DNA from: Egicoccus halophilus
GTDB taxonomy: Bacteria > Actinomycetota > Nitriliruptoria > Nitriliruptorales > Nitriliruptoraceae
Length of the DNA: 64,000 nucleotides
Direction of reading: 5' to 3'
Assembly: GCF_004300825.1 (NCBI RefSeq)
Contig: NZ_CP036250.1
Location: forward strand, 1,674,001 to 1,738,000
The notes beneath the pieces were generated by a model. It worked only from the letters and a program-made list of their open reading frames with translations, did not search any database and was not told the origin of the DNA. Made by a program: the position numbers and the translations under genes. Position 1 is the first letter of the stretch. Each line of letters begins with the position of its first letter. Below, in pieces: positions 1 through 64,000 of the stretch.

Positions 1-3
1 GAC

Positions 4-627
4 GTGTCGCCGACGTTCCGCGTCGGCCGCCGCCACCGCCTCGTCGCGGTGGCGGCGGCCGCGGTCATGCTGGCCCTCGGCAGTTGCGCCGTCGACTCGG
101 GCGAAGAGTTCGCCGCCCCGCCGGCGCCGGCCATGACCCCGGACGCCACCCCGCCTCCCGTCGCCGCACCGGTCGAGCCGGCGGTTCCCGACGGCATCCC
201 CGTCCGGGTCGCCGTCCCCGCGATCGCGGTCGACGCGGAGCTGGTGTCGCTCGGGCTGGCCGACGACGGCGCCATGGAGGTGCCCGACTTCGGTCTCGCC
301 GGCTGGTACGCCGAGGGCCCCATGCCCGGCCACCCCGGACCGGCCGCCATCGCCGCGCACGTCGACTCGCGACAGGGCCCCGACGTGTTCTTCCGACTGC
401 GTGAACTCGTGGCCGGCGACATCATCCTGGTCCACTACGACCGTGGCGACGTCGCCGAGTTCGTGGTCGAGTCCTCGACCCGTACGCCCAAGGACGAGTT
501 GCCGGTCGACGACATCTGGCCGGTCACGAGCGAGCGACGCCTCACGCTGATCACGTGCGGCGGCGAGTTCGACCGCAGCACCCGGCACTACGTCGACAAC
601 GTGGTCGTGTACGCCGCTGCGGCCTGA
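4..627 (+). CDS. Class F sortase, lipoprotein-type
   Basis: Cysteine transpeptidase of the sortase fold that would join a surface protein to the cell wall or to another protein outside the membrane. The N-terminus has an arginine-rich start, a hydrophobic segment and a lipobox (LALGSC, Cys28), so lipid anchoring is likely, which is less usual than a transmembrane anchor. A low-complexity Pro/Ala linker follows (about residues 38-63). The sortase domain fills the rest, with catalytic His119 (AAHVDS), Cys185 (LITCGG) and Arg194 (STRHYVDN). About 207 residues is normal for class F. GTG start; the true start could lie before the window edge. It converges on the lipoprotein gene at 649-2691. A possible substrate is the LADTG protein at 26819-27115. 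Confidence 0.88.
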   Translation: MSPTFRVGRRHRLVAVAAAAVMLALGSCAVDSGEEFAAPPAPAMTPDATPPPVAAPVEPAVPDGIPVRVAVPAIAVDAELVSLGLADDGAMEVPDFGLAGWYAEGPMPGHPGPAAIAAHVDSRQGPDVFFRLRELVAGDIILVHYDRGDVAEFVVESSTRTPKDELPVDDIWPVTSERRLTLITCGGEFDRSTRHYVDNVVVYAAAA

Positions 628-648
628 TGCCGCTCGAGCCCGGGTCCG

Positions 649-2691
649 TCACTGGTAGGAGACGAACACCGGCAGCGGATCGAGGTCCAGGACCTGCGAC
701 GGGGTGGCGGTGGGCGAGTCCTCGTCGTAGAAGTTCTTCCAGCCCCACAGCCAGCGGTCCTCGGCACCGGCGGTGATCGCCGCATAGGTGTCGTATTTCA
801 CGCCGAGCGGGCCCTGGCCGTCCATGTGCACCACGCCGGCGAGTTCGGGACCGACCTCGATGGTGTCCCGGTCGGGCAGCATCGAGAAGCGGAACTGGTG
901 CAGCAGCAGCAGCTTCTGCGGCAACTGCTCCTCGCGGACCAGTTCGGCCAGCCAGTCGGCGACCCGCTGGACCTCTTCCGCCTCGACCGCACCGATCTGT
1001 CGCAGGTGCACCTGGTCGTCGCGCAGCCGCCACTCGGGGTCCAGCGCGAGTCCGACGTGCGGCTCGCGCAGCAGGTCCTCGTACTCGCGGGCCTGGTCGA
1101 GGAAGTCGGTGCGCCCCGGCTGCAGATCGAGGATGACGTAGATGCCCTCCTCGGCGGCCCGCTCGATCCACGGCCACAGCACGTCCGGGTCGATCCGGTT
1201 GCTGTAGTCGCCGCGGCTGCCGGCCTGCGCCGCGGCGACGGTCGTGATGATCTCGAACGCCGGCAGGACCTCGTAGCCGTCGGCACCGTAGGGCTCGGCG
1301 ACCTCCCGCAGCCGCGCGATGGTCGCGTCGAGCCCCTGCTCGCCGAGGGCACCGAGCACCGGCGAGCCGGGGGTGCCGTACAGCGCCACCATCCGCTCGC
1401 GGTCGAACAGCGTGTAGCCGCCGTTGGGCAGGGGCGGCGAGCCGAGCACCGTGCGCAGCTGCCAGTCGGCGGCCTCGGCGTCGAGGGCACCCACGAGCGC
1501 GAGCCGCTGGGGATCGACCTGCTGCAGACGCTGCGTGCGCTCGGGGTCGCGCCAGGGCGCCTGGCCGTCGACCGGGAGCAGGGCCTCGTCGCGGCCGCCG
1601 GCCGCGGCGGCGGCGAGCGCGTAGCCGGCCTCGTCGGTCGGGTCGGCCAACCACGCGACCTCGGCGGGCTCGCCGTCGAAGCGTGCGGTGGTGCTGGCCT
1701 CCGCGTCGACGCCGAGGTCGACCAGTCGTCCGGCCAGCTCCTGCGCGTCGTCCTCGCTCCGGGCGAGGACCTCGAGGCGCAGCGAGGCCGGCAGCGTGGT
1801 CACGGCCGCTTCGAGCGCGTCCGCGTCCTCGGGCAGCGGCAGCAGCGGCGTTCCCTCGCCCGCACGCGCGAGTGCGGCGGCGCGCGAGCCGGTGTCTCCC
1901 TCCACGACGGCCAGCACGTGTGCGGCCTCGAGGTGCTCGACGACCTCGACGGCGAGCGGCAGCGCGCCGGCTCCCTCGTCCGTGCCGTCCGTGGCCCCGG
2001 TGTCGGTGCCGGCAGCGCTCGGCTCCTCGTCGGCGGGACCGTTCGCGGGGCCGTCCGCGGGGTCGTCGGTCGGGTCGTCGGTCGGGTCGTCGGTCGGGTC
2101 GTCGGTCGGATCGACGTCGGGGTCGCCGGTGGCGCCGTCCCCGGCGGTGTCCGCACCGAGCGAGGAGCCGAGCTCCACGACGTCGATCCCGTCGTCGTCG
2201 CCGAGCGCGGCCGTGAGGTCCGCGGTGCGATCCGCGGGCAGTCCGACGGTGATGACCCGGCGCGGTGCGAGACGTCCGATGACGTCGGTCACGGTCGTGC
2301 CGACGGTGCCGTCGACCGTCAGCAGCGGCGCGTCGACGGCCGCCGCGACCGGCGCCGCCAGCGTCGGTGCCCACGGGGTGGTGGTGTCGGCGACGACGAC
2401 CACGTCGGCGCACGTGTGCGTCTGCTCGGCGACCCGGCTGGCGACCTCGGCGGCGTCCGACCCGGTCAGATTTGTCAGTTCGTCGGTCGGTCCTGCCCCG
2501 GCGCAGTCGCGTTGCCCGTCCGGTGTGTCGGCGTCCGGCTCGGCGGTCGCACCCGGCGCCGCGCTCGGGTCGTCGCGGTCGACGGCTGACCCGGCCTCGG
2601 GGTCGGACGCCCCGTTGCCGGTGCAGGCGGACAGCGTCAGCGCGGCGGCGAGAGCCACGCCGAGGGCACGGGACGTTCGGATTGTCGGCAC
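649..2691 (-). CDS. Large lipoprotein with cell-wall-binding-repeat-like region
   Basis: Secreted lipoprotein: a signal peptide ends in the lipobox LTLSAC (Cys23). The next part (about residues 70-185) has VVVVADTTTPWAPTLAAPVA and a threonine/valine-rich segment that resemble the cell-wall-binding repeat 2 fold of actinobacteria. A central acidic linker holds four PTDD units encoded by a perfect 12-bp tandem repeat. The C-terminal 330 residues are mixed alpha/beta, with a run such as GIYVILDLQPGRTDF and several conserved-looking Trp and Asp residues, suggesting an exported TIM-barrel-like or glycosidase-like domain; I do not recognise the family. GTG start with a GGAGGT ribosome site about 10 bases upstream. 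Function unknown; probably an envelope protein. Confidence 0.75.
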   Translation of the reverse strand: MPTIRTSRALGVALAAALTLSACTGNGASDPEAGSAVDRDDPSAAPGATAEPDADTPDGQRDCAGAGPTDELTNLTGSDAAEVASRVAEQTHTCADVVVVADTTTPWAPTLAAPVAAAVDAPLLTVDGTVGTTVTDVIGRLAPRRVITVGLPADRTADLTAALGDDDGIDVVELGSSLGADTAGDGATGDPDVDPTDDPTDDPTDDPTDDPADGPANGPADEEPSAAGTDTGATDGTDEGAGALPLAVEVVEHLEAAHVLAVVEGDTGSRAAALARAGEGTPLLPLPEDADALEAAVTTLPASLRLEVLARSEDDAQELAGRLVDLGVDAEASTTARFDGEPAEVAWLADPTDEAGYALAAAAAGGRDEALLPVDGQAPWRDPERTQRLQQVDPQRLALVGALDAEAADWQLRTVLGSPPLPNGGYTLFDRERMVALYGTPGSPVLGALGEQGLDATIARLREVAEPYGADGYEVLPAFEIITTVAAAQAGSRGDYSNRIDPDVLWPWIERAAEEGIYVILDLQPGRTDFLDQAREYEDLLREPHVGLALDPEWRLRDDQVHLRQIGAVEAEEVQRVADWLAELVREEQLPQKLLLLHQFRFSMLPDRDTIEVGPELAGVVHMDGQGPLGVKYDTYAAITAGAEDRWLWGWKNFYDEDSPTATPSQVLDLDPLPVFVSYQ
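2060..2107 (-). repeat. Perfect 12-bp tandem repeat x4 (codes PTDD)
   Basis: Four exact copies of gggtcgtcggtc lie inside the lipoprotein gene and encode a Pro-Thr-Asp-Asp linker. The unit is a multiple of three, so copy-number changes by slippage would lengthen or shorten the linker without breaking the frame. Confidence 0.9.
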
Positions 2692-2906
2692 GACGGGTGA
2701 CCTCCGGTCGCGGTGACGCTAGTGGGCCGCGACGGGTCGGTCGACCACCCTCGGCCGGCGTCGTCCCGGCACGCACGCCGGACGCCGACCACCGCGAGCA
2801 GTAGGGTGGGCGGCGGCTGGGTGACGGGGAGGTCACGTAGCGGTGTCGGGGCGGCGACGGCACGACCACCGACGACGAGACGCAGGACCGAGCGACCGGA
2901 GCCGAC

Positions 2907-3719
2907 GTGGACGACCGACCGATCGACGTGCGGATTCGTCCCCGCCTCGTGCTCGGGGTGGTGTTGAGCCTCGCCGCCGTGTTCGTCGCCTCGACGTTCG
3001 TCGTCCAGTTGCTCGAGTGGCGCTCGCCGAGCCGGACCGGCTCGTTGGCGCTCAAGCTGGTGCACGTCGGCTCGGAACAGAGCCTGGCGACCCTGTTCGC
3101 CACCACGTTGCTGCTCGGGGCCGGTGCGCTCCTGGCCGTCATCGCGTGGCGGAAGCAGGTCGATCGCCGCCGTGACCGCTGGTACTGGACGCTGCTGGCG
3201 GTCGCGTTCCTGGCACTGGCGATCGACGAGTTCGGCAGCTGGCACGAGCTGCTCGTCGATCCGGTCCGCGACCGGCTCGAGATCAGCGGCGGCCTGCTGT
3301 ACTTCGCCTGGGTGGTGCCGGCGATCGTCGCCGTCGCCCTGTTCGCACTCGCGTTCGTACCGTTCCTGCGGCGCCTGCCCGCCCGCACCCGCTGGGGGTT
3401 CCTGCTCGCCGGCGGCGTGTTCGTGGGGGGCGCGGTCGGGGTCGAGATGCTCGGTGGCGCCTACGCCACGACCCACGGCTACGACAGCGTCGGCTACCTG
3501 GTGCTGACGTGCGTCGAAGAGGGGCTGGAGATGGTCGGTGCCGGCCTGTTCATCGCGACGTTGCTCGCCCACCTGCCCCGGGCCGGTCTCGGCCGATGGT
3601 CACTGCAGGTGACCGACCCTGCCGCCGACTCGCCCTCGGCCGGTCCAGCCTCCGGTCGCGCCGTCGGGCGGTCCGGCGACCGGGCAGCCGGTTCGGCGGA
3701 GCGGGACGCCGTCCGGTGA
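2907..3719 (+). CDS. Six-helix membrane protein of unknown function
   Basis: Hypothetical 270-residue integral membrane protein. Hydrophobic segments near residues 12-32, 52-75, 89-107, 127-150, 165-185 and 198-222 give six predicted helices, followed by a hydrophilic Ser/Pro/Ala tail. Within or next to helix 3 are the charged residues AIDEFGSWHE, and near the last helix TCVEEGLEM. Such buried acidic/His residues recur in uncharacterised actinobacterial membrane proteins and may bind metal or lipid, but this is inference. It is divergent from the lipoprotein gene, with a 215-bp shared upstream region in which I see no clear promoter. No enzymatic motif is recognised. Confidence 0.75.
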   Translation: MDDRPIDVRIRPRLVLGVVLSLAAVFVASTFVVQLLEWRSPSRTGSLALKLVHVGSEQSLATLFATTLLLGAGALLAVIAWRKQVDRRRDRWYWTLLAVAFLALAIDEFGSWHELLVDPVRDRLEISGGLLYFAWVVPAIVAVALFALAFVPFLRRLPARTRWGFLLAGGVFVGGAVGVEMLGGAYATTHGYDSVGYLVLTCVEEGLEMVGAGLFIATLLAHLPRAGLGRWSLQVTDPAADSPSAGPASGRAVGRSGDRAAGSAERDAVR

Positions 3720-3870
3720 CCAGCGCGCGCAGCTAGCGTGGTGGGCGCCCGCTCGTCCGTGTCACGAAGGGATCGCCCTGCTCCGCTCCCGCCTGCAGCG
3801 TGGTCTCGAACCGCTCGGCCGTCGTGCGCTGGGACGGGGAGTACCGCCCGCGTGGCTCGGCTGGCGGTGG

Positions 3871-4944
3871 TTGCCGCGCGAGACGGTCGCCGAGCATGCT
3901 TCCCATGCGAACGGGCGGGGGACCGTCCGCTACGAGACCGTGCACCCGGAGGCGGTCGCGCACGCTCCGCTGCCACGCAACGTCTCCGAGCGCGAGGAAC
4001 TGCCCGGCGACGCCGGGTGGTGGGGCTACGCGTTCCGGGACGTGCCGGCGCGCACCGGCGGTGAGACGTTCGTGGCCACGCTGCCCGACGTGACCGTGAC
4101 CTGGTACCGCGACCCCGATCGCGGCGACGATTTCTACCCGGCGCTGGTCACCCGCGAGGGGCACGCGCTGGACCTGCGCGAGATCCGCTTCCGTCACCCG
4201 CATGCCCGCACGCTGCGGGCGGCGCCGCCACCGGCGCGGATGGAACGCGCCACCTGGGTGCTCGAGCGGGTCTACGACAACCATTCGCACTGGCTGACCG
4301 CGCACCTGCCGAAGCTGCTGCTGCTGCGCGAGCGCGGCGAACTCGACGACGTCCTGCTCCCACCCGTGCGCAGCCCGGCGATGGAGGCGTCCCTGCGCCA
4401 GCTCGGCATGGACCCCGCGAGGTTTCGCACCTTCGACCCGTCACGCCCCCTGCGCGTCGGCCGGTTGACCCTCGTGGGCACCGACCGCTTCCGCCCGGAG
4501 CTGCTGTGCGCGCTGCAACGTGCGCACGGGCTCGACGCCGTGCCGGCGGGACGACGGCGCGTCTACGTCTCGCGCGACCGGGCCAACCGTCGCCGGCTGG
4601 TCAACGAGGACGAGGTGTGGCCGCTGTTCGCCGACGCCGGGTTCGAGCGGGTGTTCATGGAAGAACTCGACTTCGACGCGCAGGTCGCGCTGATGCGCGA
4701 CACGCAGGTCCTCGCGGCGCCGCACGGCGCCGGGCTGACCAACATGCTGTTCTGCCCGCGGGGGACCGCCGTGATCGAGATCGCCGACCTGAGCTTTCCC
4801 AACCCGAACTTCTATGCCCTGGCCGCGGCACTCGGACATCCCTACTGGCTCGTCGCGGGGACCGGTGTCGGCGAGGGCCGCCCCATCGACCGCGACCTCC
4901 GCGTGGACCCGGCTGCGGTCGCCGACGTGCTCGCCGCGTGGTGA
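3871..4944 (+). CDS. GT61-family glycosyltransferase (DUF563)
   Basis: Glycosyltransferase of family GT61, likely adding a sugar to an envelope polysaccharide in the cytoplasm. The C-terminal part holds the hallmarks of the family: RVYVSRDRANRRRLVNEDE, DFDAQVALMRDTQVLAAPHG followed by GAGLTNMLFCPRG. An N-terminal RNVSEREELPGDAGWWGY-type region is also usual. The first standard start is the TTG given. The reading frame is open further upstream, and a CTG at 3778 preceded by GAAGGGA (3766-3772, spacing 5) would add 31 residues that look coding, so the N-terminus is uncertain. First gene of a same-strand run of three transferases (to 7287). Confidence 0.85.
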   Translation: MPRETVAEHASHANGRGTVRYETVHPEAVAHAPLPRNVSEREELPGDAGWWGYAFRDVPARTGGETFVATLPDVTVTWYRDPDRGDDFYPALVTREGHALDLREIRFRHPHARTLRAAPPPARMERATWVLERVYDNHSHWLTAHLPKLLLLRERGELDDVLLPPVRSPAMEASLRQLGMDPARFRTFDPSRPLRVGRLTLVGTDRFRPELLCALQRAHGLDAVPAGRRRVYVSRDRANRRRLVNEDEVWPLFADAGFERVFMEELDFDAQVALMRDTQVLAAPHGAGLTNMLFCPRGTAVIEIADLSFPNPNFYALAAALGHPYWLVAGTGVGEGRPIDRDLRVDPAAVADVLAAW

Positions 4945-5084
4945 ACACGCCCGACCGCCAGGTCCGCCGCTGGTGAGCCCATCCGTCCGCCGGGATCGGT
5001 AGGGTCACGCCGACCGTGGTGACCCACGAACGGGGGAGACGTGCGAGCCATCGGTGAACCGACGCCGCGTCCGGCGGTGCGGCG

Positions 5085-5933
5085 TTGACCGCGCCGCCCC
5101 GCGCCGCGGTGATCGTGCCGGCCCACGACGAGGCCGCGGTCATCGACCGGTGTCTGACGAGCCTGCTCGCGGAGGCCGGGGAGGGCGAGTTCGAGGTCGT
5201 GGTCGTCTGCAACGCGTGCCGTGACGACACGGCCGAGCGGGCGGCGCGCCACCCCGGCGTGCGCGTGCGCTCGATCCCCCAGGCATCGAAGCAGGCGGCC
5301 CTGCAGGCCGGCGACGAGGCCGTCGGCGCCTTCCCACGCATCTACCTCGACGCCGACGTGCAGCTGACGACGGCGGGCGCGCGTGCGCTGGTGGACCGCC
5401 TCGCGCAGCCGGGCATCGAGGCCGTCGCACCGCGGCTCCGTTTCGCCCTCGGCGAGCGCACGTGGGCGGTGCGCGAGTACTTCCGGTTCGTCGAGCAGCT
5501 GCCGGTGTTCGGCGAGGGCTACATCGGTGCGGGGGCGTTCGCGCTCGACGCCGATGGCCGGGCCCGTTTCGACCGCTGGCCGCTGGACCTCCCCGACGAC
5601 GCCTTCGTGCAGCGACTCGTGCCGGCCGCCAACCGGGCGTCGGTCGCGCTGCCGTTCGCGATCGAACCGCCACGCTCGCTGCGCCTGCAGTTGCGCCGCG
5701 CCGTGCGCGTGCAGCGACTCAACCGCGCGCTCGAGCGCCAGACCGAGGTGCCGCTGTCACCGCCCACGACCAGCTCCACGTTGGCCCATCTGCAGCAGGC
5801 GCTGCGTCGGCCGACGTCGTGGCCGGGACTGGCCCTGTTCCTCGGTGTGGCCGTCACCACCCGGGTGCGCTCCTGGGTGCTCGACCGGCGTCAGCTACCC
5901 ACCGAGTGGGCGCGGGACCTCTCCTCGCGCTGA
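5085..5933 (+). CDS. GT2-family glycosyltransferase
   Basis: Inverting GT-A glycosyltransferase using a nucleotide sugar. It begins directly with the fold: AVIVPAHDEAAVIDRCLTSL (residues about 8-27), an acidic VVVVCNACRDDT loop instead of the usual VDDGS, and a metal-binding DxD at Asp89-Ala-Asp91 (YLDADVQL). A GYIGAGAFALD stretch resembles the acceptor region. The C-terminal 70 residues contain a short hydrophobic segment (GLALFLGVAVTT), perhaps membrane-associated. TTG is the only start in frame near the fold. It follows the GT61 gene after 140 bp and precedes the GT4 gene by 61 bp, so it is probably co-transcribed. Confidence 0.87.
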   Translation: MTAPPRAAVIVPAHDEAAVIDRCLTSLLAEAGEGEFEVVVVCNACRDDTAERAARHPGVRVRSIPQASKQAALQAGDEAVGAFPRIYLDADVQLTTAGARALVDRLAQPGIEAVAPRLRFALGERTWAVREYFRFVEQLPVFGEGYIGAGAFALDADGRARFDRWPLDLPDDAFVQRLVPAANRASVALPFAIEPPRSLRLQLRRAVRVQRLNRALERQTEVPLSPPTTSSTLAHLQQALRRPTSWPGLALFLGVAVTTRVRSWVLDRRQLPTEWARDLSSR

Positions 5934-5994
5934 GCCAGGCGTCGCGACGGCGTGCCGCGGGGGCGCCGCCGGCTGCCCCGACCCAGGAAGCCGT

Positions 5995-7287
5995 ATGGAA
6001 CCCGGAGCCGAGCCGCTGCACGTCGTCGCGCTCGTCGGCGACTTCCCGGCCGTGTCGAAGACCTTCGTCCTCGACCAGCTCGTCGGGCTGCTCGATGCCG
6101 GCCACCGGTTGACCGTGCTGGCCGAGCCGCCCCGACCCGGCGAGGCGCCCGCACCCGGGACCGTTCCCGACCCGGTGGTGCGGCGGATCCGCTACCGCCA
6201 GCCGCCGCCGTCCGGGCGTGCGGCTCGGCGGACGCATGCGGCACGGTCGCTGCTCGCGGCGTTGCGGGTGGCGCCGCGCGCGACCGCGTCGTTGCTGGCC
6301 GACCGCAGGCTGTCGCTCGGCCGTCGCCGCGAACTGCTCGACCTCGTGCCCGTGCTGCACGACCTCGGGGACGCCGACGTCTTCCACGCCCACTTCGGGG
6401 TGCTCGGTCGCGACCTGGTCGAGGTCCGTGGTCACCTGGGCCTGCCGGCCCCGGTGGTGACCGCCTTCCATGGCTTCGACGTCAGCCGCCACGTGGAACG
6501 CTTCGGTCCCCGCGCGTTCGACCGGCTGTTCGCCGAGGGGGAGTTGCTGCTGCCCGTCAGCGAGCACTGGCGCGAGCGGCTCTCGGCGCTCGGTGCACCC
6601 GCCCACAAGCTGGTCGTCCATCGCATGGGTGTCGACGTCGAGCAGTTCTCGCGCCCCGACCGTCGACCCGACCCGACCGGGCGACTGCGGATCCTGTCGG
6701 TGTGTCGACTGGTGGAGAAGAAGGGCCTGACCCACGGCATCGACGCGGTGGCCCGCCTGCGCGAGCAGGGGATCGACGCGCACTACCGGGTGATCGGCGA
6801 CGGGCCGCTGCGCGTGACCCTCGAGCAGCAGGTCCGCGACCGCGGGCTCGACGACCGGGTCACGTTCCTCGGGTCGCGACCACGCGAGCAGGTGGTGGCG
6901 TCCCTGCAGGCGCACGACGTGCTGCTGTGTCCGAGCGTGACCGCGGCCGACGGGGACACCGAGGGCATCCCGGTCGTGCTCATGGAGGCGATGGCGACCG
7001 GCCTGCCGGTCGTGGCCAGTCACCACTCCGGCATCCCGGAGCTGGTCGAGGACCGACGCAGCGGGCTGCTCGCGCCCGAGGGCGACGACGCGACGCTCGC
7101 GCGACACCTGCGCCGACTGCACGAGGACCCGGCCTTCGCCGGCGCACTGGGTTCCGCCGCCCGACGTCGCGTCGAGGAGGAGTTCGACGTCCGGCGGCAG
7201 GTACGTCGCCTGTCGAGCCACCTGCAGGTGGTCGCCACCACCGGGGGAGCGGCCGGCGAGCACCGCCCGCGCCGCCAGCGCCCGTGA
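5995..7287 (+). CDS. GT4-family glycosyltransferase
   Basis: Retaining GT-B glycosyltransferase, 430 residues. The N-terminal half starts VVALVGDFPAVSKTFVLDQL, typical of colanic-acid/exopolysaccharide-type GT4 enzymes (WcaL/AmsK-like). Acceptor-domain features include DVFHAHFGVLG and FHGFDVSRHV. The C-terminal Rossmann half has LSVCRLVEKKGLTHGIDA, VIGDGPLR, and the donor-binding E-x7-E motif at Glu323 and Glu331 (EGIPVVLMEAM). The ATG was chosen because it starts the fold and has AGGA about 8 bases upstream; the frame stays open further upstream without support. Followed by a small inverted repeat at 7298-7317. Confidence 0.9.
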   Translation: MEPGAEPLHVVALVGDFPAVSKTFVLDQLVGLLDAGHRLTVLAEPPRPGEAPAPGTVPDPVVRRIRYRQPPPSGRAARRTHAARSLLAALRVAPRATASLLADRRLSLGRRRELLDLVPVLHDLGDADVFHAHFGVLGRDLVEVRGHLGLPAPVVTAFHGFDVSRHVERFGPRAFDRLFAEGELLLPVSEHWRERLSALGAPAHKLVVHRMGVDVEQFSRPDRRPDPTGRLRILSVCRLVEKKGLTHGIDAVARLREQGIDAHYRVIGDGPLRVTLEQQVRDRGLDDRVTFLGSRPREQVVASLQAHDVLLCPSVTAADGDTEGIPVVLMEAMATGLPVVASHHSGIPELVEDRRSGLLAPEGDDATLARHLRRLHEDPAFAGALGSAARRRVEEEFDVRRQVRRLSSHLQVVATTGGAAGEHRPRRQRP

Positions 7288-7297
7288 CGCGCCGCCA

Positions 7298-7317
7298 CCG
7301 GACGTCCGCACGTCCGG
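7298..7317. terminator. Candidate bidirectional terminator hairpin
   Basis: Perfect 8-bp arms (ccggacgt / acgtccgg) around a 4-base loop, lying in the 43-bp gap between two convergent genes. No T-run follows, as is common in GC-rich actinobacteria. Confidence 0.5.
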
Positions 7318-7330
7318 GCACCGCCGGCGA

Positions 7331-8473
7331 TCACCGCCCGGCGGTGCTCGCGGCGGTCTGGCGCAGGGTGTCGGCCACCGTGGCGAGGAACGCGTCCGCC
7401 CGGCGGTCCCAGGTCTGGTCGGCCGCGAAGGCCCGGGCGTCTTCGCGGGTGAACGGCGGGGTCAGTGCCGCGTCGACGGCCGCCACGAAGCTGCCGACGT
7501 CCGCGGCGCACCGGACGTAGGGTGCGTAGCCCGCCAGCGCCGGGATGTCGGTCGAGACGACGGGCACGCCCGCGGCCAGGTACTCGAAGGTCTTGAGCGG
7601 GAACGACGCGCGGTTGAAGGCATTGTCGACGTAGGGGATCACGCCGACGTCCAACCCGGCCATCACCCGGGGCAGTTCGCGGTAGTCGACCTCGCCGTGG
7701 ACGTGGAGGTTGTCGATGTCCGGCAGCTCGGCCGCACCGGGACCGTGGACGTGCACGTCCCAGTCGGGCCTGCGGTGGGCCAGCTCGCACAGCAGTTCCA
7801 CGTCCACGCGCCAGGACAGCCCACCGACGAAACCGATCTGCGGTCGCCGGCCGGTGACGTCGACGTCCAGCTCGACGCCGGCGAAGTGGGCGAAGTCCAC
7901 GCCGTTGGGGATCCACGTCGCCCGGGTCCCCACCTCCCGGGCCTCCTCGACCAGCTCGGGGGAGATCCCGATCACGAGGTCGCATCGGCGCAGCAGCGCG
8001 TCGTCACGGGCGGCGAGGTGGCGGACGTGGCGCGTCCCACCGTGCGCGCCGAAGCGGTCCCGGCGCCAGTAGACCGCCAGGCGGCGCGCCACGCTCGACA
8101 GCGGGCCGCGGCGAGGGTCGGAGATCACCAGCACCGTGTCCTGGGCGGCCCGCGGGCCCAGCTGGCGACGCAGCTGCCAGCTCAGGGCGGCGTCGCCGAG
8201 CTGGGCGGCGTCGCGTCGGTCGCTGCCGGGGGGCACGACCGTCTGCAGCGTCTGCAGGCCGTCGACGTCGCGCAGGTCGACCCGGGGGCGCGTCCGGGCC
8301 CGCGCCGTCGCCAACGGCCGGGCGACGACCGGCGGGGCGACGTACAGCAGCGGCAGGCGCCGGGACAGCACGTTGGCCAGCTGCCAGTCACCGAGCCGCG
8401 GCTGACCGTCCACCGTGCTGCGGGAGAGCAGCACGAGACGGCGGATGCCGAGCGAGGCGAGCGTGATGTCCAT
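7331..8473 (-). CDS. GT4-like glycosyltransferase
   Basis: GT-B glycosyltransferase, 380 residues, of the group often found in exopolysaccharide loci. It opens MDITLASLGIRRLVLLSRST, continues with a substrate domain (DLVIGISPELVEEA, WIPNGVDFAHFA) and a donor domain with QIGFVGGLSWRVDVELLCEL, HVHGPG and SFPLKTFEYLAAGVPVVSTD. The last motif takes the place of E-x7-E; this K-x-FEY-G form is typical of the subfamily. ATG start at 8473; the frame runs further upstream but overlaps the divergent gene and is not credible. Two perfect palindromes lie just upstream (8490-8501 and 8508-8519) and may control it and the divergent gene. Confidence 0.85.
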   Translation of the reverse strand: MDITLASLGIRRLVLLSRSTVDGQPRLGDWQLANVLSRRLPLLYVAPPVVARPLATARARTRPRVDLRDVDGLQTLQTVVPPGSDRRDAAQLGDAALSWQLRRQLGPRAAQDTVLVISDPRRGPLSSVARRLAVYWRRDRFGAHGGTRHVRHLAARDDALLRRCDLVIGISPELVEEAREVGTRATWIPNGVDFAHFAGVELDVDVTGRRPQIGFVGGLSWRVDVELLCELAHRRPDWDVHVHGPGAAELPDIDNLHVHGEVDYRELPRVMAGLDVGVIPYVDNAFNRASFPLKTFEYLAAGVPVVSTDIPALAGYAPYVRCAADVGSFVAAVDAALTPPFTREDARAFAADQTWDRRADAFLATVADTLRQTAASTAGR

Positions 8474-8489
8474 GTGGCGTCGAATCGTC

Positions 8490-8501
8490 GTGTCTAGACA
8501 C
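8490..8501. promoter_or_regulatory. 12-bp palindrome, possible operator
   Basis: GTGTCTAGACAC is a perfect 12-bp palindrome 16 bp upstream of the minus-strand GT4 start, in the intergenic region shared with the plus-strand GT2 gene. It has the form of a dimeric regulator site; no regulator gene is nearby. Confidence 0.4.
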
Positions 8502-8507
8502 ACCGTA

Positions 8508-8519
8508 GCGAGCGCTCGC
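8508..8519. promoter_or_regulatory. 12-bp palindrome, possible operator
   Basis: GCGAGCGCTCGC is a second perfect 12-bp palindrome, centred 18 bp from the first. GC-only palindromes arise more easily by chance in this DNA, so this one is weaker than its neighbour. Confidence 0.3.
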
Positions 8520-8590
8520 GCGATGACGCACCGTGGTCGGCGCGCCGGCCGTGGTCCTCGGTGGCGGTCGCCGGCACTACGTTGCGCGCC

Positions 8591-10615
8591 ATGACCGTCA
8601 CCGCCATCGTCCCCTGTCGCGACGGGGAGACCCATCTCGCCCAGACCCTCGGCTCGCTCCTCGAGCAGACCTCCCCACCCGCGGAGGTGCTCGTGGTCGA
8701 CGACGGGTCGAGCGATGCGAGCCCGGAGATCGCCCGACGGTTCGTCGCGCGGTGGCCCGCCCATGTGCGTCTGCTGCGCAGCGCTGGTCATGGGGCGCCC
8801 TTTGCGCGCAACCTCGGCGCGGACCAGGCGAGCGGTGACGCGCTGTGGTTCGTGGACGCCGACGACGTCGCCGCGCCCGACACGCTCGCCGGGCTGGTGG
8901 AGGCGCTCGCCGAGGCTCCCGACGGTGTCGCCCTCGCGCCGTGGTCACGTCTGCAGGCCGTGGACGGCCGCTGGGTCCGCCGGCGCCGTTCGTGTCGGCC
9001 CCGGCGGGCGGGGGAGGACCCGCTCGACGCCTGGTTGACCGGCTGGTACCACCCGACCAGTGCCGTGCTGTGGTCGCGCGAGGCGTTCGAGCGGGCCGGC
9101 CGATGGGACGAGCGGCTGCACAACAACCAGGACGGCGACCTGGTGCTGCGTGCGCTGGTCGGGGGCACGCCGATGGTCGAGGCGTCCCGGGGTGAGCTGC
9201 TCTACCGCCGCCACGAGGCGGCCACCTCGCTGAGCGACACCCGGACGACCGCCCGCGGCGTGCGTTCGCGCTTCGAGGTCGTCCGCAAGGTCCGCTACCG
9301 GCTGGAACTCGAGGGCGAGCTGCCCCGCCACCGCCATGCCGTCGCCCGGGCGTTCCTCGACGTCGCCGCTCTCGCCGAGGTCGCCGATCCGGCCCTGGCA
9401 CGGCGCTGTCGCACCCTGGCCGCGCTCGAGCGACCGGCGCTCCCCGCCCGTCTCGCCCACCGTGCGGCCGAGGAGACCCGACGGGTACGGCTGCGGGGGA
9501 TCGACGGCGTCCGCGACCGGCTCGAGCGGCGCCGCCACGCCCGCCCGGGGTCGGGGACGGCACGCCAGGGTGCCGCGCCGGACGGCCTCGACGCCGAGAT
9601 CGACGTCGATCTCGACGCCGAGATCGACGTCGAGATCGACTTCGGACAGCGCTCGGCGCGCGCCGCCCTCGACGTGGTGCCGGCACCGGCGTCGGTGACG
9701 GTGACGCCGCGGCGTCCGCTGGTCAGCGTGCTGGTGCCCACCTACAACCGGGTGCACCTGCTGACCCGGGCGCTCGACAGCGCGCTGCGCCAGACGATGG
9801 CCGACCTCGAGGTCCTGGTGGTCGACGACGGCTCGACCGACGGCACCCAGCCGGTGGTGGCGAACCATCCCGACCCCCGCGTGCGCTACCTGCGCCAGGT
9901 CCCCAACCAGGGCGTGAGCGCCGCACGCAACCGCGGCATCCGTGCGGCACGGGGCGACTACCTCGCCTTCCTCGACTCCGACGACGAATGGTTCCCCGAC
10001 AAGCTCGCCCGCCAGATGCGCCGGTTCGCCGCGCTGCCCGCCTCCGTCGCCATGGTGTACGCCGGGGTCGAGGACGACGACGGCCTCGGGAACCGCCGTC
10101 CGCGTCGGGCCACCCACCAGGGGGACCTCCATGCGCAGCTGTTGCGACGCAACGTCGTGCACGGGACCTCCAGCGTGGTCCTGCGACGCGAGGTCGTGGC
10201 GACCGTCGGGTTCTTCGACGAGTCCATCCCCGCCATCGAGGACTACGAGTACTGGCTGCGGGTGGCCCGCTTCTTCGACGTCGAGGTGGTCCCGCAGCCG
10301 CTGTCGCGCTACCACGACCCCGCCGACCAACCCCGCAAGTCGCTCGAGCTGGACGCCAACCTCGCCGCGCGTGACGTCCTGTACGGTCGTCACCGCGGCG
10401 AGCTGCGACGTGCTGGCGTGGCGCACCTGTTCCTGCTCGAGAGCGCCCGCCGTCACCGCGTCGCCGCCTCCGGCGACCTCCGCACCGCCCGGCACCTGGC
10501 GGCACGGGCGTGCCTGCTGTCGCCGACCACCATCCGCGCCTGGGAGCTGCTCGGGCGAACGCTCGTCCCCGACGTCGTCCGCCGGGCCCGTCGCCGCGTC
10601 CGCGGCGTCGCCTGA
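8591..10615 (+). CDS. Fused double GT2 glycosyltransferase
   Basis: A 674-residue protein with two complete GT-A domains. Domain 1 (about residues 1-225) has TAIVPCRDGETHLAQTLGSL, VVDDGSSD and the DxD-type WFVDADDV. Domain 2 (about 376-600) has LVPTYNRVHLLTRALDSAL, VVDDGSTDGT and FLDSDDEW. Between them is an Arg-rich helix region and an acidic linker made of two near-identical 8-residue units (DAEIDVD). Two-domain GT2 enzymes are known to build alternating or two-step linkages; whether both sites are active here is inference, although both keep their metal motifs. ATG chosen at the start of the fold; an in-frame GTG lies 30 bp upstream. Divergent from the GT4 gene at 7331-8473. Confidence 0.87.
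   Translation: MTVTAIVPCRDGETHLAQTLGSLLEQTSPPAEVLVVDDGSSDASPEIARRFVARWPAHVRLLRSAGHGAPFARNLGADQASGDALWFVDADDVAAPDTLAGLVEALAEAPDGVALAPWSRLQAVDGRWVRRRRSCRPRRAGEDPLDAWLTGWYHPTSAVLWSREAFERAGRWDERLHNNQDGDLVLRALVGGTPMVEASRGELLYRRHEAATSLSDTRTTARGVRSRFEVVRKVRYRLELEGELPRHRHAVARAFLDVAALAEVADPALARRCRTLAALERPALPARLAHRAAEETRRVRLRGIDGVRDRLERRRHARPGSGTARQGAAPDGLDAEIDVDLDAEIDVEIDFGQRSARAALDVVPAPASVTVTPRRPLVSVLVPTYNRVHLLTRALDSALRQTMADLEVLVVDDGSTDGTQPVVANHPDPRVRYLRQVPNQGVSAARNRGIRAARGDYLAFLDSDDEWFPDKLARQMRRFAALPASVAMVYAGVEDDDGLGNRRPRRATHQGDLHAQLLRRNVVHGTSSVVLRREVVATVGFFDESIPAIEDYEYWLRVARFFDVEVVPQPLSRYHDPADQPRKSLELDANLAARDVLYGRHRGELRRAGVAHLFLLESARRHRVAASGDLRTARHLAARACLLSPTTIRAWELLGRTLVPDVVRRARRRVRGVA
9587..9633 (+). 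repeat. 24-bp tandem duplication in GT2 linker
   Basis: A 23-bp sequence at 9587-9609 recurs exactly at 9611-9633, giving a 24-bp period that encodes the acidic units LDAEIDVD and LDAEIDVE in the linker of the double GT2 protein. A third partial copy follows. Confidence 0.85.
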
Positions 10616-10682
10616 CGCCCCGTCGGGTCGCCACCGCTCCCGTCCCCTGCTCCACTGTCCGTTGTCGCCGTCTCGAGGAGTC

Positions 10683-12485
10683 GTGTTGGCGAACCGCCCG
10701 TCCCGTCGCTCCCGGCTCGCGCTGCTGCGCCGGGCCGGCAACGCCTGGCGGCGGGTGTCGCCCTTCCTCGGTGCCTCGCGCGGCAAGCTGTTGGGGCTCG
10801 GGGCGTCGTCGGTCGGCGTCGGTCTCGCCGAGGCCGTGCTGCTCGCGTTGATCGCCGCCCTGGCCGCCAGCCTCTCGGAGGGACGCGGCAGTGTCGCGCT
10901 GTCGTTGGGGCCGCTCGAGACGACGGCGTCGACCGTGACGCTGCTGTGGATCGGATTCGCGCTCGCGGTCGTCCGCGGCGGGTTCCAGATCCTGACCGCC
11001 TACCTACCGGCGGCGATGAGCGCCAACGCGATGGCGAACCTGCGCCAGCAGCTGTTCGAGGCCTTCACGCGCACGTCGTGGTCGGTGCAGGCCTCCGAGC
11101 GCGACGGCCACTTCCAGGCCCTGATGGGCGGTCACGTCTCCAGCACCTCGAAGGCGATCGTGCTGCTCGGGCAGGCGATGAGCGCCCTGCTGATGTTCCT
11201 GACCCTGGTCGCGTCGGCGTTCGTGCTGAGCCTGCCCACCGCGCTGGTGCTGATCGTCACCTCGGCGCTGTTGTTCGTGCTGCTCCAGCCGCTCTCGCGT
11301 CGGCTGCGTGGCCACGCCAAGGCGCTCAGCGCGGAGAACGTCGAGTACTCCCAGGGCATGCAGGAAGTCGTGCGCATGGCCGAGGAGATCCAGGTCTTCG
11401 GCCCGTCGCAGGAGTACCGCGACGGCTTCCACCGCCGCATCGAGTTGGTGCGGCTGCCGCTGCTGCGCACCCGCTTCCTCGGCAAGCTCGTCCCGGTGCT
11501 CTACCAGAGCGTCGCGCTGCTGCTGCTGATCCTCGCGCTCGCGATCGTGGCCGTCGTCGGGGGCGACCAGCTGGCCTCGCTCGGGGCCGTGGTCCTGATC
11601 CTGATCCGCTCGGTCAGCTACGGACAGCAACTGCAGAGCGCGGTCACGCAGATGGACGAGCTGGTCCCGTTCATGGACCGCCTGCGGCAGTCCCTGACGC
11701 ACTACGCCGAGCACCCCAAGCAGGACGGCGCCGAGCCCCTGCCGCCCGTCGAGCGGCTCGGGATGGACACGGTCTCGTTCGCCTACCAACCCGGTGATCC
11801 GGTGCTCACGGAGGTCGACTTCGAGGTGGCCGCGGGCGAGGCCATCGGCGTCGTCGGACCGTCGGGGGCCGGCAAGTCGACGCTCGTGCAACTGCTGCTG
11901 CGGCTGCGCGATCCCGACGAGGGCCGCCTGCACGTCAACGGCGAGGACGCGCGACGCTTCCGCCGCGCGGAGTGGAACCGTCGGGTCGCCTACGTCCCGC
12001 AGACCCCGCAGCTGATCTGGGGGACCGTGTCCGAGAACATCCGCTTCTACCGCCCCGACATCCCGCAGGAGGCGGTCGAGCAGGCGGCCCGACGGGCACA
12101 CATCCACGACGAGATCCTGGCGCTGCCCGACGGCTACGACACCGTCGTCGGTGAGCGGGTCTCGGCGGTGTCCGGGGGGCAACGGCAGCGGCTGTGCCTG
12201 GCGCGTGCGCTGGCCGGCGACCCGGACGTGCTGATCCTCGACGAACCGACCAGCGCGCTCGACGTCAAGTCCGAGATGGGCGTGCAGGAGTCGTTGCGCT
12301 CGCTCAAGGGCGAGATGATCCTGTTCCTGGTCGCCCACCGGATGTCGACGCTGTCGATCTGCAACCGGGTGATGGTGGTCGTCGACGGGCGGCTGCAGGC
12401 CATCGACGCGCCGCAGCGGTTGTTGGAGTCCAACGCGTTCTACCGCGAGGCGATCGAGATCACCCGCCAGCAGAGCACGATCTGA
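10683..12485 (+). CDS. ABC exporter, fused membrane and ATPase domains
   Basis: Half-transporter of the type I exporter class, 600 residues; it should dimerise and export or flip a lipid-linked or small substrate using ATP. Residues 1-330 form the six-helix membrane domain. The ATPase domain follows with Walker A GPSGAGKST (Lys398), Q-loop (VPQTPQ), signature SGGQRQR, Walker B VLILDEPTSALD and the switch His in VAHRMS. All catalytic residues are present. Start is GTG at 10683 or the adjacent in-frame TTG at 10686; the GAGGAG site at 10675-10680 fits the TTG slightly better. Its position after four glycosyltransferases suggests export of a glycolipid or glycan precursor. It converges with the HerA-like gene 3 bp away. 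Confidence 0.92.
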   Translation: MLANRPSRRSRLALLRRAGNAWRRVSPFLGASRGKLLGLGASSVGVGLAEAVLLALIAALAASLSEGRGSVALSLGPLETTASTVTLLWIGFALAVVRGGFQILTAYLPAAMSANAMANLRQQLFEAFTRTSWSVQASERDGHFQALMGGHVSSTSKAIVLLGQAMSALLMFLTLVASAFVLSLPTALVLIVTSALLFVLLQPLSRRLRGHAKALSAENVEYSQGMQEVVRMAEEIQVFGPSQEYRDGFHRRIELVRLPLLRTRFLGKLVPVLYQSVALLLLILALAIVAVVGGDQLASLGAVVLILIRSVSYGQQLQSAVTQMDELVPFMDRLRQSLTHYAEHPKQDGAEPLPPVERLGMDTVSFAYQPGDPVLTEVDFEVAAGEAIGVVGPSGAGKSTLVQLLLRLRDPDEGRLHVNGEDARRFRRAEWNRRVAYVPQTPQLIWGTVSENIRFYRPDIPQEAVEQAARRAHIHDEILALPDGYDTVVGERVSAVSGGQRQRLCLARALAGDPDVLILDEPTSALDVKSEMGVQESLRSLKGEMILFLVAHRMSTLSICNRVMVVVDGRLQAIDAPQRLLESNAFYREAIEITRQQSTI

Positions 12486-12488
12486 TCC

Positions 12489-14234
12489 TCAGAACGGCAG
12501 TCCGCCGTCACCGGCGTCGAGGTCGGCGAACGGGTCGTCGGGCTGGGTGACCAGCGCGCCGTCGGGCCGGGGCGGACCCTCGCCGGCCTCCGACGGACGG
12601 GTCGCCCAGGCCGGGAACGGGAACTCGACCACCAGCGGCACCGGGAGCTGCGGCTGGCTGACGATCATGGTTCCCGGCTTGACGATGGTGGCGCGCTGGC
12701 GGTGCACGGGCGGCAGGAAGCCGTACTCCTCGCGGGACGCCTCGGCGGCGTCGAGGCGACCGACGATGCGGATGGCCGAGTTGGCGACCACCCGCCGCTC
12801 GACCTCCGAGGCGGTCTGCTGGGCGCCGATCAGGATCATGCCCAGCGAGCGTCCACGTTCGGCGACGTCGAGCAGGATCTCCTTGATGGGGGAGGTCCCG
12901 TCGCGTGGGGCGTACTTGTTGAGCTCGTCGAGCACGACGAACGTCAACGGGTCCGGGCTGCCGGAGCGTTCCTTGGCCTCGAAGGCGCGCTGGAGCACGA
13001 CCCCGACGACGAACCGCTTGGCCCGGTCGTTGAGGTTGTGGATGTCGACCACGGTGACCTGGGCGTCGTGCGAGATGCGGTGTCGGCGTGGGTCGGACAG
13101 GTCACCCCGGATCAGGTGCTCGAGGTGGCGCTGCGAGCCGTAGAGGCGGCGGACGAAGGCGTTGACCGTGCCGATGCCGACCGCACGTCCGGCCCACTCC
13201 GGTGCGGTCAGCTCGTCCTGGACCCGCGCAGCGATCAGGTCGATCAGCTCGCGGAAGGTGCGGGCCGACTCACCGTCGATCGAGACCGCACCGTCACCGA
13301 TCGGGACGGCGGTGCGCTCCAGTTGGGCGGTGACGTTGTGGACCACCATCGTGTACTGCTGGCGGTCGTCACCGGCGTCCGCGAACAGGAACGGCAGCAG
13401 GCCGTCCCGGCAGAACTCCTCGAGCGACCAGGCGAACGAGGTGATGCCCTCGCTGCGGGCGCCGGTGTCGGGCGCGGCGCTGCTGGCGCCGCGTCGGGGC
13501 GGCGCCCAGAAGTCGACCGACCGGAACGCGCTGGCGGGAAGCCCCAGGGCGGCGTACCGGTCGCGCTGGGTGTCGTCGAGCTTGCGGTTGGCGTGGTCGA
13601 GGAAGAGCAGGTCCTCGCCCTTGACGTTGAAGATCAGCGCCTTGGCGTTGTGGGCGGCCGGCACGACCCCCGAGGTGAACAGGCTGTGCAGCAGGAAGGT
13701 GGCGTAGGTGGTCTTGGTCGCCACGCCCGACACCCCGGAGATGTTGACGTGGGCACCCCGGGTGCCGTCGAGGAACTCCAGGTCGACGAACACCGGCTGG
13801 CCGTCGCGGGACAGCCCGGCCGGCAGGCGCGAGGCCATCCGGTCGAAGAACAGCGCCTGGTCGCGGTCGTGGCCCTCGGCCTTCAGCACGGCCTGGCCCG
13901 GCAGCGGTGGGACGAACACCTCGGGCTCGAACCGGGTGCTGAGCACCTTGGCGGCCTCGGCCACCTCGGCGGGCAGCACGCCGTCCTCGATCAGGAACAC
14001 GTCCGAGTCGAACCGGGCGCCCTCGTGGCGGGCCCGGACCTGGCTGACGATGCCGTAGATCGACACCGGGTCGCGGCCGGGCGGCGTGCGCTGCAACGCC
14101 ACCACGTCGTCGAGTTGCAGGAACCGCTCGGGCGCGACCCCGACCCAGAACTCCAACGGGGTCGCGTCCTCGGTCCCGATCACGCGCCCGACGAAGTCGT
14201 CTCGGTCCTCGGGCACGACGCGGTCGGCCGACAC
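12489..14234 (-). CDS. HerA/DUF87-type ATPase
   Basis: RecA/FtsK-like ATPase of the HerA group, usually linked to DNA translocation or end processing. The N-terminal beta-rich HAS-barrel-like region contains GRVIGTEDATPLEFWVGV and PVSIYGIVSQVRA. The ATPase core has a P-loop of unusual form (SGVSGVATKTTYA, lacking the Gly before Lys), a Walker B FVVLDELNKYAP and a sensor-type ILIGAQQTASEV. GTG at 14234 was chosen because AGGAG stands 5 bases upstream; two upstream in-frame starts lack this. About 580 residues. No NurA nuclease gene is beside it. It lies close to the end-joining locus, but nothing shows the two are functionally linked. Confidence 0.8.
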   Translation of the reverse strand: MSADRVVPEDRDDFVGRVIGTEDATPLEFWVGVAPERFLQLDDVVALQRTPPGRDPVSIYGIVSQVRARHEGARFDSDVFLIEDGVLPAEVAEAAKVLSTRFEPEVFVPPLPGQAVLKAEGHDRDQALFFDRMASRLPAGLSRDGQPVFVDLEFLDGTRGAHVNISGVSGVATKTTYATFLLHSLFTSGVVPAAHNAKALIFNVKGEDLLFLDHANRKLDDTQRDRYAALGLPASAFRSVDFWAPPRRGASSAAPDTGARSEGITSFAWSLEEFCRDGLLPFLFADAGDDRQQYTMVVHNVTAQLERTAVPIGDGAVSIDGESARTFRELIDLIAARVQDELTAPEWAGRAVGIGTVNAFVRRLYGSQRHLEHLIRGDLSDPRRHRISHDAQVTVVDIHNLNDRAKRFVVGVVLQRAFEAKERSGSPDPLTFVVLDELNKYAPRDGTSPIKEILLDVAERGRSLGMILIGAQQTASEVERRVVANSAIRIVGRLDAAEASREEYGFLPPVHRQRATIVKPGTMIVSQPQLPVPLVVEFPFPAWATRPSEAGEGPPRPDGALVTQPDDPFADLDAGDGGLPF

Positions 14235-14354
14235 GGGCACTCCTGGGGGGACGGGAGGCGCCAAGCCTACGTCCGTCCCGCAACACCGCCGCGCCACGCG
14301 GTCCCGGGCGCGGCTGCCCGCGCACCCGCTGCCGCGAGGGAAGCCGTCACGTCC

Positions 14355-14618
14355 TCAGCGGGCGGCGGCGTCGACGACGTCACGGACCGCGGTGGTGATG
14401 GCGGTGTGCCCGAACGACAGGTGTGCACACTGCAGCGGCCCGGCGTCGGCACGCCAGGGGAGTTCGGCGCCGGCCCGCACGACGGCACCGATGGTGCGGC
14501 TGTCGGGGCCGGCCTCGTGGACGAGCCAGCGCAGCGGCACGCCCTGCATGCTGGTGACGGACTGCTCGAGGGTGATGCGGCGGCCGTCGGCGATGGCGAC
14601 CTGGCGGATGGTGCGCAC
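14355..14618 (-). CDS. Small conserved-looking hypothetical protein
   Basis: An 87-residue soluble protein starting MRTIRQVAIADGRRITLEQS. It contains a single Trp-Leu-Val-His-Glu segment and a Cys-Ala-His near the C-terminus (LQCAHLSFGHTA); no transmembrane segment and no family that I recognise. The GTG start has AGGAG 7 bases upstream, which is good support for a real gene; longer starts upstream lack a ribosome site. It lies on the same strand between the HerA-like and acetyltransferase genes, with about 120 and 160 bp gaps, so it may have its own promoter. Confidence 0.6.
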   Translation of the reverse strand: MRTIRQVAIADGRRITLEQSVTSMQGVPLRWLVHEAGPDSRTIGAVVRAGAELPWRADAGPLQCAHLSFGHTAITTAVRDVVDAAAR

Positions 14619-14780
14619 GAGCGGTGCTCCTGGGTGTGCGGGGACGGCCCGGGAGTCGGCCGTCACCGGTCACTGTCGATCACCGGACCCGCGAGCACCC
14701 GGGACTTCCCGCCCGACTCCGCGTGCCGATCGGCCCGTCGGGTCGTGCCTCGGCGTCGGGAGGTCGTCACCGGGCGGCGG

Positions 14781-15821
14781 TCAGCGGCGGGACCAGACCG
14801 CGGTGCGGGTGCCGGCGTCGTCGACCGCGGCGTAGTCGACGACCAACCCGTCGTCGTCGACGGTGAGGTCCGCGACGAACCCGCCGCCGCTGCGATAGGT
14901 CCACCGGCCCCCGCCCTCGTCGGTGTAGGTCTGGCCGAGCGGCTCGATGGTCGGTCCGGGGACGCGGACCCACGCCGCGCGCACGTCACCGGCGCCGGCG
15001 CGGCGGATCGGCAGCGTGTTGGTCAGCGGGGTCACCTCGACGTCGACGTCGAGGCAGCCGGCGAGGTCGTCGGCCGGTTCGCCGTCGCGCCACCAGCGGC
15101 CAGCGCCGTCGCTGGTGAGCACCTGCCGGCCGTGCGGGCCGGCGACCGTGGCCCGGCGGGTGCGCCAGGCGTCGTCGACCTCGACCGTGTAGGCGACCGG
15201 GCCGCCGAGGTGGTCGTCACCGGTGCCCGGCACCTCCCCGAGGAAGCTCGCCCCGTCGGGCAGGTCGAGCCAGCGCACCTGCTCGACACCGAACGGGCCG
15301 TCCCACGACCGGACGGCGTGCAGGGACGGCTCGACCTCGACCGGCTTGGCGAACTCGATCTCGGTCGTGTGCGACGGGTCGTGCAGGTCGCGACGCGCCC
15401 CGGTGTCGACGAACCCGGCGCCGGTGTAGAGCCGGTGGGCGTCGAGGAAGCGGGTGTCGGACCACAGCACGACCCGGGACGCGCCGACGCCGGCGGCCTG
15501 GGCCTCGACCCGGCCGACGAGCAGGCTGGCCAGTCCCCGCCGGCGATGGGAGGCGGCGACGTAGAGCCGCTTGAGCTCCACGCTGCCGTCGTCCTGCAAC
15601 GCGCCGGTACCGACGCTGCCGACCAGGCGGCCCTCGTCCTCGAGCACCCACCAGCGGCCGCCCCGGCGGGCCGCGGTCGTGGCCGGCACGGGCAGGTCGT
15701 CGTCGAGCTCGGGCAGGTCGAGCACACAGCCGGGGTACTCGTCGTAGGCGGCCCCGATCAGCGCGATCAGTCGCGGGGCGTCCTCGTCGCGGACCGGACG
15801 CAGCACCAGACGCTCGTTCAT
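14781..15821 (-). CDS. GNAT acetyltransferase fused to glycolipid-binding domain
   Basis: A 346-residue two-domain protein. Residues 1-165 are a GNAT N-acetyltransferase with the acetyl-CoA loop region RLYVASHRRRGLASLLVGRV and the closing strand LYTGAGFVDTG. Residues about 170-346 match the pattern of the putative glycolipid-binding family (PF06475): WLDLPDGASFLG-type opening, YTVEVDDAWRTRRATV, NTLPIRR, VRVPGPTIEPLGQTYT and a terminal beta-rich RWTYRSGGGFVADL. The assignment of the second domain is from memory of the family's motifs. ATG was chosen with GGAG 8 bases upstream; the frame stays open far upstream but runs antisense to the ligase gene. The fusion suggests acetylation of a lipid-like or sugar substrate (inference). 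Confidence 0.8.
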   Translation of the reverse strand: MNERLVLRPVRDEDAPRLIALIGAAYDEYPGCVLDLPELDDDLPVPATTAARRGGRWWVLEDEGRLVGSVGTGALQDDGSVELKRLYVAASHRRRGLASLLVGRVEAQAAGVGASRVVLWSDTRFLDAHRLYTGAGFVDTGARRDLHDPSHTTEIEFAKPVEVEPSLHAVRSWDGPFGVEQVRWLDLPDGASFLGEVPGTGDDHLGGPVAYTVEVDDAWRTRRATVAGPHGRQVLTSDGAGRWWRDGEPADDLAGCLDVDVEVTPLTNTLPIRRAGAGDVRAAWVRVPGPTIEPLGQTYTDEGGGRWTYRSGGGFVADLTVDDDGLVVDYAAVDDAGTRTAVWSRR

Positions 15822-15914
15822 GTTCGACACTCCGTTCGGACCGGCCGTGCGGCACGCTACCGAAGGGTCGCGGACCGTCCCGGCCCCGCAACCGTCGCCG
15901 CCGTCGGGACCCGC

Positions 15915-16862
15915 ATGGACCTCGCCGCCCTCCGACCGATGCTGGCCGTGCCCGGCCGTGAGCAGGAGGTCCGGACCGGGCACCGGTACGAGTTCAAGTG
16001 GGACGGTGTCCGGGCGCTCGTCGGTGTCGACACCGACGGCCGGCTGCAGCTGCGCAGCCGCAACGGCGTCGACGTCACCGCCCGGTATCCCGAGCTCACC
16101 GGGCTGGCGGACGCGATCGGACGTCCCGCCGTGCTCGACGGCGAGGTCGTCGCCTTCGACGAGCAGGGCCGGCCGTCGTTCGCGGCGTTGCAGCCGCGCA
16201 TGCACCTCGCCGACCCGACGCGTGCGGCCCGTGCCGCGGCGGCGCGACCGGTCGCGCTGCTGCTGTTCGACCTGCTCTCGCTCGACGGCGACGACCGACT
16301 GGCCTGGCCGCAACAGCGCCGTCGGGCCGCACTGGCGGAGCTGGAGCTGGCCGGTGGCGGGCCGTGGTCGGTCCCGCCCGACACCGACGACCTCGACGCG
16401 GCGCTGACGATCGCCCGCGCCCGCGATCTCGAGGGCGTGGTCGCCAAGCGTCTCGACGCGCCCTACCGGCCGGGCGTGCGCTCGAACGCCTGGGTGAAGC
16501 TGCGGCTCGCCCGCCGCCAGGAGGTGGTGGTCGGCGGCTGGCGGCCCGGCAAGGGGCACCGCTCGGGGCGGATCGGCTCGCTGCTCGTCGGCGTCCACGA
16601 CGCGACCGGGCTGCGCTACGCCGGCGGGGTCGGGTCGGGCCTGTCGGAACGGGAGATCGCCGCGCTGGAGGCGGCGCTGACACCGCGCCGGGACTCACCG
16701 TTCGTCGACCCGGTCGAGCACCGCGACGCGTGCTTCGCCGACCCGGAGCTGGTGATCGACGTGCGCTTCACCGAGTGGACCCCCGACGGCCGGCTGCGCC
16801 ATCCGGTCTACCTCGGCCGCCGCGCCGACAAGGCCGCCGGTGAGGTCGTGCGCGAGACCTGA
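15915..16862 (+). CDS. ATP-dependent DNA ligase, LigD ligase-domain type
   Basis: Seals breaks during bacterial non-homologous end joining. The protein starts in the adenylation domain: motif I is KWDGVRAL with the nucleotidyl-accepting Lys28, then RSRNG, DGEVVAFDEQGRPSF (motif III region), LLLFDLLSLDG, EGVVAKRLDAPY (motif IV) and WVKLR (motif V). A C-terminal OB-fold carries VVGGWRPGKGHRSGRIGSLL. About 315 residues equals one ligase domain; the polymerase and nuclease domains of full LigD are absent and the polymerase is a separate gene at 17829. The frame is open far upstream but only from this ATG does it read as ligase. Ku follows 148 bp later. Confidence 0.93.
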   Translation: MDLAALRPMLAVPGREQEVRTGHRYEFKWDGVRALVGVDTDGRLQLRSRNGVDVTARYPELTGLADAIGRPAVLDGEVVAFDEQGRPSFAALQPRMHLADPTRAARAAAARPVALLLFDLLSLDGDDRLAWPQQRRRAALAELELAGGGPWSVPPDTDDLDAALTIARARDLEGVVAKRLDAPYRPGVRSNAWVKLRLARRQEVVVGGWRPGKGHRSGRIGSLLVGVHDATGLRYAGGVGSGLSEREIAALEAALTPRRDSPFVDPVEHRDACFADPELVIDVRFTEWTPDGRLRHPVYLGRRADKAAGEVVRET

Positions 16863-17010
16863 CCGGCCGCCGACCCGCCGTCCGGCCAGCGACGCGACCA
16901 TCGGCAGCGCTACCGTGCCTCGTGCGCGCACCGCCCGTCGGGCGCGACGTCGCGGGCCGCCGTGGCGTCTGCCCACCGCACCGTGCGCACGCGGAACCGA
17001 GGAGGGCGCG

Positions 17011-17829
17011 ATGCCACGCGCGATCTGGAACGGCGCGATCAGCTTCGGGCTGGTCAACATCCCGGTGAAGCTGGTGACCGCCACCCAGTCGAAGAAGGTC
17101 AGCTTCCGCGAGGTCCGGCGGGGGGACAACTCGCGCATCCGCCACCGCAAGGTCGCGGCGAACGACGGCGAGGAGGTCACCCAGGACCAGATCGTCAAGG
17201 GCTACGAGATCGCGCCCGACCGCTACGTCGTGCTCGATCCCGACGAGCTCAAGGCGCTGGATCCGGGGCGGTCGCGTGCGATCGACATCGAGGACTTCGT
17301 CGACCTCGCCGACATCGAGCCGCTGCAGTACGAGTCGTCCTACTACCTGCTGCCCGGCGAGATGGGCGGCAAGTCCTACGAGTTGCTGCGCCGCGCGATG
17401 CAGGAGACCGGCAAGGCCGGCGTGGCCCGGTTCACGTTGCGCAGCAAGCAGTACCTCGCGGTGTTGCGCCCGGTCGGACCTGCGCTCGCCGTCTCGACGC
17501 TGCTCTACCACGACGAGGTGGTCTCGCCCGCGCAGCTCGACGGCCTCCCCGAGGACGTCGAGGTGGCCGACCGCGAACTGACCATGGCGAGCAGCCTGAT
17601 CGAGTCGATGACCGTCGCGTGGGACCCGACCCGTTACGAGGACGAGCACCGGCAGCGGGTGCTGGAGCTGATCGAGCGCAAGGCCGAGGGCGAGGACCTC
17701 GCCGAGGCGAGCACGCCCGAGCGCGACGCCGGTGACGTCGTCGACCTGATGGCGGCGCTCGAGGCGTCGCTGTCGGCCGCGAAGGCCGGGGACGAGCCGC
17801 GCGACGCCGGTCGACGCGACACGGCCTGA
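17011..17829 (+). CDS. ku: Ku homodimeric DNA end-binding protein
   Basis: Bacterial Ku, which rings double-strand DNA ends and recruits LigD-type enzymes. It starts with the conserved AIWNGAISFGLVNIPVKL, followed by HRKVAANDGEEV, KGYEI, IEDFVDLADIEPLQYESSYY and FTLRSKQYLAVLRP. 272 residues is normal. The C-terminus is short and acidic/Ala-rich rather than the Lys-rich extension found in some species. ATG with a strong GAGGAGGG site directly upstream. Its stop overlaps the start of the polymerase gene (TGATG), so the two are translationally coupled. Confidence 0.95.
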   Translation: MPRAIWNGAISFGLVNIPVKLVTATQSKKVSFREVRRGDNSRIRHRKVAANDGEEVTQDQIVKGYEIAPDRYVVLDPDELKALDPGRSRAIDIEDFVDLADIEPLQYESSYYLLPGEMGGKSYELLRRAMQETGKAGVARFTLRSKQYLAVLRPVGPALAVSTLLYHDEVVSPAQLDGLPEDVEVADRELTMASSLIESMTVAWDPTRYEDEHRQRVLELIERKAEGEDLAEASTPERDAGDVVDLMAALEASLSAAKAGDEPRDAGRRDTA

Positions 17830-18842
17830 TGGCGACGGGTGCGGCGCAGCGCCAGACCGTCGAGGTGCCCGGGACCGCCGCCGACGGGACGTCGGTGGTG
17901 CGCCGGCTGAGCGTGTCGAATCTCGGGAAGGTGTACTGGCCGCAGCGCGGCACCACCAAGGCGGCGTTCCTCAACTACCTGGTCGCGATCGCGCCGGCGA
18001 TGCTGCCCCACCTCGCGCACCGACCGGTGACGTTCAAGCGCTACCCGGACGGGGTCGAGGGCCAGAGCTTCTTCGAGAAGCGCTGCCCACCGCACAAGCC
18101 GGACTGGCTGGCCACCACGACGCTGCCCAAGCGGGGGACCGGTCGTTGGGGCCGACCGATCCCACCCGAGGAGCGTCGCCGACCGCGACCGGGGGAACGC
18201 GAGGAGCTCGTCGAGCACTGCGACCTCGCCGACACCGCCGCGCTGGTGTGGGCCGGCAACCTCGGCGCGCTGGAGCTGCACGTGCCGATGGGCCGGGCGC
18301 CCGATCCGTCCACGCCCCGAGCGGTGGTGTTCGACCTCGACCCCGGCGCGCCCGCCGACGTGATCACCTGCGCGCAGGTGGCACTGCGCCTGCGCGAGGT
18401 GTTCGACCGGCTGTCGCTGACCGCCGTGCCCAAGACCTCCGGGGGCAAGGGTCTGCAGCTGTACGTGCCGCTCAACGTCGAGGGCGTCACCTACGACGAC
18501 ACCAGTGGGTTCTCCCAGCAGATCGCGCAACTGCTCGAGCGGGTCCATCCGGAGCTGGTCGTCTCCAGGCAGACCAAGACCGAACGCGTGGGCAGGGTGC
18601 TGATCGACTGGTACCAGAACACGCTGACCAAGACGACCGTGTGTGTCTACTCGCCCCGCGCACGCGAGCGTCCGACGGTGTCCACGCCGGTGACCTGGGA
18701 CGAGGTGTCCGACGCGGCCGACGACGGTGATCCCGAGGCGCTGCGCTTCGAGCTCGACGACGTGATCGCCCGCGTCGAGGCCCAGGGGGACCTGTTCGCC
18801 CCCGTCGCGCGGCTGCAGCAGGAGCTGCCCACCCTGGCGTGA
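17829..18842 (+). CDS. LigD-type primase-polymerase for end joining
   Basis: Archaeo-eukaryotic-primase-fold polymerase that fills or adds nucleotides, with a preference for ribonucleotides, at ends bridged by Ku. Family motifs are visible: LSVSNLGKVYWPQ, RPVTFKRYPDGVEGQSFFEK, the metal-binding FDLDPG (Asp169 and Asp171), KTSGGKGLQLYVPL, and RVLIDWYQN. It ends with the RFELDDVIARVEAQGDLFAPV region common in actinobacterial homologues. 337 residues is a stand-alone polymerase module, without nuclease or ligase domains. It completes a three-gene end-joining set with the ligase and Ku upstream. Confidence 0.93.
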   Translation: MATGAAQRQTVEVPGTAADGTSVVRRLSVSNLGKVYWPQRGTTKAAFLNYLVAIAPAMLPHLAHRPVTFKRYPDGVEGQSFFEKRCPPHKPDWLATTTLPKRGTGRWGRPIPPEERRRPRPGEREELVEHCDLADTAALVWAGNLGALELHVPMGRAPDPSTPRAVVFDLDPGAPADVITCAQVALRLREVFDRLSLTAVPKTSGGKGLQLYVPLNVEGVTYDDTSGFSQQIAQLLERVHPELVVSRQTKTERVGRVLIDWYQNTLTKTTVCVYSPRARERPTVSTPVTWDEVSDAADDGDPEALRFELDDVIARVEAQGDLFAPVARLQQELPTLA

Positions 18843-19028
18843 CGCGTCCGAGCGGATTCAGGCGACGGACAGGGTCGCTGCCCGTACGGCCGCCGCAGCG
18901 GGCGGGTCATGGCCGGCCGGTCGGCTCACGGGTCGCGGCCTCACCAGCTCCGCTTCGTACCGTCCTCGAGGTCGAGCGACCAGCCCCGCCGTTCCTGGTG
19001 GCGAGGCGGACCCAAAGGACGAACAGCC

Positions 19029-20183
19029 GTGACTGCGATCGAAACGCCGCGCGAGACGTCGTCGGCGACCCCGATCACCGACGGGGCCCCCCGCCCGGTG
19101 CAGACCCCGGGTCGGCACCTGCCCTGCCCGCTGCCGACGCCGCGCGGGCCGGTCAGCAGCTTCCTCGTGGAGCACCTGACCCGCGCGCCGCACGACCTGC
19201 CGCTGTGGCCGGCGCCGGAGGACGACCCGCTCACCGGCGAGGACACCCACCTCGCGCTGTATCTCGTCTACGAACTGCACTACCGCGGGGTCGAGGGCGT
19301 CGACGAGCGCTGGGAGTGGCACCCGGACCTGATCCGGCTGCGTGGCCAGCTCGAGCAGCGCTTCGAGGCGGGTCTGGTCGAGCTCGTGGGGGACATGCCC
19401 GACGTCGACGACGTCACGACCTTCCTGCAACAGCTGACGACCGACGACGGCAGCGGCGAGGGGCGCTCGATCTCGAAGTTCATCGAGGCCGAGGGGGACC
19501 TGCACCAGTTCCGCGAGCAGGCGATCCACCGCACCGCGTGGCAGCTCAAGGAGGCCGACCCGCACAGCTGGGCGATCCCCCGGCTGGGCGGCCGGCCCAA
19601 GGCGGCGCTGGTGGAGATCCAGGCCGACGAGTACGGCGACGGGGTGGACCAGGACGTCCACGCCGAGCTGTACGCGTTGACGATGGAGCGACTGGGGTTG
19701 TCCGCGCGGCCAAACCACTACCTCGACCTGCTGCCGGGGATCACGCTCGCGACGGTGAACCTGGTGTCGATGTTCGGACTGCACCGGCGCTGGCTGGGCG
19801 CGGTCATCGGGCACCTCGCGGTGTTCGAGATGTCCTCGGTGACGACCATGGCCCGGTTCGGCACGGCGCTGCGCCGGCTCGAGTTCGACCCGTGGACGTG
19901 CTTGTTCTTCGACACGCACGTGGTGGCCGACGCCCACCACCAGACCGTCGCCGCCACCGACCTGGCCGGTGGGCTGGTCGAGCAGGACCCGGACCGACTC
20001 GGCGAGGTCGTGTTCGGGGCCCTGGCGCTGTGCCGGCTCGAGGCGAAGCTGACCGAGCACGTGCTGGGTTCCTGGGACCGCGGCGAGTCGTCGCTGCTGG
20101 GGAGCTTCGAAGCACCCGAGCAGGCACCCGGACAGCGGATGGTGCACGTGCCGGCCGACGACCCGCGCCGGCACGAACGCTGA
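19029..20183 (+). CDS. Iron-containing redox enzyme family protein
   Basis: Member of the haem-oxygenase-like di-iron family ('iron-containing redox enzyme'), all-helical. Metal-ligand-like residues are in ISKFIEAEGDLHQFREQAIHR, ALVEIQADEYGDGVDQDVHAE and FDTHVVADAHHQ, the E..H...E..DE..G....H pattern of the family. The exact substrate of this subgroup is not known to me; relatives oxidise amines, fatty acids or amino acids. 384 residues with a hydrophilic N-terminal 40-residue extension. GTG start with AAAGGA about 10 bases upstream. Monocistronic between the end-joining locus and an MFS gene, ending in a perfect palindromic terminator (20200-20221). Confidence 0.82.
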   Translation: MTAIETPRETSSATPITDGAPRPVQTPGRHLPCPLPTPRGPVSSFLVEHLTRAPHDLPLWPAPEDDPLTGEDTHLALYLVYELHYRGVEGVDERWEWHPDLIRLRGQLEQRFEAGLVELVGDMPDVDDVTTFLQQLTTDDGSGEGRSISKFIEAEGDLHQFREQAIHRTAWQLKEADPHSWAIPRLGGRPKAALVEIQADEYGDGVDQDVHAELYALTMERLGLSARPNHYLDLLPGITLATVNLVSMFGLHRRWLGAVIGHLAVFEMSSVTTMARFGTALRRLEFDPWTCLFFDTHVVADAHHQTVAATDLAGGLVEQDPDRLGEVVFGALALCRLEAKLTEHVLGSWDRGESSLLGSFEAPEQAPGQRMVHVPADDPRRHER

Positions 20184-20199
20184 CCACCACCACGCAGGC

Positions 20200-20221
20200 G
20201 GGGCCGCCGATCGGCGGCCCC
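20200..20221 (+). terminator. Perfect 22-bp palindromic terminator
   Basis: An unbroken 22-bp GC-rich palindrome centred on GATC starts 17 bp after the redox-enzyme stop. It can fold into a stable hairpin; no T-run follows. It separates that gene from the MFS exporter. Confidence 0.7.
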
Positions 20222-20246
20222 GTCCGTGTGCGCTTGACTGGGCCCC

Positions 20247-21950
20247 GTGACCACCGACCCGACCCGACTGACCCCGACGTCACCGGCGCCCCAGCAGGCG
20301 CCGGTGACGACGTTCGCGCCGCTGCAGGTGCCCGAGTACCGCCGCATCTGGATCGCGGCGCTGGTCAGCCACCTCGGCACGTTCCTGCAGTTGACCGCCG
20401 CGCCCTGGGTCATGCAGGAGATGACCAACTCGCCGCTGCTGGTCGCGCTGGTGACCACCTCCCTGACGATGCCGCGGCTGCTGTTGACCCTGCCGGCCGG
20501 CGCACTGGCGGACATCGTCGACCGTCGCACCCTGATGCTGATCGGGCAGTTCACCAGCGCGTTGGCGGTCGCGGCGATGGCGGTGATGACGGCGACCGGC
20601 ATCCTCACGCCCTACTGGCTGCTCGGGCTGACGTTCGTGCTCGGCGTCGGCAACGCCATCGGCCTGCCGTCGTTCCAGACGCTGATCCCCGATCTCGTGC
20701 CGCGCAGGATGATGGCCCAGGCGATCACGCTCAACTCCGGCGCGTTCAACGTCGCGCGGGCGATCGGTCCGGCCATCGGGGGGATCGTCGTCGGGGCCGG
20801 GTTCGCCAGCAGCGCCTTCGGGGCCAACGCCGCCTCGTACCTCGCGATCGTCGGCGTGCTGCTGACCTTCCCGCGCGCGAAGGTCGAGGACACCCGCCGT
20901 CAGCCGCTGTGGCGTTCCACCGCGGCCGGGGTGCGCTACGCCCGCTTCACCCGGCCGATCCGGGTGCTGCTCGGGGTCACGGCCACGTTCGCACTGACGA
21001 CCGCCAGCATCCAGTCGTTGCTGCCGGTGGTGTCGACCGAGCTCGGGCTGGGCGGTACCGGCTTCGGCGTGCTCTACGGCCTGTTCGGTGCCGGCGCGCT
21101 CGTGGGCGTGCTGACCCGTGAACGGGCCCGGGTCCGCTTCGCCGGACGGATGCTGCCGGGTGCGGTGCTGACCTTCGGGGTGTCCGGAGTGGTGTTCGGG
21201 GTCGCCCCCCACCCGGTCCTCGCCGGCGCGGCGTTGGCGGTCAACGGGTTGTGCTGGGTCTACACGCTGGTCACGATGAACGCGACCGTGCAGCTGCTGG
21301 CGCCGCGGTGGGTCCGCAGCCGGGTCGTGTCGCTGTACGTGCTGGCGATCGGGGTGCAGCCGGTCGGGGCGTTCGCCGCCGGGGCGCTGGCCGAGTGGGT
21401 CGGCGCCGGGACGTCGGTGGCGGTGTTCAACGTCGGCACGGTGCTGCTCGGGTTGCTGGCCTTCCGGCTCGGCCTGCCCGTGCTGGGGGAGTTCGACGAG
21501 CCGGCCGCCCCCGACGACTGGCACGTGCCCCGCCACGCCCGGCACGTGGCCGGCTCGCCGGTGCTCGTGGCCAACACGTGGGAGATCGACCACGACGACG
21601 CCGAGGAGTTCCTGGCGGTGATGCGCGATCTGCGCCGCCAACGCTTCCGCACCGGTGCGCACCGGTGGTCGCTGTACCGCGACGCGGACCGTCCCACCCG
21701 GATCACCGAGTTCTTCGTCGTGCACGACTGGGAGGAACACCTCGCCCAGCACGCGCGGATGGACCAGGAGGTCGCCGACGTGCTGGCCCGGGCGCGCGCG
21801 TTCGACCGCGCCGAGGGTCCCGTCACCCGGCACCTGGCCGGGCTGGACGTGCTCGACTCGCACGCCCCACCGGTCGACGAGCAGCTGCTCACCATCCACG
21901 CCGACGCCCACCGGGCCGACGGCAGCCTCCCGCTCGACGAGCGTTCCTGA
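20247..21950 (+). CDS. MFS_3-family exporter with C-terminal ABM-like domain
   Basis: Major facilitator of the enterobactin-exporter-like MFS_3 group, 567 residues. The membrane part (about residues 25-420) shows RRIWIAALVSHLGTFLQLTA, the loop motif GALADIVDRRTL between helices 2 and 3, GLPSFQTLIPDLVPR and further helices. The last 140 residues are soluble and resemble an antibiotic-biosynthesis-monooxygenase fold (FLAVMRDLRRQRFRTGAHRW, FFVVHDWEEHLAQHARM); this extension is normal for the family. Substrate cannot be read from sequence. GTG start, 63 bp after the previous stop and just past the terminator. Confidence 0.87.
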   Translation: MTTDPTRLTPTSPAPQQAPVTTFAPLQVPEYRRIWIAALVSHLGTFLQLTAAPWVMQEMTNSPLLVALVTTSLTMPRLLLTLPAGALADIVDRRTLMLIGQFTSALAVAAMAVMTATGILTPYWLLGLTFVLGVGNAIGLPSFQTLIPDLVPRRMMAQAITLNSGAFNVARAIGPAIGGIVVGAGFASSAFGANAASYLAIVGVLLTFPRAKVEDTRRQPLWRSTAAGVRYARFTRPIRVLLGVTATFALTTASIQSLLPVVSTELGLGGTGFGVLYGLFGAGALVGVLTRERARVRFAGRMLPGAVLTFGVSGVVFGVAPHPVLAGAALAVNGLCWVYTLVTMNATVQLLAPRWVRSRVVSLYVLAIGVQPVGAFAAGALAEWVGAGTSVAVFNVGTVLLGLLAFRLGLPVLGEFDEPAAPDDWHVPRHARHVAGSPVLVANTWEIDHDDAEEFLAVMRDLRRQRFRTGAHRWSLYRDADRPTRITEFFVVHDWEEHLAQHARMDQEVADVLARARAFDRAEGPVTRHLAGLDVLDSHAPPVDEQLLTIHADAHRADGSLPLDERS

Positions 21951-22031
21951 CCGCCACCGGCAGCAGCCCGCCACGGGCCTGGCCGACGTGCACGTGCCCC
22001 GGCGCACGCCGACGGCCGGTGCACGCCGACG

Positions 22032-22286
22032 TCAGGCCGGCCGGACCTGCAACGCGCGGGGGCCACGACCGTCGTCGCTGCGTTCGTAGGTGACCTGCTG
22101 TCCGGCGGCGAGCGTCTTGAACCCGTCGCCGTCGATCGCGGAGTAGCGCACGAAGACGTCGTCGCTGCCGTCGTCCGGCGCGATGAAGCCGTAGCCCTTC
22201 TCCTGGTTGAACCAGCGGACCTCGCCACGGGCGCGGGCCTGGACGACCGGGATCTCGGCGGTCAACTGCTGCAGTTCGGACTGCAC
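22032..22286 (-). CDS. Cold-shock-domain protein
   Basis: Small single-stranded nucleic-acid-binding protein of the CspA fold. Residues about 20-84 form the domain: [20 protein letters not shown] includes RNP-1 (KGYGFI), and RNP-2 reads VFVRYSAI, with Arg where most cold-shock proteins have His and Tyr for Phe. A short N-terminal extension (about 18 residues, glutamine-rich) is unusual. GTG start at 22286 has AGGAG 5 bases upstream. About 84 residues. It stands alone on the minus strand downstream of the topoisomerase gene. Confidence 0.9.
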
Positions 22287-22407
22287 GACGACTCCTGAGC
22301 GCAGGGAGGCGGGACGGCATCGACGCGGCCCGGCCACCAGCCAGCCTACGGGGCACCGACCGCCGAGCCGGGCAACCGCAACCGTCCGGCGGGCCGAGAA
22401 GTTCGCC

Positions 22408-24807
<2,400 letters not shown>

Positions 24808-24820
24808 GCGGGACTACCTC

Positions 24821-24850
24821 GGGGCGGGGGCGGGGGGCGGGAACCGGGGG
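24821..24850 (+). promoter_or_regulatory. G-rich tract, possible G-quadruplex
   Basis: Four or more runs of 3-6 G in 30 bp on the plus strand, 14 bp upstream of the topoisomerase start, so the transcript side is C-rich. It could fold as a quadruplex on the template strand; function not shown. Beyond it (24862-24867, minus strand TATCTT) is the only A/T-rich spot of this gap and a weak -10 candidate. Confidence 0.35.
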
Positions 24851-24934
24851 CGCGGCCGTCCAAGATAAACGACCGTGGTGTCCCGACCGGCCAGCCGACC
24901 CGACGCGATCGGGCATCGGGGTGCGTCGTGTCGG

Positions 24935-26650
24935 TCAGCCCGCAGGAAGCGTGCGCGTGTCGACGACGTGCAGTTGGTGTTGCACGCCGCCCGCACTGGT
25001 GGCGGTGTACACGCGGGCTCCGACGCCAGGAGGCAGGTTCGTCGGGTCCCAGACGAGATAGACGTCGATCCGGTGGGTTGCGAGTTGTCGCCGCCAGTCG
25101 GCATGCAGCCCGGGGCCCGTGATCCCGTGGTAGCGGCATCCGGCGTGGGCGCACAGCTGCATGGTCGCGATCCAGTCGCTGTCGGATGCCACCTCGCGGC
25201 CGTCGAGCAGATCCGGCTCGAGTTCCCGCGCGAGGGGAGCCGCGTGCGGAGCGCTGCGGATGGTTGCGGTCAGGTAGCGGAGCCCGGGCCACAGCAGCGT
25301 GCACGCGATCACGGCCACGAGGACCCATCGATACGGACGACGCCGCATCACGCCGAGGTCCCACTCCCGTCCGAGGCCGCGACCCCACAGCCGGTGCCCG
25401 GTGGTGACCGCCCCGGCCGTCGCCCCGGGCAGCAGGGCCAGCAACGCGAACCAGGCGTAACGCTCATCGAGGTGGATGGCGAGCAGGCCACCCAGATACA
25501 CGGCACTGGCGACCGGCAGCGCGACGAGCCCGAGGTCGCGGGGCCGCGCCCGCCACCACAGCGGCAGTTGGGCCAGCAGGGCGACGGGCACGAAGAATCG
25601 CCAACGCCGCAACTCGTCGCCGGCCCGTTGGAGGTTGACGCCCACGGCACGCAGCCTGGCCTCGACGACGCCGACCATGCCCGCTCGCGGCTCCGGACGT
25701 GCCGGCGCCCGTGTGACGGGCTGCGTCCCCGGTGGCGTGGCATCCGCGCGGTCGGTGCGCGCCGTTCGGCCCGGGTGCTGGTTGAGGCGAGCCGGGTCCT
25801 CCCATGGGCTCGACGACGTCGCATGCGGCGGCTCGGTCAGACCGCCGTGGATCATCGGCGTCCCGTGCGACCCCTCGGCGGTCGTCTCGAGGTTGACCTC
25901 GGCCGCCGTCCCGACGCTCGGACGGCCGAGGTCGATGCTCAGCACGCTCGCCCAGGCCGCGACGACGGCCAGGAAGACGCCGAACTGCACCACGCCGGCC
26001 CGCACCCACGTCCGGGTCCGCGCCGGGTCGCGCCACACCTGCAATCCGACGAGGAGCGGAACCATCACGACCAGGAACGGGAGCGCGAACAGCTTGGTGA
26101 GGTACGCCGAGCCGGCCAGGGCGCCGGCGAGCGCGGCCGTCCGCGGTCGCCACGCGTCGGCTCGGGTCGCGAGGTCGAGGTGGGTGAGCAGGATCGCGAC
26201 GAGCAGGAGGTCGGGGCTCGCCAGGACCGAAGCCGCCAGCAGGAACGGCAACCCACCCGCGAGGACGATCCCCGCAGCACCCGCGTCGACGCCCAGTCGC
26301 AGGAGCCAACGATGCACGACGAGCAGCGTCAGCAGCGCGGAGAACAGTCCGAGCACACGCGCGGTGAGGAAGTGGTCCGCTCCGGTGGCCAGCACCGGCA
26401 CGGCCAGCCACGACCACAGCGGACTCCAGTAGGCATTGACCGCGACGTCCCACCGGCCGGCGAGATAGTGCTCGGCGATGTCGAGGTAGGACACGCCGTC
26501 GACGAACATGTGGTCGAGCACGCGGGGGAGTACGAGCAGCCAGGCGAGCATCAGCGCGGTCGCGACGACGAGTGCCGGCCAATGCCGTGGCCGAGGTGGG
26601 CGCACCGAGGTCACCGGCGTGACGACCGCCGGGCCGGTCGTCCTGGTCAT
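24935..26650 (-). CDS. GT39-like membrane glycosyltransferase
   Basis: Polytopic GT-C enzyme of the dolichyl-phosphate-mannose mannosyltransferase type, expected to use a polyprenyl-phosphate sugar on the outer face of the membrane. Helix 1 is at about residues 25-45 and is followed by the acidic loop HMFVDGVSYLDIAEHYLAG (Asp51, Asp57), a typical catalytic position for GT-C folds. Roughly ten more hydrophobic segments follow. A large hydrophilic loop (about residues 245-325, His/Thr/Pro-rich) splits the membrane part, and a soluble C-terminal domain contains CAHAGCRYHGITGPG. Third-base GC is lower than in the flanking genes, suggesting a different origin. The ribosome site is weak, so the start is uncertain. 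Confidence 0.75.
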   Translation of the reverse strand: MTRTTGPAVVTPVTSVRPPRPRHWPALVVATALMLAWLLVLPRVLDHMFVDGVSYLDIAEHYLAGRWDVAVNAYWSPLWSWLAVPVLATGADHFLTARVLGLFSALLTLLVVHRWLLRLGVDAGAAGIVLAGGLPFLLAASVLASPDLLLVAILLTHLDLATRADAWRPRTAALAGALAGSAYLTKLFALPFLVVMVPLLVGLQVWRDPARTRTWVRAGVVQFGVFLAVVAAWASVLSIDLGRPSVGTAAEVNLETTAEGSHGTPMIHGGLTEPPHATSSSPWEDPARLNQHPGRTARTDRADATPPGTQPVTRAPARPEPRAGMVGVVEARLRAVGVNLQRAGDELRRWRFFVPVALLAQLPLWWRARPRDLGLVALPVASAVYLGGLLAIHLDERYAWFALLALLPGATAGAVTTGHRLWGRGLGREWDLGVMRRRPYRWVLVAVIACTLLWPGLRYLTATIRSAPHAAPLARELEPDLLDGREVASDSDWIATMQLCAHAGCRYHGITGPGLHADWRRQLATHRIDVYLVWDPTNLPPGVGARVYTATSAGGVQHQLHVVDTRTLPAG

Positions 26651-26767
26651 GTCGGCAACCGCATGCGTCTCCCCGGGGACGGTGGAATCCTCGAGCCATA
26701 CCGGACGGTAGGCGAGACCGCCGTCCCATGTCGCCGGTTCGTCGTGTCGTCGGAAGCCGAAACGGAA

Positions 26768-26800
26768 GAACGGCAGCGACCCCGGAGGGTGCTGCCGTTC
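26768..26800 (-). terminator. Rho-independent-like terminator
   Basis: Perfect 10-bp arms (gaacggcagc / gctgccgttc) with an inner ACCC/GGGT stem, 19 bp beyond the stop of the LADTG protein. On the minus strand it is followed by a short T/C-rich run. Confidence 0.7.
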
Positions 26801-26818
26801 GTCGGTTGGTGCGAGCGG

Positions 26819-27115
26819 TCAGTCGCTCAGGGCGTCCCCGCGTCGGCGGGTCGCGGCGACGATGCCGGCACCCAGCAGCAGCGCGGAGCCGCCGAAGACC
26901 GCCAGGCCGAGGTCGCCACCGGTGTCGGCCAGCTTCGGCTGCAGCGGCTCGGCCCGTTCGACGTCACGGTCGAGCACCTCGTCGGGCTCGTCGACGCACA
27001 CCTCGGCGGTGGGGTCGTAGTGGCAGATGTTGTCGTCGCCGGCTTCCTGTGCCCCGGCGGCCGACCCGACGGTCAGCAGACCCGCCGCGACCACTCCGAT
27101 GACCGTGCCCCGCAT
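26819..27115 (-). CDS. Small LADTG cell-wall-anchored surface protein
   Basis: A 98-residue exported protein. It has an N-terminal signal peptide (MRGTVIGVVAAGLLTVGSA, cleavage near AGA-QEA), a short acidic region with two Cys (ICHYDPTAEVCVDE), and a C-terminal sorting signal: LADTG, a hydrophobic helix (LAVFGGSALLLGAGIVAA) and a TRRRG positive tail. LAxTG is recognised by some actinobacterial sortases; whether the class F enzyme at 4-627 is the partner is inference. ATG start with AGGGG 7 bases upstream. An 18-bp tandem repeat lies directly upstream and a terminator downstream, so it is a single-gene unit. Confidence 0.82.
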   Translation of the reverse strand: MRGTVIGVVAAGLLTVGSAAGAQEAGDDNICHYDPTAEVCVDEPDEVLDRDVERAEPLQPKLADTGGDLGLAVFGGSALLLGAGIVAATRRRGDALSD

Positions 27116-27126
27116 GTTCGACCCCT

Positions 27127-27162
27127 GTCGTCTGCTCAGCGAGTGTCGTTTGCTCAGCGAGT
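27127..27162 (-). repeat. 18-bp tandem repeat upstream of LADTG gene
   Basis: Two adjacent copies of gtcgtctgctcagcgagt (one mismatch), 12 to 47 bp upstream of the ATG of the small surface protein. Position suits a regulator-binding site or part of the 5' untranslated region. Confidence 0.75.
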
Positions 27163-27246
27163 CGACGCTAGCACGCAGCGTGGCCGGTGTCTGCCGTTGG
27201 GCTCCGTTCGTCGGGTCAGGTCCGAGACGGTGTGCGCCTCGGGCAC

Positions 27247-29193
27247 TCACCCGGCCGGTCGGAGCCGGACCTCGAAACGCAGGTCCTCGCCCTGGTTGTC
27301 GGTCGACAGCTGCACGGTGTCGCCGAGGTCCTCGGCGTCCGGCGGCAGGTCGACCACCGTGAAGCCGTCGGGGACGGCCATCCGCACCGTCACCTCGGTC
27401 GGCTGCAACACCGTCTGTCCCTGCAGCAGCAGTCGGTAGACGACCTCGCCGTCGTCGGTCTCGGTGTGGGCGTGGTCGGTCTGCCAGGCGTACTCGCGGG
27501 AGACGGACGTGCCGGAGGGGATCCGGACCCAGTGGTCGTGCACCGGGTGGCCGAGCTCGGTCTCCTCGAACGCGGGCAGCGACGGTTCGCCGGCCGGTGT
27601 CTCGACGAACCGGGCGGCGGTGGCGAGGTAGACGCTGAGGTCGAGGAGGTTGTCCCCGGCGTCCAGGGTCGGGTTGTTCGGGCCGATGATGTGACGCGGG
27701 TACCCCTCCGACGGGGCGTCGTTGACGATCGTCAACCGCATCCGGGTCGCCGACGTGCCGCTCTCGAGCAGGTCGACGTCCAGCTCGAGCTCCCGGCGGC
27801 CGAAGAAGTCGATCTTGGTCGCGGTGCCGTTGTTGGCGACGACGTTCACGAGTTCGCCCGGGGGATCGGCCAGCGCGCCGGCGACCGGCGTGCGGGCGAA
27901 CGCCTGCTGCTCGTCGTCGTGTTCGGAGTACAGCAGCAGGTGGCCGCGAGCGGCGAGCTCGGTCATCGCCGAGGCGAGTGCCGTCGGGTCCTGCATCCCC
28001 GCGCCGGTGACCAGGAACCGCTGCAGGGTCATCGCGGCGACGGCGCCGAGCAGCTCCTTGCGCTCGGCACCGAAGCCCAGCTCCTCGTAGGCCTCGTTGG
28101 CGACGAAGTCGACCACGTTGTCGGCGTCGAGCACGAACTCGGTGCCGGGGACCGGCGCCGGCCCCGACAGGGCGAGCAGCGCCCGCAGCGCGAACGGGTC
28201 GACGACGATCATGCCGTCGAGCTGCTGGTCGTGGGTGGTCTCCCAGTGCTGGACCATCGCCCGGGCGGCGGCGGGGAAGTGCGCCGAACGGTTGAGGGTC
28301 AGGAAGTCCCCGGTGCCGCCGTAGCGGCTCCAGCGCTGGGCGTCCTCGGCGACCGGTGCGGGCAGCTGGTCGGCGGGCAGGACCGGGAACTCGTCGGCCG
28401 GCTCGAAGCGACCGAAGGTCAGCTCGCCGTCGGTGACGCGCAGCGCGGCGGTGGAGCCGACGAACCCGCCCGTGCCGCCCAGCGCCGCCGGGGTCGAGGC
28501 GCCGACGAGGTAGTGCCGCTCGCCGTCGTTGCCCAGGAACGCCGGCAGCGTCGCCGTCAGCGCGGCCGCGGTCTCGGCGCTCGTGGTGGCAGGCTCGAGC
28601 AGCTCGAGGACCTGTCGTCGTCCCTCGCTGACCTGACGCACGCGGCCGGAGTCGACGGCCGCCTCGATGTCGGTCAGCGCCGCCCGTAGCGTCCGGGCGG
28701 TCGAGTTCATCGGGTCGGCCAGGCCCTGCACGGCGGCCACGGGCAGCCCGCCCGTCGAGGCCGCGGTCGTGGGGGGCGCGGTCAGCCCCGCCAGCGCCTC
28801 GGCGAGCTCGCCGGCGGCGACGGTCACGCGCTCGCCGCCGTCGGCGACCGCCGTGACCGCGCGCAGGTCGCGCCCGAACACGGGGACGAAGCGGAGGGGG
28901 ACGACCGCTGGGGACCGCAGCCGGTCGGCCGCCGCGGTGAGGTCGGCCTCCGCCGCCGCGAGGGTCGCGCGAGCCGTGTCGAGGTCACTGGCCGCCAGGG
29001 CGGCGACCGCGCCCGGCAGCTCGCCCTGTGCCGCGCGCAGGTGACCCTGGGCGTCGAAGAGCAGCATTCCGGCCAGCAGGAGCCATCCTGCGACGACGAC
29101 CAGCGCCCCGAGCCAGAGCCAGCGGGACCGTCCGCCCGAGCGCGGATCGGACGGCGACGGCTGTGGTCGTGCCAAGGTGTCATGGTCCGACAC
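27247..29193 (-). CDS. DUF4012 membrane-anchored protein
   Basis: A 648-residue protein of the DUF4012 family, found mainly in actinobacteria and often near polysaccharide genes; function unknown. One transmembrane helix (about residues 25-46) leaves the rest outside. The exported part begins with a helical region (DLDTARATLAAAEADLTAAAD) and continues with the family core: RHYLVGASTPAALGGTGGFV, GDFLTLNRSAHFPAAARAM, DGMIVVDPFALRALLALSGP and a C-terminal beta-rich domain. GTG at 29193 was chosen because GGAGGGG lies upstream at good spacing; a longer start 11 codons earlier lacks one. Divergent from the sugar-1-phosphate transferase, with which homologues often co-occur. Confidence 0.87.
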   Translation of the reverse strand: MSDHDTLARPQPSPSDPRSGGRSRWLWLGALVVVAGWLLLAGMLLFDAQGHLRAAQGELPGAVAALAASDLDTARATLAAAEADLTAAADRLRSPAVVPLRFVPVFGRDLRAVTAVADGGERVTVAAGELAEALAGLTAPPTTAASTGGLPVAAVQGLADPMNSTARTLRAALTDIEAAVDSGRVRQVSEGRRQVLELLEPATTSAETAAALTATLPAFLGNDGERHYLVGASTPAALGGTGGFVGSTAALRVTDGELTFGRFEPADEFPVLPADQLPAPVAEDAQRWSRYGGTGDFLTLNRSAHFPAAARAMVQHWETTHDQQLDGMIVVDPFALRALLALSGPAPVPGTEFVLDADNVVDFVANEAYEELGFGAERKELLGAVAAMTLQRFLVTGAGMQDPTALASAMTELAARGHLLLYSEHDDEQQAFARTPVAGALADPPGELVNVVANNGTATKIDFFGRRELELDVDLLESGTSATRMRLTIVNDAPSEGYPRHIIGPNNPTLDAGDNLLDLSVYLATAARFVETPAGEPSLPAFEETELGHPVHDHWVRIPSGTSVSREYAWQTDHAHTETDDGEVVYRLLLQGQTVLQPTEVTVRMAVPDGFTVVDLPPDAEDLGDTVQLSTDNQGEDLRFEVRLRPAG

Positions 29194-29404
29194 GAGCTGC
29201 CCCTCCTCCCCGCGAACCGACGACAAAGCCGGCCAACCGGACGATCGGACAGACTGTACCGACCGAACGGTCGCAATCGGCGCTCGTGCGGTCGCAGGTA
29301 GTTATCATCCCTCCGGTGGCCGGAACGGACGCCGGGCCGAACAGGTGACGACGTCCCAGGGGACGCGGACGACGTCATCGACGACGTGGTCATGGAGTTG
29401 GGGC
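29194..29404. promoter_or_regulatory. Divergent promoter region with inverted repeats
   Basis: This 211-bp region drives DUF4012 (minus) and the sugar transferase (plus). It holds CGACCG-AA-CGGTCG (29260-29273), and TAGTTATCAT (29299-29308), which is the most A/T-rich decamer here and a weak -10 candidate for the plus-strand gene. No consensus -35 is visible. Confidence 0.35.
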
Positions 29405-30313
29405 ATGCACGGGGACACGTCATTCGTCGGGGACGCGAAGCACCTGCCGACCGCGCCCCAGGGCGGGCCCTCGGCTCCGGTGCCGGCACCGGAGGCCGGG
29501 CGCGTGCGCTCGCCCTACGAGCGGTTCGTCAAGCCGGTGTTCGACCGGACCGTGGCGGCCGTGCTGCTGCTCGTGCTGAGTCCGCTGTTCGCGTTGGTGG
29601 CCGTGCTCGTCCGGTACGAGCTCGGGGCGGGGGTGCTCTACCGCCAGGAACGGGTCGGCCTCGACGGCCGCCGGATCCAGATGCTGAAGTTCCGCACGAT
29701 GCAGAGCGACCGGCGTCGCGACGCCACGGGTGTGGCCCGTCCCGACCGGCGCGCCGCCACCGACCGGCGCGGCAGCACGGACCGTCGGGTCTCGACCGCA
29801 CCCTACGACGGACCCGAACGGCGGGTCGCCGAGCGGCGGCAGCAGGAACGTCGGCAGGCCCCCGAGGGACGCCGCCGGACCCACAAGACGCCCGACGACC
29901 CGCGTCACACCCGTCTCGGGCGTTTCCTGCGACGGACGAGCCTCGACGAGCTCCCGCAGCTGGTCAACGTCATGCGTGGGGACCTCAGCATGGTCGGCCC
30001 CCGTCCCGAACTGCCCGAGGTCGTGGCCGTCTACGCCGCCTGGCAGCACGCCCGTCACGCGGTCAAGCCCGGCATCACGGGCCTGTGGCAGGTCACCGAG
30101 CGCGACGACGGCCGGCCGATGCAGGAGCACGTGGCGACCGACCTGCGCTATGTCGCCAGCGTCTCGCTGGTGAGCGACCTGCTGATCCTGGCGTTGACCG
30201 TTCCCGCGATCCTCGGGATGGTGCCCACCTGGGCCGCACGGTGGCTGGCGCGTCGGGGCACTCAGCGCGGCGGGGCCGCCAGTGCCGCACGGATGCCCTC
30301 CGCGAACCGCTGA
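29405..30313 (+). CDS. Polyprenyl-phosphate sugar-1-phosphate transferase
   Basis: Initiating transferase of the bacterial sugar transferase family (WbaP/WcaJ C-terminal type): moves a sugar-1-phosphate from a nucleotide sugar to undecaprenyl or decaprenyl phosphate. It has the re-entrant helix (VKPVFDRTVAAVLLLVLSPL, residues about 43-60), VLYRQERVGLDGRRI, MLKFRTM, then RTSLDELPQLVNVMRGDLS, VGPRPE and GITGLWQV, all conserved. The five-helix N-terminal part of larger enzymes is absent. Residues about 101-166 are an extra Arg-rich insertion with repeated DRR/ERR units. ATG with GGAG 7 bases upstream. The 3' end overlaps the convergent GT4 gene by 52 bp. Confidence 0.92.
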   Translation: MHGDTSFVGDAKHLPTAPQGGPSAPVPAPEAGRVRSPYERFVKPVFDRTVAAVLLLVLSPLFALVAVLVRYELGAGVLYRQERVGLDGRRIQMLKFRTMQSDRRRDATGVARPDRRAATDRRGSTDRRVSTAPYDGPERRVAERRQQERRQAPEGRRRTHKTPDDPRHTRLGRFLRRTSLDELPQLVNVMRGDLSMVGPRPELPEVVAVYAAWQHARHAVKPGITGLWQVTERDDGRPMQEHVATDLRYVASVSLVSDLLILALTVPAILGMVPTWAARWLARRGTQRGGAASAARMPSANR

Positions 30314-31440
30314 ACCATCCGTTCGAGCGTGTGGCGGGCAGCGGCCTGCCGGCAGCCCTCGCGCAGCCGTGCCAGCTGCCCGGGATCGTCGAGCAGCGCC
30401 AGGGTCGCCTCCGCGTAGCCCGCGGCGTCCGTCGTCTCCGGCAGCAGCACCGCGTTGGCCCCGTCCACGGCGTAGGCGATCTCGGGCTTGTGGGCGCGGC
30501 CCGCGATGGTGACGATCGGGACCTCGGCGACGAAGCTGTCGATCACGACCAGTCCGATGGCGGCCGGCAGCAGCAGCACGTCGGCGAGCTGCAGCGCCGC
30601 CGCGGCGTCCACGCCGTAGCGCGAACCCAGCACGTGCAACCACGGGCGAGGGGCGCCCCCGAGTTCGGCGATCCGGCCGAGCTCGCCCCCGCCGACGACC
30701 AGCAGCGAGAAGTCGGGACGTCGGGCGTGGATGTGGTCGGCGGCCTCCAGCAACAGGTCGAGGCCCTTCTCGGCCCGCAACGTGCCCAGGAACAGCCCGA
30801 CCGGTCCGTCGCCGAGGCCGAGCTGCGCGCGAAGGCGTGCGGCCGGTCCCTGGGCCGCCGCGGCGAGGTCCGCGTGCAGACGCCGGGTGTCGATGGCGTT
30901 GTCGACGACCGTGATGCGCTGCGCGTCGACGCCCAGCCCGCGGACGACCTCGGCGGAGCGCGCGGTGTAGGCGAACCACCAGTGCGCCTGCCGGGAGACC
31001 CGGGCCTTGAGCCACTCACCGGCCGGATGCGGGTCGTCGCCGAAGTTGCGGCCGTGCCCCCAGAACGCGACCGGCGCCCCGCCGCGACGCTGGCGCGCGA
31101 GCAGCCGGTGGTTGAGCACCAGCTTGGACGCCTGCTCCACGATCACCAGGTCGGCGGTGCGCAGTGAGGGGACCAGCGGCTGCCACTGCAGGGTCCGGCC
31201 CGCCACCGCGACCGTGCGGGAGGGCAGGCGGGTCGCCCACGGCACCTCCAGCGCGTCGTCGCGCGGGTCGCGCTCCGGTGGCGGGGTACTGTGCAGCACC
31301 TCCAGCCGGATGCCGTCGACCGCCAGGTCGTCGCGGAGGCGGTCGAAGAACCCGGCGCGATAGCGTCGGATCGCCCGCTGCACGATGACGACCGTCGGGT
31401 CCGCGGCACGGGACAGGGCGGCTCTCCTGCCTGGGGGCAC
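30262..31440 (-). CDS. GT4-like glycosyltransferase (paralogue A)
   Basis: GT-B enzyme, 392 residues. N-terminal half: VVIVQRAIRRYRAGFFDRL, VLHSTPPPERDPRDDA, DLVIVEQASKLVLNHRL, FWGHGRNF and HWWFAYTARSAE. C-terminal half: GLFLGTLRAEKGLDLLLEAA, VVGGGELG and LLLPAAIGLVVIDSFVAEVP. The usual E-x7-E is replaced by a form ending in GLVVIDSF. It is clearly paralogous to the gene at 40416-41603, with many shared blocks. The GTG given is the first reasonable start; the fold begins about 15 residues in. Its 3' end overlaps the sugar transferase, and it is divergent from the GT4 gene at 31467. Confidence 0.85.
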   Translation of the reverse strand: MPPGRRAALSRAADPTVVIVQRAIRRYRAGFFDRLRDDLAVDGIRLEVLHSTPPPERDPRDDALEVPWATRLPSRTVAVAGRTLQWQPLVPSLRTADLVIVEQASKLVLNHRLLARQRRGGAPVAFWGHGRNFGDDPHPAGEWLKARVSRQAHWWFAYTARSAEVVRGLGVDAQRITVVDNAIDTRRLHADLAAAAQGPAARLRAQLGLGDGPVGLFLGTLRAEKGLDLLLEAADHIHARRPDFSLLVVGGGELGRIAELGGAPRPWLHVLGSRYGVDAAAALQLADVLLLPAAIGLVVIDSFVAEVPIVTIAGRAHKPEIAYAVDGANAVLLPETTDAAGYAEATLALLDDPGQLARLREGCRQAAARHTLERMVQRFAEGIRAALAAPPR

Positions 31441-31466
31441 GTCCGTCGACCCTAGCGGGGAGCGTC

Positions 31467-32564
31467 GTGCGCATCGTCAACTACCACCCGCGGGCACGGG
31501 TCGGTGACGGCGGCATCACCAACTCCGTGCGGCGGCTCGCCGAGGCGTGGGCGCGGCAGGGTGCCGTGCCCGTGATCGCCTTCGACGGCCGCGGCCGACC
31601 GTTCGACGAGGACGGGGTGCGCTGGTGGCCGATCCGGCACGTCGGTCGGGGAGCCCTCCGGGTGCCGGTCGACGGCCTCGGACCACTGGGTGGCGCCGAC
31701 TGGTTGGTGCTCAACTCGGCCTGGACGGCCGCCAACCTGCGCCTGGGGGCGGCCGCCCGCCGCCAGCGGGTGCCCTACGTGCTGGCGCCCCGGGGCGCCT
31801 ACGACCCACTGATCCTGCAGCGTCGAGCCCGGGCCAAGCGCGTGTGGTGGCAGCTGGGGGAGCGGCGCCTGGTCGCGGACGCTGCCGCGGTGCACGTCTT
31901 CTTCCCCGAACAGGGCCGCCACCTCGACGAGCTCGAGGTCCCGGTGCGGCTGCTGGTCGCCCCCAACGGCGTGGTCCCACCCGGACACACGTCCTGGGAC
32001 GGCGGCAGCGGCGGCTACGTCCTGTACCTCGGACGCTACGACCCCGAGCACAAGGGCATCGACCTGTTGCTGCGGGCCTGCGCGGCCCTGCCGGCCGGCC
32101 GACGCCCGCAGCTGCGGCTGCACGGCTCGGACTGGCGGGGTGGTCGCGTGCGCGTCGAGGGCCTGGTCGCGGACCTCGGGCTCGCCGACGTCGTCACCGT
32201 CGGCCCGCCGGTGCACGGCGAACACAAGTGGCGGGTCGTGGCCCGCGCCCGTGGCCTGGTCTACCCCTCGCGCTGGGAGGGCTTCGGCAACTCGCTGGCC
32301 GAGGCGGCGGCGCTGGGCGTGCCGTGCCTGGCCACCCCGTATCCGCTGGCGCGGGAGCTGGGCGCCGCGGGTGCCTGCCTGGTCGTGCCCCCGACGGTCG
32401 AGGACCTCGCGGACGGGTTGCGGCGCCTGATCGCACCGCAGGCCGCCGCCGTGGGACAGCGGGCCCGTCGTCACGTGGCCGAGCACCTGGGCTGGGACCA
32501 GGTCGCTGCCAGCTGGCTGCGGCAGCTCGCGGCACTCGGCTCGGCACCGCGCGGGGTCGGCTAG
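31467..32564 (+). CDS. GT4-family glycosyltransferase
   Basis: GT-B glycosyltransferase, 365 residues. N-terminal domain: MRIVNYHPRARVGDGGITNS, DWLVLNSAWTAANLRLG and YVLAPRGAYDPLIL, typical of colanic/exopolysaccharide enzymes. C-terminal domain: YVLYLGRYDPEHKGIDLLLR, LRLHGSDWRGG and the donor motif WEGFGNSLAEAAA (E-x7-E). GTG start; only 26 bp separate it from the divergent GT4 start, so the two genes must share control elements within each other's 5' ends. It leads a four-gene plus-strand run to 36158. Confidence 0.9.
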   Translation: MRIVNYHPRARVGDGGITNSVRRLAEAWARQGAVPVIAFDGRGRPFDEDGVRWWPIRHVGRGALRVPVDGLGPLGGADWLVLNSAWTAANLRLGAAARRQRVPYVLAPRGAYDPLILQRRARAKRVWWQLGERRLVADAAAVHVFFPEQGRHLDELEVPVRLLVAPNGVVPPGHTSWDGGSGGYVLYLGRYDPEHKGIDLLLRACAALPAGRRPQLRLHGSDWRGGRVRVEGLVADLGLADVVTVGPPVHGEHKWRVVARARGLVYPSRWEGFGNSLAEAAALGVPCLATPYPLARELGAAGACLVVPPTVEDLADGLRRLIAPQAAAVGQRARRHVAEHLGWDQVAASWLRQLAALGSAPRGVG

Positions 32565-32597
32565 CGTTCCCGTCCTCGGGGCGGCGGGGAGGTCGGG

Positions 32598-33431
32598 GTG
32601 GAGGGCGCGTACGACCGCACGGCACTGTGGTTGCCGCTGCTGCGGGAGCTGACCGAACGCCACCCGGGCTGGGCGATCTGGAAGAACGTCGACTCGGCCT
32701 TCGCGGGCACCGGCGACGTCGACTCGCTCGGCCCGCCGGAGGACTGGGACGCCATCCGGGCGGTCTTCGAGGCCTGGGCGGCGCGCAACGGCCTGGGCCC
32801 GGTCATCGTGTGCCGGCACATCCCCCAGGGTCCGCACTACCTCGCGCTGGACCCCGACTCGCCGTTCCTCGTCCAACTCGACGTCAAGCAGTGTGGCACC
32901 TGGCGCGGCTCGACCCTGGTCGACGACCGGGACCTGCAGGCGCTCAGCGAACGCGACGAACGCGGGTTCCGACGGGTGCGCCCCGGCGCGGAGGGCGTCA
33001 TCAAGCTGTTGATGAACGGCACCCGCCGGGGCGGTGGGGCCAACGAGGAGGGCCTGCGCACCAAGCGGGTCGCCGAGCTGCTGGCGGCCGACCCGGCCGG
33101 TGCGACGGCCGCCACCCGGCTGGTCGGCCCGGCCCGCCGGCCGCTGCAGCGGGGCATCGACGCGGTGGTCGCCGGCCGCTGGGACCTCGCCGCCATGCGC
33201 CGCGTCGAGGCCTGGTGCCTGGCCCGCAGCCTGCTCGAGCCCCGGACGGCCCTCAGCCGGCTGTGGTTCCTGTACCACCTCGCCCCGCGCTGCCCGGTCG
33301 TGACGCTGATCCGCGACCACGACCGCATCGTCCCCGAGGACCGCGACGGCTGGCTCGCCGAGGTCGCCCGCGACCACGAGGTCGTCACCACCCCTGGCGG
33401 CCGGGATCCGCGTCGGGCACCGTACGGATGA
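32598..33431 (+). CDS. Nucleotidyltransferase-like protein, unknown
   Basis: A 277-residue soluble protein that I cannot place in a named family. Near the N-terminus WAIWKNVDSAFAGTGDVDSL (about residues 25-44) looks like the hG[GS]-x(n)-[DE]h[DE] core of the nucleotidyltransferase superfamily (G39, D40, D42), and a later acidic-containing strand (FLVQLDVKQCGTWRG) could give the third carboxylate. The C-terminal half is helical and Arg-rich. GTG start with GGGGAGG upstream. Its stop overlaps the next GT4 start (ATGA), so it is made together with that transferase and the downstream kinase fusion. A role in activating or transferring a nucleotide or phosphate group to the glycan is only a guess. 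Confidence 0.65.
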   Translation: MEGAYDRTALWLPLLRELTERHPGWAIWKNVDSAFAGTGDVDSLGPPEDWDAIRAVFEAWAARNGLGPVIVCRHIPQGPHYLALDPDSPFLVQLDVKQCGTWRGSTLVDDRDLQALSERDERGFRRVRPGAEGVIKLLMNGTRRGGGANEEGLRTKRVAELLAADPAGATAATRLVGPARRPLQRGIDAVVAGRWDLAAMRRVEAWCLARSLLEPRTALSRLWFLYHLAPRCPVVTLIRDHDRIVPEDRDGWLAEVARDHEVVTTPGGRDPRRAPYG

Positions 33432-34576
33432 GGGTCCTGGTCTTCGTCCACGCCTTCAACGGGCGTGCCATCGCCGACGTGGCGACCGTCCTCGCCGAGC
33501 AGACCGCCCGCCTCGGCCACGAGGTGCTGCTGGTCGCCGGCTCCGCGCCGACGGGGCGGCCGGCGGTCGCCGGGACCCGGACGCTGGATCTCTCGATCTC
33601 GTCGTCGCGCACGTGGCCGGCGATCCCGCGGCTGCGCGCCGTGATCCGCCGCTTCCGCCCCGACGTCGTGTACGCCCACGGCAACGGCCCGTCCCGGGCC
33701 GCCGTGCTGGCAACCCGCTGGCTGCGGCACCGACCGTTCGTGGTCACCGTCGAGCACAACCACTACTCGAGCTACGCCTGGACCCACCGCCGGGTCCGTG
33801 ATCTCGTCAACGCCCGGTTGCTGCCGCTGGCCGATGCCGTGGTCGGGGTCGCGCCCGAGATCGCCGAGGACCTCACCGGCACCTTCCCGGGCGTGCGCGA
33901 CAAGGTCGCGGTCGTCCCGCCGCCGTTGACGCGCTGGGACCGCCTTGCGGTGCTCGCCGCCGAGGATCCGGACCATCCGTGGTTCGCGGACGACGCCGAC
34001 GTCCCGGTGGTCGTCAGCGTCGCGAACGTGCACCCCCGCAAGGATCCCGAGACGTTGCTGCGGGCCGTCGCGCGGGTCAACGAACGCACCGGACGGACGG
34101 TGCGCCTGGCCGTCGTCGGCCGACCGTCGGACGCGGGCCTGCAGGCGCGGCTCGAGGCGTTCGCCCGGTCGGCGGGCATCGCCGACCGCATCGCGCTCCT
34201 CGGCTTCGTGTCCAATCCGTTGCCGCTGGTGGCGCGCGCGGACGTCTTCGCGCTGACGTCGCGCAACGAGGGGCTGCCGCTCTCGCTGCTCGAGGCGTTG
34301 GCGCTCGGCACGCCGGTCGTGAGCACCGACTGCCCGTCCGGGCCGAGGTGGTTGCTCGAGGACGGACGCTACGGCGAGCTCGTGCCGGTCGGCGACGTCG
34401 AGGCGGTCGCCGACGGGATCCTGCGGGTGCTCGACGACCCGGTCCGTCGCGAGCAGTTGCGACGCGAGGGGCCGCAACGCGTGGCGCCGTTCGTCCCCGA
34501 ACGCGTCGCAGCGGCGCTGCTGGCGCTGCTCGATCCGTCGGTCCAATCAGGCTCGCCGGGGCGGGGGTCCGGATAG
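33428..34576 (+). CDS. GT4-family glycosyltransferase
   Basis: GT-B enzyme, 382 residues, of the common RfaB/PimB-like group. N-terminal: VFVHAFNGRAIADVATVLAE, DVVYAHGNGPSRAAVLATR and FVVTVEHNHYSSYAW. C-terminal: VVSVANVHPRKDPETLLRAV, VVGRPSDAGLQARLE, LLGFVSNPLPLVARADVFAL and NEGLPLSLLEALALG, with E-x7-E intact. ATG overlaps the previous stop by 4 bp. The long open frame upstream of this ATG is antisense or out of frame to real genes. The kinase fusion gene follows after 25 bp. Confidence 0.9.
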   Translation: MRVLVFVHAFNGRAIADVATVLAEQTARLGHEVLLVAGSAPTGRPAVAGTRTLDLSISSSRTWPAIPRLRAVIRRFRPDVVYAHGNGPSRAAVLATRWLRHRPFVVTVEHNHYSSYAWTHRRVRDLVNARLLPLADAVVGVAPEIAEDLTGTFPGVRDKVAVVPPPLTRWDRLAVLAAEDPDHPWFADDADVPVVVSVANVHPRKDPETLLRAVARVNERTGRTVRLAVVGRPSDAGLQARLEAFARSAGIADRIALLGFVSNPLPLVARADVFALTSRNEGLPLSLLEALALGTPVVSTDCPSGPRWLLEDGRYGELVPVGDVEAVADGILRVLDDPVRREQLRREGPQRVAPFVPERVAAALLALLDPSVQSGSPGRGSG

Positions 34577-34601
34577 CCTGCGGCGGGGCGAGAGGGACGA
34601 C

Positions 34602-36158
34602 GTGCGACAGGGCGGAGCCCGAGGGCACTCGAGCACGGGTGCGCGGGGAACGGTGCTGGTGGTCGCCGGTCCCGACGGCAGCGGGAAGTCCCACGTGGCG
34701 TCGGTGTTGTGCGACGCCGCCGCGCCGGGCCCGGTGTTGCACCTGCACCACCGGCCGAGGGTGCTGCCCGGCAAGACCCGTCACGAGGGGCCGGTCACCG
34801 ACCCGCATCGCGATCCGCCGTACGGGCCGGGCGCGTCCGCGCTCAAGCTGGTCTACCTGTACCTCGACTATGTGCTGGGCTGGCTGCTCCGGGTGCGCCC
34901 GGTGGTCCGCGCCGGTGGCACGGTGGTGCTCGAGCGTGGCTGGGAGGACCTCGCGGTCGACCCTCGCCGGTACCGACTGACGGCGCGTCCGCGGTTGCAC
35001 CGGCTGCTCGGGCTGCTGCTCCCGCGGCCCGACCGCAGCATCGTCCTCGCGGCACCGGTGGAGGAACTGCTGGCCCGCAAGGCGGAGCTGCCGGCCGAGG
35101 AACTGGCGCGTCAGAACGCGCGATGGCGGCGACTGGCCCGTTCGCGCCGCCGCATGCTGCTGTGGGACGCCCGCCAGCCCCCGGAGGACGTCCTGCCGTT
35201 CGCGTTCGAGCGTGCCGCGACGGCCGCAGCACAGTGGGTCGCGTTGCCCACCGCTCGCGACGCCCGCTTCGTGCTGCCGCGGACGCCGCGTCGCGCCTCC
35301 CTGGCGGGACTGCGCATCCATCGACCGGTCAGCCCGCGGGCGTTGGCGATGTGGGCCGCGGCCGGCACCGTGACGCGGGTGGGCGCGTTGCGGGTACTGA
35401 CCCCCACCCGGCCCGCCGCCTGGGTGTTGGACGCCGTCGGTGACCTCGTGCCTCCCGGAGGGACCGTCGCCACGGCACGGAGCAACCACGCCGGCCGCGC
35501 CCTGGTGCTCGTGCTGGATCGGCACGCGCGTGCCCAGTTGGTGGTGAAGGTCAGTGCGGACGAGGTCGGGCAGGCGCAACTCGCGCGCGAGGCCGCGAAC
35601 CTGCAGCGTTTCGGACCGCTTCTGCCCGCACCGCTGTGGGCCCCCGAGCTGCGACACGCCGATCCGGGACGGCTCGCGACGGCCCCCGTGCGCTGGCGGG
35701 TGTGCGCCGACCCCTGGCGGTTGCATCCGGACGTGGCCGCCGCACTCGGCGCGTTCCACCGGGCCAGCGGTCGGGGGGCGGGGGGCAACGGGCACGGCGA
35801 CATGGCGCCGTGGAACCTGTTGCCGACCCGGGACGGCTGGTGCCTGGTCGACTGGGAAGTGGCCGACGACGAGCGACCGCCCTTCGAAGACGTCTTCCAC
35901 TTCCTCGTCCAGGGCAGCGCACTGCTGGGTCGTCCCGACCTGACCACCGTCCTGCACGGGCTCGACGGCGGCGGCTGGGTGGGCGCCTGCCTGCGTGCCT
36001 ACGCCGACGCCGCCGGGGTCCGGGTCGGTGACGCGCCGGTCGAGTTCCGGCGCTACCTCGAGGCGTCGGGCGCCACCCTGGACCCGACCCGGGCGGACGC
36101 CAGGCGAGGCGTCAGCGCCCGACGGGCGTTCCTGGAAGCGCTCGAACGGCGCTACTGA
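34602..36158 (+). CDS. P-loop kinase fused to APH-type phosphotransferase
   Basis: A 518-residue bifunctional-looking protein. Residues 1-230 resemble a thymidylate-kinase-like P-loop enzyme: Walker A GPDGSGKS (23-30), a lid-like Arg-rich region, and LLWDARQPPEDVLPF. Residues about 290-518 have the kinase fold of aminoglycoside/choline phosphotransferases: an ATP-binding strand QLVVKVSADE, the catalytic loop HGDMAPWNLL (Asp400, Asn405) and the metal-binding VDWE (Asp417). Both active sites keep their key residues. Such pairings occur sporadically in actinobacterial polysaccharide loci; the substrate is unknown. It ends a run coupled to a GT4 and a nucleotidyltransferase-like gene. The stop overlaps the convergent GT2 stop by 7 bp. 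Confidence 0.78.
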   Translation: MRQGGARGHSSTGARGTVLVVAGPDGSGKSHVASVLCDAAAPGPVLHLHHRPRVLPGKTRHEGPVTDPHRDPPYGPGASALKLVYLYLDYVLGWLLRVRPVVRAGGTVVLERGWEDLAVDPRRYRLTARPRLHRLLGLLLPRPDRSIVLAAPVEELLARKAELPAEELARQNARWRRLARSRRRMLLWDARQPPEDVLPFAFERAATAAAQWVALPTARDARFVLPRTPRRASLAGLRIHRPVSPRALAMWAAAGTVTRVGALRVLTPTRPAAWVLDAVGDLVPPGGTVATARSNHAGRALVLVLDRHARAQLVVKVSADEVGQAQLAREAANLQRFGPLLPAPLWAPELRHADPGRLATAPVRWRVCADPWRLHPDVAAALGAFHRASGRGAGGNGHGDMAPWNLLPTRDGWCLVDWEVADDERPPFEDVFHFLVQGSALLGRPDLTTVLHGLDGGGWVGACLRAYADAAGVRVGDAPVEFRRYLEASGATLDPTRADARRGVSARRAFLEALERRY

Positions 36159-37126
36159 GCTGCGTCTCGGCCGGGACCGGGCCCCGCAGTGTCGCCGTTG
36201 CTGGCCCGCAGCCAGCGTTCGGCGTCGGCGACCCAGTCGGCGTCGGAGAGCAGCCGGTCGCGGAACCAGCGTTGCGCGCGCCTCGGCAGGACGACCGCGC
36301 CGCAGCGTGCCAGCGACGGCAGGTCCCCGGCACGGATCGCCCGGGCGTAGGCGCGCGCCGCCGGCAGACGGGCACCGGCCCGCAGTTCCTCGCCGGCCTC
36401 GAAGCGGTACTGGGCACCCCAGTCGATGGGACGGCCGTCGGCCAGGTCGGCCCGCTTCTCCTCGAAGATCCGCAGCTCGGCGTGCAGGTTGGCGCGGTTG
36501 CGGGACATGTTGCTGCCGTGCTGCCGGTAGGCGACCAGCGGACGCGGCACCAGCGCCGGGGGGCCGCTGCGCGAGAGCCGCAAGGCCACGTCCCAGTCGG
36601 CCGGGAACGGCAGCCGCGGGTCGAGCAGTTCGTCGCCTCCCAGACGCCCGCGTTCCCACAGCACGTTCGACATGCCCCCCGGCAGCACGAACCGGTAGGG
36701 GAGCTCGGCCATCAGTTGTGCTGGTGGCAGCGCCGGACGGCCACCGATGATCTGGTCGGCGCCGTCGATGTGGACGCAGCCGGTGTAGGCCCAGTGGCGC
36801 CCCGTCGCCTCCACGGCGGCGATCTGGGCCCCGAGCTTGTCCGGCGCCCACAGGTCGTCGTCGTCGAGGAAGCTGACCCAGCGCCCGGTGGCCGCGGCCA
36901 GGCCGGTGTTGCGCCCACCGACGCTGCCGAGGGAGGTCTCGTTGCGGATCACCCGCAGTCGCGGGTGGTCGTGTTCGCGCAGGAACGCGCGGGTGTCGTC
37001 CTCGGAGCCGTTGTCGACCACGATGACCTCGTGGTCGACGTCGCGCTGGCCCAGCGCGCTGTCGAGTGCCGCGGACAGCAATCGACGCCGGTTGTAGGTC
37101 GAGATGACCACGGAGACCTGTGCCAC
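36152..37126 (-). CDS. GT2-family glycosyltransferase (paralogue set member)
   Basis: GT-A enzyme, 324 residues: VSVVISTYNRRRLLSAALDS, VVDNGSEDDT, FLDDDDLWAPDKL (DxD region), then a set of motifs shared with three other genes here: LPGGMSNVLWER, ADWDVALRLSRSGPP, and a helical tail with DGRPIDWGAQYRF. The GTG start has GGGGAAG upstream and begins at the fold. One of four paralogues (with 45810, 47728, 54632). It lies on the opposite strand to its neighbours and is divergent from the carbamoyltransferase gene. Confidence 0.88.
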   Translation of the reverse strand: MAQVSVVISTYNRRRLLSAALDSALGQRDVDHEVIVVDNGSEDDTRAFLREHDHPRLRVIRNETSLGSVGGRNTGLAAATGRWVSFLDDDDLWAPDKLGAQIAAVEATGRHWAYTGCVHIDGADQIIGGRPALPPAQLMAELPYRFVLPGGMSNVLWERGRLGGDELLDPRLPFPADWDVALRLSRSGPPALVPRPLVAYRQHGSNMSRNRANLHAELRIFEEKRADLADGRPIDWGAQYRFEAGEELRAGARLPAARAYARAIRAGDLPSLARCGAVVLPRRAQRWFRDRLLSDADWVADAERWLRASNGDTAGPGPGRDAAQ

Positions 37127-37346
37127 GAACGCTTCCCCTGTCGCGCGCCCCCCGCGACGTCCAGCCGCGACTGTGCGGGGCGGAAGGGTAGTGGGTTCCG
37201 GTGCGCGGTACCCGTCGGGATCGCGGAGCACGCGGTCACCTTGTCGCGCGTGCGACGCGCGCTGACGGTCGGGAGCCGCCGGTCGCGCTCGGGCAGATGC
37301 CTCACTACGGTGCACTTCGGGACATGACAGGGACGATGGGGGACGC
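37127..37346. promoter_or_regulatory. Intergenic region with short inverted repeats
   Basis: The 220-bp gap between divergent GT2 and carbamoyltransferase genes holds GTCGCG/CGCGAC (37140-37158, 7-base loop) and GCGCGT/ACGCGC (37246-37260, 3-base loop). Repeats of this GC-only kind may be chance; no convincing -10/-35 pair seen. Confidence 0.25.
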
Positions 37347-39047
37347 GTGCGTATTCTCGGTGTCAACGACCAGCACAACGCTTCGGCCTGCCTGGTGGAG
37401 GACGGCCGGGTGGTCGCCGCGGTGCAGGAGGAGCGCTTCACGCGCATCAAGAACCACTACTGCTTCCCGCAGCAGTCGGTCGCCTGGTTGCTGCAGGCGA
37501 CGGAGACCGATCCCGAGCAGCTCGACGGTGTCGCCGTCGCCAGCGAGCACATCCCCGGTGCCTTCACGGGTACGGACCTCATCCGGTCCTACGTCGAGGG
37601 CGACCGCGTCAACGCGCGCGTGCGTCGGGCGGCCCGGCGGTCGCCGCTGTATCGCGTCCGACGCCGGCAGCGGCGCGCCGAACGACGTGCGGAGGCGCGT
37701 GCGGCAGGTCTGCCGCTCGAGCGGCTCGCGTTCGTCGAGCACCAGACCTCGCACGCCGCGGCCGCCTACCACGGCTCGCCGTGGGACGACGAGCCGGTCC
37801 TGGTGCTCACCTGCGACGGGCAGGGTGACGGCCTGTCGGCGAGCGTCCGGATCGGACAGGCCGGACAGCTCTCCGACCCCCTGGCCACCGTCAAGGGGGG
37901 AAGCTCCCTGGGCAGCGTCTACGCGACCGTCACCGCGCTGTCGGGCATGGTGCCGCTGGAGCACGAGTACAAGCTGATGGGCCTGGCGCCCTACGCCCCC
38001 GACAGCGGCGCGCAGCGGAGTTTCGCGCAGTTCGACGGCGTGCTGCGCTTCGCCGACGACGGGCTCAGCTGGGAACGGCGCGACGACGTCCCACATCTCG
38101 ACCACGCCTACGGCTACTTCCGCCAGCGCCTCGAACTGCACCGGTTCGACTGGATCGCCGCCGGGCTCCAGCGCTTCACCGAGCAGCACCTGGTGACCTG
38201 GGTGGAGAACGCCATCGCCGCCACGGGCATCCCCAGGGTCGCCGTCGCCGGTGGGGTCTTCATGAACGTGAAGGCGAACCAACGGATCGGGCAGATCGAC
38301 GGACTCGACGACCTGTTCGTCTTCCCGTCGTGTGGCGACGAGTCCAACGCCATGGGCGCGGCCTTCGAACGGCACACCTCGCTCGACGGCGGCGGTCGGG
38401 TGCAGCCGGTCGACGACGTGTACTGGGGTCCGACGATCAGCGACGCCGAGGTCGGCGCGCTCGTCGGCGACCTCCGCCGCGACGGGTTCGAGGTCCAGCG
38501 TCCCGACGACATCGAGGCCGCGGTGGCGGAGCTGTTGGTCGCCGGGCAGGTCGTCGCGCGGGCGAAGGGTCCGATGGAGTTCGGCGCCCGGGCGCTGGGC
38601 AACCGTTCGCTGCTGGCCGACCCGAGCAGCGTCGAGGTGGTCAAGGTCATCAACGACATGATCAAGAGCCGCGACTTCTGGATGCCGTTCGCGCCGATCG
38701 TCCGGGCCGAGGACGCCCAGGAGTACCTGCACAACCCCAAGGGTCTGCGCTCGCCCCACATGATGATGACCTTCGACACCCGGCGCTCCGATCAGTTCCC
38801 GGCCGCCATCCAGCCCTACGACCGGACCGCGCGACCGCAGGTGCTGCACCAGCGGCAGAACCCGGACCTGCACCGGCTGGTCACCCTCTTCCGCGAGCGG
38901 ACCGGACGGGGCGTGCTGCTCAACACCTCGTTCAACCTGCACGGGGCACCGATCGTCGCGTCGGCGCGGGATGCCGTGGACGTCCTGCAGCGCACCGGAC
39001 TGCGACACCTCGCCGTGGGCAACGTGCTGGTCAGCAAGCCGGCCTGA
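37347..39047 (+). CDS. Carbamoyltransferase (NodU/CmcH family)
   Basis: Transfers a carbamoyl group from carbamoyl phosphate to a hydroxyl on a sugar or other glycan. 566 residues with both family domains. The N-terminal ASKHA-like part has NDQHNASACLVEDGRVVAAV, EERFTRIKN, HQTSHAAAAYHGSPW (metal-ligand His residues), CDGQGDGLS and MGLAPY, then AGGVFMNVKANQRI. The C-terminal part has GPMEFGARALGNRSLLADP and LLNTSFNLHG. All expected motifs are intact, so it is probably active. GTG start with a weak upstream GGGGGA site. In a locus full of glycosyltransferases, the natural role is decoration of the polymer. Confidence 0.93.
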   Translation: MRILGVNDQHNASACLVEDGRVVAAVQEERFTRIKNHYCFPQQSVAWLLQATETDPEQLDGVAVASEHIPGAFTGTDLIRSYVEGDRVNARVRRAARRSPLYRVRRRQRRAERRAEARAAGLPLERLAFVEHQTSHAAAAYHGSPWDDEPVLVLTCDGQGDGLSASVRIGQAGQLSDPLATVKGGSSLGSVYATVTALSGMVPLEHEYKLMGLAPYAPDSGAQRSFAQFDGVLRFADDGLSWERRDDVPHLDHAYGYFRQRLELHRFDWIAAGLQRFTEQHLVTWVENAIAATGIPRVAVAGGVFMNVKANQRIGQIDGLDDLFVFPSCGDESNAMGAAFERHTSLDGGGRVQPVDDVYWGPTISDAEVGALVGDLRRDGFEVQRPDDIEAAVAELLVAGQVVARAKGPMEFGARALGNRSLLADPSSVEVVKVINDMIKSRDFWMPFAPIVRAEDAQEYLHNPKGLRSPHMMMTFDTRRSDQFPAAIQPYDRTARPQVLHQRQNPDLHRLVTLFRERTGRGVLLNTSFNLHGAPIVASARDAVDVLQRTGLRHLAVGNVLVSKPA

Positions 39048-39053
39048 CGGCGT

Positions 39054-39101
39054 CAGCGGGCCGCGTCGGCAGCGGGCCGCGTCGTCAGCGGGCCGCGTCG
39101 C
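39054..39101. repeat. 16-bp tandem repeat x3 across a stop codon
   Basis: Three copies of a 16-bp unit (cagcgggccgcgtcg plus one variable base) lie at 39054-39069, 39070-39085 and 39086-39101. The minus-strand GT4 gene ends within them: its last residues (DAAR) and stop are encoded by one copy. Confidence 0.9.
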
Positions 39102-40308
39102 GCACGACCTGCTCGTAGATCCGGCCGACGGTATCCGCCTTGCCCTCCCAGGTGTGCTGACGTGCGAGCTCGAGGCTGGCGGCACGCATCCGACGCCGCC
39201 GCTCGGGGTCCTCGGCCAGGGCGACGATGGCGTCGCGCAGCCCGGCGACCGTGCCAGCGACGTCCGACACCGGGACCTTGCACGCCGCTGCGTCGTCGAG
39301 GATCACGGCGGCGCCCTGGTGGTCGAGGGCGATCACCGGGCAGCCCTGTGACAGCGCCTCGAGCATCTGCACCCCGCCGGAGTCGCGCAGGCTGGTGAAC
39401 AGCAGCGCATCGCTGGCCCGGTACTCCTGCGCGATGTTTTCGTGGGCGACGCGACCGACGAGTTGCACGCGGTCCTCCACACCGAGCCGCGCGACCATCG
39501 CGGGAAGCTCCGCTTCCAGCGGGCCGTGACCGACGATCCGCAGGGTCACGTCGAGGTCCCGGGGCAGGGCGGCCATCGCCCGCAGCGCCAGCGGCAGACC
39601 CTTGCGCGCGTAGTAGCGACCGACCCACAGCAGCCGGAGCCTGTCGGCCCCGGACGGCACGTCGGACGGCACGAGGGCGTCCGCCGAGACGCCGACGTCG
39701 GCCATCGGGATCGTCTGCCTGGCTCCCAACCGCTCGGCGAGTTCGGCGGTCTCGTCGTTGGCCACGAGCACCACCGCGGCGTCGCGCACGGCCAGACGTG
39801 CGGTCGGAACCAGGCGCAGCAGGTAGCGGACGACCACCCGTCGCGCGACCTCGGCGGTCCACCCGGAGGCGTACATCCTTCGTAGACGGGGCGGGGTGCA
39901 CTGGCCGCCACCCACCGGGCCCAGCACGAACGGCACGGGCAGGCGTCCGAGCAGCGACCCGAGGGACAGGCTGCCGTAGGAGACGTGGTGGACGACGTCG
40001 ACGGGGTCGGAGGCGAGCCGGCGCCGCGCGACCCGGTGGGCTCGCCACTGCCAAGCGAGGTAGTGGACGTAGACTCCCGCCTGACCGGGGACCCGCTGCG
40101 ACCATCGTGGTGCAGGAACATGGACGAACTCGAGGCCCGGGACCGGGTGTCGCGCCAACTCCGCCGCGATCTGCGGCCGCGTGTTGGGCAGGGTCAGCAC
40201 CGTCACCCGGTGACCGGCACGGGCCAGGGCGACCGACCAGTTCCACCCGCCCCCCGGCTCGGAGCCGGCATGTGGCTCGCAGGCGTACGCCGACACCAAC
40301 ACGCGCAT
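39085..40308 (-). CDS. GT4-family glycosyltransferase
   Basis: GT-B enzyme, 407 residues. It starts RVLVSAYACEPHAGSEPGGG, the signature opening of a GT4 group common in exopolysaccharide loci, with a WNWSVALARAG motif. Other features: DVVHHVSYGS, FVLGPVGGGQ, ANDETAELAERLGA, LLWVGRYYARKGLPLALRAM, IVGHGPLEAEL and SLRDSGGVQMLEALSQG. In the last, Asp replaces the first Glu of E-x7-E, as is usual for this subgroup. ATG start. Its 3' end sits in a 16-bp tandem repeat. It converges on the carbamoyltransferase gene and is divergent from paralogue B at 40416. Confidence 0.88.
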   Translation of the reverse strand: MRVLVSAYACEPHAGSEPGGGWNWSVALARAGHRVTVLTLPNTRPQIAAELARHPVPGLEFVHVPAPRWSQRVPGQAGVYVHYLAWQWRAHRVARRRLASDPVDVVHHVSYGSLSLGSLLGRLPVPFVLGPVGGGQCTPPRLRRMYASGWTAEVARRVVVRYLLRLVPTARLAVRDAAVVLVANDETAELAERLGARQTIPMADVGVSADALVPSDVPSGADRLRLLWVGRYYARKGLPLALRAMAALPRDLDVTLRIVGHGPLEAELPAMVARLGVEDRVQLVGRVAHENIAQEYRASDALLFTSLRDSGGVQMLEALSQGCPVIALDHQGAAVILDDAAACKVPVSDVAGTVAGLRDAIVALAEDPERRRRMRAASLELARQHTWEGKADTVGRIYEQVVRDAAR

Positions 40309-40415
40309 CGCATCCCCCCCGAGAGCCGGCCGGTCGCCGCAGGGGCGGACCCTAGCGACGGCGCGTCGAGGTCGCTGCGTTCTCGCCGAGCTCCTGGAAT
40401 CCTCCGGAGCGTCGC

Positions 40416-41603
40416 GTGAGGCACCGCGAGCGCAAGGCTGCGCGTCCGAGGGTCGTGATCGTGCAGGCGGTGGTCCTGCAGTACCGCGTGCCGTTCTACC
40501 GGCTGTTGCGACGTCGTCTCGACGAGGCCGGGATCGACCTCGACCTCGTGCACAGCAATCCTCCGGCGGACCAGGACGTCTGGGGCGACGCCGTCGACCT
40601 GCCGTGGGCGCACCACGTGCCGATGCGGCGACTCCCGCTCGGCGGTCGTGAGCTGCTCTGGCAACGCTGCCGCGAGCTGGTCCGACGCGGTGACCTGGTG
40701 ATCGTGGAGCAGGCCAGCCGCCACGTCATCAACTACCGGCTGAGCCTGGAGCAGCTGCTCGGGCGACGACGCCTCGCCTACTGGGGCCACGGCCGCAACC
40801 ACGCCGAACAGACCAGCAAGGTCGGCGAGTGGGTCAAGGCACGCCTGACGCCCCAGTGTCACTGGTGGTTCGCCTACACCTCGGAGTCCGCGGACCTGGT
40901 CGCGGCGACCGGCTTCCCGCGCGAGCGCATCACCGATGTCCGCAACGCCGTGGACACGCAGGCACTGGCCGGCCTCGTCGACGGACTCGATGTCGCCGAT
41001 CGCCGTCGGATCCGGGCGGAGCTCGACCTGCCCGAGCAGCACGTCGGCCTGTTCGTGGGCGGGCTCTCGCACGACAAGCAGTTGCCTGACGTGATCGCTG
41101 CGGCCGATGCCGTCCGCGAGCGGGTGCCCGACTTCCACCTGGTGATCGCCGGCGCCGGCCCGCTCGAGCCGGTGGTCCGTGAGGCGGCGCAACGACGCCC
41201 CTGGCTGCACTACGTCGGCGCGCGCTTCGGTGCCGGCAAGGCGGAGCTGCTCGCCGTCGCCGACGTCCTGCTCATCCCGGCCTGGGCCGGCCTGGTCGTC
41301 CTGGACGCCTTCGCGGGAGCAGTGCCACCGGTCGCCAGCTCGGACCGTCCACACCCGCCGGAGATCGCCTACGTGACCGACGACGTGGACGGCGTCCTGG
41401 TCGCCGACGGAGGTGACCCGCGAGTCTACGGCGCCGCCGTGGCCGAGCTGCTGCTCGACCCGCGACGGCGCACGCGACTCGCCGAGGGCTGTCGTCGTTC
41501 CCGCGCGTCCTACACCGTCGAGGAGATGGCCCGGCGGTTCGCCGACGGCATCGTGCAGGCGCTCAGCGACGAAGCCCGACCGCGTCCGCCTCGTCGTCGC
41601 TGA
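40416..41603 (+). CDS. GT4-like glycosyltransferase (paralogue B)
   Basis: GT-B enzyme, 395 residues, closely related along its whole length to 30262-31440. Shared blocks include VVIVQAVVLQYRVPFYRLL, HSNPP, PWAHHVPMR, DLVIVEQASRHVINYRL, YWGHGRNHAEQ, GEWVKARL, HWWFAYTSESADL and, in the C-terminal domain, LFVGGLSHDKQLPDV, AGAGPLEPV and LIPAWAGLVVLDAFAG. It too lacks a classical E-x7-E. GTG start. The last 41 bp overlap the convergent gene at 41563. Together the two paralogues probably add related sugars at different positions (inference). Confidence 0.85.
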   Translation: MRHRERKAARPRVVIVQAVVLQYRVPFYRLLRRRLDEAGIDLDLVHSNPPADQDVWGDAVDLPWAHHVPMRRLPLGGRELLWQRCRELVRRGDLVIVEQASRHVINYRLSLEQLLGRRRLAYWGHGRNHAEQTSKVGEWVKARLTPQCHWWFAYTSESADLVAATGFPRERITDVRNAVDTQALAGLVDGLDVADRRRIRAELDLPEQHVGLFVGGLSHDKQLPDVIAAADAVRERVPDFHLVIAGAGPLEPVVREAAQRRPWLHYVGARFGAGKAELLAVADVLLIPAWAGLVVLDAFAGAVPPVASSDRPHPPEIAYVTDDVDGVLVADGGDPRVYGAAVAELLLDPRRRTRLAEGCRRSRASYTVEEMARRFADGIVQALSDEARPRPPRRR

Positions 41604-42825
41604 CCGTTGCGGTCGGGACGTGTACCGGCCGCGGCATCGGCGCATCGCCGACCAGCCCCGCCGCGAGCTCGCGGTAAGCGGCGGCGAAGCGGCTCCGCGT
41701 GTGCGTGGACCGGGCATAGGTCCAGGCGCGGTCGGCCGCCTGGCGCAGCTCGTCGGTGCTGCGAGCGGCCAGTTCGCCGACCGCTGACCGGATCGACGCG
41801 ACGCTGGCCTCCTGCAGCACGACCGCGGCGTCGGCGGGCGCGTCGATGCCGGCCGCCGGCGTCATGATCGGGATCAGGCCGGCATGCATCGCGGTGATGA
41901 CCGAGCCCGACTGCGCATCGGAGGCCGTGGGATACACGAGACCGATGGTGTCGCGCATGAGCGCCTCGAACTGCGGCCCGGTGACGTCCACCCAGCCGAG
42001 GGTGGTGATGTTGGGCGTCTCGAACAGCTCCCGGTGGAAGGCCGCGCGGAAGTCGGGTTCGTCGTCGATCGGGCCGCAGACGGTCAGATGGCAGTCCGGC
42101 AGCTCGGCGAACGCCTCGAGCACCAGGTCGAGGCCGCGCAGGACCAGTCCGCCGCTGCTCAGGAACACGAAGCGGTTGCGCACCCGGTCGACGTCCTTCT
42201 CGACCGGCCGGTCGAACGTCCGGATGGGGGTGCCCGGAACGGGGTAGAGCGGCTTGCCCGCGTACGCCCACCGCTGGGCGGCGTGCCGGCCGCCGTAGAG
42301 CACGCCGAGGTCGGCGTGTTCGATCGCGAGGTTGGTCCTGCGCTCGACCCGACGGGGCTGCAGCGACACGCCACGCCGCTGCTGCAAATCGACCAGACGG
42401 TCGAACTCGGCCGCGTTCTGGAACAACAGGTGCTGGACCTCGATGTGGTGCACCCGGATGCAGTCGTCGTCGAGCAAGGGCGCGAGTCGCTCGAGGTTGT
42501 TGCGGGTGTCGATGACGAGGTCGTAGTGCCGCCGCGGGGTGAACAGGAAGTTGCGGTAGTTGACGACGTCGACGTCGTAGCCGAGCTCGAGATAGGTACG
42601 GGCGATCTCCCGGCACTCCCACAGGTTGGTGTGCGGCGCGGGGAAGGTGCCGTCCTGCAAGGCGAACGCCTCGGTCATGTAGGACAGCAGCACGGCGCCG
42701 CGTGCCGGTCGCACCTCGGTCCGCAGTTCGAGGGTGCGCAGTGCCGGCCGCAGGACCTTGGCACGGGTCTGCAGCCAGTCGCGTCGCAGCCGAGCGGCCT
42801 GGGCGGCACCGGACAAGGGGTTCAC
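41563..42825 (-). CDS. GT4-like glycosyltransferase
   Basis: GT-B type enzyme, 420 residues, of a less common subgroup. An N-terminal basic helical stretch precedes RGAVLLSYMTEAFALQDG and PHTNLWECREIARTYLELGY, then NYRNFLFTPRRHYDLVIDTR, VHHIEVQHLLFQNAAEF and a donor domain with RFVFLSSGGLVLRGLDLVLE, LTVCGPIDDEPDF and VYPTASDAQSGSVITAMHAG. GTG start with GAGGAG 7 bases upstream; it overlaps the stop of the upstream gene as GTGA, so the pair is translationally coupled. The 3' end overlaps the convergent GT4 gene. The acceptor is unknown. Confidence 0.8.
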   Translation of the reverse strand: MNPLSGAAQAARLRRDWLQTRAKVLRPALRTLELRTEVRPARGAVLLSYMTEAFALQDGTFPAPHTNLWECREIARTYLELGYDVDVVNYRNFLFTPRRHYDLVIDTRNNLERLAPLLDDDCIRVHHIEVQHLLFQNAAEFDRLVDLQQRRGVSLQPRRVERRTNLAIEHADLGVLYGGRHAAQRWAYAGKPLYPVPGTPIRTFDRPVEKDVDRVRNRFVFLSSGGLVLRGLDLVLEAFAELPDCHLTVCGPIDDEPDFRAAFHRELFETPNITTLGWVDVTGPQFEALMRDTIGLVYPTASDAQSGSVITAMHAGLIPIMTPAAGIDAPADAAVVLQEASVASIRSAVGELAARSTDELRQAADRAWTYARSTHTRSRFAAAYRELAAGLVGDAPMPRPVHVPTATVSDDEADAVGLRR

Positions 42826-43844
42826 GAACCTGCTCCTCTGGATCGGCCCGATCGGATCGGGCGCACGTTCATCGTTGCTGTCGGGATCCGCGGTCGTCCG
42901 GGCCCACGACCGTCGACGGCGGCTTCCCAGGTGCCGTCCGGTCGTCGCACCGGACAGACGTGGTGCATGCCGGTCGCGTTCCATCCCACGCCGCTGGCCG
43001 TGAGGACCGGACCGAGCGGCTCCTCGACGTAGGCGTCAGGCGTCAGCTCGACGATCCGCCAGGCGTCCACCCGCCGTCCGTAGTCACCGAGGCAGTCCTG
43101 CGAGAAGCGGATCGGGCCCGACTCGTCCACGACGACCGGACCGGCCGGCCGCGCGCGGCTGGCGTCACCGGCGACGACCGGACTGGCCGGGTGTTCCCGC
43201 CACGGGCCGGTCAACGCGTCGGCGACGTAGAGCCGCAGCGTGTCGAACGCGGACGAGGTCTCGACGAACATCCACCACCGCCCCTGGTGCCGGAACGGGG
43301 TGGCGTCGTGGAAGTACCCGCCCTCCAGCAGCGTCGTCACGTACTCCCACCGATCCGGGAAGGTGACCGCGCGGTACAGCCGTACCTGCTCCACCTCGGC
43401 GGTCTCCGGCACCAGGTACCAGCAGCCCTCGTGGTGGAACACGTGGGGATAGGACAGGTGGAACGGCTCGACGAGTACGCGTCCGCGGTACCGCCAACGG
43501 CCGGCGCCGGTGTGCTCGGCCAGGCCGATCTCGCCCCGTCCGCTGCGCCGGTTGAGCACCTCGAAGAACAGCAGACGACGCCCACCCGAGCAGATCAGGA
43601 AGGGATCGGCGACGATGTCGGCCGGGACGTCGTCGATCTCGGCGGTCGTGATCGCCAGTGCCTCCGCACCGTTCGGCTGCAGGGCGTGCAGGTGCGGGCC
43701 GGTCGTGACGCCGATCGCCCACTCCTGCCGGTGCCGGACCTTGGCCGGCTGCAGCCGGGCCGGAAGACGCAGCAGGGCGTCGCGGACGTGTCCGCCGATC
43801 AGGCGGCGCGGGGTCCCGGGGCGTGGTGGGACGGCGTCGGTCAT
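42822..43844 (-). CDS. GIPC-transferase-like beta-propeller protein
   Basis: A 340-residue protein resembling the 'glucosamine inositolphosphorylceramide transferase' family domain, a five-bladed propeller related to GH43-type folds and common in polysaccharide loci. Repeated blade motifs are visible: ADPFLICSGGRRLLFFEV, HLSYPHVFHHEGCWYLVPE, YFHDATPFRHQGRWWMFVE and PIRFSQDCLGDYGR. Whether it is a transferase or a sugar-binding/hydrolase-like protein is not known. ATG with GGAGGAAC upstream. It is coupled to the downstream GT4-like gene (GTGA overlap). A 281-bp region with two long-spaced inverted repeats lies upstream. Confidence 0.8.
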   Translation of the reverse strand: MTDAVPPRPGTPRRLIGGHVRDALLRLPARLQPAKVRHRQEWAIGVTTGPHLHALQPNGAEALAITTAEIDDVPADIVADPFLICSGGRRLLFFEVLNRRSGRGEIGLAEHTGAGRWRYRGRVLVEPFHLSYPHVFHHEGCWYLVPETAEVEQVRLYRAVTFPDRWEYVTTLLEGGYFHDATPFRHQGRWWMFVETSSAFDTLRLYVADALTGPWREHPASPVVAGDASRARPAGPVVVDESGPIRFSQDCLGDYGRRVDAWRIVELTPDAYVEEPLGPVLTASGVGWNATGMHHVCPVRRPDGTWEAAVDGRGPGRPRIPTATMNVRPIRSGRSRGAGS

Positions 43845-43897
43845 CGACGTCGTTCCTCCACTCCGGACGGCTGGTGTTCGGCGGGACCGTCGACACC

Positions 43898-43928
43898 CGT
43901 GTCCGGTCGCCGCCGTCGGTCGGACACG
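43898..43928. repeat. Inverted repeat, 8-bp arms
   Basis: CGTGTCCG and CGGACACG are separated by 15 bp in the region between the divergent propeller and methyltransferase-like genes. Spacing fits a hairpin or a two-half-site operator. Confidence 0.5.
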
Positions 43929-43930
43929 TG

Positions 43931-43962
43931 ACGGGGGAGCCCCGGCATGGCGGATCCCCCGT
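43931..43962. repeat. Inverted repeat, 8-bp arms
   Basis: ACGGGGGA and TCCCCCGT are separated by 16 bp, starting 2 bp after the previous inverted repeat. The two together make a compact symmetrical block of 65 bp within the 281-bp intergenic region (43845-44125). Confidence 0.5.
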
Positions 43963-44125
43963 GGTCGACCGACGACGGGGAGACGGTAACGAGTCACGAC
44001 TGGTCGCGGAGCCAGTTCGTCACGGCGCTCCGGCGTTGTCCGCAAACCGCCCGGCACGACTAGTCCGGCAATCCAGGCTGCCAGCGGCGCTATCGTCCAC
44101 GGCCGACGAACCGGGGAGTGCACGG

Positions 44126-44848
44126 GTGACCGGACCGGTCGCGGGGTGGTGGCGGCGGCTGCCCGTGACGTGGCGGCGGTGGCTGCGACGCAGGCTGCGC
44201 CGGCCGCGCTGGGGCGGTCTGCGGCGCATGCGGCCGGTCAGCGACGTGTTCGGCTTCGACCGTGGCACGCCGGTCGACCGGTACTACCTCGAACGCTGGC
44301 TCGAACGGCACCGCGAGGACCTGCGCGGCGTCGTCGGCGAGATCGCCGAGGACCACTACACGCGCCGGTTCGGTGGCCCGTCGGTGGAGCAGGTGGAGAT
44401 CATCGACCTCCACGCCGGCAACCCGCGGGCGACGCTCGTGGCCGACCTCGGCATCCCCGGCAGCCTTCCGACGGCCCGGTTCGACGCACTGCTCGTGGTG
44501 CAGACGTTGCAGTACGTCGCCGAGCCGGACCTCGCGCTGGGCAACTGCCTCCAGGCGCTGCGGCCCGGCGGCGTGCTGCTGGTCGCCGTGCCGGCGCTGG
44601 TTCCCCACGACGAGCGGATGCCCGCCGGCCTCGACCGCTGGCGGTACTGGCCGGCCGGCCTCGCTGCCGCCGTCCGCCGGGCGGCGCCCGACGCCGCCGT
44701 CGAGGTGACCGGCTACGGCAACCTCGTCGCGGCGACCGCCGCGCTCCACGGCATCGCCGCCGAGGAGTTGCGGACCCGGGAGTTGGCGGACGCGGACGCG
44801 CGGTTCCCGGTGCTGGTCTGTGCACGCATCCGGGTGGCCGCCGCGTGA
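44126..44848 (+). CDS. Methyltransferase-like protein
   Basis: A 240-residue protein with the general layout of a class I SAM-dependent methyltransferase: VEQVEIIDLHAGNPRATLVA where the acidic strand-2 region would be, ARFDALLVVQTLQYVAEP for strand 4, and CLQALRPGGVLLVAVPALVP for strand 5. The glycine-rich SAM loop of strand 1 is not recognisable, so SAM binding may be weak or lost; relatives of this type are common beside glycosyltransferases. The N-terminus is very Arg/Trp-rich. GTG with GGGGAG upstream. It starts a plus-strand run that continues to 50018. Confidence 0.7.
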   Translation: MTGPVAGWWRRLPVTWRRWLRRRLRRPRWGGLRRMRPVSDVFGFDRGTPVDRYYLERWLERHREDLRGVVGEIAEDHYTRRFGGPSVEQVEIIDLHAGNPRATLVADLGIPGSLPTARFDALLVVQTLQYVAEPDLALGNCLQALRPGGVLLVAVPALVPHDERMPAGLDRWRYWPAGLAAAVRRAAPDAAVEVTGYGNLVAATAALHGIAAEELRTRELADADARFPVLVCARIRVAAA

Positions 44849-44886
44849 GCCCGGGGCGCCGGATCCGCCCCGGCTACCCTGCCGCG

Positions 44887-45819
44887 ATGCAGTCGGTGAA
44901 GCGGCGAGGACGTGCGGTCGCGGACCGCGTCGTGGAGCAGCGGGTCGCGCAGCGGGTGGCCGCCGCGTCGGCGGGGCGGCGCGGTCGCGGGCTCGTGCTG
45001 TTGTGGCACCGTGTCCGTCCGGAGGGACCCGGCGAGGACGAGGTCGTCCGCAGCGTCGCGACCGCTGACCTGGCCGAGCAGCTCGACGTCCTGCGGGAGC
45101 TCGGCGACGTCGTCGCGCTGGCGGAGCTCGAGCACCTCGGCCGACGGAGACGCCCGGCGTTCGCGTTGACCTTCGACGACGACGACCCCGGACACGTCCG
45201 CGAGACGCTGCCGCTGCTACGGGCGCGAGATCTGCCGGCGACCTTCTTCCTGTCGGGACGCTGGCGCACCGCGGCCGGGCCGTACTGGTGGGAACACCTC
45301 GAGAGCTGCGCGCGGTCGTCGGGCGTGGCCACGGTCGCCGCCGCACTCGGGCTGGCGCCCACGACCGATGTTCGTGCGCTGGCCGGCGCGCTGACCGGCA
45401 CGCCGGGGTCCCTGCGGCTGACCTCGCGCGCCACGGGTGGCAGCGACACCATGACGCGCGACCAGGCCGGCGCACTGGTCGCCGCCGGCATGGAGATCGG
45501 TTTCCACACGTTCGCGCACCCGTCGTTGCCGAGTCTGCCGGACGCGGCCCTGCGCGCGGCGCTGACCGCGGGGCGGGACGAGCTCGCGGCGGAGCTCGCG
45601 ACCCCACTGCGTCGCTTCGCCTACCCGCACGGGCACGCCGACGCCCGGGTCGCCGCGGCGACCCGCGACGCCGGCTACCTCAGCGCCTGGACCACGGCCA
45701 AGCGGGTGGCACGCGCCGACGACGAGCCGATGCGACGCGGACGCTGGGACCTGGGGCATCTCCCGATCGACCGCTTCCGCACCACCGTGCTGCGGGGACT
45801 GGCGCGGCCGTGGGACTGA
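44887..45819 (+). CDS. Polysaccharide deacetylase (NodB-type)
   Basis: Metal-dependent carbohydrate esterase of family 4, 310 residues, removing acetyl groups from a sugar polymer. FALTFDDDD (residues 92-100) is motif 1 with the catalytic and metal Asp, here with Asp in place of the usual Gly after TFDD; FHTFAHPSL carries the HxxxH metal ligands (His207, His211); RFAYPHGHAD is the motif-3 region; LPATFFLSG is also typical. No signal peptide or transmembrane helix is evident, so it may act in the cytoplasm on precursors, as in O-antigen-type loci. ATG start; 38 bp after the methyltransferase-like gene. Confidence 0.88.
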   Translation: MQSVKRRGRAVADRVVEQRVAQRVAAASAGRRGRGLVLLWHRVRPEGPGEDEVVRSVATADLAEQLDVLRELGDVVALAELEHLGRRRRPAFALTFDDDDPGHVRETLPLLRARDLPATFFLSGRWRTAAGPYWWEHLESCARSSGVATVAAALGLAPTTDVRALAGALTGTPGSLRLTSRATGGSDTMTRDQAGALVAAGMEIGFHTFAHPSLPSLPDAALRAALTAGRDELAAELATPLRRFAYPHGHADARVAAATRDAGYLSAWTTAKRVARADDEPMRRGRWDLGHLPIDRFRTTVLRGLARPWD

Positions 45820-46790
45820 GCGTGGCCGTGGTCGTGCCGAGCAAGGACCGGCCGGTGCTGTTGCGACGCACGGTGCGCAGCATCCTCGCCCAGCGCGACG
45901 TCGCGCTGCAGGTGGTGGTCGTCGACGACGGCTCCGCCACCCCGCAGACGGACGCGCTGGCCGAGCTGACGGGTGACCCCCGGCTGACCGTCGTGCGCAG
46001 CGAACGCGCCGGCGGCGTGGCCCGGGCACGCAACCGCGGCGCCGAGGTCGTCGACGCCGACGTCGTGGCGTTCTGCGACGACGACGACCTGTGGGCCCCG
46101 GGCAAGCTCGCGGACCAGCTCGACGCGCTGGTCGAGGTCGGGGCGGACTGGGCCTACACCGGCGCGGTGAAGTTCGCCGCCGGGCCGGTCGTGTGGCAGG
46201 TGATGCCGCCACCCGTCCCCACCGAGGTCGTCGCACGGCTGCCGACCAAGAACGTGATCCCGGCCGGGGCGTCGAACGTGCTGGTCCGCCGCGACGCCTT
46301 CGTCGCCGCCGGGGGGTTCGACGCCGGGCTCGGGCACCTGGCCGACTGGGACCTGTGGATGCGCCTACGGGAGGGCGGACCGCCGGCCGCCGCATCCGGG
46401 ATCGGCGTGGCCTACCGCCTGCACCCGGGGGCGATGTCGTTGCATCCCGAGGGGATCCTGCGCGAGCTCACGGTGCTGGATCGCCGCTGGCGGGACGCGC
46501 GCGACGGTCGGCCGCTGGATCCGGGTCCGACCCACCTGTGGATCGCGATGAGCTGGCTGCGCGCCGGGCGGCGGCTGCCGGCCGCGGCCGCCTACCTCCG
46601 GGCCGCACGCACCCGTCCGGGGCCGGGCCTGCGCGGCATGGCCCGCACGGCCCATCCCCGACCGCCACGGCCGGCGCACGTGGTCGACACCGGCGAACGG
46701 GGGAGCGCCGGCCGTCGGGTGCAGCGCCACGAGCTGCCCGACGACGTGTTGCGCCTGCTGTACGACGACGCCGCGGCGGGACCGCCGTGA
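45810..46790 (+). CDS. GT2-family glycosyltransferase (paralogue set member)
   Basis: GT-A enzyme, 326 residues: VAVVVPSKDRPVLLRRTVRS, VVDDGSATPQ, VVAFCDDDDLWAPGKLADQL with the acidic DDDD run, NVIPAGASNVLVRRDAFVAA, LADWDLWMRLREGG and a helical tail ending RVQRHELPDDVLRLLYDD. It shares all these blocks with 36152, 47728 and 54632. The GTG at 45810 overlaps the deacetylase stop by 10 bp; another in-frame GTG at 45822 is possible. The next gene overlaps it by GTGA. Probably part of a translationally coupled transferase array. Confidence 0.87.
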   Translation: MGLSVAVVVPSKDRPVLLRRTVRSILAQRDVALQVVVVDDGSATPQTDALAELTGDPRLTVVRSERAGGVARARNRGAEVVDADVVAFCDDDDLWAPGKLADQLDALVEVGADWAYTGAVKFAAGPVVWQVMPPPVPTEVVARLPTKNVIPAGASNVLVRRDAFVAAGGFDAGLGHLADWDLWMRLREGGPPAAASGIGVAYRLHPGAMSLHPEGILRELTVLDRRWRDARDGRPLDPGPTHLWIAMSWLRAGRRLPAAAAYLRAARTRPGPGLRGMARTAHPRPPRPAHVVDTGERGSAGRRVQRHELPDDVLRLLYDDAAAGPP

Positions 46791-47731
46791 GCGCCGACGC
46801 GGTGGACGCCGCGGCGGTGGGCGCCGCCCCGACCGTGTCGGTCGTGCTGATCTTCCATGACGACCACCGCTTCCTGCCCGAGGCGATCGCCGGCGTGTTC
46901 GCGCAGACCTATCGGGACTGGGAGCTGGTCCTCGCCGACGACGGGGCCACCGACGGGAGCACGGACCTCGCCCGCGCCTGCGCACGCGAGCATCCGGGCC
47001 GGGTGCGCCACGTGGAGCATCCGGCGCACGCCAATCGGGGTCCCGCAGCCGCCCGCAACCTCGGGGTCCGTGCCGCCCGGGGGCGCTACCTCGCGGTGCA
47101 TGACGCCGACGACGTCTGGGAGCCCGACAAGCTGGCCGAGCAGGTCGCGATCCTGGATCGCCATCCGCAGGTCGGCCTGGTCGTGGGCGCCTCGCGGTAC
47201 TGGTGGAGCTGGGCCGGTGCTGCGGCCGAACGCGAGGACCGGATCATGCCGATCGGGGTGGAGCCCGACCGGATCCACCGACCGCCGGAGCTGGCCGTGC
47301 GACTGAGCCCGCTCGGCCGTGGCGTCGCCCCGTGCCCGTCGTCGTGGCTGCTGCGCCGGGAGCTCGTCGAGCAGATCGGTGGCTGGGAGGAACACGTGCA
47401 CCCGGTCCTCGAGGACCAGGGATTCCTCGGCAAGGCCTACCTGGTCGCCGACGTGTGGGTCTCGAGCCGGGTCTGGGACCGCTACCGGCGTCATCCCGGG
47501 CAGCTGGTGGCCGTCACGACCGGCGAGCACTACCACGCGGCGCTGCGCGACTGGCTCACCTGGTACGAGGCGCACCTGCGTGCGCGTGGCGTCACCGACC
47601 CCCGGCTGCGTCGGGCCCTGCGGCGGGCGTGGCTGCCCTACCGCCGTCCGTGGCTGGCTGCGCTGCGACACGCTGCAGGACGCCGACGGGCACGGTTGCG
47701 CGTGCTGCTGCGGGATCGGGGCGGGCGATGA
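46787..47731 (+). CDS. GT2-family glycosyltransferase
   Basis: GT-A enzyme, 314 residues, of a different subgroup from its neighbours: VSVVLIFHDDHRFLPEAIAG, LADDGATDGSTD, RYLAVHDADDVWEPDKLAEQ (D-A-D-D metal region) and SWLLRRELVEQIGGWEEHVH. A His-containing HVHPVLEDQGFLGK motif precedes the helical C-terminus. It lacks the paralogue set's SNV..RR and DWDLW blocks. GTG start overlaps the previous stop as GTGA; its own stop overlaps the next gene (ATGA). Acceptor unknown. Confidence 0.87.
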   Translation: MSADAVDAAAVGAAPTVSVVLIFHDDHRFLPEAIAGVFAQTYRDWELVLADDGATDGSTDLARACAREHPGRVRHVEHPAHANRGPAAARNLGVRAARGRYLAVHDADDVWEPDKLAEQVAILDRHPQVGLVVGASRYWWSWAGAAAEREDRIMPIGVEPDRIHRPPELAVRLSPLGRGVAPCPSSWLLRRELVEQIGGWEEHVHPVLEDQGFLGKAYLVADVWVSSRVWDRYRRHPGQLVAVTTGEHYHAALRDWLTWYEAHLRARGVTDPRLRRALRRAWLPYRRPWLAALRHAAGRRRARLRVLLRDRGGR

Positions 47732-48693
47732 GCGCGGACGTCACGGTCGTGATCCCGACCCGGGACCGGTTGCCGCTGCTGGCCCAGACCCTGCACACGG
47801 TGCTCGGCCAGCGCGGGGTGACGCTGGAGGTGGTGGTCGTCGACGAGGGCTCGACCGACGGCACCGCCGCCTGGGTGCAGGGGCGCGACGATCCGCGGGT
47901 GCGGTGCCTGACCGCCGACCGGCCGCGTGGCCTGCCGGCTGCCCGCAACGCCGGGCTCGCCGAGGCGCGCGCCCCGTGGGTCGCCTTCGTCGACGACGAC
48001 GACCTGTGGGCACCGGACAAGCTGGCTCGGCAGCTGGCCGCAGCGGAACGCGCCGATGCGGCGTGGTCCTACGGCGCCGGGCTGGACATCGGCCCGGCCG
48101 GACGGCTGGTGCGGGTCAACCCGGTGGCTGCGGGGGAGTGGCGGCAGCTGCCCTGGCGCAACGTCGTCCCGGGAGGGGGGTCCAACGTCGTCGTCCGCCG
48201 TGACGTGCTGCGCGAGCTCGACGGGTTCGACCCGTCGCTGCCGGCGGCCGAGGACTGGGACCTGTGGATCCGCCTCGCGCGGGGCGGCGCGCCGGGGCTC
48301 GTGGCCGACCCGGTGGTCGCCTACCGCTTCCACGGCGGCAACATGTCCCGCGGGGTCGCCCGCATGCTGCAGGGCGTCGACGTCCTCGACGTCCGCCATC
48401 GCGACCTGCGTGACGGCGCACCGCTCGATCGTGAGGACCTCTACCGCTGGGTCGGCAACGGTGCGCTGCGCGCGGGGGACCGGGCCGCGGCCCGACGGTT
48501 GGCCTGGCGTGCCCGTCGCGCCGGGCACCCCGGTGCCGGCCGCCGAGTCGCCCGCACGCTGGTCCCGCTGCCGGCGCGGGTCGCCACCGAGGAGCCGCGT
48601 TCGCGACTGGGGCGGGCCTGGGTTCGCCCCTCACCACCATGGCCCGACGGCAGCGACGGCTGGGTCCGTGCGGCGCTGGCGGTGACGCCGTGA
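47728..48693 (+). CDS. GT2-family glycosyltransferase (paralogue set member)
   Basis: GT-A enzyme, 321 residues: VTVVIPTRDRLPLLAQTLHT, VVDEGSTDGT, FVDDDDLWAPDKLARQL, NVVPGGGSNVVVRRDVL, AEDWDLWIRLARGG and YRFHGGNMSRGVARM. The catalytic acidic residues and the DWDLW region are intact, so it should be active. It is closest to 36152 (both have the HGxNMSR block) among the four paralogues. ATG start overlaps the previous stop; its stop overlaps the GT4 start (GTGA). Confidence 0.88.
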   Translation: MSADVTVVIPTRDRLPLLAQTLHTVLGQRGVTLEVVVVDEGSTDGTAAWVQGRDDPRVRCLTADRPRGLPAARNAGLAEARAPWVAFVDDDDLWAPDKLARQLAAAERADAAWSYGAGLDIGPAGRLVRVNPVAAGEWRQLPWRNVVPGGGSNVVVRRDVLRELDGFDPSLPAAEDWDLWIRLARGGAPGLVADPVVAYRFHGGNMSRGVARMLQGVDVLDVRHRDLRDGAPLDREDLYRWVGNGALRAGDRAAARRLAWRARRAGHPGAGRRVARTLVPLPARVATEEPRSRLGRAWVRPSPPWPDGSDGWVRAALAVTP

Positions 48694-50018
48694 CCGGCGC
48701 GCGCGACACCGTCACGCGGTCGGTGACGGACGACGAACGACGCCTCGTACTGGTGATGTGGGGCGACCTGTTCGAGGACTTCCACGACACGATCGGCGTG
48801 GACCTCCGACGCTTCCGCGACGAGCTGACCGGTGGTTGGTTGTTCGCCTACGTCGAGGCGCTCGCCCGCGTCGGTGTGCGCACCACGCTGGTGCACGTCT
48901 CCGCCCGGGTGGGCACGGTGACGCGGTTCCGGCACCGGCCGACCGGCGCGGCCGTCACGATCCTGCCGGCCCCACGTCGCCACCGCCTGCTGCGGGCGCT
49001 CGGGCGACGCTTCGCGGGACGCCGGTCGCTGAAGTCGCTCGCCTCGTACGGTTCGCTGCCGCTGCTCGCCCTGGCGTCCGAGCTGCGCCGATGCCGCGCC
49101 GAGGCCGTGCTGACCCAGGAGTACGAGCACGCCCGCTTCGACGTGCTCGTCGCTCTCGGCCGCCTGCTCCGGGTGCCGGTGTACGCCACCTTCCAGGGAG
49201 GCGTGCGTCCCCGCAGTCGCCTCGACGCGCTGGTACGTCGCCGGGCCGTCCGGGCGGCGGCCGGACTGATGATCGCCTCGGCCGACGAGCGCGCCCGGGT
49301 GATGGCCGACTACGACGTGCCACCCGAGCGGATCGCGCCGGTCCCCAACGCCCTCGACCTCGCCGGGTCACCGGCACCGGACCGTACGGCAGCCCGGGCC
49401 CGGCTCGGGATCCCCGACGCCGCGCGGGTCGTGCTGTGGTACGGACGGGTCACGATCCACCGGAAGGGACTCGACGTCCTGCTCGACGCGTGGTCGCGGG
49501 TGCGCGGTACCGGCCCCGACGGCGAGACGGTGCTGTTGCTGGTCGGCACCGGCCCGGACGCCGCGGAGCTGCACCGGCGTCTCGCTGGGCCGGCGTGGTC
49601 CTCGGTGCGGTGGCGCGACGAGTACGTCGCCGACCGGCAGGAGCTGCTCGTCTACCAGTCGGCGGCGGACGTGTTCGTGCTGCCCTCGCGTCACGAGGGG
49701 TTCGCGGTCGCGCCGATCGAGGCGATGGCGCTCGGGTTGCCCGTCGTGGCCGGTGACGCGCCCGGGATACCGGACCTGTTGCCCGACGGGGAGGCCTCCG
49801 GTGGGCTGGTGGTGCCCCGCGAGGATCCCGACGCTCTGGCGCGGGCGTTGCAGCGGCTGCTCGACGATCCGCAGCTGTGTCGTCGGGTTGGCGTGCGTGC
49901 CCGGGCTCGGGTCGAGGCGTGCTACGGGCTCGACGTCGTCGGTCGGCAGCTCAGGGACGCGATCTTCCCGCCGTCATCACGCGCAGCGCCGAGGACACCT
50001 CCTCGACGACGGCGGTGA
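48690..50018 (+). CDS. GT4-family glycosyltransferase
   Basis: GT-B enzyme, 442 residues: a ~20-residue polar N-terminus, then LVLVMWGDLFEDFHDTIGVD, VLTQEYEHARFDVLVAL, VYATFQGGVRPRSRLDAL and APVPNALDLAG, followed by the donor domain with LWYGRVTIHRKGLDVLLDA, VGTGPDAAELHRRLA, and HEGFAVAPIEAMALG (E-x7-E intact). GTG overlaps the preceding stop. Its final 68 bp, an Arg/Pro-rich tail, overlap the convergent P-loop gene, which may mean the real stop-proximal region is poorly constrained. Last of the coupled plus-strand run from 44126. Confidence 0.9.
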   Translation: MTGARDTVTRSVTDDERRLVLVMWGDLFEDFHDTIGVDLRRFRDELTGGWLFAYVEALARVGVRTTLVHVSARVGTVTRFRHRPTGAAVTILPAPRRHRLLRALGRRFAGRRSLKSLASYGSLPLLALASELRRCRAEAVLTQEYEHARFDVLVALGRLLRVPVYATFQGGVRPRSRLDALVRRRAVRAAAGLMIASADERARVMADYDVPPERIAPVPNALDLAGSPAPDRTAARARLGIPDAARVVLWYGRVTIHRKGLDVLLDAWSRVRGTGPDGETVLLLVGTGPDAAELHRRLAGPAWSSVRWRDEYVADRQELLVYQSAADVFVLPSRHEGFAVAPIEAMALGLPVVAGDAPGIPDLLPDGEASGGLVVPREDPDALARALQRLLDDPQLCRRVGVRARARVEACYGLDVVGRQLRDAIFPPSSRAAPRTPPRRRR

Positions 50019-50712
50019 CCGGCGCGTCGGCCGCAGCGGTGACCAGCGGGACCCCGGCGGTGGCGAGGTGTGTCAGCAGGCGGGCGAGGGCGGCGTCCAT
50101 GGCGGGCATCACGGCGACGTCGGTGAACTCCTTGTTGCGGCGATGCACCCGCTCGACGGCCACGGACAGCGGCAGGCCGAGGTGCACGACCGCGTCGGGC
50201 AGGGGACAGGTGGCGAGCAGGCGGTCGGCCGCCGGGTCGCCGGCGGGCAGCAGCGCGAGCAGGAACAGCAGTCGCTGCAGCACGGCCTCGTGCAGCACGA
50301 CCCGGTCGCCGGGAGCGCCCACGCGCTGCACGTAGGCCCGTTCGGACCAGCTCTCGAACAGCAGTTCCACCGCCAGCTTTTGTGCCGCCGAATCGGTGAG
50401 CCGTTCGCCCGCGTCCAGGACGGCGTCGGCATGACGGCGGTGGGCGAGGACGAAGGTGCCGGCGTCCTTCGCGTCGGGCCCGCCCGCCGCGAGCAGGCGT
50501 CGCCGCAACGCCGCCGGCAGGACGGCGACCGCCAGCCGGTGTCGGCGCCGCCGACGCGGCCGCCGCCGCTCCCGGTCGAGCAGGCCGGCGACGTCCGACC
50601 AGTCCGTGGCGGCGACCACCCCGGCGGCGACGGTGGTCTTGCCGGCCCCGGGCAGTGCCAGCAGCTCCACCGTGAACGGGGCCGCGACGCGAACGTCGGC
50701 CGTCTCAGCCAC
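49951..50712 (-). CDS. Stand-alone P-loop kinase-like protein
   Basis: A 253-residue P-loop NTPase-like protein. Residues about 15-25 read ELLALPGAGKTTVAAG, a Walker A with ALPGAGKT. A Walker B-like strand occurs late (PDAVVHLGLPLSVAVERVHRR), as in nucleoside and shikimate-kinase-like small-molecule kinases, where the Arg-rich helix acts as a lid. An Arg-rich segment ([10 protein letters not shown]) follows the P-loop helix. No known family can be named with confidence. GTG start overlaps the upstream GT2 stop by 8 bp, so they are coupled. A role in phosphorylating a glycan or sugar is inferred from context only. Confidence 0.65.
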   Translation of the reverse strand: MAETADVRVAAPFTVELLALPGAGKTTVAAGVVAATDWSDVAGLLDRERRRPRRRRRHRLAVAVLPAALRRRLLAAGGPDAKDAGTFVLAHRRHADAVLDAGERLTDSAAQKLAVELLFESWSERAYVQRVGAPGDRVVLHEAVLQRLLFLLALLPAGDPAADRLLATCPLPDAVVHLGLPLSVAVERVHRRNKEFTDVAVMPAMDAALARLLTHLATAGVPLVTAAADAPVTAVVEEVSSALRVMTAGRSRP

Positions 50713-51754
50713 CGCCCGCGCTCCGGCGTCGGGGACGGTGCTGTCGCGCGGCACGCAGGCCGGCCACCAGCAGCGGGCGGGCCCGTCCCTCCCGGACGGC
50801 GAGCCGTCCCGCCCGCCAGGCGTCGGCACGTCGGCCGGCGTGCGCGAGTGCGGCCGCTTCCTGCAGCGCCCAGGCCGCGTACTGGTCGCGTGCGCGGCGC
50901 AACGCGGTCGCCGCCGCCGGCTCGCCGAGGGCCCGGGGCAGGTAGCGGGCGATCAGGTCGGTGGCGAGCAGCATGTCGCGGACCAGGGCGTCGCTGCCGC
51001 GCGCGGCTCCGGAGAGCGATCCGGGGCGCTGCATGCGGTAGACGGCCAGAGGAGCAGGCTCGAACCAGACGGGTGTCGTGGCGGCCACGCGCACCCACAT
51101 CTCCCAGTCCTCACCACTGGTACGGAACCCCTCGAGGTAGCCGCCGAGTCGCTCGTAGGTCCGGCGACGCAGCACCATCGCCGGGGTCGTGGTGCGCTGA
51201 CCGGCGGCGATGCGGCGCAACCAGTCGTCGAGCACGCCGGGCTCCGGACGCTCGACCGGGGAGAACGCCCGCCAGTGGCCCTCGGCATCGGCGTAGATGG
51301 TGCGGACGAACGCGGCACCGAGCTCGGGGCGCTGCCGCAGCGGCTCCTCGAGGGCTGCGTAGAAACCGGGACGGACCTCGTCGTCGTCGTGCAGCAGGTG
51401 CACCACCTCGCCGCGGCTGCGTCGGACACAGGCATTGAAGTTCGCGCTGTGCCCGACGTTGCGTGGCTGCCGGTGGTAACCGACCCGGCCGCCCCCGAGG
51501 CGTTCGACGAGTGTGGCGATCTCCCGCGACGGGGAGCAGTCGTCGACGACCTCGATCTGCATGTGCTGCGGACCGGGGTCCTGCTCCAGGACGCTCGTCA
51601 GCGCGCCGGTGAGGTGGTCCTGGCCGTTGTAGGTCGGGATCATCACCGACCAGAACGGTCGCGGCGCGCCGTCGGACACGGGCGCGACGGCCGGTGGCGT
51701 CCACGTCGGCGGCAGCGATCCGGCGCGCTCGTGCCCGATGGACGGCGCGCTCAT
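50705..51754 (-). CDS. GT2-family glycosyltransferase
   Basis: GT-A enzyme, 349 residues: FWSVMIPTYNGQDHLTGALT, VVDDCSPSREIATLV, RNVGHSANFNACVRRS, VVHLLHDDDEVRPGFY (DxD region) and TSGEDWEMWVRVAAT, then a helical C-terminal part. This is the common form found beside P-loop and ABC genes in O-antigen loci. ATG start overlaps the ABC exporter stop (ATGA), and its stop overlaps the P-loop gene: three coupled minus-strand genes. The product of the GT2 could be the substrate of the exporter upstream (inference). Confidence 0.9.
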   Translation of the reverse strand: MSAPSIGHERAGSLPPTWTPPAVAPVSDGAPRPFWSVMIPTYNGQDHLTGALTSVLEQDPGPQHMQIEVVDDCSPSREIATLVERLGGGRVGYHRQPRNVGHSANFNACVRRSRGEVVHLLHDDDEVRPGFYAALEEPLRQRPELGAAFVRTIYADAEGHWRAFSPVERPEPGVLDDWLRRIAAGQRTTTPAMVLRRRTYERLGGYLEGFRTSGEDWEMWVRVAATTPVWFEPAPLAVYRMQRPGSLSGAARGSDALVRDMLLATDLIARYLPRALGEPAAATALRRARDQYAAWALQEAAALAHAGRRADAWRAGRLAVREGRARPLLVAGLRAARQHRPRRRSAGGG

Positions 51755-53541
51755 ACGGCGGTGTCCGACCAGCGCGCCAGGCGCCGGAAGGCGGCGTTGG
51801 TCCGGGTCAGCTCGTCGAAGGGACCCACGGCGACGATGCGACCGGCCTCCAGGAACACGATGCGGTCGTAGTCCTGCACGGTCGAGAGCCGGTGCGCGAC
51901 GGTGACGATGGTGTGGGTCTCACGCAGGCCGTCGAGCGCGTCGATCAGCGCGGACTCGGTCAGGTTGTCCAGCGCCGAGGTGCCTTCGTCGAACACCAGG
52001 ACCGAGGGGCGGCGGTAGAGCGCGCGGGCGATCGCGACCCGCTGTTGCTGGCCCCCGGAGAGGCGCACCCCACGTTCCCCCAGCCGGGTCTCGAGCCCGT
52101 CGGGGAGCGTGTCGACGAACGCCGTCAACTGCGCGAGATCCAGGGCCTCACGGACGGCGCGCGCGTCGATGTCGGTATCGGGCACCCCCAACGCGACGTT
52201 GCGTTCGAGGGTGTCGTCGAGCAGGAAGACGTGCTGGGAGACCAGGCCGATGCTGCGCTGCCAGGCGGCCTCACGCCCCGCGAGATCGACCCCGTCGACC
52301 GTGATCCGGCCCGAGGTGGGGGGCGCCAGGCCGACCAGCAGATCGACCATCGTGCTCTTGCCGGCGCCGGTGGCGCCGACCAGCCCGATCGACTCGCCGT
52401 GGCGGATGACGAGGTCGATGTCCTCCAGCGTGGGCTCGTCGGCACCGGGATGGACGAACGTGACCTGCTCGAAGCGCAACTGCGCGTGCAGGTGCATCGG
52501 CTGGTCGTCGGACGCCCGTGCCGCCAGCGGCAGGTCGAGGTCGGCCTCGACGTCGTCGAGAGCGGCCCGGCCGAAGCGCATCGAGTTGAGCGACGACACG
52601 ATGTGGTTGAGCGAGGGCATGATGCGCAGCGCCGCGTAGGCGAACAGACCCAGGACCGGGATCGTGTTGCCCGTGCCGTCGCCGGTGACGGCGGACAGGC
52701 CGATGAACGTGGCCAGGAAGAGCACGACGACGGCTTCGATCGACACGCGCGGCAGGTCGCTGAGCACGGCCCGTCGCCAGCGGATGCGGGCGATCTCGCG
52801 TCGCGCGTCGGCGAAACGGTCGAGGAAGTAGTCCTGACGCCCCAGCACGGTGATGTCGCGGTAGCCGTGCAGACCCTGCTGCAGGGTCTGGTAGCTGCGG
52901 GTCGCCTCGAGCTGGGCCGCCCGACCGAGCCGCTTCATCCGCGGCTGCACGACCATCAGGGTGACCCACACCAACGGCGTGAGGAAGGCGAGCACCAGGA
53001 GGGTCGCACCGGGCGCCGTCACCAGCAGGACCGCCACCATGGCGAGCACGAGCAGCCCGTCGGAGAGGATGCGCACCGCCGGCACGACGACCGAACCGAG
53101 GATCTCCCCGACCGAGTCGTTGGTGTTGCGAATCAGCTCGGCCGAGTTGCGCTGCAGGTGGAAGGCGTACGGCAACCGCAGGTAGCGCTGCAACAGCCGG
53201 GTGGCGAGCTGGACGCCGACGAGCTGGGTCGCGCGGGTCTGGAAGTACTTCTGCCACAGCACCAGGCCGGCGCGCAGCAGGAAGAAGCCCGCCACGGCGA
53301 TCGCGGCCCCGACCACGAGGCGTTCGTGGGCGACCGGCGGCAGCAGGGCCCGGACGTCACCGAGCACCGGCAGCTCGATGGTCCCCTCGGCCTCCGTCGC
53401 GATCGAGACCAGACCGAAGACCAACACGGCCCCGAGGGCTTCGACGCCACCGACGACGATGGCGAGCACCACGACACCGACCCACCGGGCACGCAGGTCG
53501 CGGTCGATGAGTCGCAGGTAGCGCCGCGCTCCCTCGACCAT
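51751..53541 (-). CDS. ABC exporter, fused membrane and ATPase domains
   Basis: A 596-residue type I half-exporter. The membrane domain covers about residues 20-330. ATPase motifs: Walker A GATGAGKST, Q-loop LVSQHVF, signature LSGGQQQR, Walker B SVLVFDEGTSALD and switch VAHRLST; all catalytic residues are present. This closely follows the MsbA/lipid-linked oligosaccharide flippase class (PglK-like) in layout. ATG with GAGGAGGAG upstream. Cotranscribed with a GT2 and the P-loop protein. It is only distantly related to the exporter at 10683, so the window may encode two separate export routes. Confidence 0.93.
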   Translation of the reverse strand: MVEGARRYLRLIDRDLRARWVGVVVLAIVVGGVEALGAVLVFGLVSIATEAEGTIELPVLGDVRALLPPVAHERLVVGAAIAVAGFFLLRAGLVLWQKYFQTRATQLVGVQLATRLLQRYLRLPYAFHLQRNSAELIRNTNDSVGEILGSVVVPAVRILSDGLLVLAMVAVLLVTAPGATLLVLAFLTPLVWVTLMVVQPRMKRLGRAAQLEATRSYQTLQQGLHGYRDITVLGRQDYFLDRFADARREIARIRWRRAVLSDLPRVSIEAVVVLFLATFIGLSAVTGDGTGNTIPVLGLFAYAALRIMPSLNHIVSSLNSMRFGRAALDDVEADLDLPLAARASDDQPMHLHAQLRFEQVTFVHPGADEPTLEDIDLVIRHGESIGLVGATGAGKSTMVDLLVGLAPPTSGRITVDGVDLAGREAAWQRSIGLVSQHVFLLDDTLERNVALGVPDTDIDARAVREALDLAQLTAFVDTLPDGLETRLGERGVRLSGGQQQRVAIARALYRRPSVLVFDEGTSALDNLTESALIDALDGLRETHTIVTVAHRLSTVQDYDRIVFLEAGRIVAVGPFDELTRTNAAFRRLARWSDTAV

Positions 53542-53722
53542 CGCTCCTCCTCGGCCGCGGCGGCCCCCGACGATTCGCCGACGGGGCGCGCCGGACGGGA
53601 CAGTGTGCCATCCCTGTCGGACGCCGGGACCGCGCGACAAGGGCCGGTCGCGCAGCGCGGGACCGTCACGGACGTGCCGGCGCGGACCTACCATGGCCGT
53701 GCCGCCGAGCCGGAGGAAGGGC

Positions 53723-54604
53723 ATGGTGCGTTCGCTCGTCCGGTCGGCACTGGACGCCGTCGGCCTGGAGGTGCGCCGCCGACGGCCCCGGGCGGCGGGC
53801 GGAGCGACGGCGGTCCTGCGCGAGGACGCACGAGAAGCCGTCCACTACGCGCGGGGCGGGGTCGCGTCGAGCTTCCTCGCCTCCCCGGACGTCGTGCGCG
53901 ACGTGCGCGGTTTCTCGTTCGCCAGCGCCGGTTGGCATCCCTGGACGGCCGAGGTCGTCGACCAGCGGCGCCGGGGCAACGCCACCTACCCGGGTTCGCT
54001 GCTGGAACGCTTCCACGGGACCTTCCGTCCGCCGTCCGCGCTGGCCGCGCTGGCGGGCTTCTCGGCCCGCTCCGGCTCGCTGGAACGACTGCCGGCGCAC
54101 CTGTTCTGGTTGACCCCCTGGTTCGCGCACGACGTCGACGCGCTGGAGCGAAGCGTGCGCGACTGGGTCGCGCGAGGGGCACGGTCGGCCGGGGTGGTCG
54201 ACTACGACTTCGAGCGCGACGGCACGCCGTACCACGGTCCGGTGAGTTCCCGGCATGGGCAGGCGGAGACGACGCGCCTGCACGAGGTCGCCGAGGCGCT
54301 GCAGCGGACGGGCGGCTGGGACCGGGCGCACGGTGACAGCCTCGGCTACCTCGTCCGGCGCGGGTCGGAGCACGTGGTGGTCAAGTTCGGGGGCGGCTAC
54401 CACCGCACGGCGGCGATGGCGGCGCTCGCGCTCGGCGACGTGCCCGTGCGGCTGCGGGAGCCGGTGGAGGTCGACGTCCGCGACGTCGACGACTGGCCGC
54501 AGGTCCGGCGCGGCACGTGGGACCGCGACACCGCCCGGCGCTACGTGGACCATCTGTTCGACTTCGACGCCGCGGGTTGGGCCCGGGCGCGCGGGCTGGC
54601 GTGA
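53723..54604 (+). CDS. Unknown protein with ParB-like GxHR motif
   Basis: A 293-residue soluble protein. The C-terminal part contains VVVKFGGGYHRTAAMAALAL followed by GDVPVRL (His227, Arg228), which looks like the D/G-x-HR-x3-A-x2-LG-x4-V core of ParB/sulfiredoxin-fold proteins that bind phosphorylated compounds. The N-terminal 200 residues have many Arg, Trp and Phe (FASAGWHPWTAEVVDQR, HLFWLTPWFAHDVDALERS) without a family that I know. Homologous arrangements appear to be frequent beside glycosyltransferases in actinobacteria, but that is recollection. ATG with GGAGGAAGG upstream. Divergent from the ABC exporter and followed 27 bp later by a GT2 gene. Confidence 0.6.
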   Translation: MVRSLVRSALDAVGLEVRRRRPRAAGGATAVLREDAREAVHYARGGVASSFLASPDVVRDVRGFSFASAGWHPWTAEVVDQRRRGNATYPGSLLERFHGTFRPPSALAALAGFSARSGSLERLPAHLFWLTPWFAHDVDALERSVRDWVARGARSAGVVDYDFERDGTPYHGPVSSRHGQAETTRLHEVAEALQRTGGWDRAHGDSLGYLVRRGSEHVVVKFGGGYHRTAAMAALALGDVPVRLREPVEVDVRDVDDWPQVRRGTWDRDTARRYVDHLFDFDAAGWARARGLA

Positions 54605-54631
54605 GGGCGCACCCGCGGCGGGAGGTGCACG

Positions 54632-55624
54632 ATGCCGGAGCGTGACGGGCCGCTGCACGACGCGCCCGTGAGCGTGGTGGTGATCGCCGACGGGACGCCG
54701 GGACTGGCGGGCTCGCTCGCGAGCGTGCGTCCGCAGGCCGCTGCGGGCGAGGTGCTGGTGGTGGCGAGCCCGCATCTGGCGCCGGCCGCCCGCGCCGATC
54801 TCGACGGCATCGACGGGATCCGGGTCGTGCAGGCGCCCGACGCCCGCCGTTCGGACCTGCGCAACCTCGGCCTCGAGCTGGCGGCGCACGACCTGGTCGC
54901 CTTCCTCGACGGGGGCGACCTCTGGCTGCCCGGCAAGGTGGCCCGGCAGCTCACCGTGATGCGCGACACCGGCGCGGCCTGGTCGTTCGGTGCCGGGCTG
55001 GTGTTCTCCGAGGGGCCACGGCTCGAGGCCCTGCTCCCCGCACCGTCGGTCGAGGCCGCCGTGGCGGGCCTGCCGTACCGCAACGCCGTGCCGGCGACGG
55101 GGTCGAACCTCCTGGTCGAGCGTGCGGTCCTCGATCGACTCGGTGGGTTCGATCCGACGGTGGAGGGCGCCGCCGACTGGGAGCTGTGCATCCGGCTGGC
55201 CGAGTACGGGCCGCCCGCCGTGGTCGTGGAGACGGTCGTCGCCGCCCGCTGGCGGCGCTGGCACACCGAGCGACGCGCGGTCGACGGCCTGTTCGCCGCC
55301 GCCCGCGAGATCGAACGGCGGCACGCCCCGCGCCGGGCGGACCGACCGCTGGACTGGCCGGACCTGCACCGGTGGGTCTGCCACGACGCGCTCCGCGACG
55401 GACACCGGTCGACCGCCGTGCGGATGGGGCTCGGGGCGCTGCGTCGACGGCATCCCGGCGGGCTCGAGCTCGCGGCCCGTAGCCTGCTGCCCGTCCGCCG
55501 GCGCGCACCCGTGCAGCACCTCGACCGGGACGTCACGACGTGGCTCGACCGACGCTTCCCAAGGCGAGTGGTCAGCTGGCCGGACGGCGTGGAGCCGCTC
55601 GTGCGGCGGCTCTGCCGGTCCTGA
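54632..55624 (+). CDS. GT2-like protein with degenerate active site (paralogue set)
   Basis: A 330-residue member of the GT2 paralogue set, sharing VSVVVIADGTPGLAGSLASV, VAFLDGGDLWLPGKVARQLT, RNAVPATGSNLLVERAVL and AADWELCIRLAEYG with genes 36152, 45810 and 47728. The metal-binding DDDD run of the relatives is here DGGD, and the first strand has no TYNR/SKDR block. The catalytic-base region (DWE) is kept, as is the helical tail. It may be inactive, or use a metal-independent or altered donor site. ATG start. It meets the convergent GT4 gene exactly at the stops (TGATCA). Confidence 0.78.
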   Translation: MPERDGPLHDAPVSVVVIADGTPGLAGSLASVRPQAAAGEVLVVASPHLAPAARADLDGIDGIRVVQAPDARRSDLRNLGLELAAHDLVAFLDGGDLWLPGKVARQLTVMRDTGAAWSFGAGLVFSEGPRLEALLPAPSVEAAVAGLPYRNAVPATGSNLLVERAVLDRLGGFDPTVEGAADWELCIRLAEYGPPAVVVETVVAARWRRWHTERRAVDGLFAAAREIERRHAPRRADRPLDWPDLHRWVCHDALRDGHRSTAVRMGLGALRRRHPGGLELAARSLLPVRRRAPVQHLDRDVTTWLDRRFPRRVVSWPDGVEPLVRRLCRS

Positions 55625-56782
55625 TCAGCCGACCGGCGCCCGCACCTGCCGGTAGGTCGCCTCGAGCGTCGCGACGGCCTGCTCGTGGGTGTAGCGCTGC
55701 TCGTAGCGCGCACGGACGAAGCGGCCGGCACGGTCGACGACATCGGCGTCCTCGAGCCACCGGAGCCGTTCCGCGAGCGCCTGCGCGTCGCCGGGCGGGA
55801 AGCGCAGTTCCTCGTCACCCGGGGCGAACAGGCTGGTCATCGCGCCGAGGTCGGAGAGCAGGACGGGCAGCCCGGCGGCGGCCGCCTCCAGCGGCACCAG
55901 CGGGTGGCCCTCGTACCAGGTCGAGGGGAACACCAGTGCCCGCGAGGAGCGCAGCAGCTCCTCGACCGCCTCGCCGGCGAGACGGCCGCGGAACTCGACG
56001 CCGTCGAGGCGACGCGAGCGCAGGTCGTCGTCCATCGGCCCGGTCCCGACGACGACGAGTCGGAGACGGGGCGCCGCACGTCGCCAGGCGTCGAGCAGGA
56101 CGTCGAGCCCCTTCTCCGGGGACAAACGCCCGACGAACACGACCGTGTCGGAGGACGAGGGCGGTCGGGGTCGAGGGCCGGGGTCGGCCACCGAGTTCGG
56201 CTTGACGTCGAGGCGGTCGGCGGGGAGTCCGGCAGCGACGAAGCGGTCCCGGCCGAAGTCCGACAGCGCCAGGTAACGGTCGACGTCGTGCTGCCAGGTA
56301 CCTCGCCGCGCGTGGAAGGCGATGGTGCCCGCCGCGACGGCCGACGACGGGGCGGAGTCGCGGTAGCACCGGTGCCGCACGCCGTGCCACGGGTGCGAGC
56401 CGACGCAGTCCTCGCACGGGGCGCCGTCGCGGAACAACGTCGCCGCGGCGCAGGTGAGTCGGTAGTTGTGCAGTGTCATCACGACCGGCAGCCCGCGGGC
56501 ACGCAGCGCGGGGAGCACCGCCGGGCTCATCGAGAACCAGGTGTTGTGGACGTGCACCACGTCCGGGGCGAACGCCTCGGCGACGGCGGCGGCCCGACGG
56601 GCCGCGGCGGGGTTCCACATGGCGGCGCCGAGGGCGATCGCCGCACCCGCGCCCTCGGCGTTGGCCTCCTCGTGCAGGAGCACCTCGTGCCCGGCGGCGC
56701 GCAACAGCTCGGCCTCGGCCTCGACCACCCGGTCCTCGCCGCCCGCCTGTCGGTAGCGGGTGTGTAGCTGCAGGATGCGCAC
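55625..56782 (-). CDS. GT4-family glycosyltransferase
   Basis: GT-B enzyme, 385 residues: RILQLHTRYRQAGGEDRVVE, DVVHVHNTWFSMSPAVLPAL, MTLHNYRLTCAAATLFRDG and the four-Cys-bearing CEDCVGSHPWHGVRHRCYRD, characteristic of a widespread GT4 group. Donor domain: VVFVGRLSPEKGLDVLLDAW, VVGTGPMDDDL, FRGRLAGEAVEELLRSSRAL and YEGHPLVPLEAAAAG (E-x7-E). ATG start. Its stop abuts that of the convergent GT2-like gene. A 159-bp gap separates it from the divergent SLH protein gene. Confidence 0.91.
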   Translation of the reverse strand: MRILQLHTRYRQAGGEDRVVEAEAELLRAAGHEVLLHEEANAEGAGAAIALGAAMWNPAAARRAAAVAEAFAPDVVHVHNTWFSMSPAVLPALRARGLPVVMTLHNYRLTCAAATLFRDGAPCEDCVGSHPWHGVRHRCYRDSAPSSAVAAGTIAFHARRGTWQHDVDRYLALSDFGRDRFVAAGLPADRLDVKPNSVADPGPRPRPPSSSDTVVFVGRLSPEKGLDVLLDAWRRAAPRLRLVVVGTGPMDDDLRSRRLDGVEFRGRLAGEAVEELLRSSRALVFPSTWYEGHPLVPLEAAAAGLPVLLSDLGAMTSLFAPGDEELRFPPGDAQALAERLRWLEDADVVDRAGRFVRARYEQRYTHEQAVATLEATYRQVRAPVG

Positions 56783-56941
56783 GTCGCCCCCCTGGACGGC
56801 GGCACCGTACCGGCCGGCAGCCCGGTGCCCAGTCGATCCTCGTCTGCGCGGGTATTCGGTCGCGCTGAGCCGATCTGAAGCATTTCACGAGTTTCGTGCG
56901 CACGGCTCAAGTGGCGGCGTCGGTCGGTCGTCACCCCTGCC

Positions 56942-59116
56942 ATGGACACCACGACCCGCTCCCCGTCAGCGCTCCGGATCCTCGCCGCCGTGCTCGCCGT
57001 CGCCCTGTTCGCGACGACGATGCCGGCGACGGCAGCCGATGCGGCCACCACCGACGCGACGTCCGCAGCCGGCGCGAGCGAGGCCGACGGTGTCGCGTTC
57101 CGCGACGTCGCGGTCGGCTCGACCCATGCGGCGGCCATCGCCATGATGGCCCGCGCCGGCATCACCCTGGGGTGTGACGTCGACCGCTTCTGTCCGGACG
57201 CAGGGCTCTCGCGGGCACAGTCGGCCACGACGCTGCTGCGGGCGACCGGACTGGAGCCGTCGACGGCGAATCGCTTCGTCGACGTCCGGTCGGGCTCGAC
57301 CCATGCCGGCGCGATCAACGCCCTGGTCGACGCTGGTCTGGCGAGGGGCTGCGACACCGATCGCTTCTGTCCGGACCGGACGCTGACGCGCGGGCAGGCG
57401 GCGACGCTGCTCACCGGTGTGCTCGGGTTGGCGGGACGTGCACCGTCGGGCGCTTTCACCGACGTCACCGGTCGAGGAACCCACGACGCGGCCATCTCGG
57501 CGCTGCAGCAGGCCGGGCTGACGGCCGGCTGCTCGGCGACCCGCTTCTGCGCGGAGCGTCCGCTCACCCGGGCCCAGTTCGCGACCTTCCTGTACCGCGC
57601 GACGGGTGGCGGCACCGTCGGCCTCGTCGTGGCGGGCAAGCCGGACGCGGGCCCGAAGCCGGGCAACGGCAACACCAGGGCGCCGGCTCCCGCGCCCGTC
57701 CCTGCTCCTGCTCCCGAGCCCGTCCCTGCTCCTGCTCCTGCTCCTGCTCCGGCGGATGGGGTGCGGTTGTTGTATCCGGCGGGGGATGTGGCGCGTTTCC
57801 AGGCGTCGATGGCGCAGTCGGGTCCGTTCTTCCGTACGGGTGATGCGGGGCATGGTGGGTCGTTCTCGCCGGGTGATGGTGCGCGTTCGGTGCAGTTGGC
57901 GAGCGAGTTCCTGGCCAACCCGCGGGCGTCGTACTGGGTGCAGCCGAACCTGCCGTTGGCGTCGGGGGACGCCTATCCGCAAGGGATGCAGCACGTGCGT
58001 CCGATGCATGCGGCGTGGGTGTACATGACCCAGCCGCAGCACACGCAGCGTGAGGCGTTGCGTCGGGAGGTCAAGGGGGTGCTGTTGCACCACGCGACGC
58101 ACTCGTCGTTGGACTTCTCGAACGCGGCGAACTATCCGGTCAACTTCCCCGGGCATGCGGCCAACCCGATCTTCGACCTGGCGCAGTGGATGAACCGTCA
58201 GGTGAAGATGCGTGACATGTTGGGTCGTGACAGCTTCACCGCGGCGGAGAACGCCACCCTGGACCGCTGGTTCTGGGGGTATGCGAACTGGTCGTACAGC
58301 TGGTTGCACCAGACCGCGGTGGGCCGGCCGCTGCCGGGTCGTCTCAACCGGGACTACCGGGTGGTGAACCGGCCGGCGAACGCCAGCCGTCGCAGCTTCG
58401 ACGGTGGTCCGCTTATCGGTGACATGGCGATGAGCTACACCAACCGGCACGCGAGTGTTGCGGCGGCCGGGAGTCTGGCGGCGAACTACCTCAAGGTGCA
58501 CGGCTACACGGCACCGAGCAGTGGTGGACCGGCCTACGGGCGGTTGAGTGTCGACCAGCTGCTCGAGCACAGCCGGCTGTTCGTGGAGGAGACGCTGCGG
58601 TTCTCGGTGTTCCCGCAAGGGGTGCAGGGCGACTTCGAGCGGGGCGACTCGCGGTTCCACAACGCCCCGCCGCAGCAGGGCTGGATGTACGCGGCCAACG
58701 TGCTGCTCAACCTGGTCGACATCGCCGAGTACCACGCCAAGCGTGGCGACATGAGCGTGTGGAACTACGGCACGACCGCCGGGTACGACGGCACGGCCGG
58801 GGTTCCGGTGGCGGGTGGGTTCTCCCAGAAGAACATCCACTTCTTCGCCTGGTCGATGTCCCGCTACGTCAACAACGGCTGGAACCGGACCAACCGCAGT
58901 CAGCCGCTGGCGTTGCCGCACTACTACCACGACGTGCTCGCGGCGGCGACGGTCGCGAAGTACGCACCCAACGACACCCTGATCCGTGACGCGTGGCGTC
59001 GCAGCGGGTCGAACTTCCCGGCCTACCCCCAGAGCCCGCAGTCGCAGGGGCCCTGGCACGCCCACCTCTCCGAGGGTGCCACCTCGATCGGCCTGATCGA
59101 GAAAGCCCCCCGCTGA
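56942..59116 (+). CDS. Secreted SLH-domain protein with alginate-lyase-like domain
   Basis: A 724-residue exported protein. Signal peptide about residues 1-31 (cleavage near ATA-ADA). Three SLH repeats (about 49-225), each with a paired-Cys motif (GCDVDRFCPD, GCDTDRFCPD, GCSATRFCAE), anchor it to the cell envelope. A Pro/Ala linker (245-272) is encoded by a CTG-CTC repeat. Residues 273-724 are rich in Trp, His and Asn, with GYANWSYSWLHQTAVGR, SYTNRHASVAAAGSLAANYL, RGDSRFHNAPPQQGW and MSVWNYGTTAGYDG, resembling the alpha-toroid fold of alginate-lyase-like enzymes; the assignment is tentative. The C-terminal part has many T-ending codons, unlike the SLH part, suggesting separate origin. ATG lacks an obvious ribosome site. 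Hairpin at 59123-59165 follows. Confidence 0.78.
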   Translation: MDTTTRSPSALRILAAVLAVALFATTMPATAADAATTDATSAAGASEADGVAFRDVAVGSTHAAAIAMMARAGITLGCDVDRFCPDAGLSRAQSATTLLRATGLEPSTANRFVDVRSGSTHAGAINALVDAGLARGCDTDRFCPDRTLTRGQAATLLTGVLGLAGRAPSGAFTDVTGRGTHDAAISALQQAGLTAGCSATRFCAERPLTRAQFATFLYRATGGGTVGLVVAGKPDAGPKPGNGNTRAPAPAPVPAPAPEPVPAPAPAPAPADGVRLLYPAGDVARFQASMAQSGPFFRTGDAGHGGSFSPGDGARSVQLASEFLANPRASYWVQPNLPLASGDAYPQGMQHVRPMHAAWVYMTQPQHTQREALRREVKGVLLHHATHSSLDFSNAANYPVNFPGHAANPIFDLAQWMNRQVKMRDMLGRDSFTAAENATLDRWFWGYANWSYSWLHQTAVGRPLPGRLNRDYRVVNRPANASRRSFDGGPLIGDMAMSYTNRHASVAAAGSLAANYLKVHGYTAPSSGGPAYGRLSVDQLLEHSRLFVEETLRFSVFPQGVQGDFERGDSRFHNAPPQQGWMYAANVLLNLVDIAEYHAKRGDMSVWNYGTTAGYDGTAGVPVAGGFSQKNIHFFAWSMSRYVNNGWNRTNRSQPLALPHYYHDVLAAATVAKYAPNDTLIRDAWRRSGSNFPAYPQSPQSQGPWHAHLSEGATSIGLIEKAPR
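57695..57738 (+). repeat. 20-bp direct repeat in Pro/Ala linker
   Basis: Two exact 20-bp copies (57695-57714 and 57719-57738) separated by cgag, inside a longer CCTGCT-type tract. They encode the alternating Pro-Ala linker between the SLH and lyase-like parts. A slippage-prone domain junction. Confidence 0.8.
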
Positions 59117-59122
59117 CCTCAG

Positions 59123-59165
59123 CACCACGGATCGGTGCTGCCTCAGGCAGCGCCGATCCGTGGTG
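59123..59165 (+). terminator. Strong terminator hairpin
   Basis: 19-bp arms with one G-T wobble around a CTCAG loop, starting 7 bp after the SLH-lyase stop. By far the longest stem in the window. No T-run follows. Confidence 0.85.
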
Positions 59166-59218
59166 GTGTCCGTCCTAGGCATATGCTGGCGGGTTCCGAA
59201 CAGTCATGAGGCTCCTCG

Positions 59219-60325
59219 ATGAAGGTGCTGCACGTCCTGGATGAACTTCGACCCTCCGGGGCGGAGACGATGCTGCGTATCGCTGCTCCGTACTGGCAGG
59301 CTCAAGGTGTAGAGGTTCATGCGCTCGCGACCGGAGCGGAACCTGGCCCGTACGCACCGACCCTGGCGCGTGCGGGCGTGCTGATCCACCACCTGCCACT
59401 GACGCAACGAGCGACGTTCATCGCGCAGTTCGTCCGACTTCTTCGAGACGAGGAGGTCGATGTCGTTCACCTGCACATGGAGCGCGCCAACTTCCCTCTT
59501 GCGGTATTGGCCCGGGCGGCCGGGCGTCGTCGCATCGTCCGTACCGTTCACAACGTCTTCGCGTTCGAGGGCACGCTTCGTGTCGAACGCATCGTGCAGC
59601 GCTTCCTGCAGCGTCTCATGGGCGTGCGTGCGGCGGCTGTCAGCCCATCGGTGGCGGCCAACGAATTGCGTCGCTTTGGCCACCGCACCGAGATCGTGCC
59701 CAACACGTATGACAGCAGGCGTTTCGTTCCCCCGGGTCCGCAGGAGCGTCAGGAGCTGCGGAAGGAGTTCGGCATCGGTGACAAATTCGTGCTCGCCGTC
59801 GTGGGGAACTGTTCCGACGTGAAGAACCACGAAGCCTTGCTCCTCGCCATGGACCGCTTACACAAGGGCGGGCACGCTGTACGCCTGCTGCACGCTGGCA
59901 TCGAAGGTGAGGTGGGATCCGCGGAACGACAGGTGGCTGCGAATCTCGGGCTCAAAGAACACATCGACTTCTTCGGATTCGTCGAAGACATTGCCCCGCT
60001 GCTGCGGGCTTCGGACTGTTTCGTGATGCCGTCGCTGTACGAGGGCCTGGGAAACGCGGCGCTGGAAGCCGCCGGTTGCGGCCTGCCGCTCGTCCTCGCA
60101 GACGTGCCCGGACTCAAAGACCTCGGCCCGACCATCCCGAGCGTGCGTCTGGTCCCTCCATACGCTGACGAGATCGCTGCAGCCATTGTCGCGCTGATCG
60201 AGTCCGGTGAGAACGGGCGCGACTCGCTCGGTCGATCAGGTGCTCGAGCCGTCGCGGAGGCGTTCTCCCCGCAGCACCACGCGGAGAACTATTTCCGGCT
60301 CTACAACGCCCGTCACCTCGGGTGA
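59219..60325 (+). CDS. GT4-family glycosyltransferase
   Basis: GT-B enzyme, 368 residues: KVLHVLDELRPSGAETMLRI, DVVHLHMERANFPLAVLARA, IVRTVHNVFAFEGTLRVERI, EIVPNTYDSRRF, VLAVVGNCSDVKNHEALLLA, LLHAGIEGE, FFGFVEDIAPLLRASDCFVM and YEGLGNAALEAAGCG (E-x7-E). The base composition is less GC-rich than its neighbours, with many A/T-ending codons, suggesting acquisition from another source. ATG with GAGG upstream. It lies just after the terminator of the SLH-lyase gene and converges with the next gene across a 156-bp gap. Confidence 0.9.
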   Translation: MKVLHVLDELRPSGAETMLRIAAPYWQAQGVEVHALATGAEPGPYAPTLARAGVLIHHLPLTQRATFIAQFVRLLRDEEVDVVHLHMERANFPLAVLARAAGRRRIVRTVHNVFAFEGTLRVERIVQRFLQRLMGVRAAAVSPSVAANELRRFGHRTEIVPNTYDSRRFVPPGPQERQELRKEFGIGDKFVLAVVGNCSDVKNHEALLLAMDRLHKGGHAVRLLHAGIEGEVGSAERQVAANLGLKEHIDFFGFVEDIAPLLRASDCFVMPSLYEGLGNAALEAAGCGLPLVLADVPGLKDLGPTIPSVRLVPPYADEIAAAIVALIESGENGRDSLGRSGARAVAEAFSPQHHAENYFRLYNARHLG

Positions 60326-60386
60326 GTGCCCGGTGGTACGGACCTCATCGAGTTGACGCGCGTATTCCTGTAGCGCGAACGTGCTG

Positions 60387-60416
60387 GGCAGGCGCGGACG
60401 CGGAGCCGGGCCTGCC
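60387..60416. terminator. Weak bidirectional terminator candidate
   Basis: GGCAGGC/GCCTGCC arms of 7 bp with a 16-base loop in the gap between two convergent GT4 genes. Confidence 0.35.
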
Positions 60417-60481
60417 GTGCGGGGAAAGACAGAACTCGTCAGCCGGGTGATGAACGGGAGACCTTGGCGAACGTTGCCCTG

Positions 60482-61666
60482 TCAGCTGCCATCGCGGATG
60501 AGCCGTAGGTGCTGCAGGTAGTCGTCGGCAACAGTCGAGATCGAGAACTCCCGGGCGCGCCGGCTGGCGCGGTCACGCAGTCCCGCCCGTAGCTCAGGGC
60601 TGTCGGCCACGGCCAAGATGCTCGAAGCGAGGGCAGCCGGCGAACGCACGTCCGTGAGTAGGCCTGCCCCGTTTCGCAACAGCCACGGAACGGCCCCACT
60701 GTCGGCGCCGGCGATCACCGGCACCCGTTGCGCCATGGCTTCGAGGATGACCATGCCGAACGACTCTTCCCGCGACGGGTGAACGAAGGCGGTCGCCGTC
60801 GAGAGCAGCGCAGCCAGCCCGCGGCGGTCCACCGGGCCGTGGAACTCGACCTGCTGCGTCAAACGACGCTGCGCGGCCCATCGCTGTGCAGCTCCGGTCG
60901 GTTCGTAGCCCTCACCCACGAGCAGCAGCTGGGCTTGCGGGGAGACCTGCTGCACCAGGCGCCATGCCTCGAGCAAGGTCCCGACGTTCTTTCTCGCGTC
61001 GAAGCCGCTGTTGACGGCGACGAACCGAAGCGAGTCTGCTCGTCGTTCAGCAGGCTGAGCAAGGAACCACTCGTCTGCGAGCCCATTCGGCAGGAGGACG
61101 CAGGAACGGCGGGCGTAGCGCTGAACTCGATGTGTGATGTAGGGAGAGACGCCAGCGAAGTGCCGGCCCTTGGCGAAAGCCCAACCCTGCATGGCGAGAC
61201 GACACGCCCGGTACGGATCGGGGGCGAAACGAAGGATTTCCGGTGCCCAGTCATGCACGGTCACCAGGGTGCGTGGATCGGCCTGCAGCGCGCCGAGTGC
61301 ATATTCGTAGGTCCAGTGGGCGCTGACAGACCGTGGTCGCTCCATCGAGAGCACCTGTTCGATGTAGGCGCGCTCGGTGCGGAAGAAGTCCCGTGCCCGG
61401 TCCCGGGCCCGCTCACGATACGGGCCGATGTGCAAGCGGACGCCCGCACCGTTCTCGTACACGAGGGGGGACCGCAGTCCGGGTTGCAGCGTCACGAGAA
61501 CGAGTCGCTCCACCGTTCGCTGCATGGCCAGAACGAGTTCGGTCACCGGGTGGCCACCGTGGCCCACCGCCGCGACCTCCGCGGACTCGTGGGGCACGAG
61601 ATCCAGCGCGGGAATGAGCCGCTGCGCATTCATCGGTCCCACTACGGCGATCGACTGCTTCGTCAT
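60482..61666 (-). CDS. GT4-family glycosyltransferase
   Basis: GT-B enzyme, 394 residues: SIAVVGPMNAQRLIPALDLV, VSAHWTYEYALGALQADPRT, VTVHDWAPEILRFAPDPYRA, VLLPNGLADEWFLAQPAE, VAVNSGFDARKNVGTLLEAW, LLVGEGYEPTGA, FHGPVDRRGLAALLSTATAF and REESFGMVILEAMAQ (E-x7-E). The ATG overlaps the flippase stop (ATGA), so it is coupled to the Wzx-type gene. It shares the relatively A/T-richer composition of 59219-60325. Confidence 0.9.
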   Translation of the reverse strand: MTKQSIAVVGPMNAQRLIPALDLVPHESAEVAAVGHGGHPVTELVLAMQRTVERLVLVTLQPGLRSPLVYENGAGVRLHIGPYRERARDRARDFFRTERAYIEQVLSMERPRSVSAHWTYEYALGALQADPRTLVTVHDWAPEILRFAPDPYRACRLAMQGWAFAKGRHFAGVSPYITHRVQRYARRSCVLLPNGLADEWFLAQPAERRADSLRFVAVNSGFDARKNVGTLLEAWRLVQQVSPQAQLLLVGEGYEPTGAAQRWAAQRRLTQQVEFHGPVDRRGLAALLSTATAFVHPSREESFGMVILEAMAQRVPVIAGADSGAVPWLLRNGAGLLTDVRSPAALASSILAVADSPELRAGLRDRASRRAREFSISTVADDYLQHLRLIRDGS

Positions 61667-63174
61667 GTGACCAACCCCATCGCTGTTCGTACCTTCTCGG
61701 GCAGGCGTCCCAGTGCGCCGGCCTTGTCCAGCCAGTCGGCGAGGTCGCGGCGGACGCCGCTGAGGGGACCGAAGCGGAAGGACGCGCCCAGGACGACGGC
61801 GTCGGCGACCACGTGCAGCAGCAGGCGGGGGAGTGCCGACACGGCCGCTGCTCCCTGCTCGATGCCGATCCCAACGGCAGCGAGCACCGCGGCGGTGATC
61901 AGCGCCGGTGCCAGGGCCCGCAGGTGCTCGGCGTAGGTCGTGCCGAGGATCCTGCGCATGAGGCCGAAGTAGCCCACGACGCGGACCATCTGGGCCGCGG
62001 CGACAGCCAACGCGAGCCAGCGCAACTCCGAGCCGGCCAGCGCCAGCAGCCCGGCCAGCACCAGCACGTGGGTCACCTGCAGCGCGAGCTTGCGGTTGAG
62101 GTCGGCGGTCGCCTCGCAGATGACCGCGCCGAACAGTGCCAGCAGGCTGCCGACGGCGGACACGGTGAGGAACGGCAGCACGCTCGCCGCCTGGTCCCAC
62201 TGGTCACCCAGCACCACGCGCACGAGCGGCCCGGCCGCGACGGCCATGCCGGCGGCGGTCGGAATGAGCAGCGCCGCCGCGATGCCCAGCGCGCTGCGGT
62301 AGACCCGGGCCAGACGCTCGCGTTCGTCCTGGATGCGGCTGAAGGCCGGAAACAGCACGCTCTGCACGCCCTGCATCAGGCGTTCGAGCGGCAGCGTCAC
62401 CAGCAGGTAGGCACGGTTGTACTGACCGAGGGCCGAGCCGCCAGCGACCCGACCGATGATGAGCGTGTCGAGGCTCATACCGAGGAACTCGGCGTAGCTG
62501 ATGATGCTGACGCGTCCACCGAAGCGCAGCAACGCGCCGGCGTCGCGCCGGTTCCAGCCGAGGCGCACCGGGTGCGGCCGCGCGAGCAGGGTCAGGATCG
62601 TGTTCAGCAGGGACTGGCTGAGGTGGGCGGCCACCAGGCTCCACACGCCGGCACCGAGCAGCGCGGCACCGAGGCCGACCACCAGGTAGCCGATCACGAA
62701 GCTGACCAGCTGGATGATCGCCAGGCGGCGGAAGTCGAGTTCTCTCCGCAACAGCGCGTTCGACGTGGCGCCGAGGGCGGAGAACAGCAGACCGAGCGCC
62801 ATCACGCGCGCGACCGGGACGACCACCGGGTCGTCGAGCAGGTTCTGCGCCAAACCGGCGATCGCGACGAACACCGCGACGACCGCGGTGCTCAAGCCGA
62901 GATTGGTCAGGAACGCCGTGCTGATGCGGCGGTCGGTCAACGACGGTGCCTGCACCAGCGCCGGTCCGACCCCCATCTGCGCGAAGTACTGCCCGAACCG
63001 CAGGAAGACCGTGGCCACGGCCAGCACGCCGAAGTCGGCGGGCCGCAGCAGCCGGCCCATCGCGGCGGTGTAGCCGACCTGCAGGAGCGCCCCGAAGATC
63101 GAGGCCCCGTAGGTCCACTGCAATCCGCTCCAGGTCCGCTTCGACATGGAGTCCGTGGCGGACTCATTGCTCAC
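61663..63174 (-). CDS. Wzx-type polysaccharide flippase
   Basis: A 503-residue multi-pass membrane protein of the MOP/PST lipopolysaccharide-export family, with about 12-14 helices, moving a lipid-linked oligosaccharide across the inner membrane. Typical sequence: SGLQWTYGASIFGALLQVGY, GRLLRPADFGVLAVATVFLR, QYNRAYLLVTLPLERLMQG and VLFPAFSRIQDERERLARVY. GTG overlaps the WecG-like stop (GTGA); an ATG nine codons later is also possible. Its stop overlaps the GT4 start. The three genes form a coupled export/transfer operon. Confidence 0.92.
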   Translation of the reverse strand: MSNESATDSMSKRTWSGLQWTYGASIFGALLQVGYTAAMGRLLRPADFGVLAVATVFLRFGQYFAQMGVGPALVQAPSLTDRRISTAFLTNLGLSTAVVAVFVAIAGLAQNLLDDPVVVPVARVMALGLLFSALGATSNALLRRELDFRRLAIIQLVSFVIGYLVVGLGAALLGAGVWSLVAAHLSQSLLNTILTLLARPHPVRLGWNRRDAGALLRFGGRVSIISYAEFLGMSLDTLIIGRVAGGSALGQYNRAYLLVTLPLERLMQGVQSVLFPAFSRIQDERERLARVYRSALGIAAALLIPTAAGMAVAAGPLVRVVLGDQWDQAASVLPFLTVSAVGSLLALFGAVICEATADLNRKLALQVTHVLVLAGLLALAGSELRWLALAVAAAQMVRVVGYFGLMRRILGTTYAEHLRALAPALITAAVLAAVGIGIEQGAAAVSALPRLLLHVVADAVVLGASFRFGPLSGVRRDLADWLDKAGALGRLPEKVRTAMGLVT

Positions 63175-63965
63175 CGCCGTACCTCGCCGGCCGTGCGACG
63201 ACGGCGGACGGTCTCGAGCGTGACCAGCAGGGCGAAGCCGGGGTTGTTGAACAGGTAGCGGCGCCACAGTCGCCGCGGCTCGCGCCACAGGCGGTAGGCC
63301 CACTCCAGCCCCCGCTCCTGGAGCCAGTCGGGCGCCTGCGGGACGGTGCCGCTCAACAGGTCGAACGCCGCGCCGACGCCCATGACCGCCACGCCGGGCA
63401 GACGGTCGGCGACCCGGTGCATCCACCGTTCCTGCTTGGGCATGCCGAGCCCGACCCACAGCACGTCGGCACTCGACGCCAACACCTGCGCCACGACCTC
63501 GTCGTCCTCGGCGGGGGTCAGCGGCCGGTACGGCGGCGCGATCCGGCCGACGATCTCGACGCCCGGCGCGAGCTCCTGCGCGCGGGACTGGAGCCGGTCG
63601 AGCGTCTCGTCGTTGGCGCCGAAGAAGAAGTGCCGCCAGCCGCGCTCGACCCCGTGCGGCAGCGCCAGCTCCATCAGGTCGGGCCCGTACACCCGGGGCT
63701 GGTCGGGATGGCCGCGGCGACGCAGGGTCCACACCAGCGGCATCCCGTCGGGCGTGGCCACGTCCATGGCGTCGAGCGCGGCCCGCAGCGCCGGATCCCG
63801 GCGTGCCGACATCACGGAGTGGACGTTGCAGAAGGCGAATCGCTGTACGCGGTCGCGCGGGCGCGCCTCGATACGGGCGAGGACGTCGTCGTAGGACGTG
63901 GCGTCGATGCGCGTGCCGAGGATGGTGTCACCCGCCAGGGGCGGCAGGTCGTGGTCGGACGTCAT
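63171..63965 (-). CDS. WecG/TagA/CpsF (GT26) glycosyltransferase
   Basis: Inverting transferase of family GT26, 264 residues, adding the second sugar (often N-acetylmannosaminuronic acid or N-acetylmannosamine in characterised members) to a lipid-linked precursor. Signature regions: GTRIDATSYDDVLARIE, NVHSVMSARRDPALRAALD, ATPDGMPLVW (catalytic Asp), GPDLM, HFFFGANDETLDRL and ADVLWVGLGMPKQERWM. The C-terminal part contains the membrane-surface WLQERGLEWAYRLWREPRRL. ATG start. First gene of the minus-strand operon; more genes may lie beyond the window edge. Confidence 0.93.
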   Translation of the reverse strand: MTSDHDLPPLAGDTILGTRIDATSYDDVLARIEARPRDRVQRFAFCNVHSVMSARRDPALRAALDAMDVATPDGMPLVWTLRRRGHPDQPRVYGPDLMELALPHGVERGWRHFFFGANDETLDRLQSRAQELAPGVEIVGRIAPPYRPLTPAEDDEVVAQVLASSADVLWVGLGMPKQERWMHRVADRLPGVAVMGVGAAFDLLSGTVPQAPDWLQERGLEWAYRLWREPRRLWRRYLFNNPGFALLVTLETVRRRRTAGEVRR

Positions 63966-64000
63966 GGCGAGCGCTCCCCGGTCGGGACCGGGGAGGACGC

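Follow-up and report, generated by a model that had tools for sequence, protein, structure and literature searches.

A fusion of thymidylate-kinase-fold and APH-fold domains within a recurring set of three enzymes in bacterial polysaccharide loci

An open reading frame in a glycan locus of Egicoccus halophilus (34602-36158, + strand, of the 64,000-nucleotide stretch analysed here, referred to as the window) encodes a fusion of two kinase-fold domains with conserved catalytic residues: a thymidylate-kinase-fold P-loop domain (T) and a domain of the APH, choline kinase and 5-methylthioribose (MTR) kinase fold (A). Together with a nucleotidyltransferase (NTase)-like protein (N), these domains make up a recurrent three-enzyme set of polysaccharide loci, of which the T-A fusion is a part. 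All three domains come from known superfamilies, and the recurrent combination is apparently undescribed: a literature search for it, covering few subscription papers, found no description. We regard the set as a glycan-locus tailoring module, probably for phosphate-containing decoration.

Two kinase-fold domains in one protein

The fusion comprises 518 amino acids when read from the GTG codon at 34602 in the window sequence. A Shine-Dalgarno-like sequence, GAGAGGGACGAC (34590-34601, + strand), lies immediately 5' of this codon and favours it as the start; a codon-score caller chose 34653 instead, and the exact position of the start is not certain. An earlier note on this DNA had described two apparently intact ATP-using domains in one protein, and both motifs are present as given—GPDGSGKS at residues 23-30 (including K29) and HGDMAPWN at residues 398-405 (including D400), with VDWE at residues 416-419 (including D417). 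The gene is present in one copy in the 3.98-Mb genome. Neither half reaches the cut-off of any Pfam or NCBIfam model, and the domains were assigned on the basis of an AlphaFold2 model (25 aligned relatives; mean pLDDT 91.8, pTM 0.84), Foldseek searches against the PDB and relatives that score above Pfam cut-offs. The kinase folds supposed for the two halves were borne out, with thymidylate kinase recovered by Foldseek for T, and MTR kinase, MphH and choline kinase for A.

T (residues 1-205; 34602-35216, + strand) is modelled with a pLDDT of about 90 outside a loop and a disordered tail formed by the first ~15 residues, and its best PDB match is the thymidylate kinase 5x7j (E 3.6e-7; TM 0.68 by target length). 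With thymidylate kinases (PF02223, TIGR00041) it shares the fold, a P-loop with an acidic residue (GPDGxGK) and the E/D-R motif; K29, R112, R159, K160 and E162 are invariant among T domains. The T of one relative (L057) meets the PF02223 cut-off (40.5 bits versus 27) and falls short of that of TIGR00041. A canonical dTMP kinase is encoded elsewhere in the window genome, and in an alignment with this enzyme T, which itself scores below the cut-offs, retains the P-loop and, with ERGW replacing DRF, the DR-motif arginine, has a short LID and lacks both REPGG and the SSxxYQGxGR thymine-pocket motif; DLAVDPRRYR stands where the dTMP kinase has SSIVYQGAGR. Given the separate canonical enzyme and the missing thymine-pocket motif, T as the housekeeping dTMP kinase was ruled out. 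The replacement of the thymine pocket by charged DLxVDPRRYR, the loss of REPGG and the short LID suggest that the acceptor differs from dTMP and is probably charged or polar. Residues 76-103 were considered as a membrane-anchoring helix and dropped as such (hydrophobicity peak of 1.33, near the 1.09 of the soluble dTMP kinase of the genome).

A (residues 206-518; 35217-36155, + strand) carries the motifs K316, E330, H398-G-D400-x-x-P-W-N405 and D417-W-E, and thus shares with APH, choline kinase and MTR kinase (PF01636) the ATP-binding lysine, the glutamate, HGDxxxxN and DW(E), as well as the fold. Foldseek matched it to 5-methylthioribose kinase (2olc), MphH (5uxd) and a choline/ethanolamine kinase (3dxq) with E values of 5e-6 to 2e-5, and weakly to RIO2. 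The A proteins of L057 (24.5 bits versus a cut-off of 23.2) and L075 score above the PF01636 cut-off and the window A below it. Compared with that superfamily, A forms an HGDxAPWN subfamily in glycan loci, has its own N-terminal extension and is fused to T.

K29, D400 and D417, which had been singled out as catalytic in the earlier note, are conserved in homologues along with K316 and E330. Across 11 diverse A domains, K316, E330, HGD, PWN and D417 are invariant, and five full-length fusions keep K29, E111-R112, K160, K316, H398-G-D400, N405 and D417. Both sites look functional, given the confidently modelled folds and the conservation of catalytic residues in homologues. The fusion being a frameshift or misassembly artefact was ruled out, as T-A is intact in eight loci (L011, L013, L014, L017, L053, L068, L069 and L070). 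Relatives of the fusion were found in Nitriliruptoraceae and Euzebyales records by an alignment-based scan of genome contigs, which returned 18 loci; a genome contig scan with the single fusion protein as the query gave no match, and a plasmid search with the window fusion protein was empty.

The surrounding glycan locus

The gene content is that of a polyprenyl-phosphate-based glycan locus, with an initiating sugar transferase (Bac_transf, PF02397, 3.7e-58; 29405-30313, + strand), many GT4 and GT2 enzymes, a WecG-type transferase and a Wzx-type flippase (PF13440, 2.3e-79; 61663-63147, - strand) in the same cluster. The fusion gene had been placed directly after a GT4 and an NTase-like gene; indeed, a GT4 gene (33428-34576, + strand; PF00534, 8e-33) precedes it and separates it from N (32598-33431, + strand). 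A second GT4 (31467-32564, + strand; identified by family search and neighbourhood) lies upstream of N, and a homologous gene stands ahead of N and T-A in L012, L013, L014, L068 and L070, which all have the order GT4-N-(T-A). The homologue of the GT4 that lies between N and T-A in the window is found directly 3' of T-A in L011 and L012 and one gene further in L014; L012 and L014 also have Bac_transf homologues close to the module.

A nucleotidyltransferase-like third member

N (277 amino acids) possesses the carboxylate triad of Pol-beta-type NTases (D40, D42 and D95). Among 14 relatives, D40-x-D42 is invariant and D95 is conserved in at least 90%, the third aspartate being missing in the N of L070. 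The AlphaFold2 model has a pLDDT of 94, and its top PDB matches in Foldseek are weak matches to nucleotidyltransferases (E 0.03); TglT was also matched weakly. A direct Pfam search of N gave no match; profile comparison with hhalign yielded a remote match to NTP_transf_5 (PF14907; 180 columns, E 2.6e-5, probability 75%), with which N shares a D-x-D motif and which some N-T proteins (G088 and G003) match weakly. What sets N apart from NTP_transf_5 is its linkage to T and A, in some cases by fusion. The motif, the weak Foldseek matches and the remote profile match together suggest an NTase fold. LicD (PF04991) was rejected as an identity for N (hhalign probability 5%), and no LicD gene was found in the window genome.

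Recurrence of the set in polysaccharide loci

A neighbourhood survey of homologues, proposed in the earlier note, showed that N, T and A recur in polysaccharide loci as separate neighbours or fused as N-T, T-A, N-T-A or A-N-T. The view of the fusion as an unusual unit in a glycan locus was right in that the unit is real and no description of such a module was found, and too narrow in that the unit is larger, includes N and has the fusion as one of its arrangements. The set was found in Actinomycetota, Alpha- and Gammaproteobacteria and Bacteroidota; its members are more loosely linked in Verrucomicrobiota (Akkermansiaceae, L059) and Chloroflexota (Anaerolineales, L066 and L067).

The arrangements grade from neighbouring genes to single polypeptides. 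N lies tail to tail with T-A in L011; T is followed by A in L060, L077 and L079; and an N-T fusion is followed by an overlapping A gene in L057 (an alphaproteobacterial contig) and L075. In L069, N-T-A is one uninterrupted 795-amino-acid open reading frame, the N part of which is weak (recognized by the motif and, in a small set that included shuffled controls, by a match at E 1.6e-4). In L012 (2653-5208), N, T and A share one frame with a single TAG inside T, which may reflect a sequencing error, readthrough or decay. Two tandem N copies lie 5' of the T-A fusion in L068 (6758-8432).

Plasmids provided five independent T loci, and in all five A is fused to T or lies within about 5 kb. A, N and T form one 823-amino-acid protein on a Hymenobacter plasmid (L115). 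The Leisingera, Agrobacterium, Legionella and Streptomyces plasmids each encode T and an A annotated as 'phosphotransferase' within one exopolysaccharide locus. In Streptomyces, A, T and N are three separate genes; in the other three, T has an N-terminal portion that resembles an NTase, least clearly so in Legionella, in which the motif alone identifies it. The plasmid T loci adjoin genes for Wzz, O-antigen ligase, EpsG or a flippase. A plasmid search with an Anaerolineales T as the query was empty. Where members of the set are annotated in exopolysaccharide loci, they are named only 'hypothetical protein' or 'phosphotransferase'.

The linkage was quantified across 397 actinobacterial genomes of a single draw, 35 of which have T (E up to 1e-10). 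N was detected in 11 (E up to 1e-6), each of which also has T, with N fused or close to it (hypergeometric 5e-13; 6e-4 for the three N genomes left out of model building). A (E up to 1e-18, a threshold set after viewing the list) was detected in 28 genomes, 13 of which share T versus 2.5 expected. These P values are guides only, since the genomes are related by descent and loci picked partly for T-A went into the A model. Among 30 T loci with 1.5 kb of flank, A was fused in 7 and separate in 6 more. The set is not strictly obligate, given that T occurs without A (L016, L018 and L058) and A without N or T (L080).

The latter locus contains two A-type kinases among glycan genes (5428-6681 and 9111-10355, - strand), so that A may have a role in glycan loci by itself as well. 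In L014 (17586-19526, - strand), a stand-alone A (52% identical to the window A) is in frame with a GT2 as one open reading frame; this GT2 is homologous to that encoded at 36152-37126 in the window, which lies tail to tail with T-A with a 7-base overlap.

Proposed function

The fusion of three NTP-using enzymes in different orders suggests that they act in sequence on one substrate, and the reading that we favour, although tentatively and at somewhat less than even chances, is that they would build or attach a phosphate-containing substituent of the glycan or of its lipid-linked precursor. A would phosphorylate a hydroxyl, as its fold relatives MTR kinase, macrolide kinases and choline kinases do. 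T would transfer a further phosphate, either onto that of A or onto a second position; the former is the simplest reading, since the T fold normally phosphorylates a phosphate monoester. N would transfer a further group, nucleotidyl, glycosyl or phospho-substituent, to the phosphate. Both the substrates and the sequence of these steps are guesses, and the decorated glycan would most likely be of the Wzx/Wzy type. The proposals of the earlier note—double phosphorylation of a sugar or lipid carrier, or a phosphorylated product made from a nucleotide donor—may also apply; the analysis addressed fold, residues and linkage. Several points count against a sequential reading: each kinase domain could have a target molecule of its own, a GT4 gene lies between N and T-A in the window, A and T also occur without the other members, and the evidence for the NTase fold of N is limited to the motif and weak or remote matches.

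The lasso peptide pseudomycoidin offers a precedent in which a kinase and an NTase homologue work successively at a single hydroxyl and a hexose ends up on the phosphate: PsmK (poly)phosphorylates a serine, and the NTase homologue PsmN is needed for the hexose on that phosphate (PMC9266682). The comparison with N/T/A is one of function; the pseudomycoidin system differs in that the substrate of PsmK/PsmN is a peptide and an APH domain is not reported.

A bolder form of the sequential reading is that N, T and A constitute an undescribed three-enzyme pathway, present in three or more phyla, for installing a phosphate-based linkage or substituent that would be new to bacterial exopolysaccharides (for example, a pyrophosphate-bridged or a nucleotidyl- or glycosyl-phosphate group); we regard this as doubtful. 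If the set is a pathway, scattered 'hypothetical protein' and 'phosphotransferase' genes of exopolysaccharide loci become a single testable one. From the linked set, phosphorus would be expected in the glycans of these loci, and knowing the set helps to keep T from being annotated wrongly as thymidylate kinase. No glycan analysis of any organism with N/T/A was found.

The best-surviving alternative, which we consider unlikely, is that the set makes donors by salvage: A would phosphorylate a free sugar or polyol, T would serve as a kinase of NMPs or sugar phosphates, and N would make an NDP-activated donor for the adjoining GT4s. Such a path would be comparable to the fused fucose kinase/GDP-fucose pyrophosphorylase FKP, and fits both the GT4 genes flanking the module and the fact that fusions of a kinase and a nucleotidyltransferase make nucleotide sugars in known pathways. 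However, N is Pol-beta-type, unlike the known sugar-1-phosphate nucleotidyltransferases, which have a different fold, and the second kinase would have no obvious role.

Quite improbable is a phosphocholine-type decoration, with A acting like LicA as a kinase of choline or an amino alcohol, N as a phosphotransferase of the LicD kind, and T recycling the released NMP. The LicA/LicD system likewise combines an APH-type kinase with an NTase-fold transferase for surface glycans, and A resembles the choline/ethanolamine kinase 3dxq. Yet comparing the profiles of N and LicD gave a negative result (probability of 5%), against the E of 2.6e-5 for PF14907, LicD is absent from the genome, no LicC-like gene was recognized among the scanned genes, and N/T/A includes an additional thymidylate-kinase-fold enzyme.

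We give an equally small probability to an ordinary fusion in which the tailoring kinases are unrelated and do not share a pathway, their linkage reflecting only the general clustering of glycan genes. Many genes do gather in glycan loci, and A and T are each found alone, but none of the 397 genomes has N without T, and the fusions are repeated in different orders.

Least probable of all is regulation—N modifying a protein, like AMPylating or UMPylating NTases, with T and A phosphorylating proteins that control glycan assembly, or, in a variant, N serving as the toxin of a toxin-antitoxin system—for which the weak Foldseek matches of N to TglT and of A to RIO2 can be cited, against the constant location among glycosyltransferase genes, the mainly small-molecule kinases among the closest folds of A and, for the variant, the presence of all three domains in single polypeptides in two orders, unlike a toxin with its antitoxin.

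Additional observations

Three further genes were noted in and around the cluster. An NTP_transf_5 (PF14907) gene that scores over the Pfam cut-off lies about 26 kb past the window in the same genome (G000:C1:1764101-1764841). A match to PF24793, the N-terminal domain of glucosamine inositolphosphorylceramide transferase 1 (GINT1), was found in this bacterial glycan locus at 42822-43844 (- strand; E 1.4e-41). A carbamoyltransferase (PF02543/PF16861) is encoded near the module at 37347-39047 (+ strand), and its close homologue in G010 lies past a second A copy (L015, 8326-10038).
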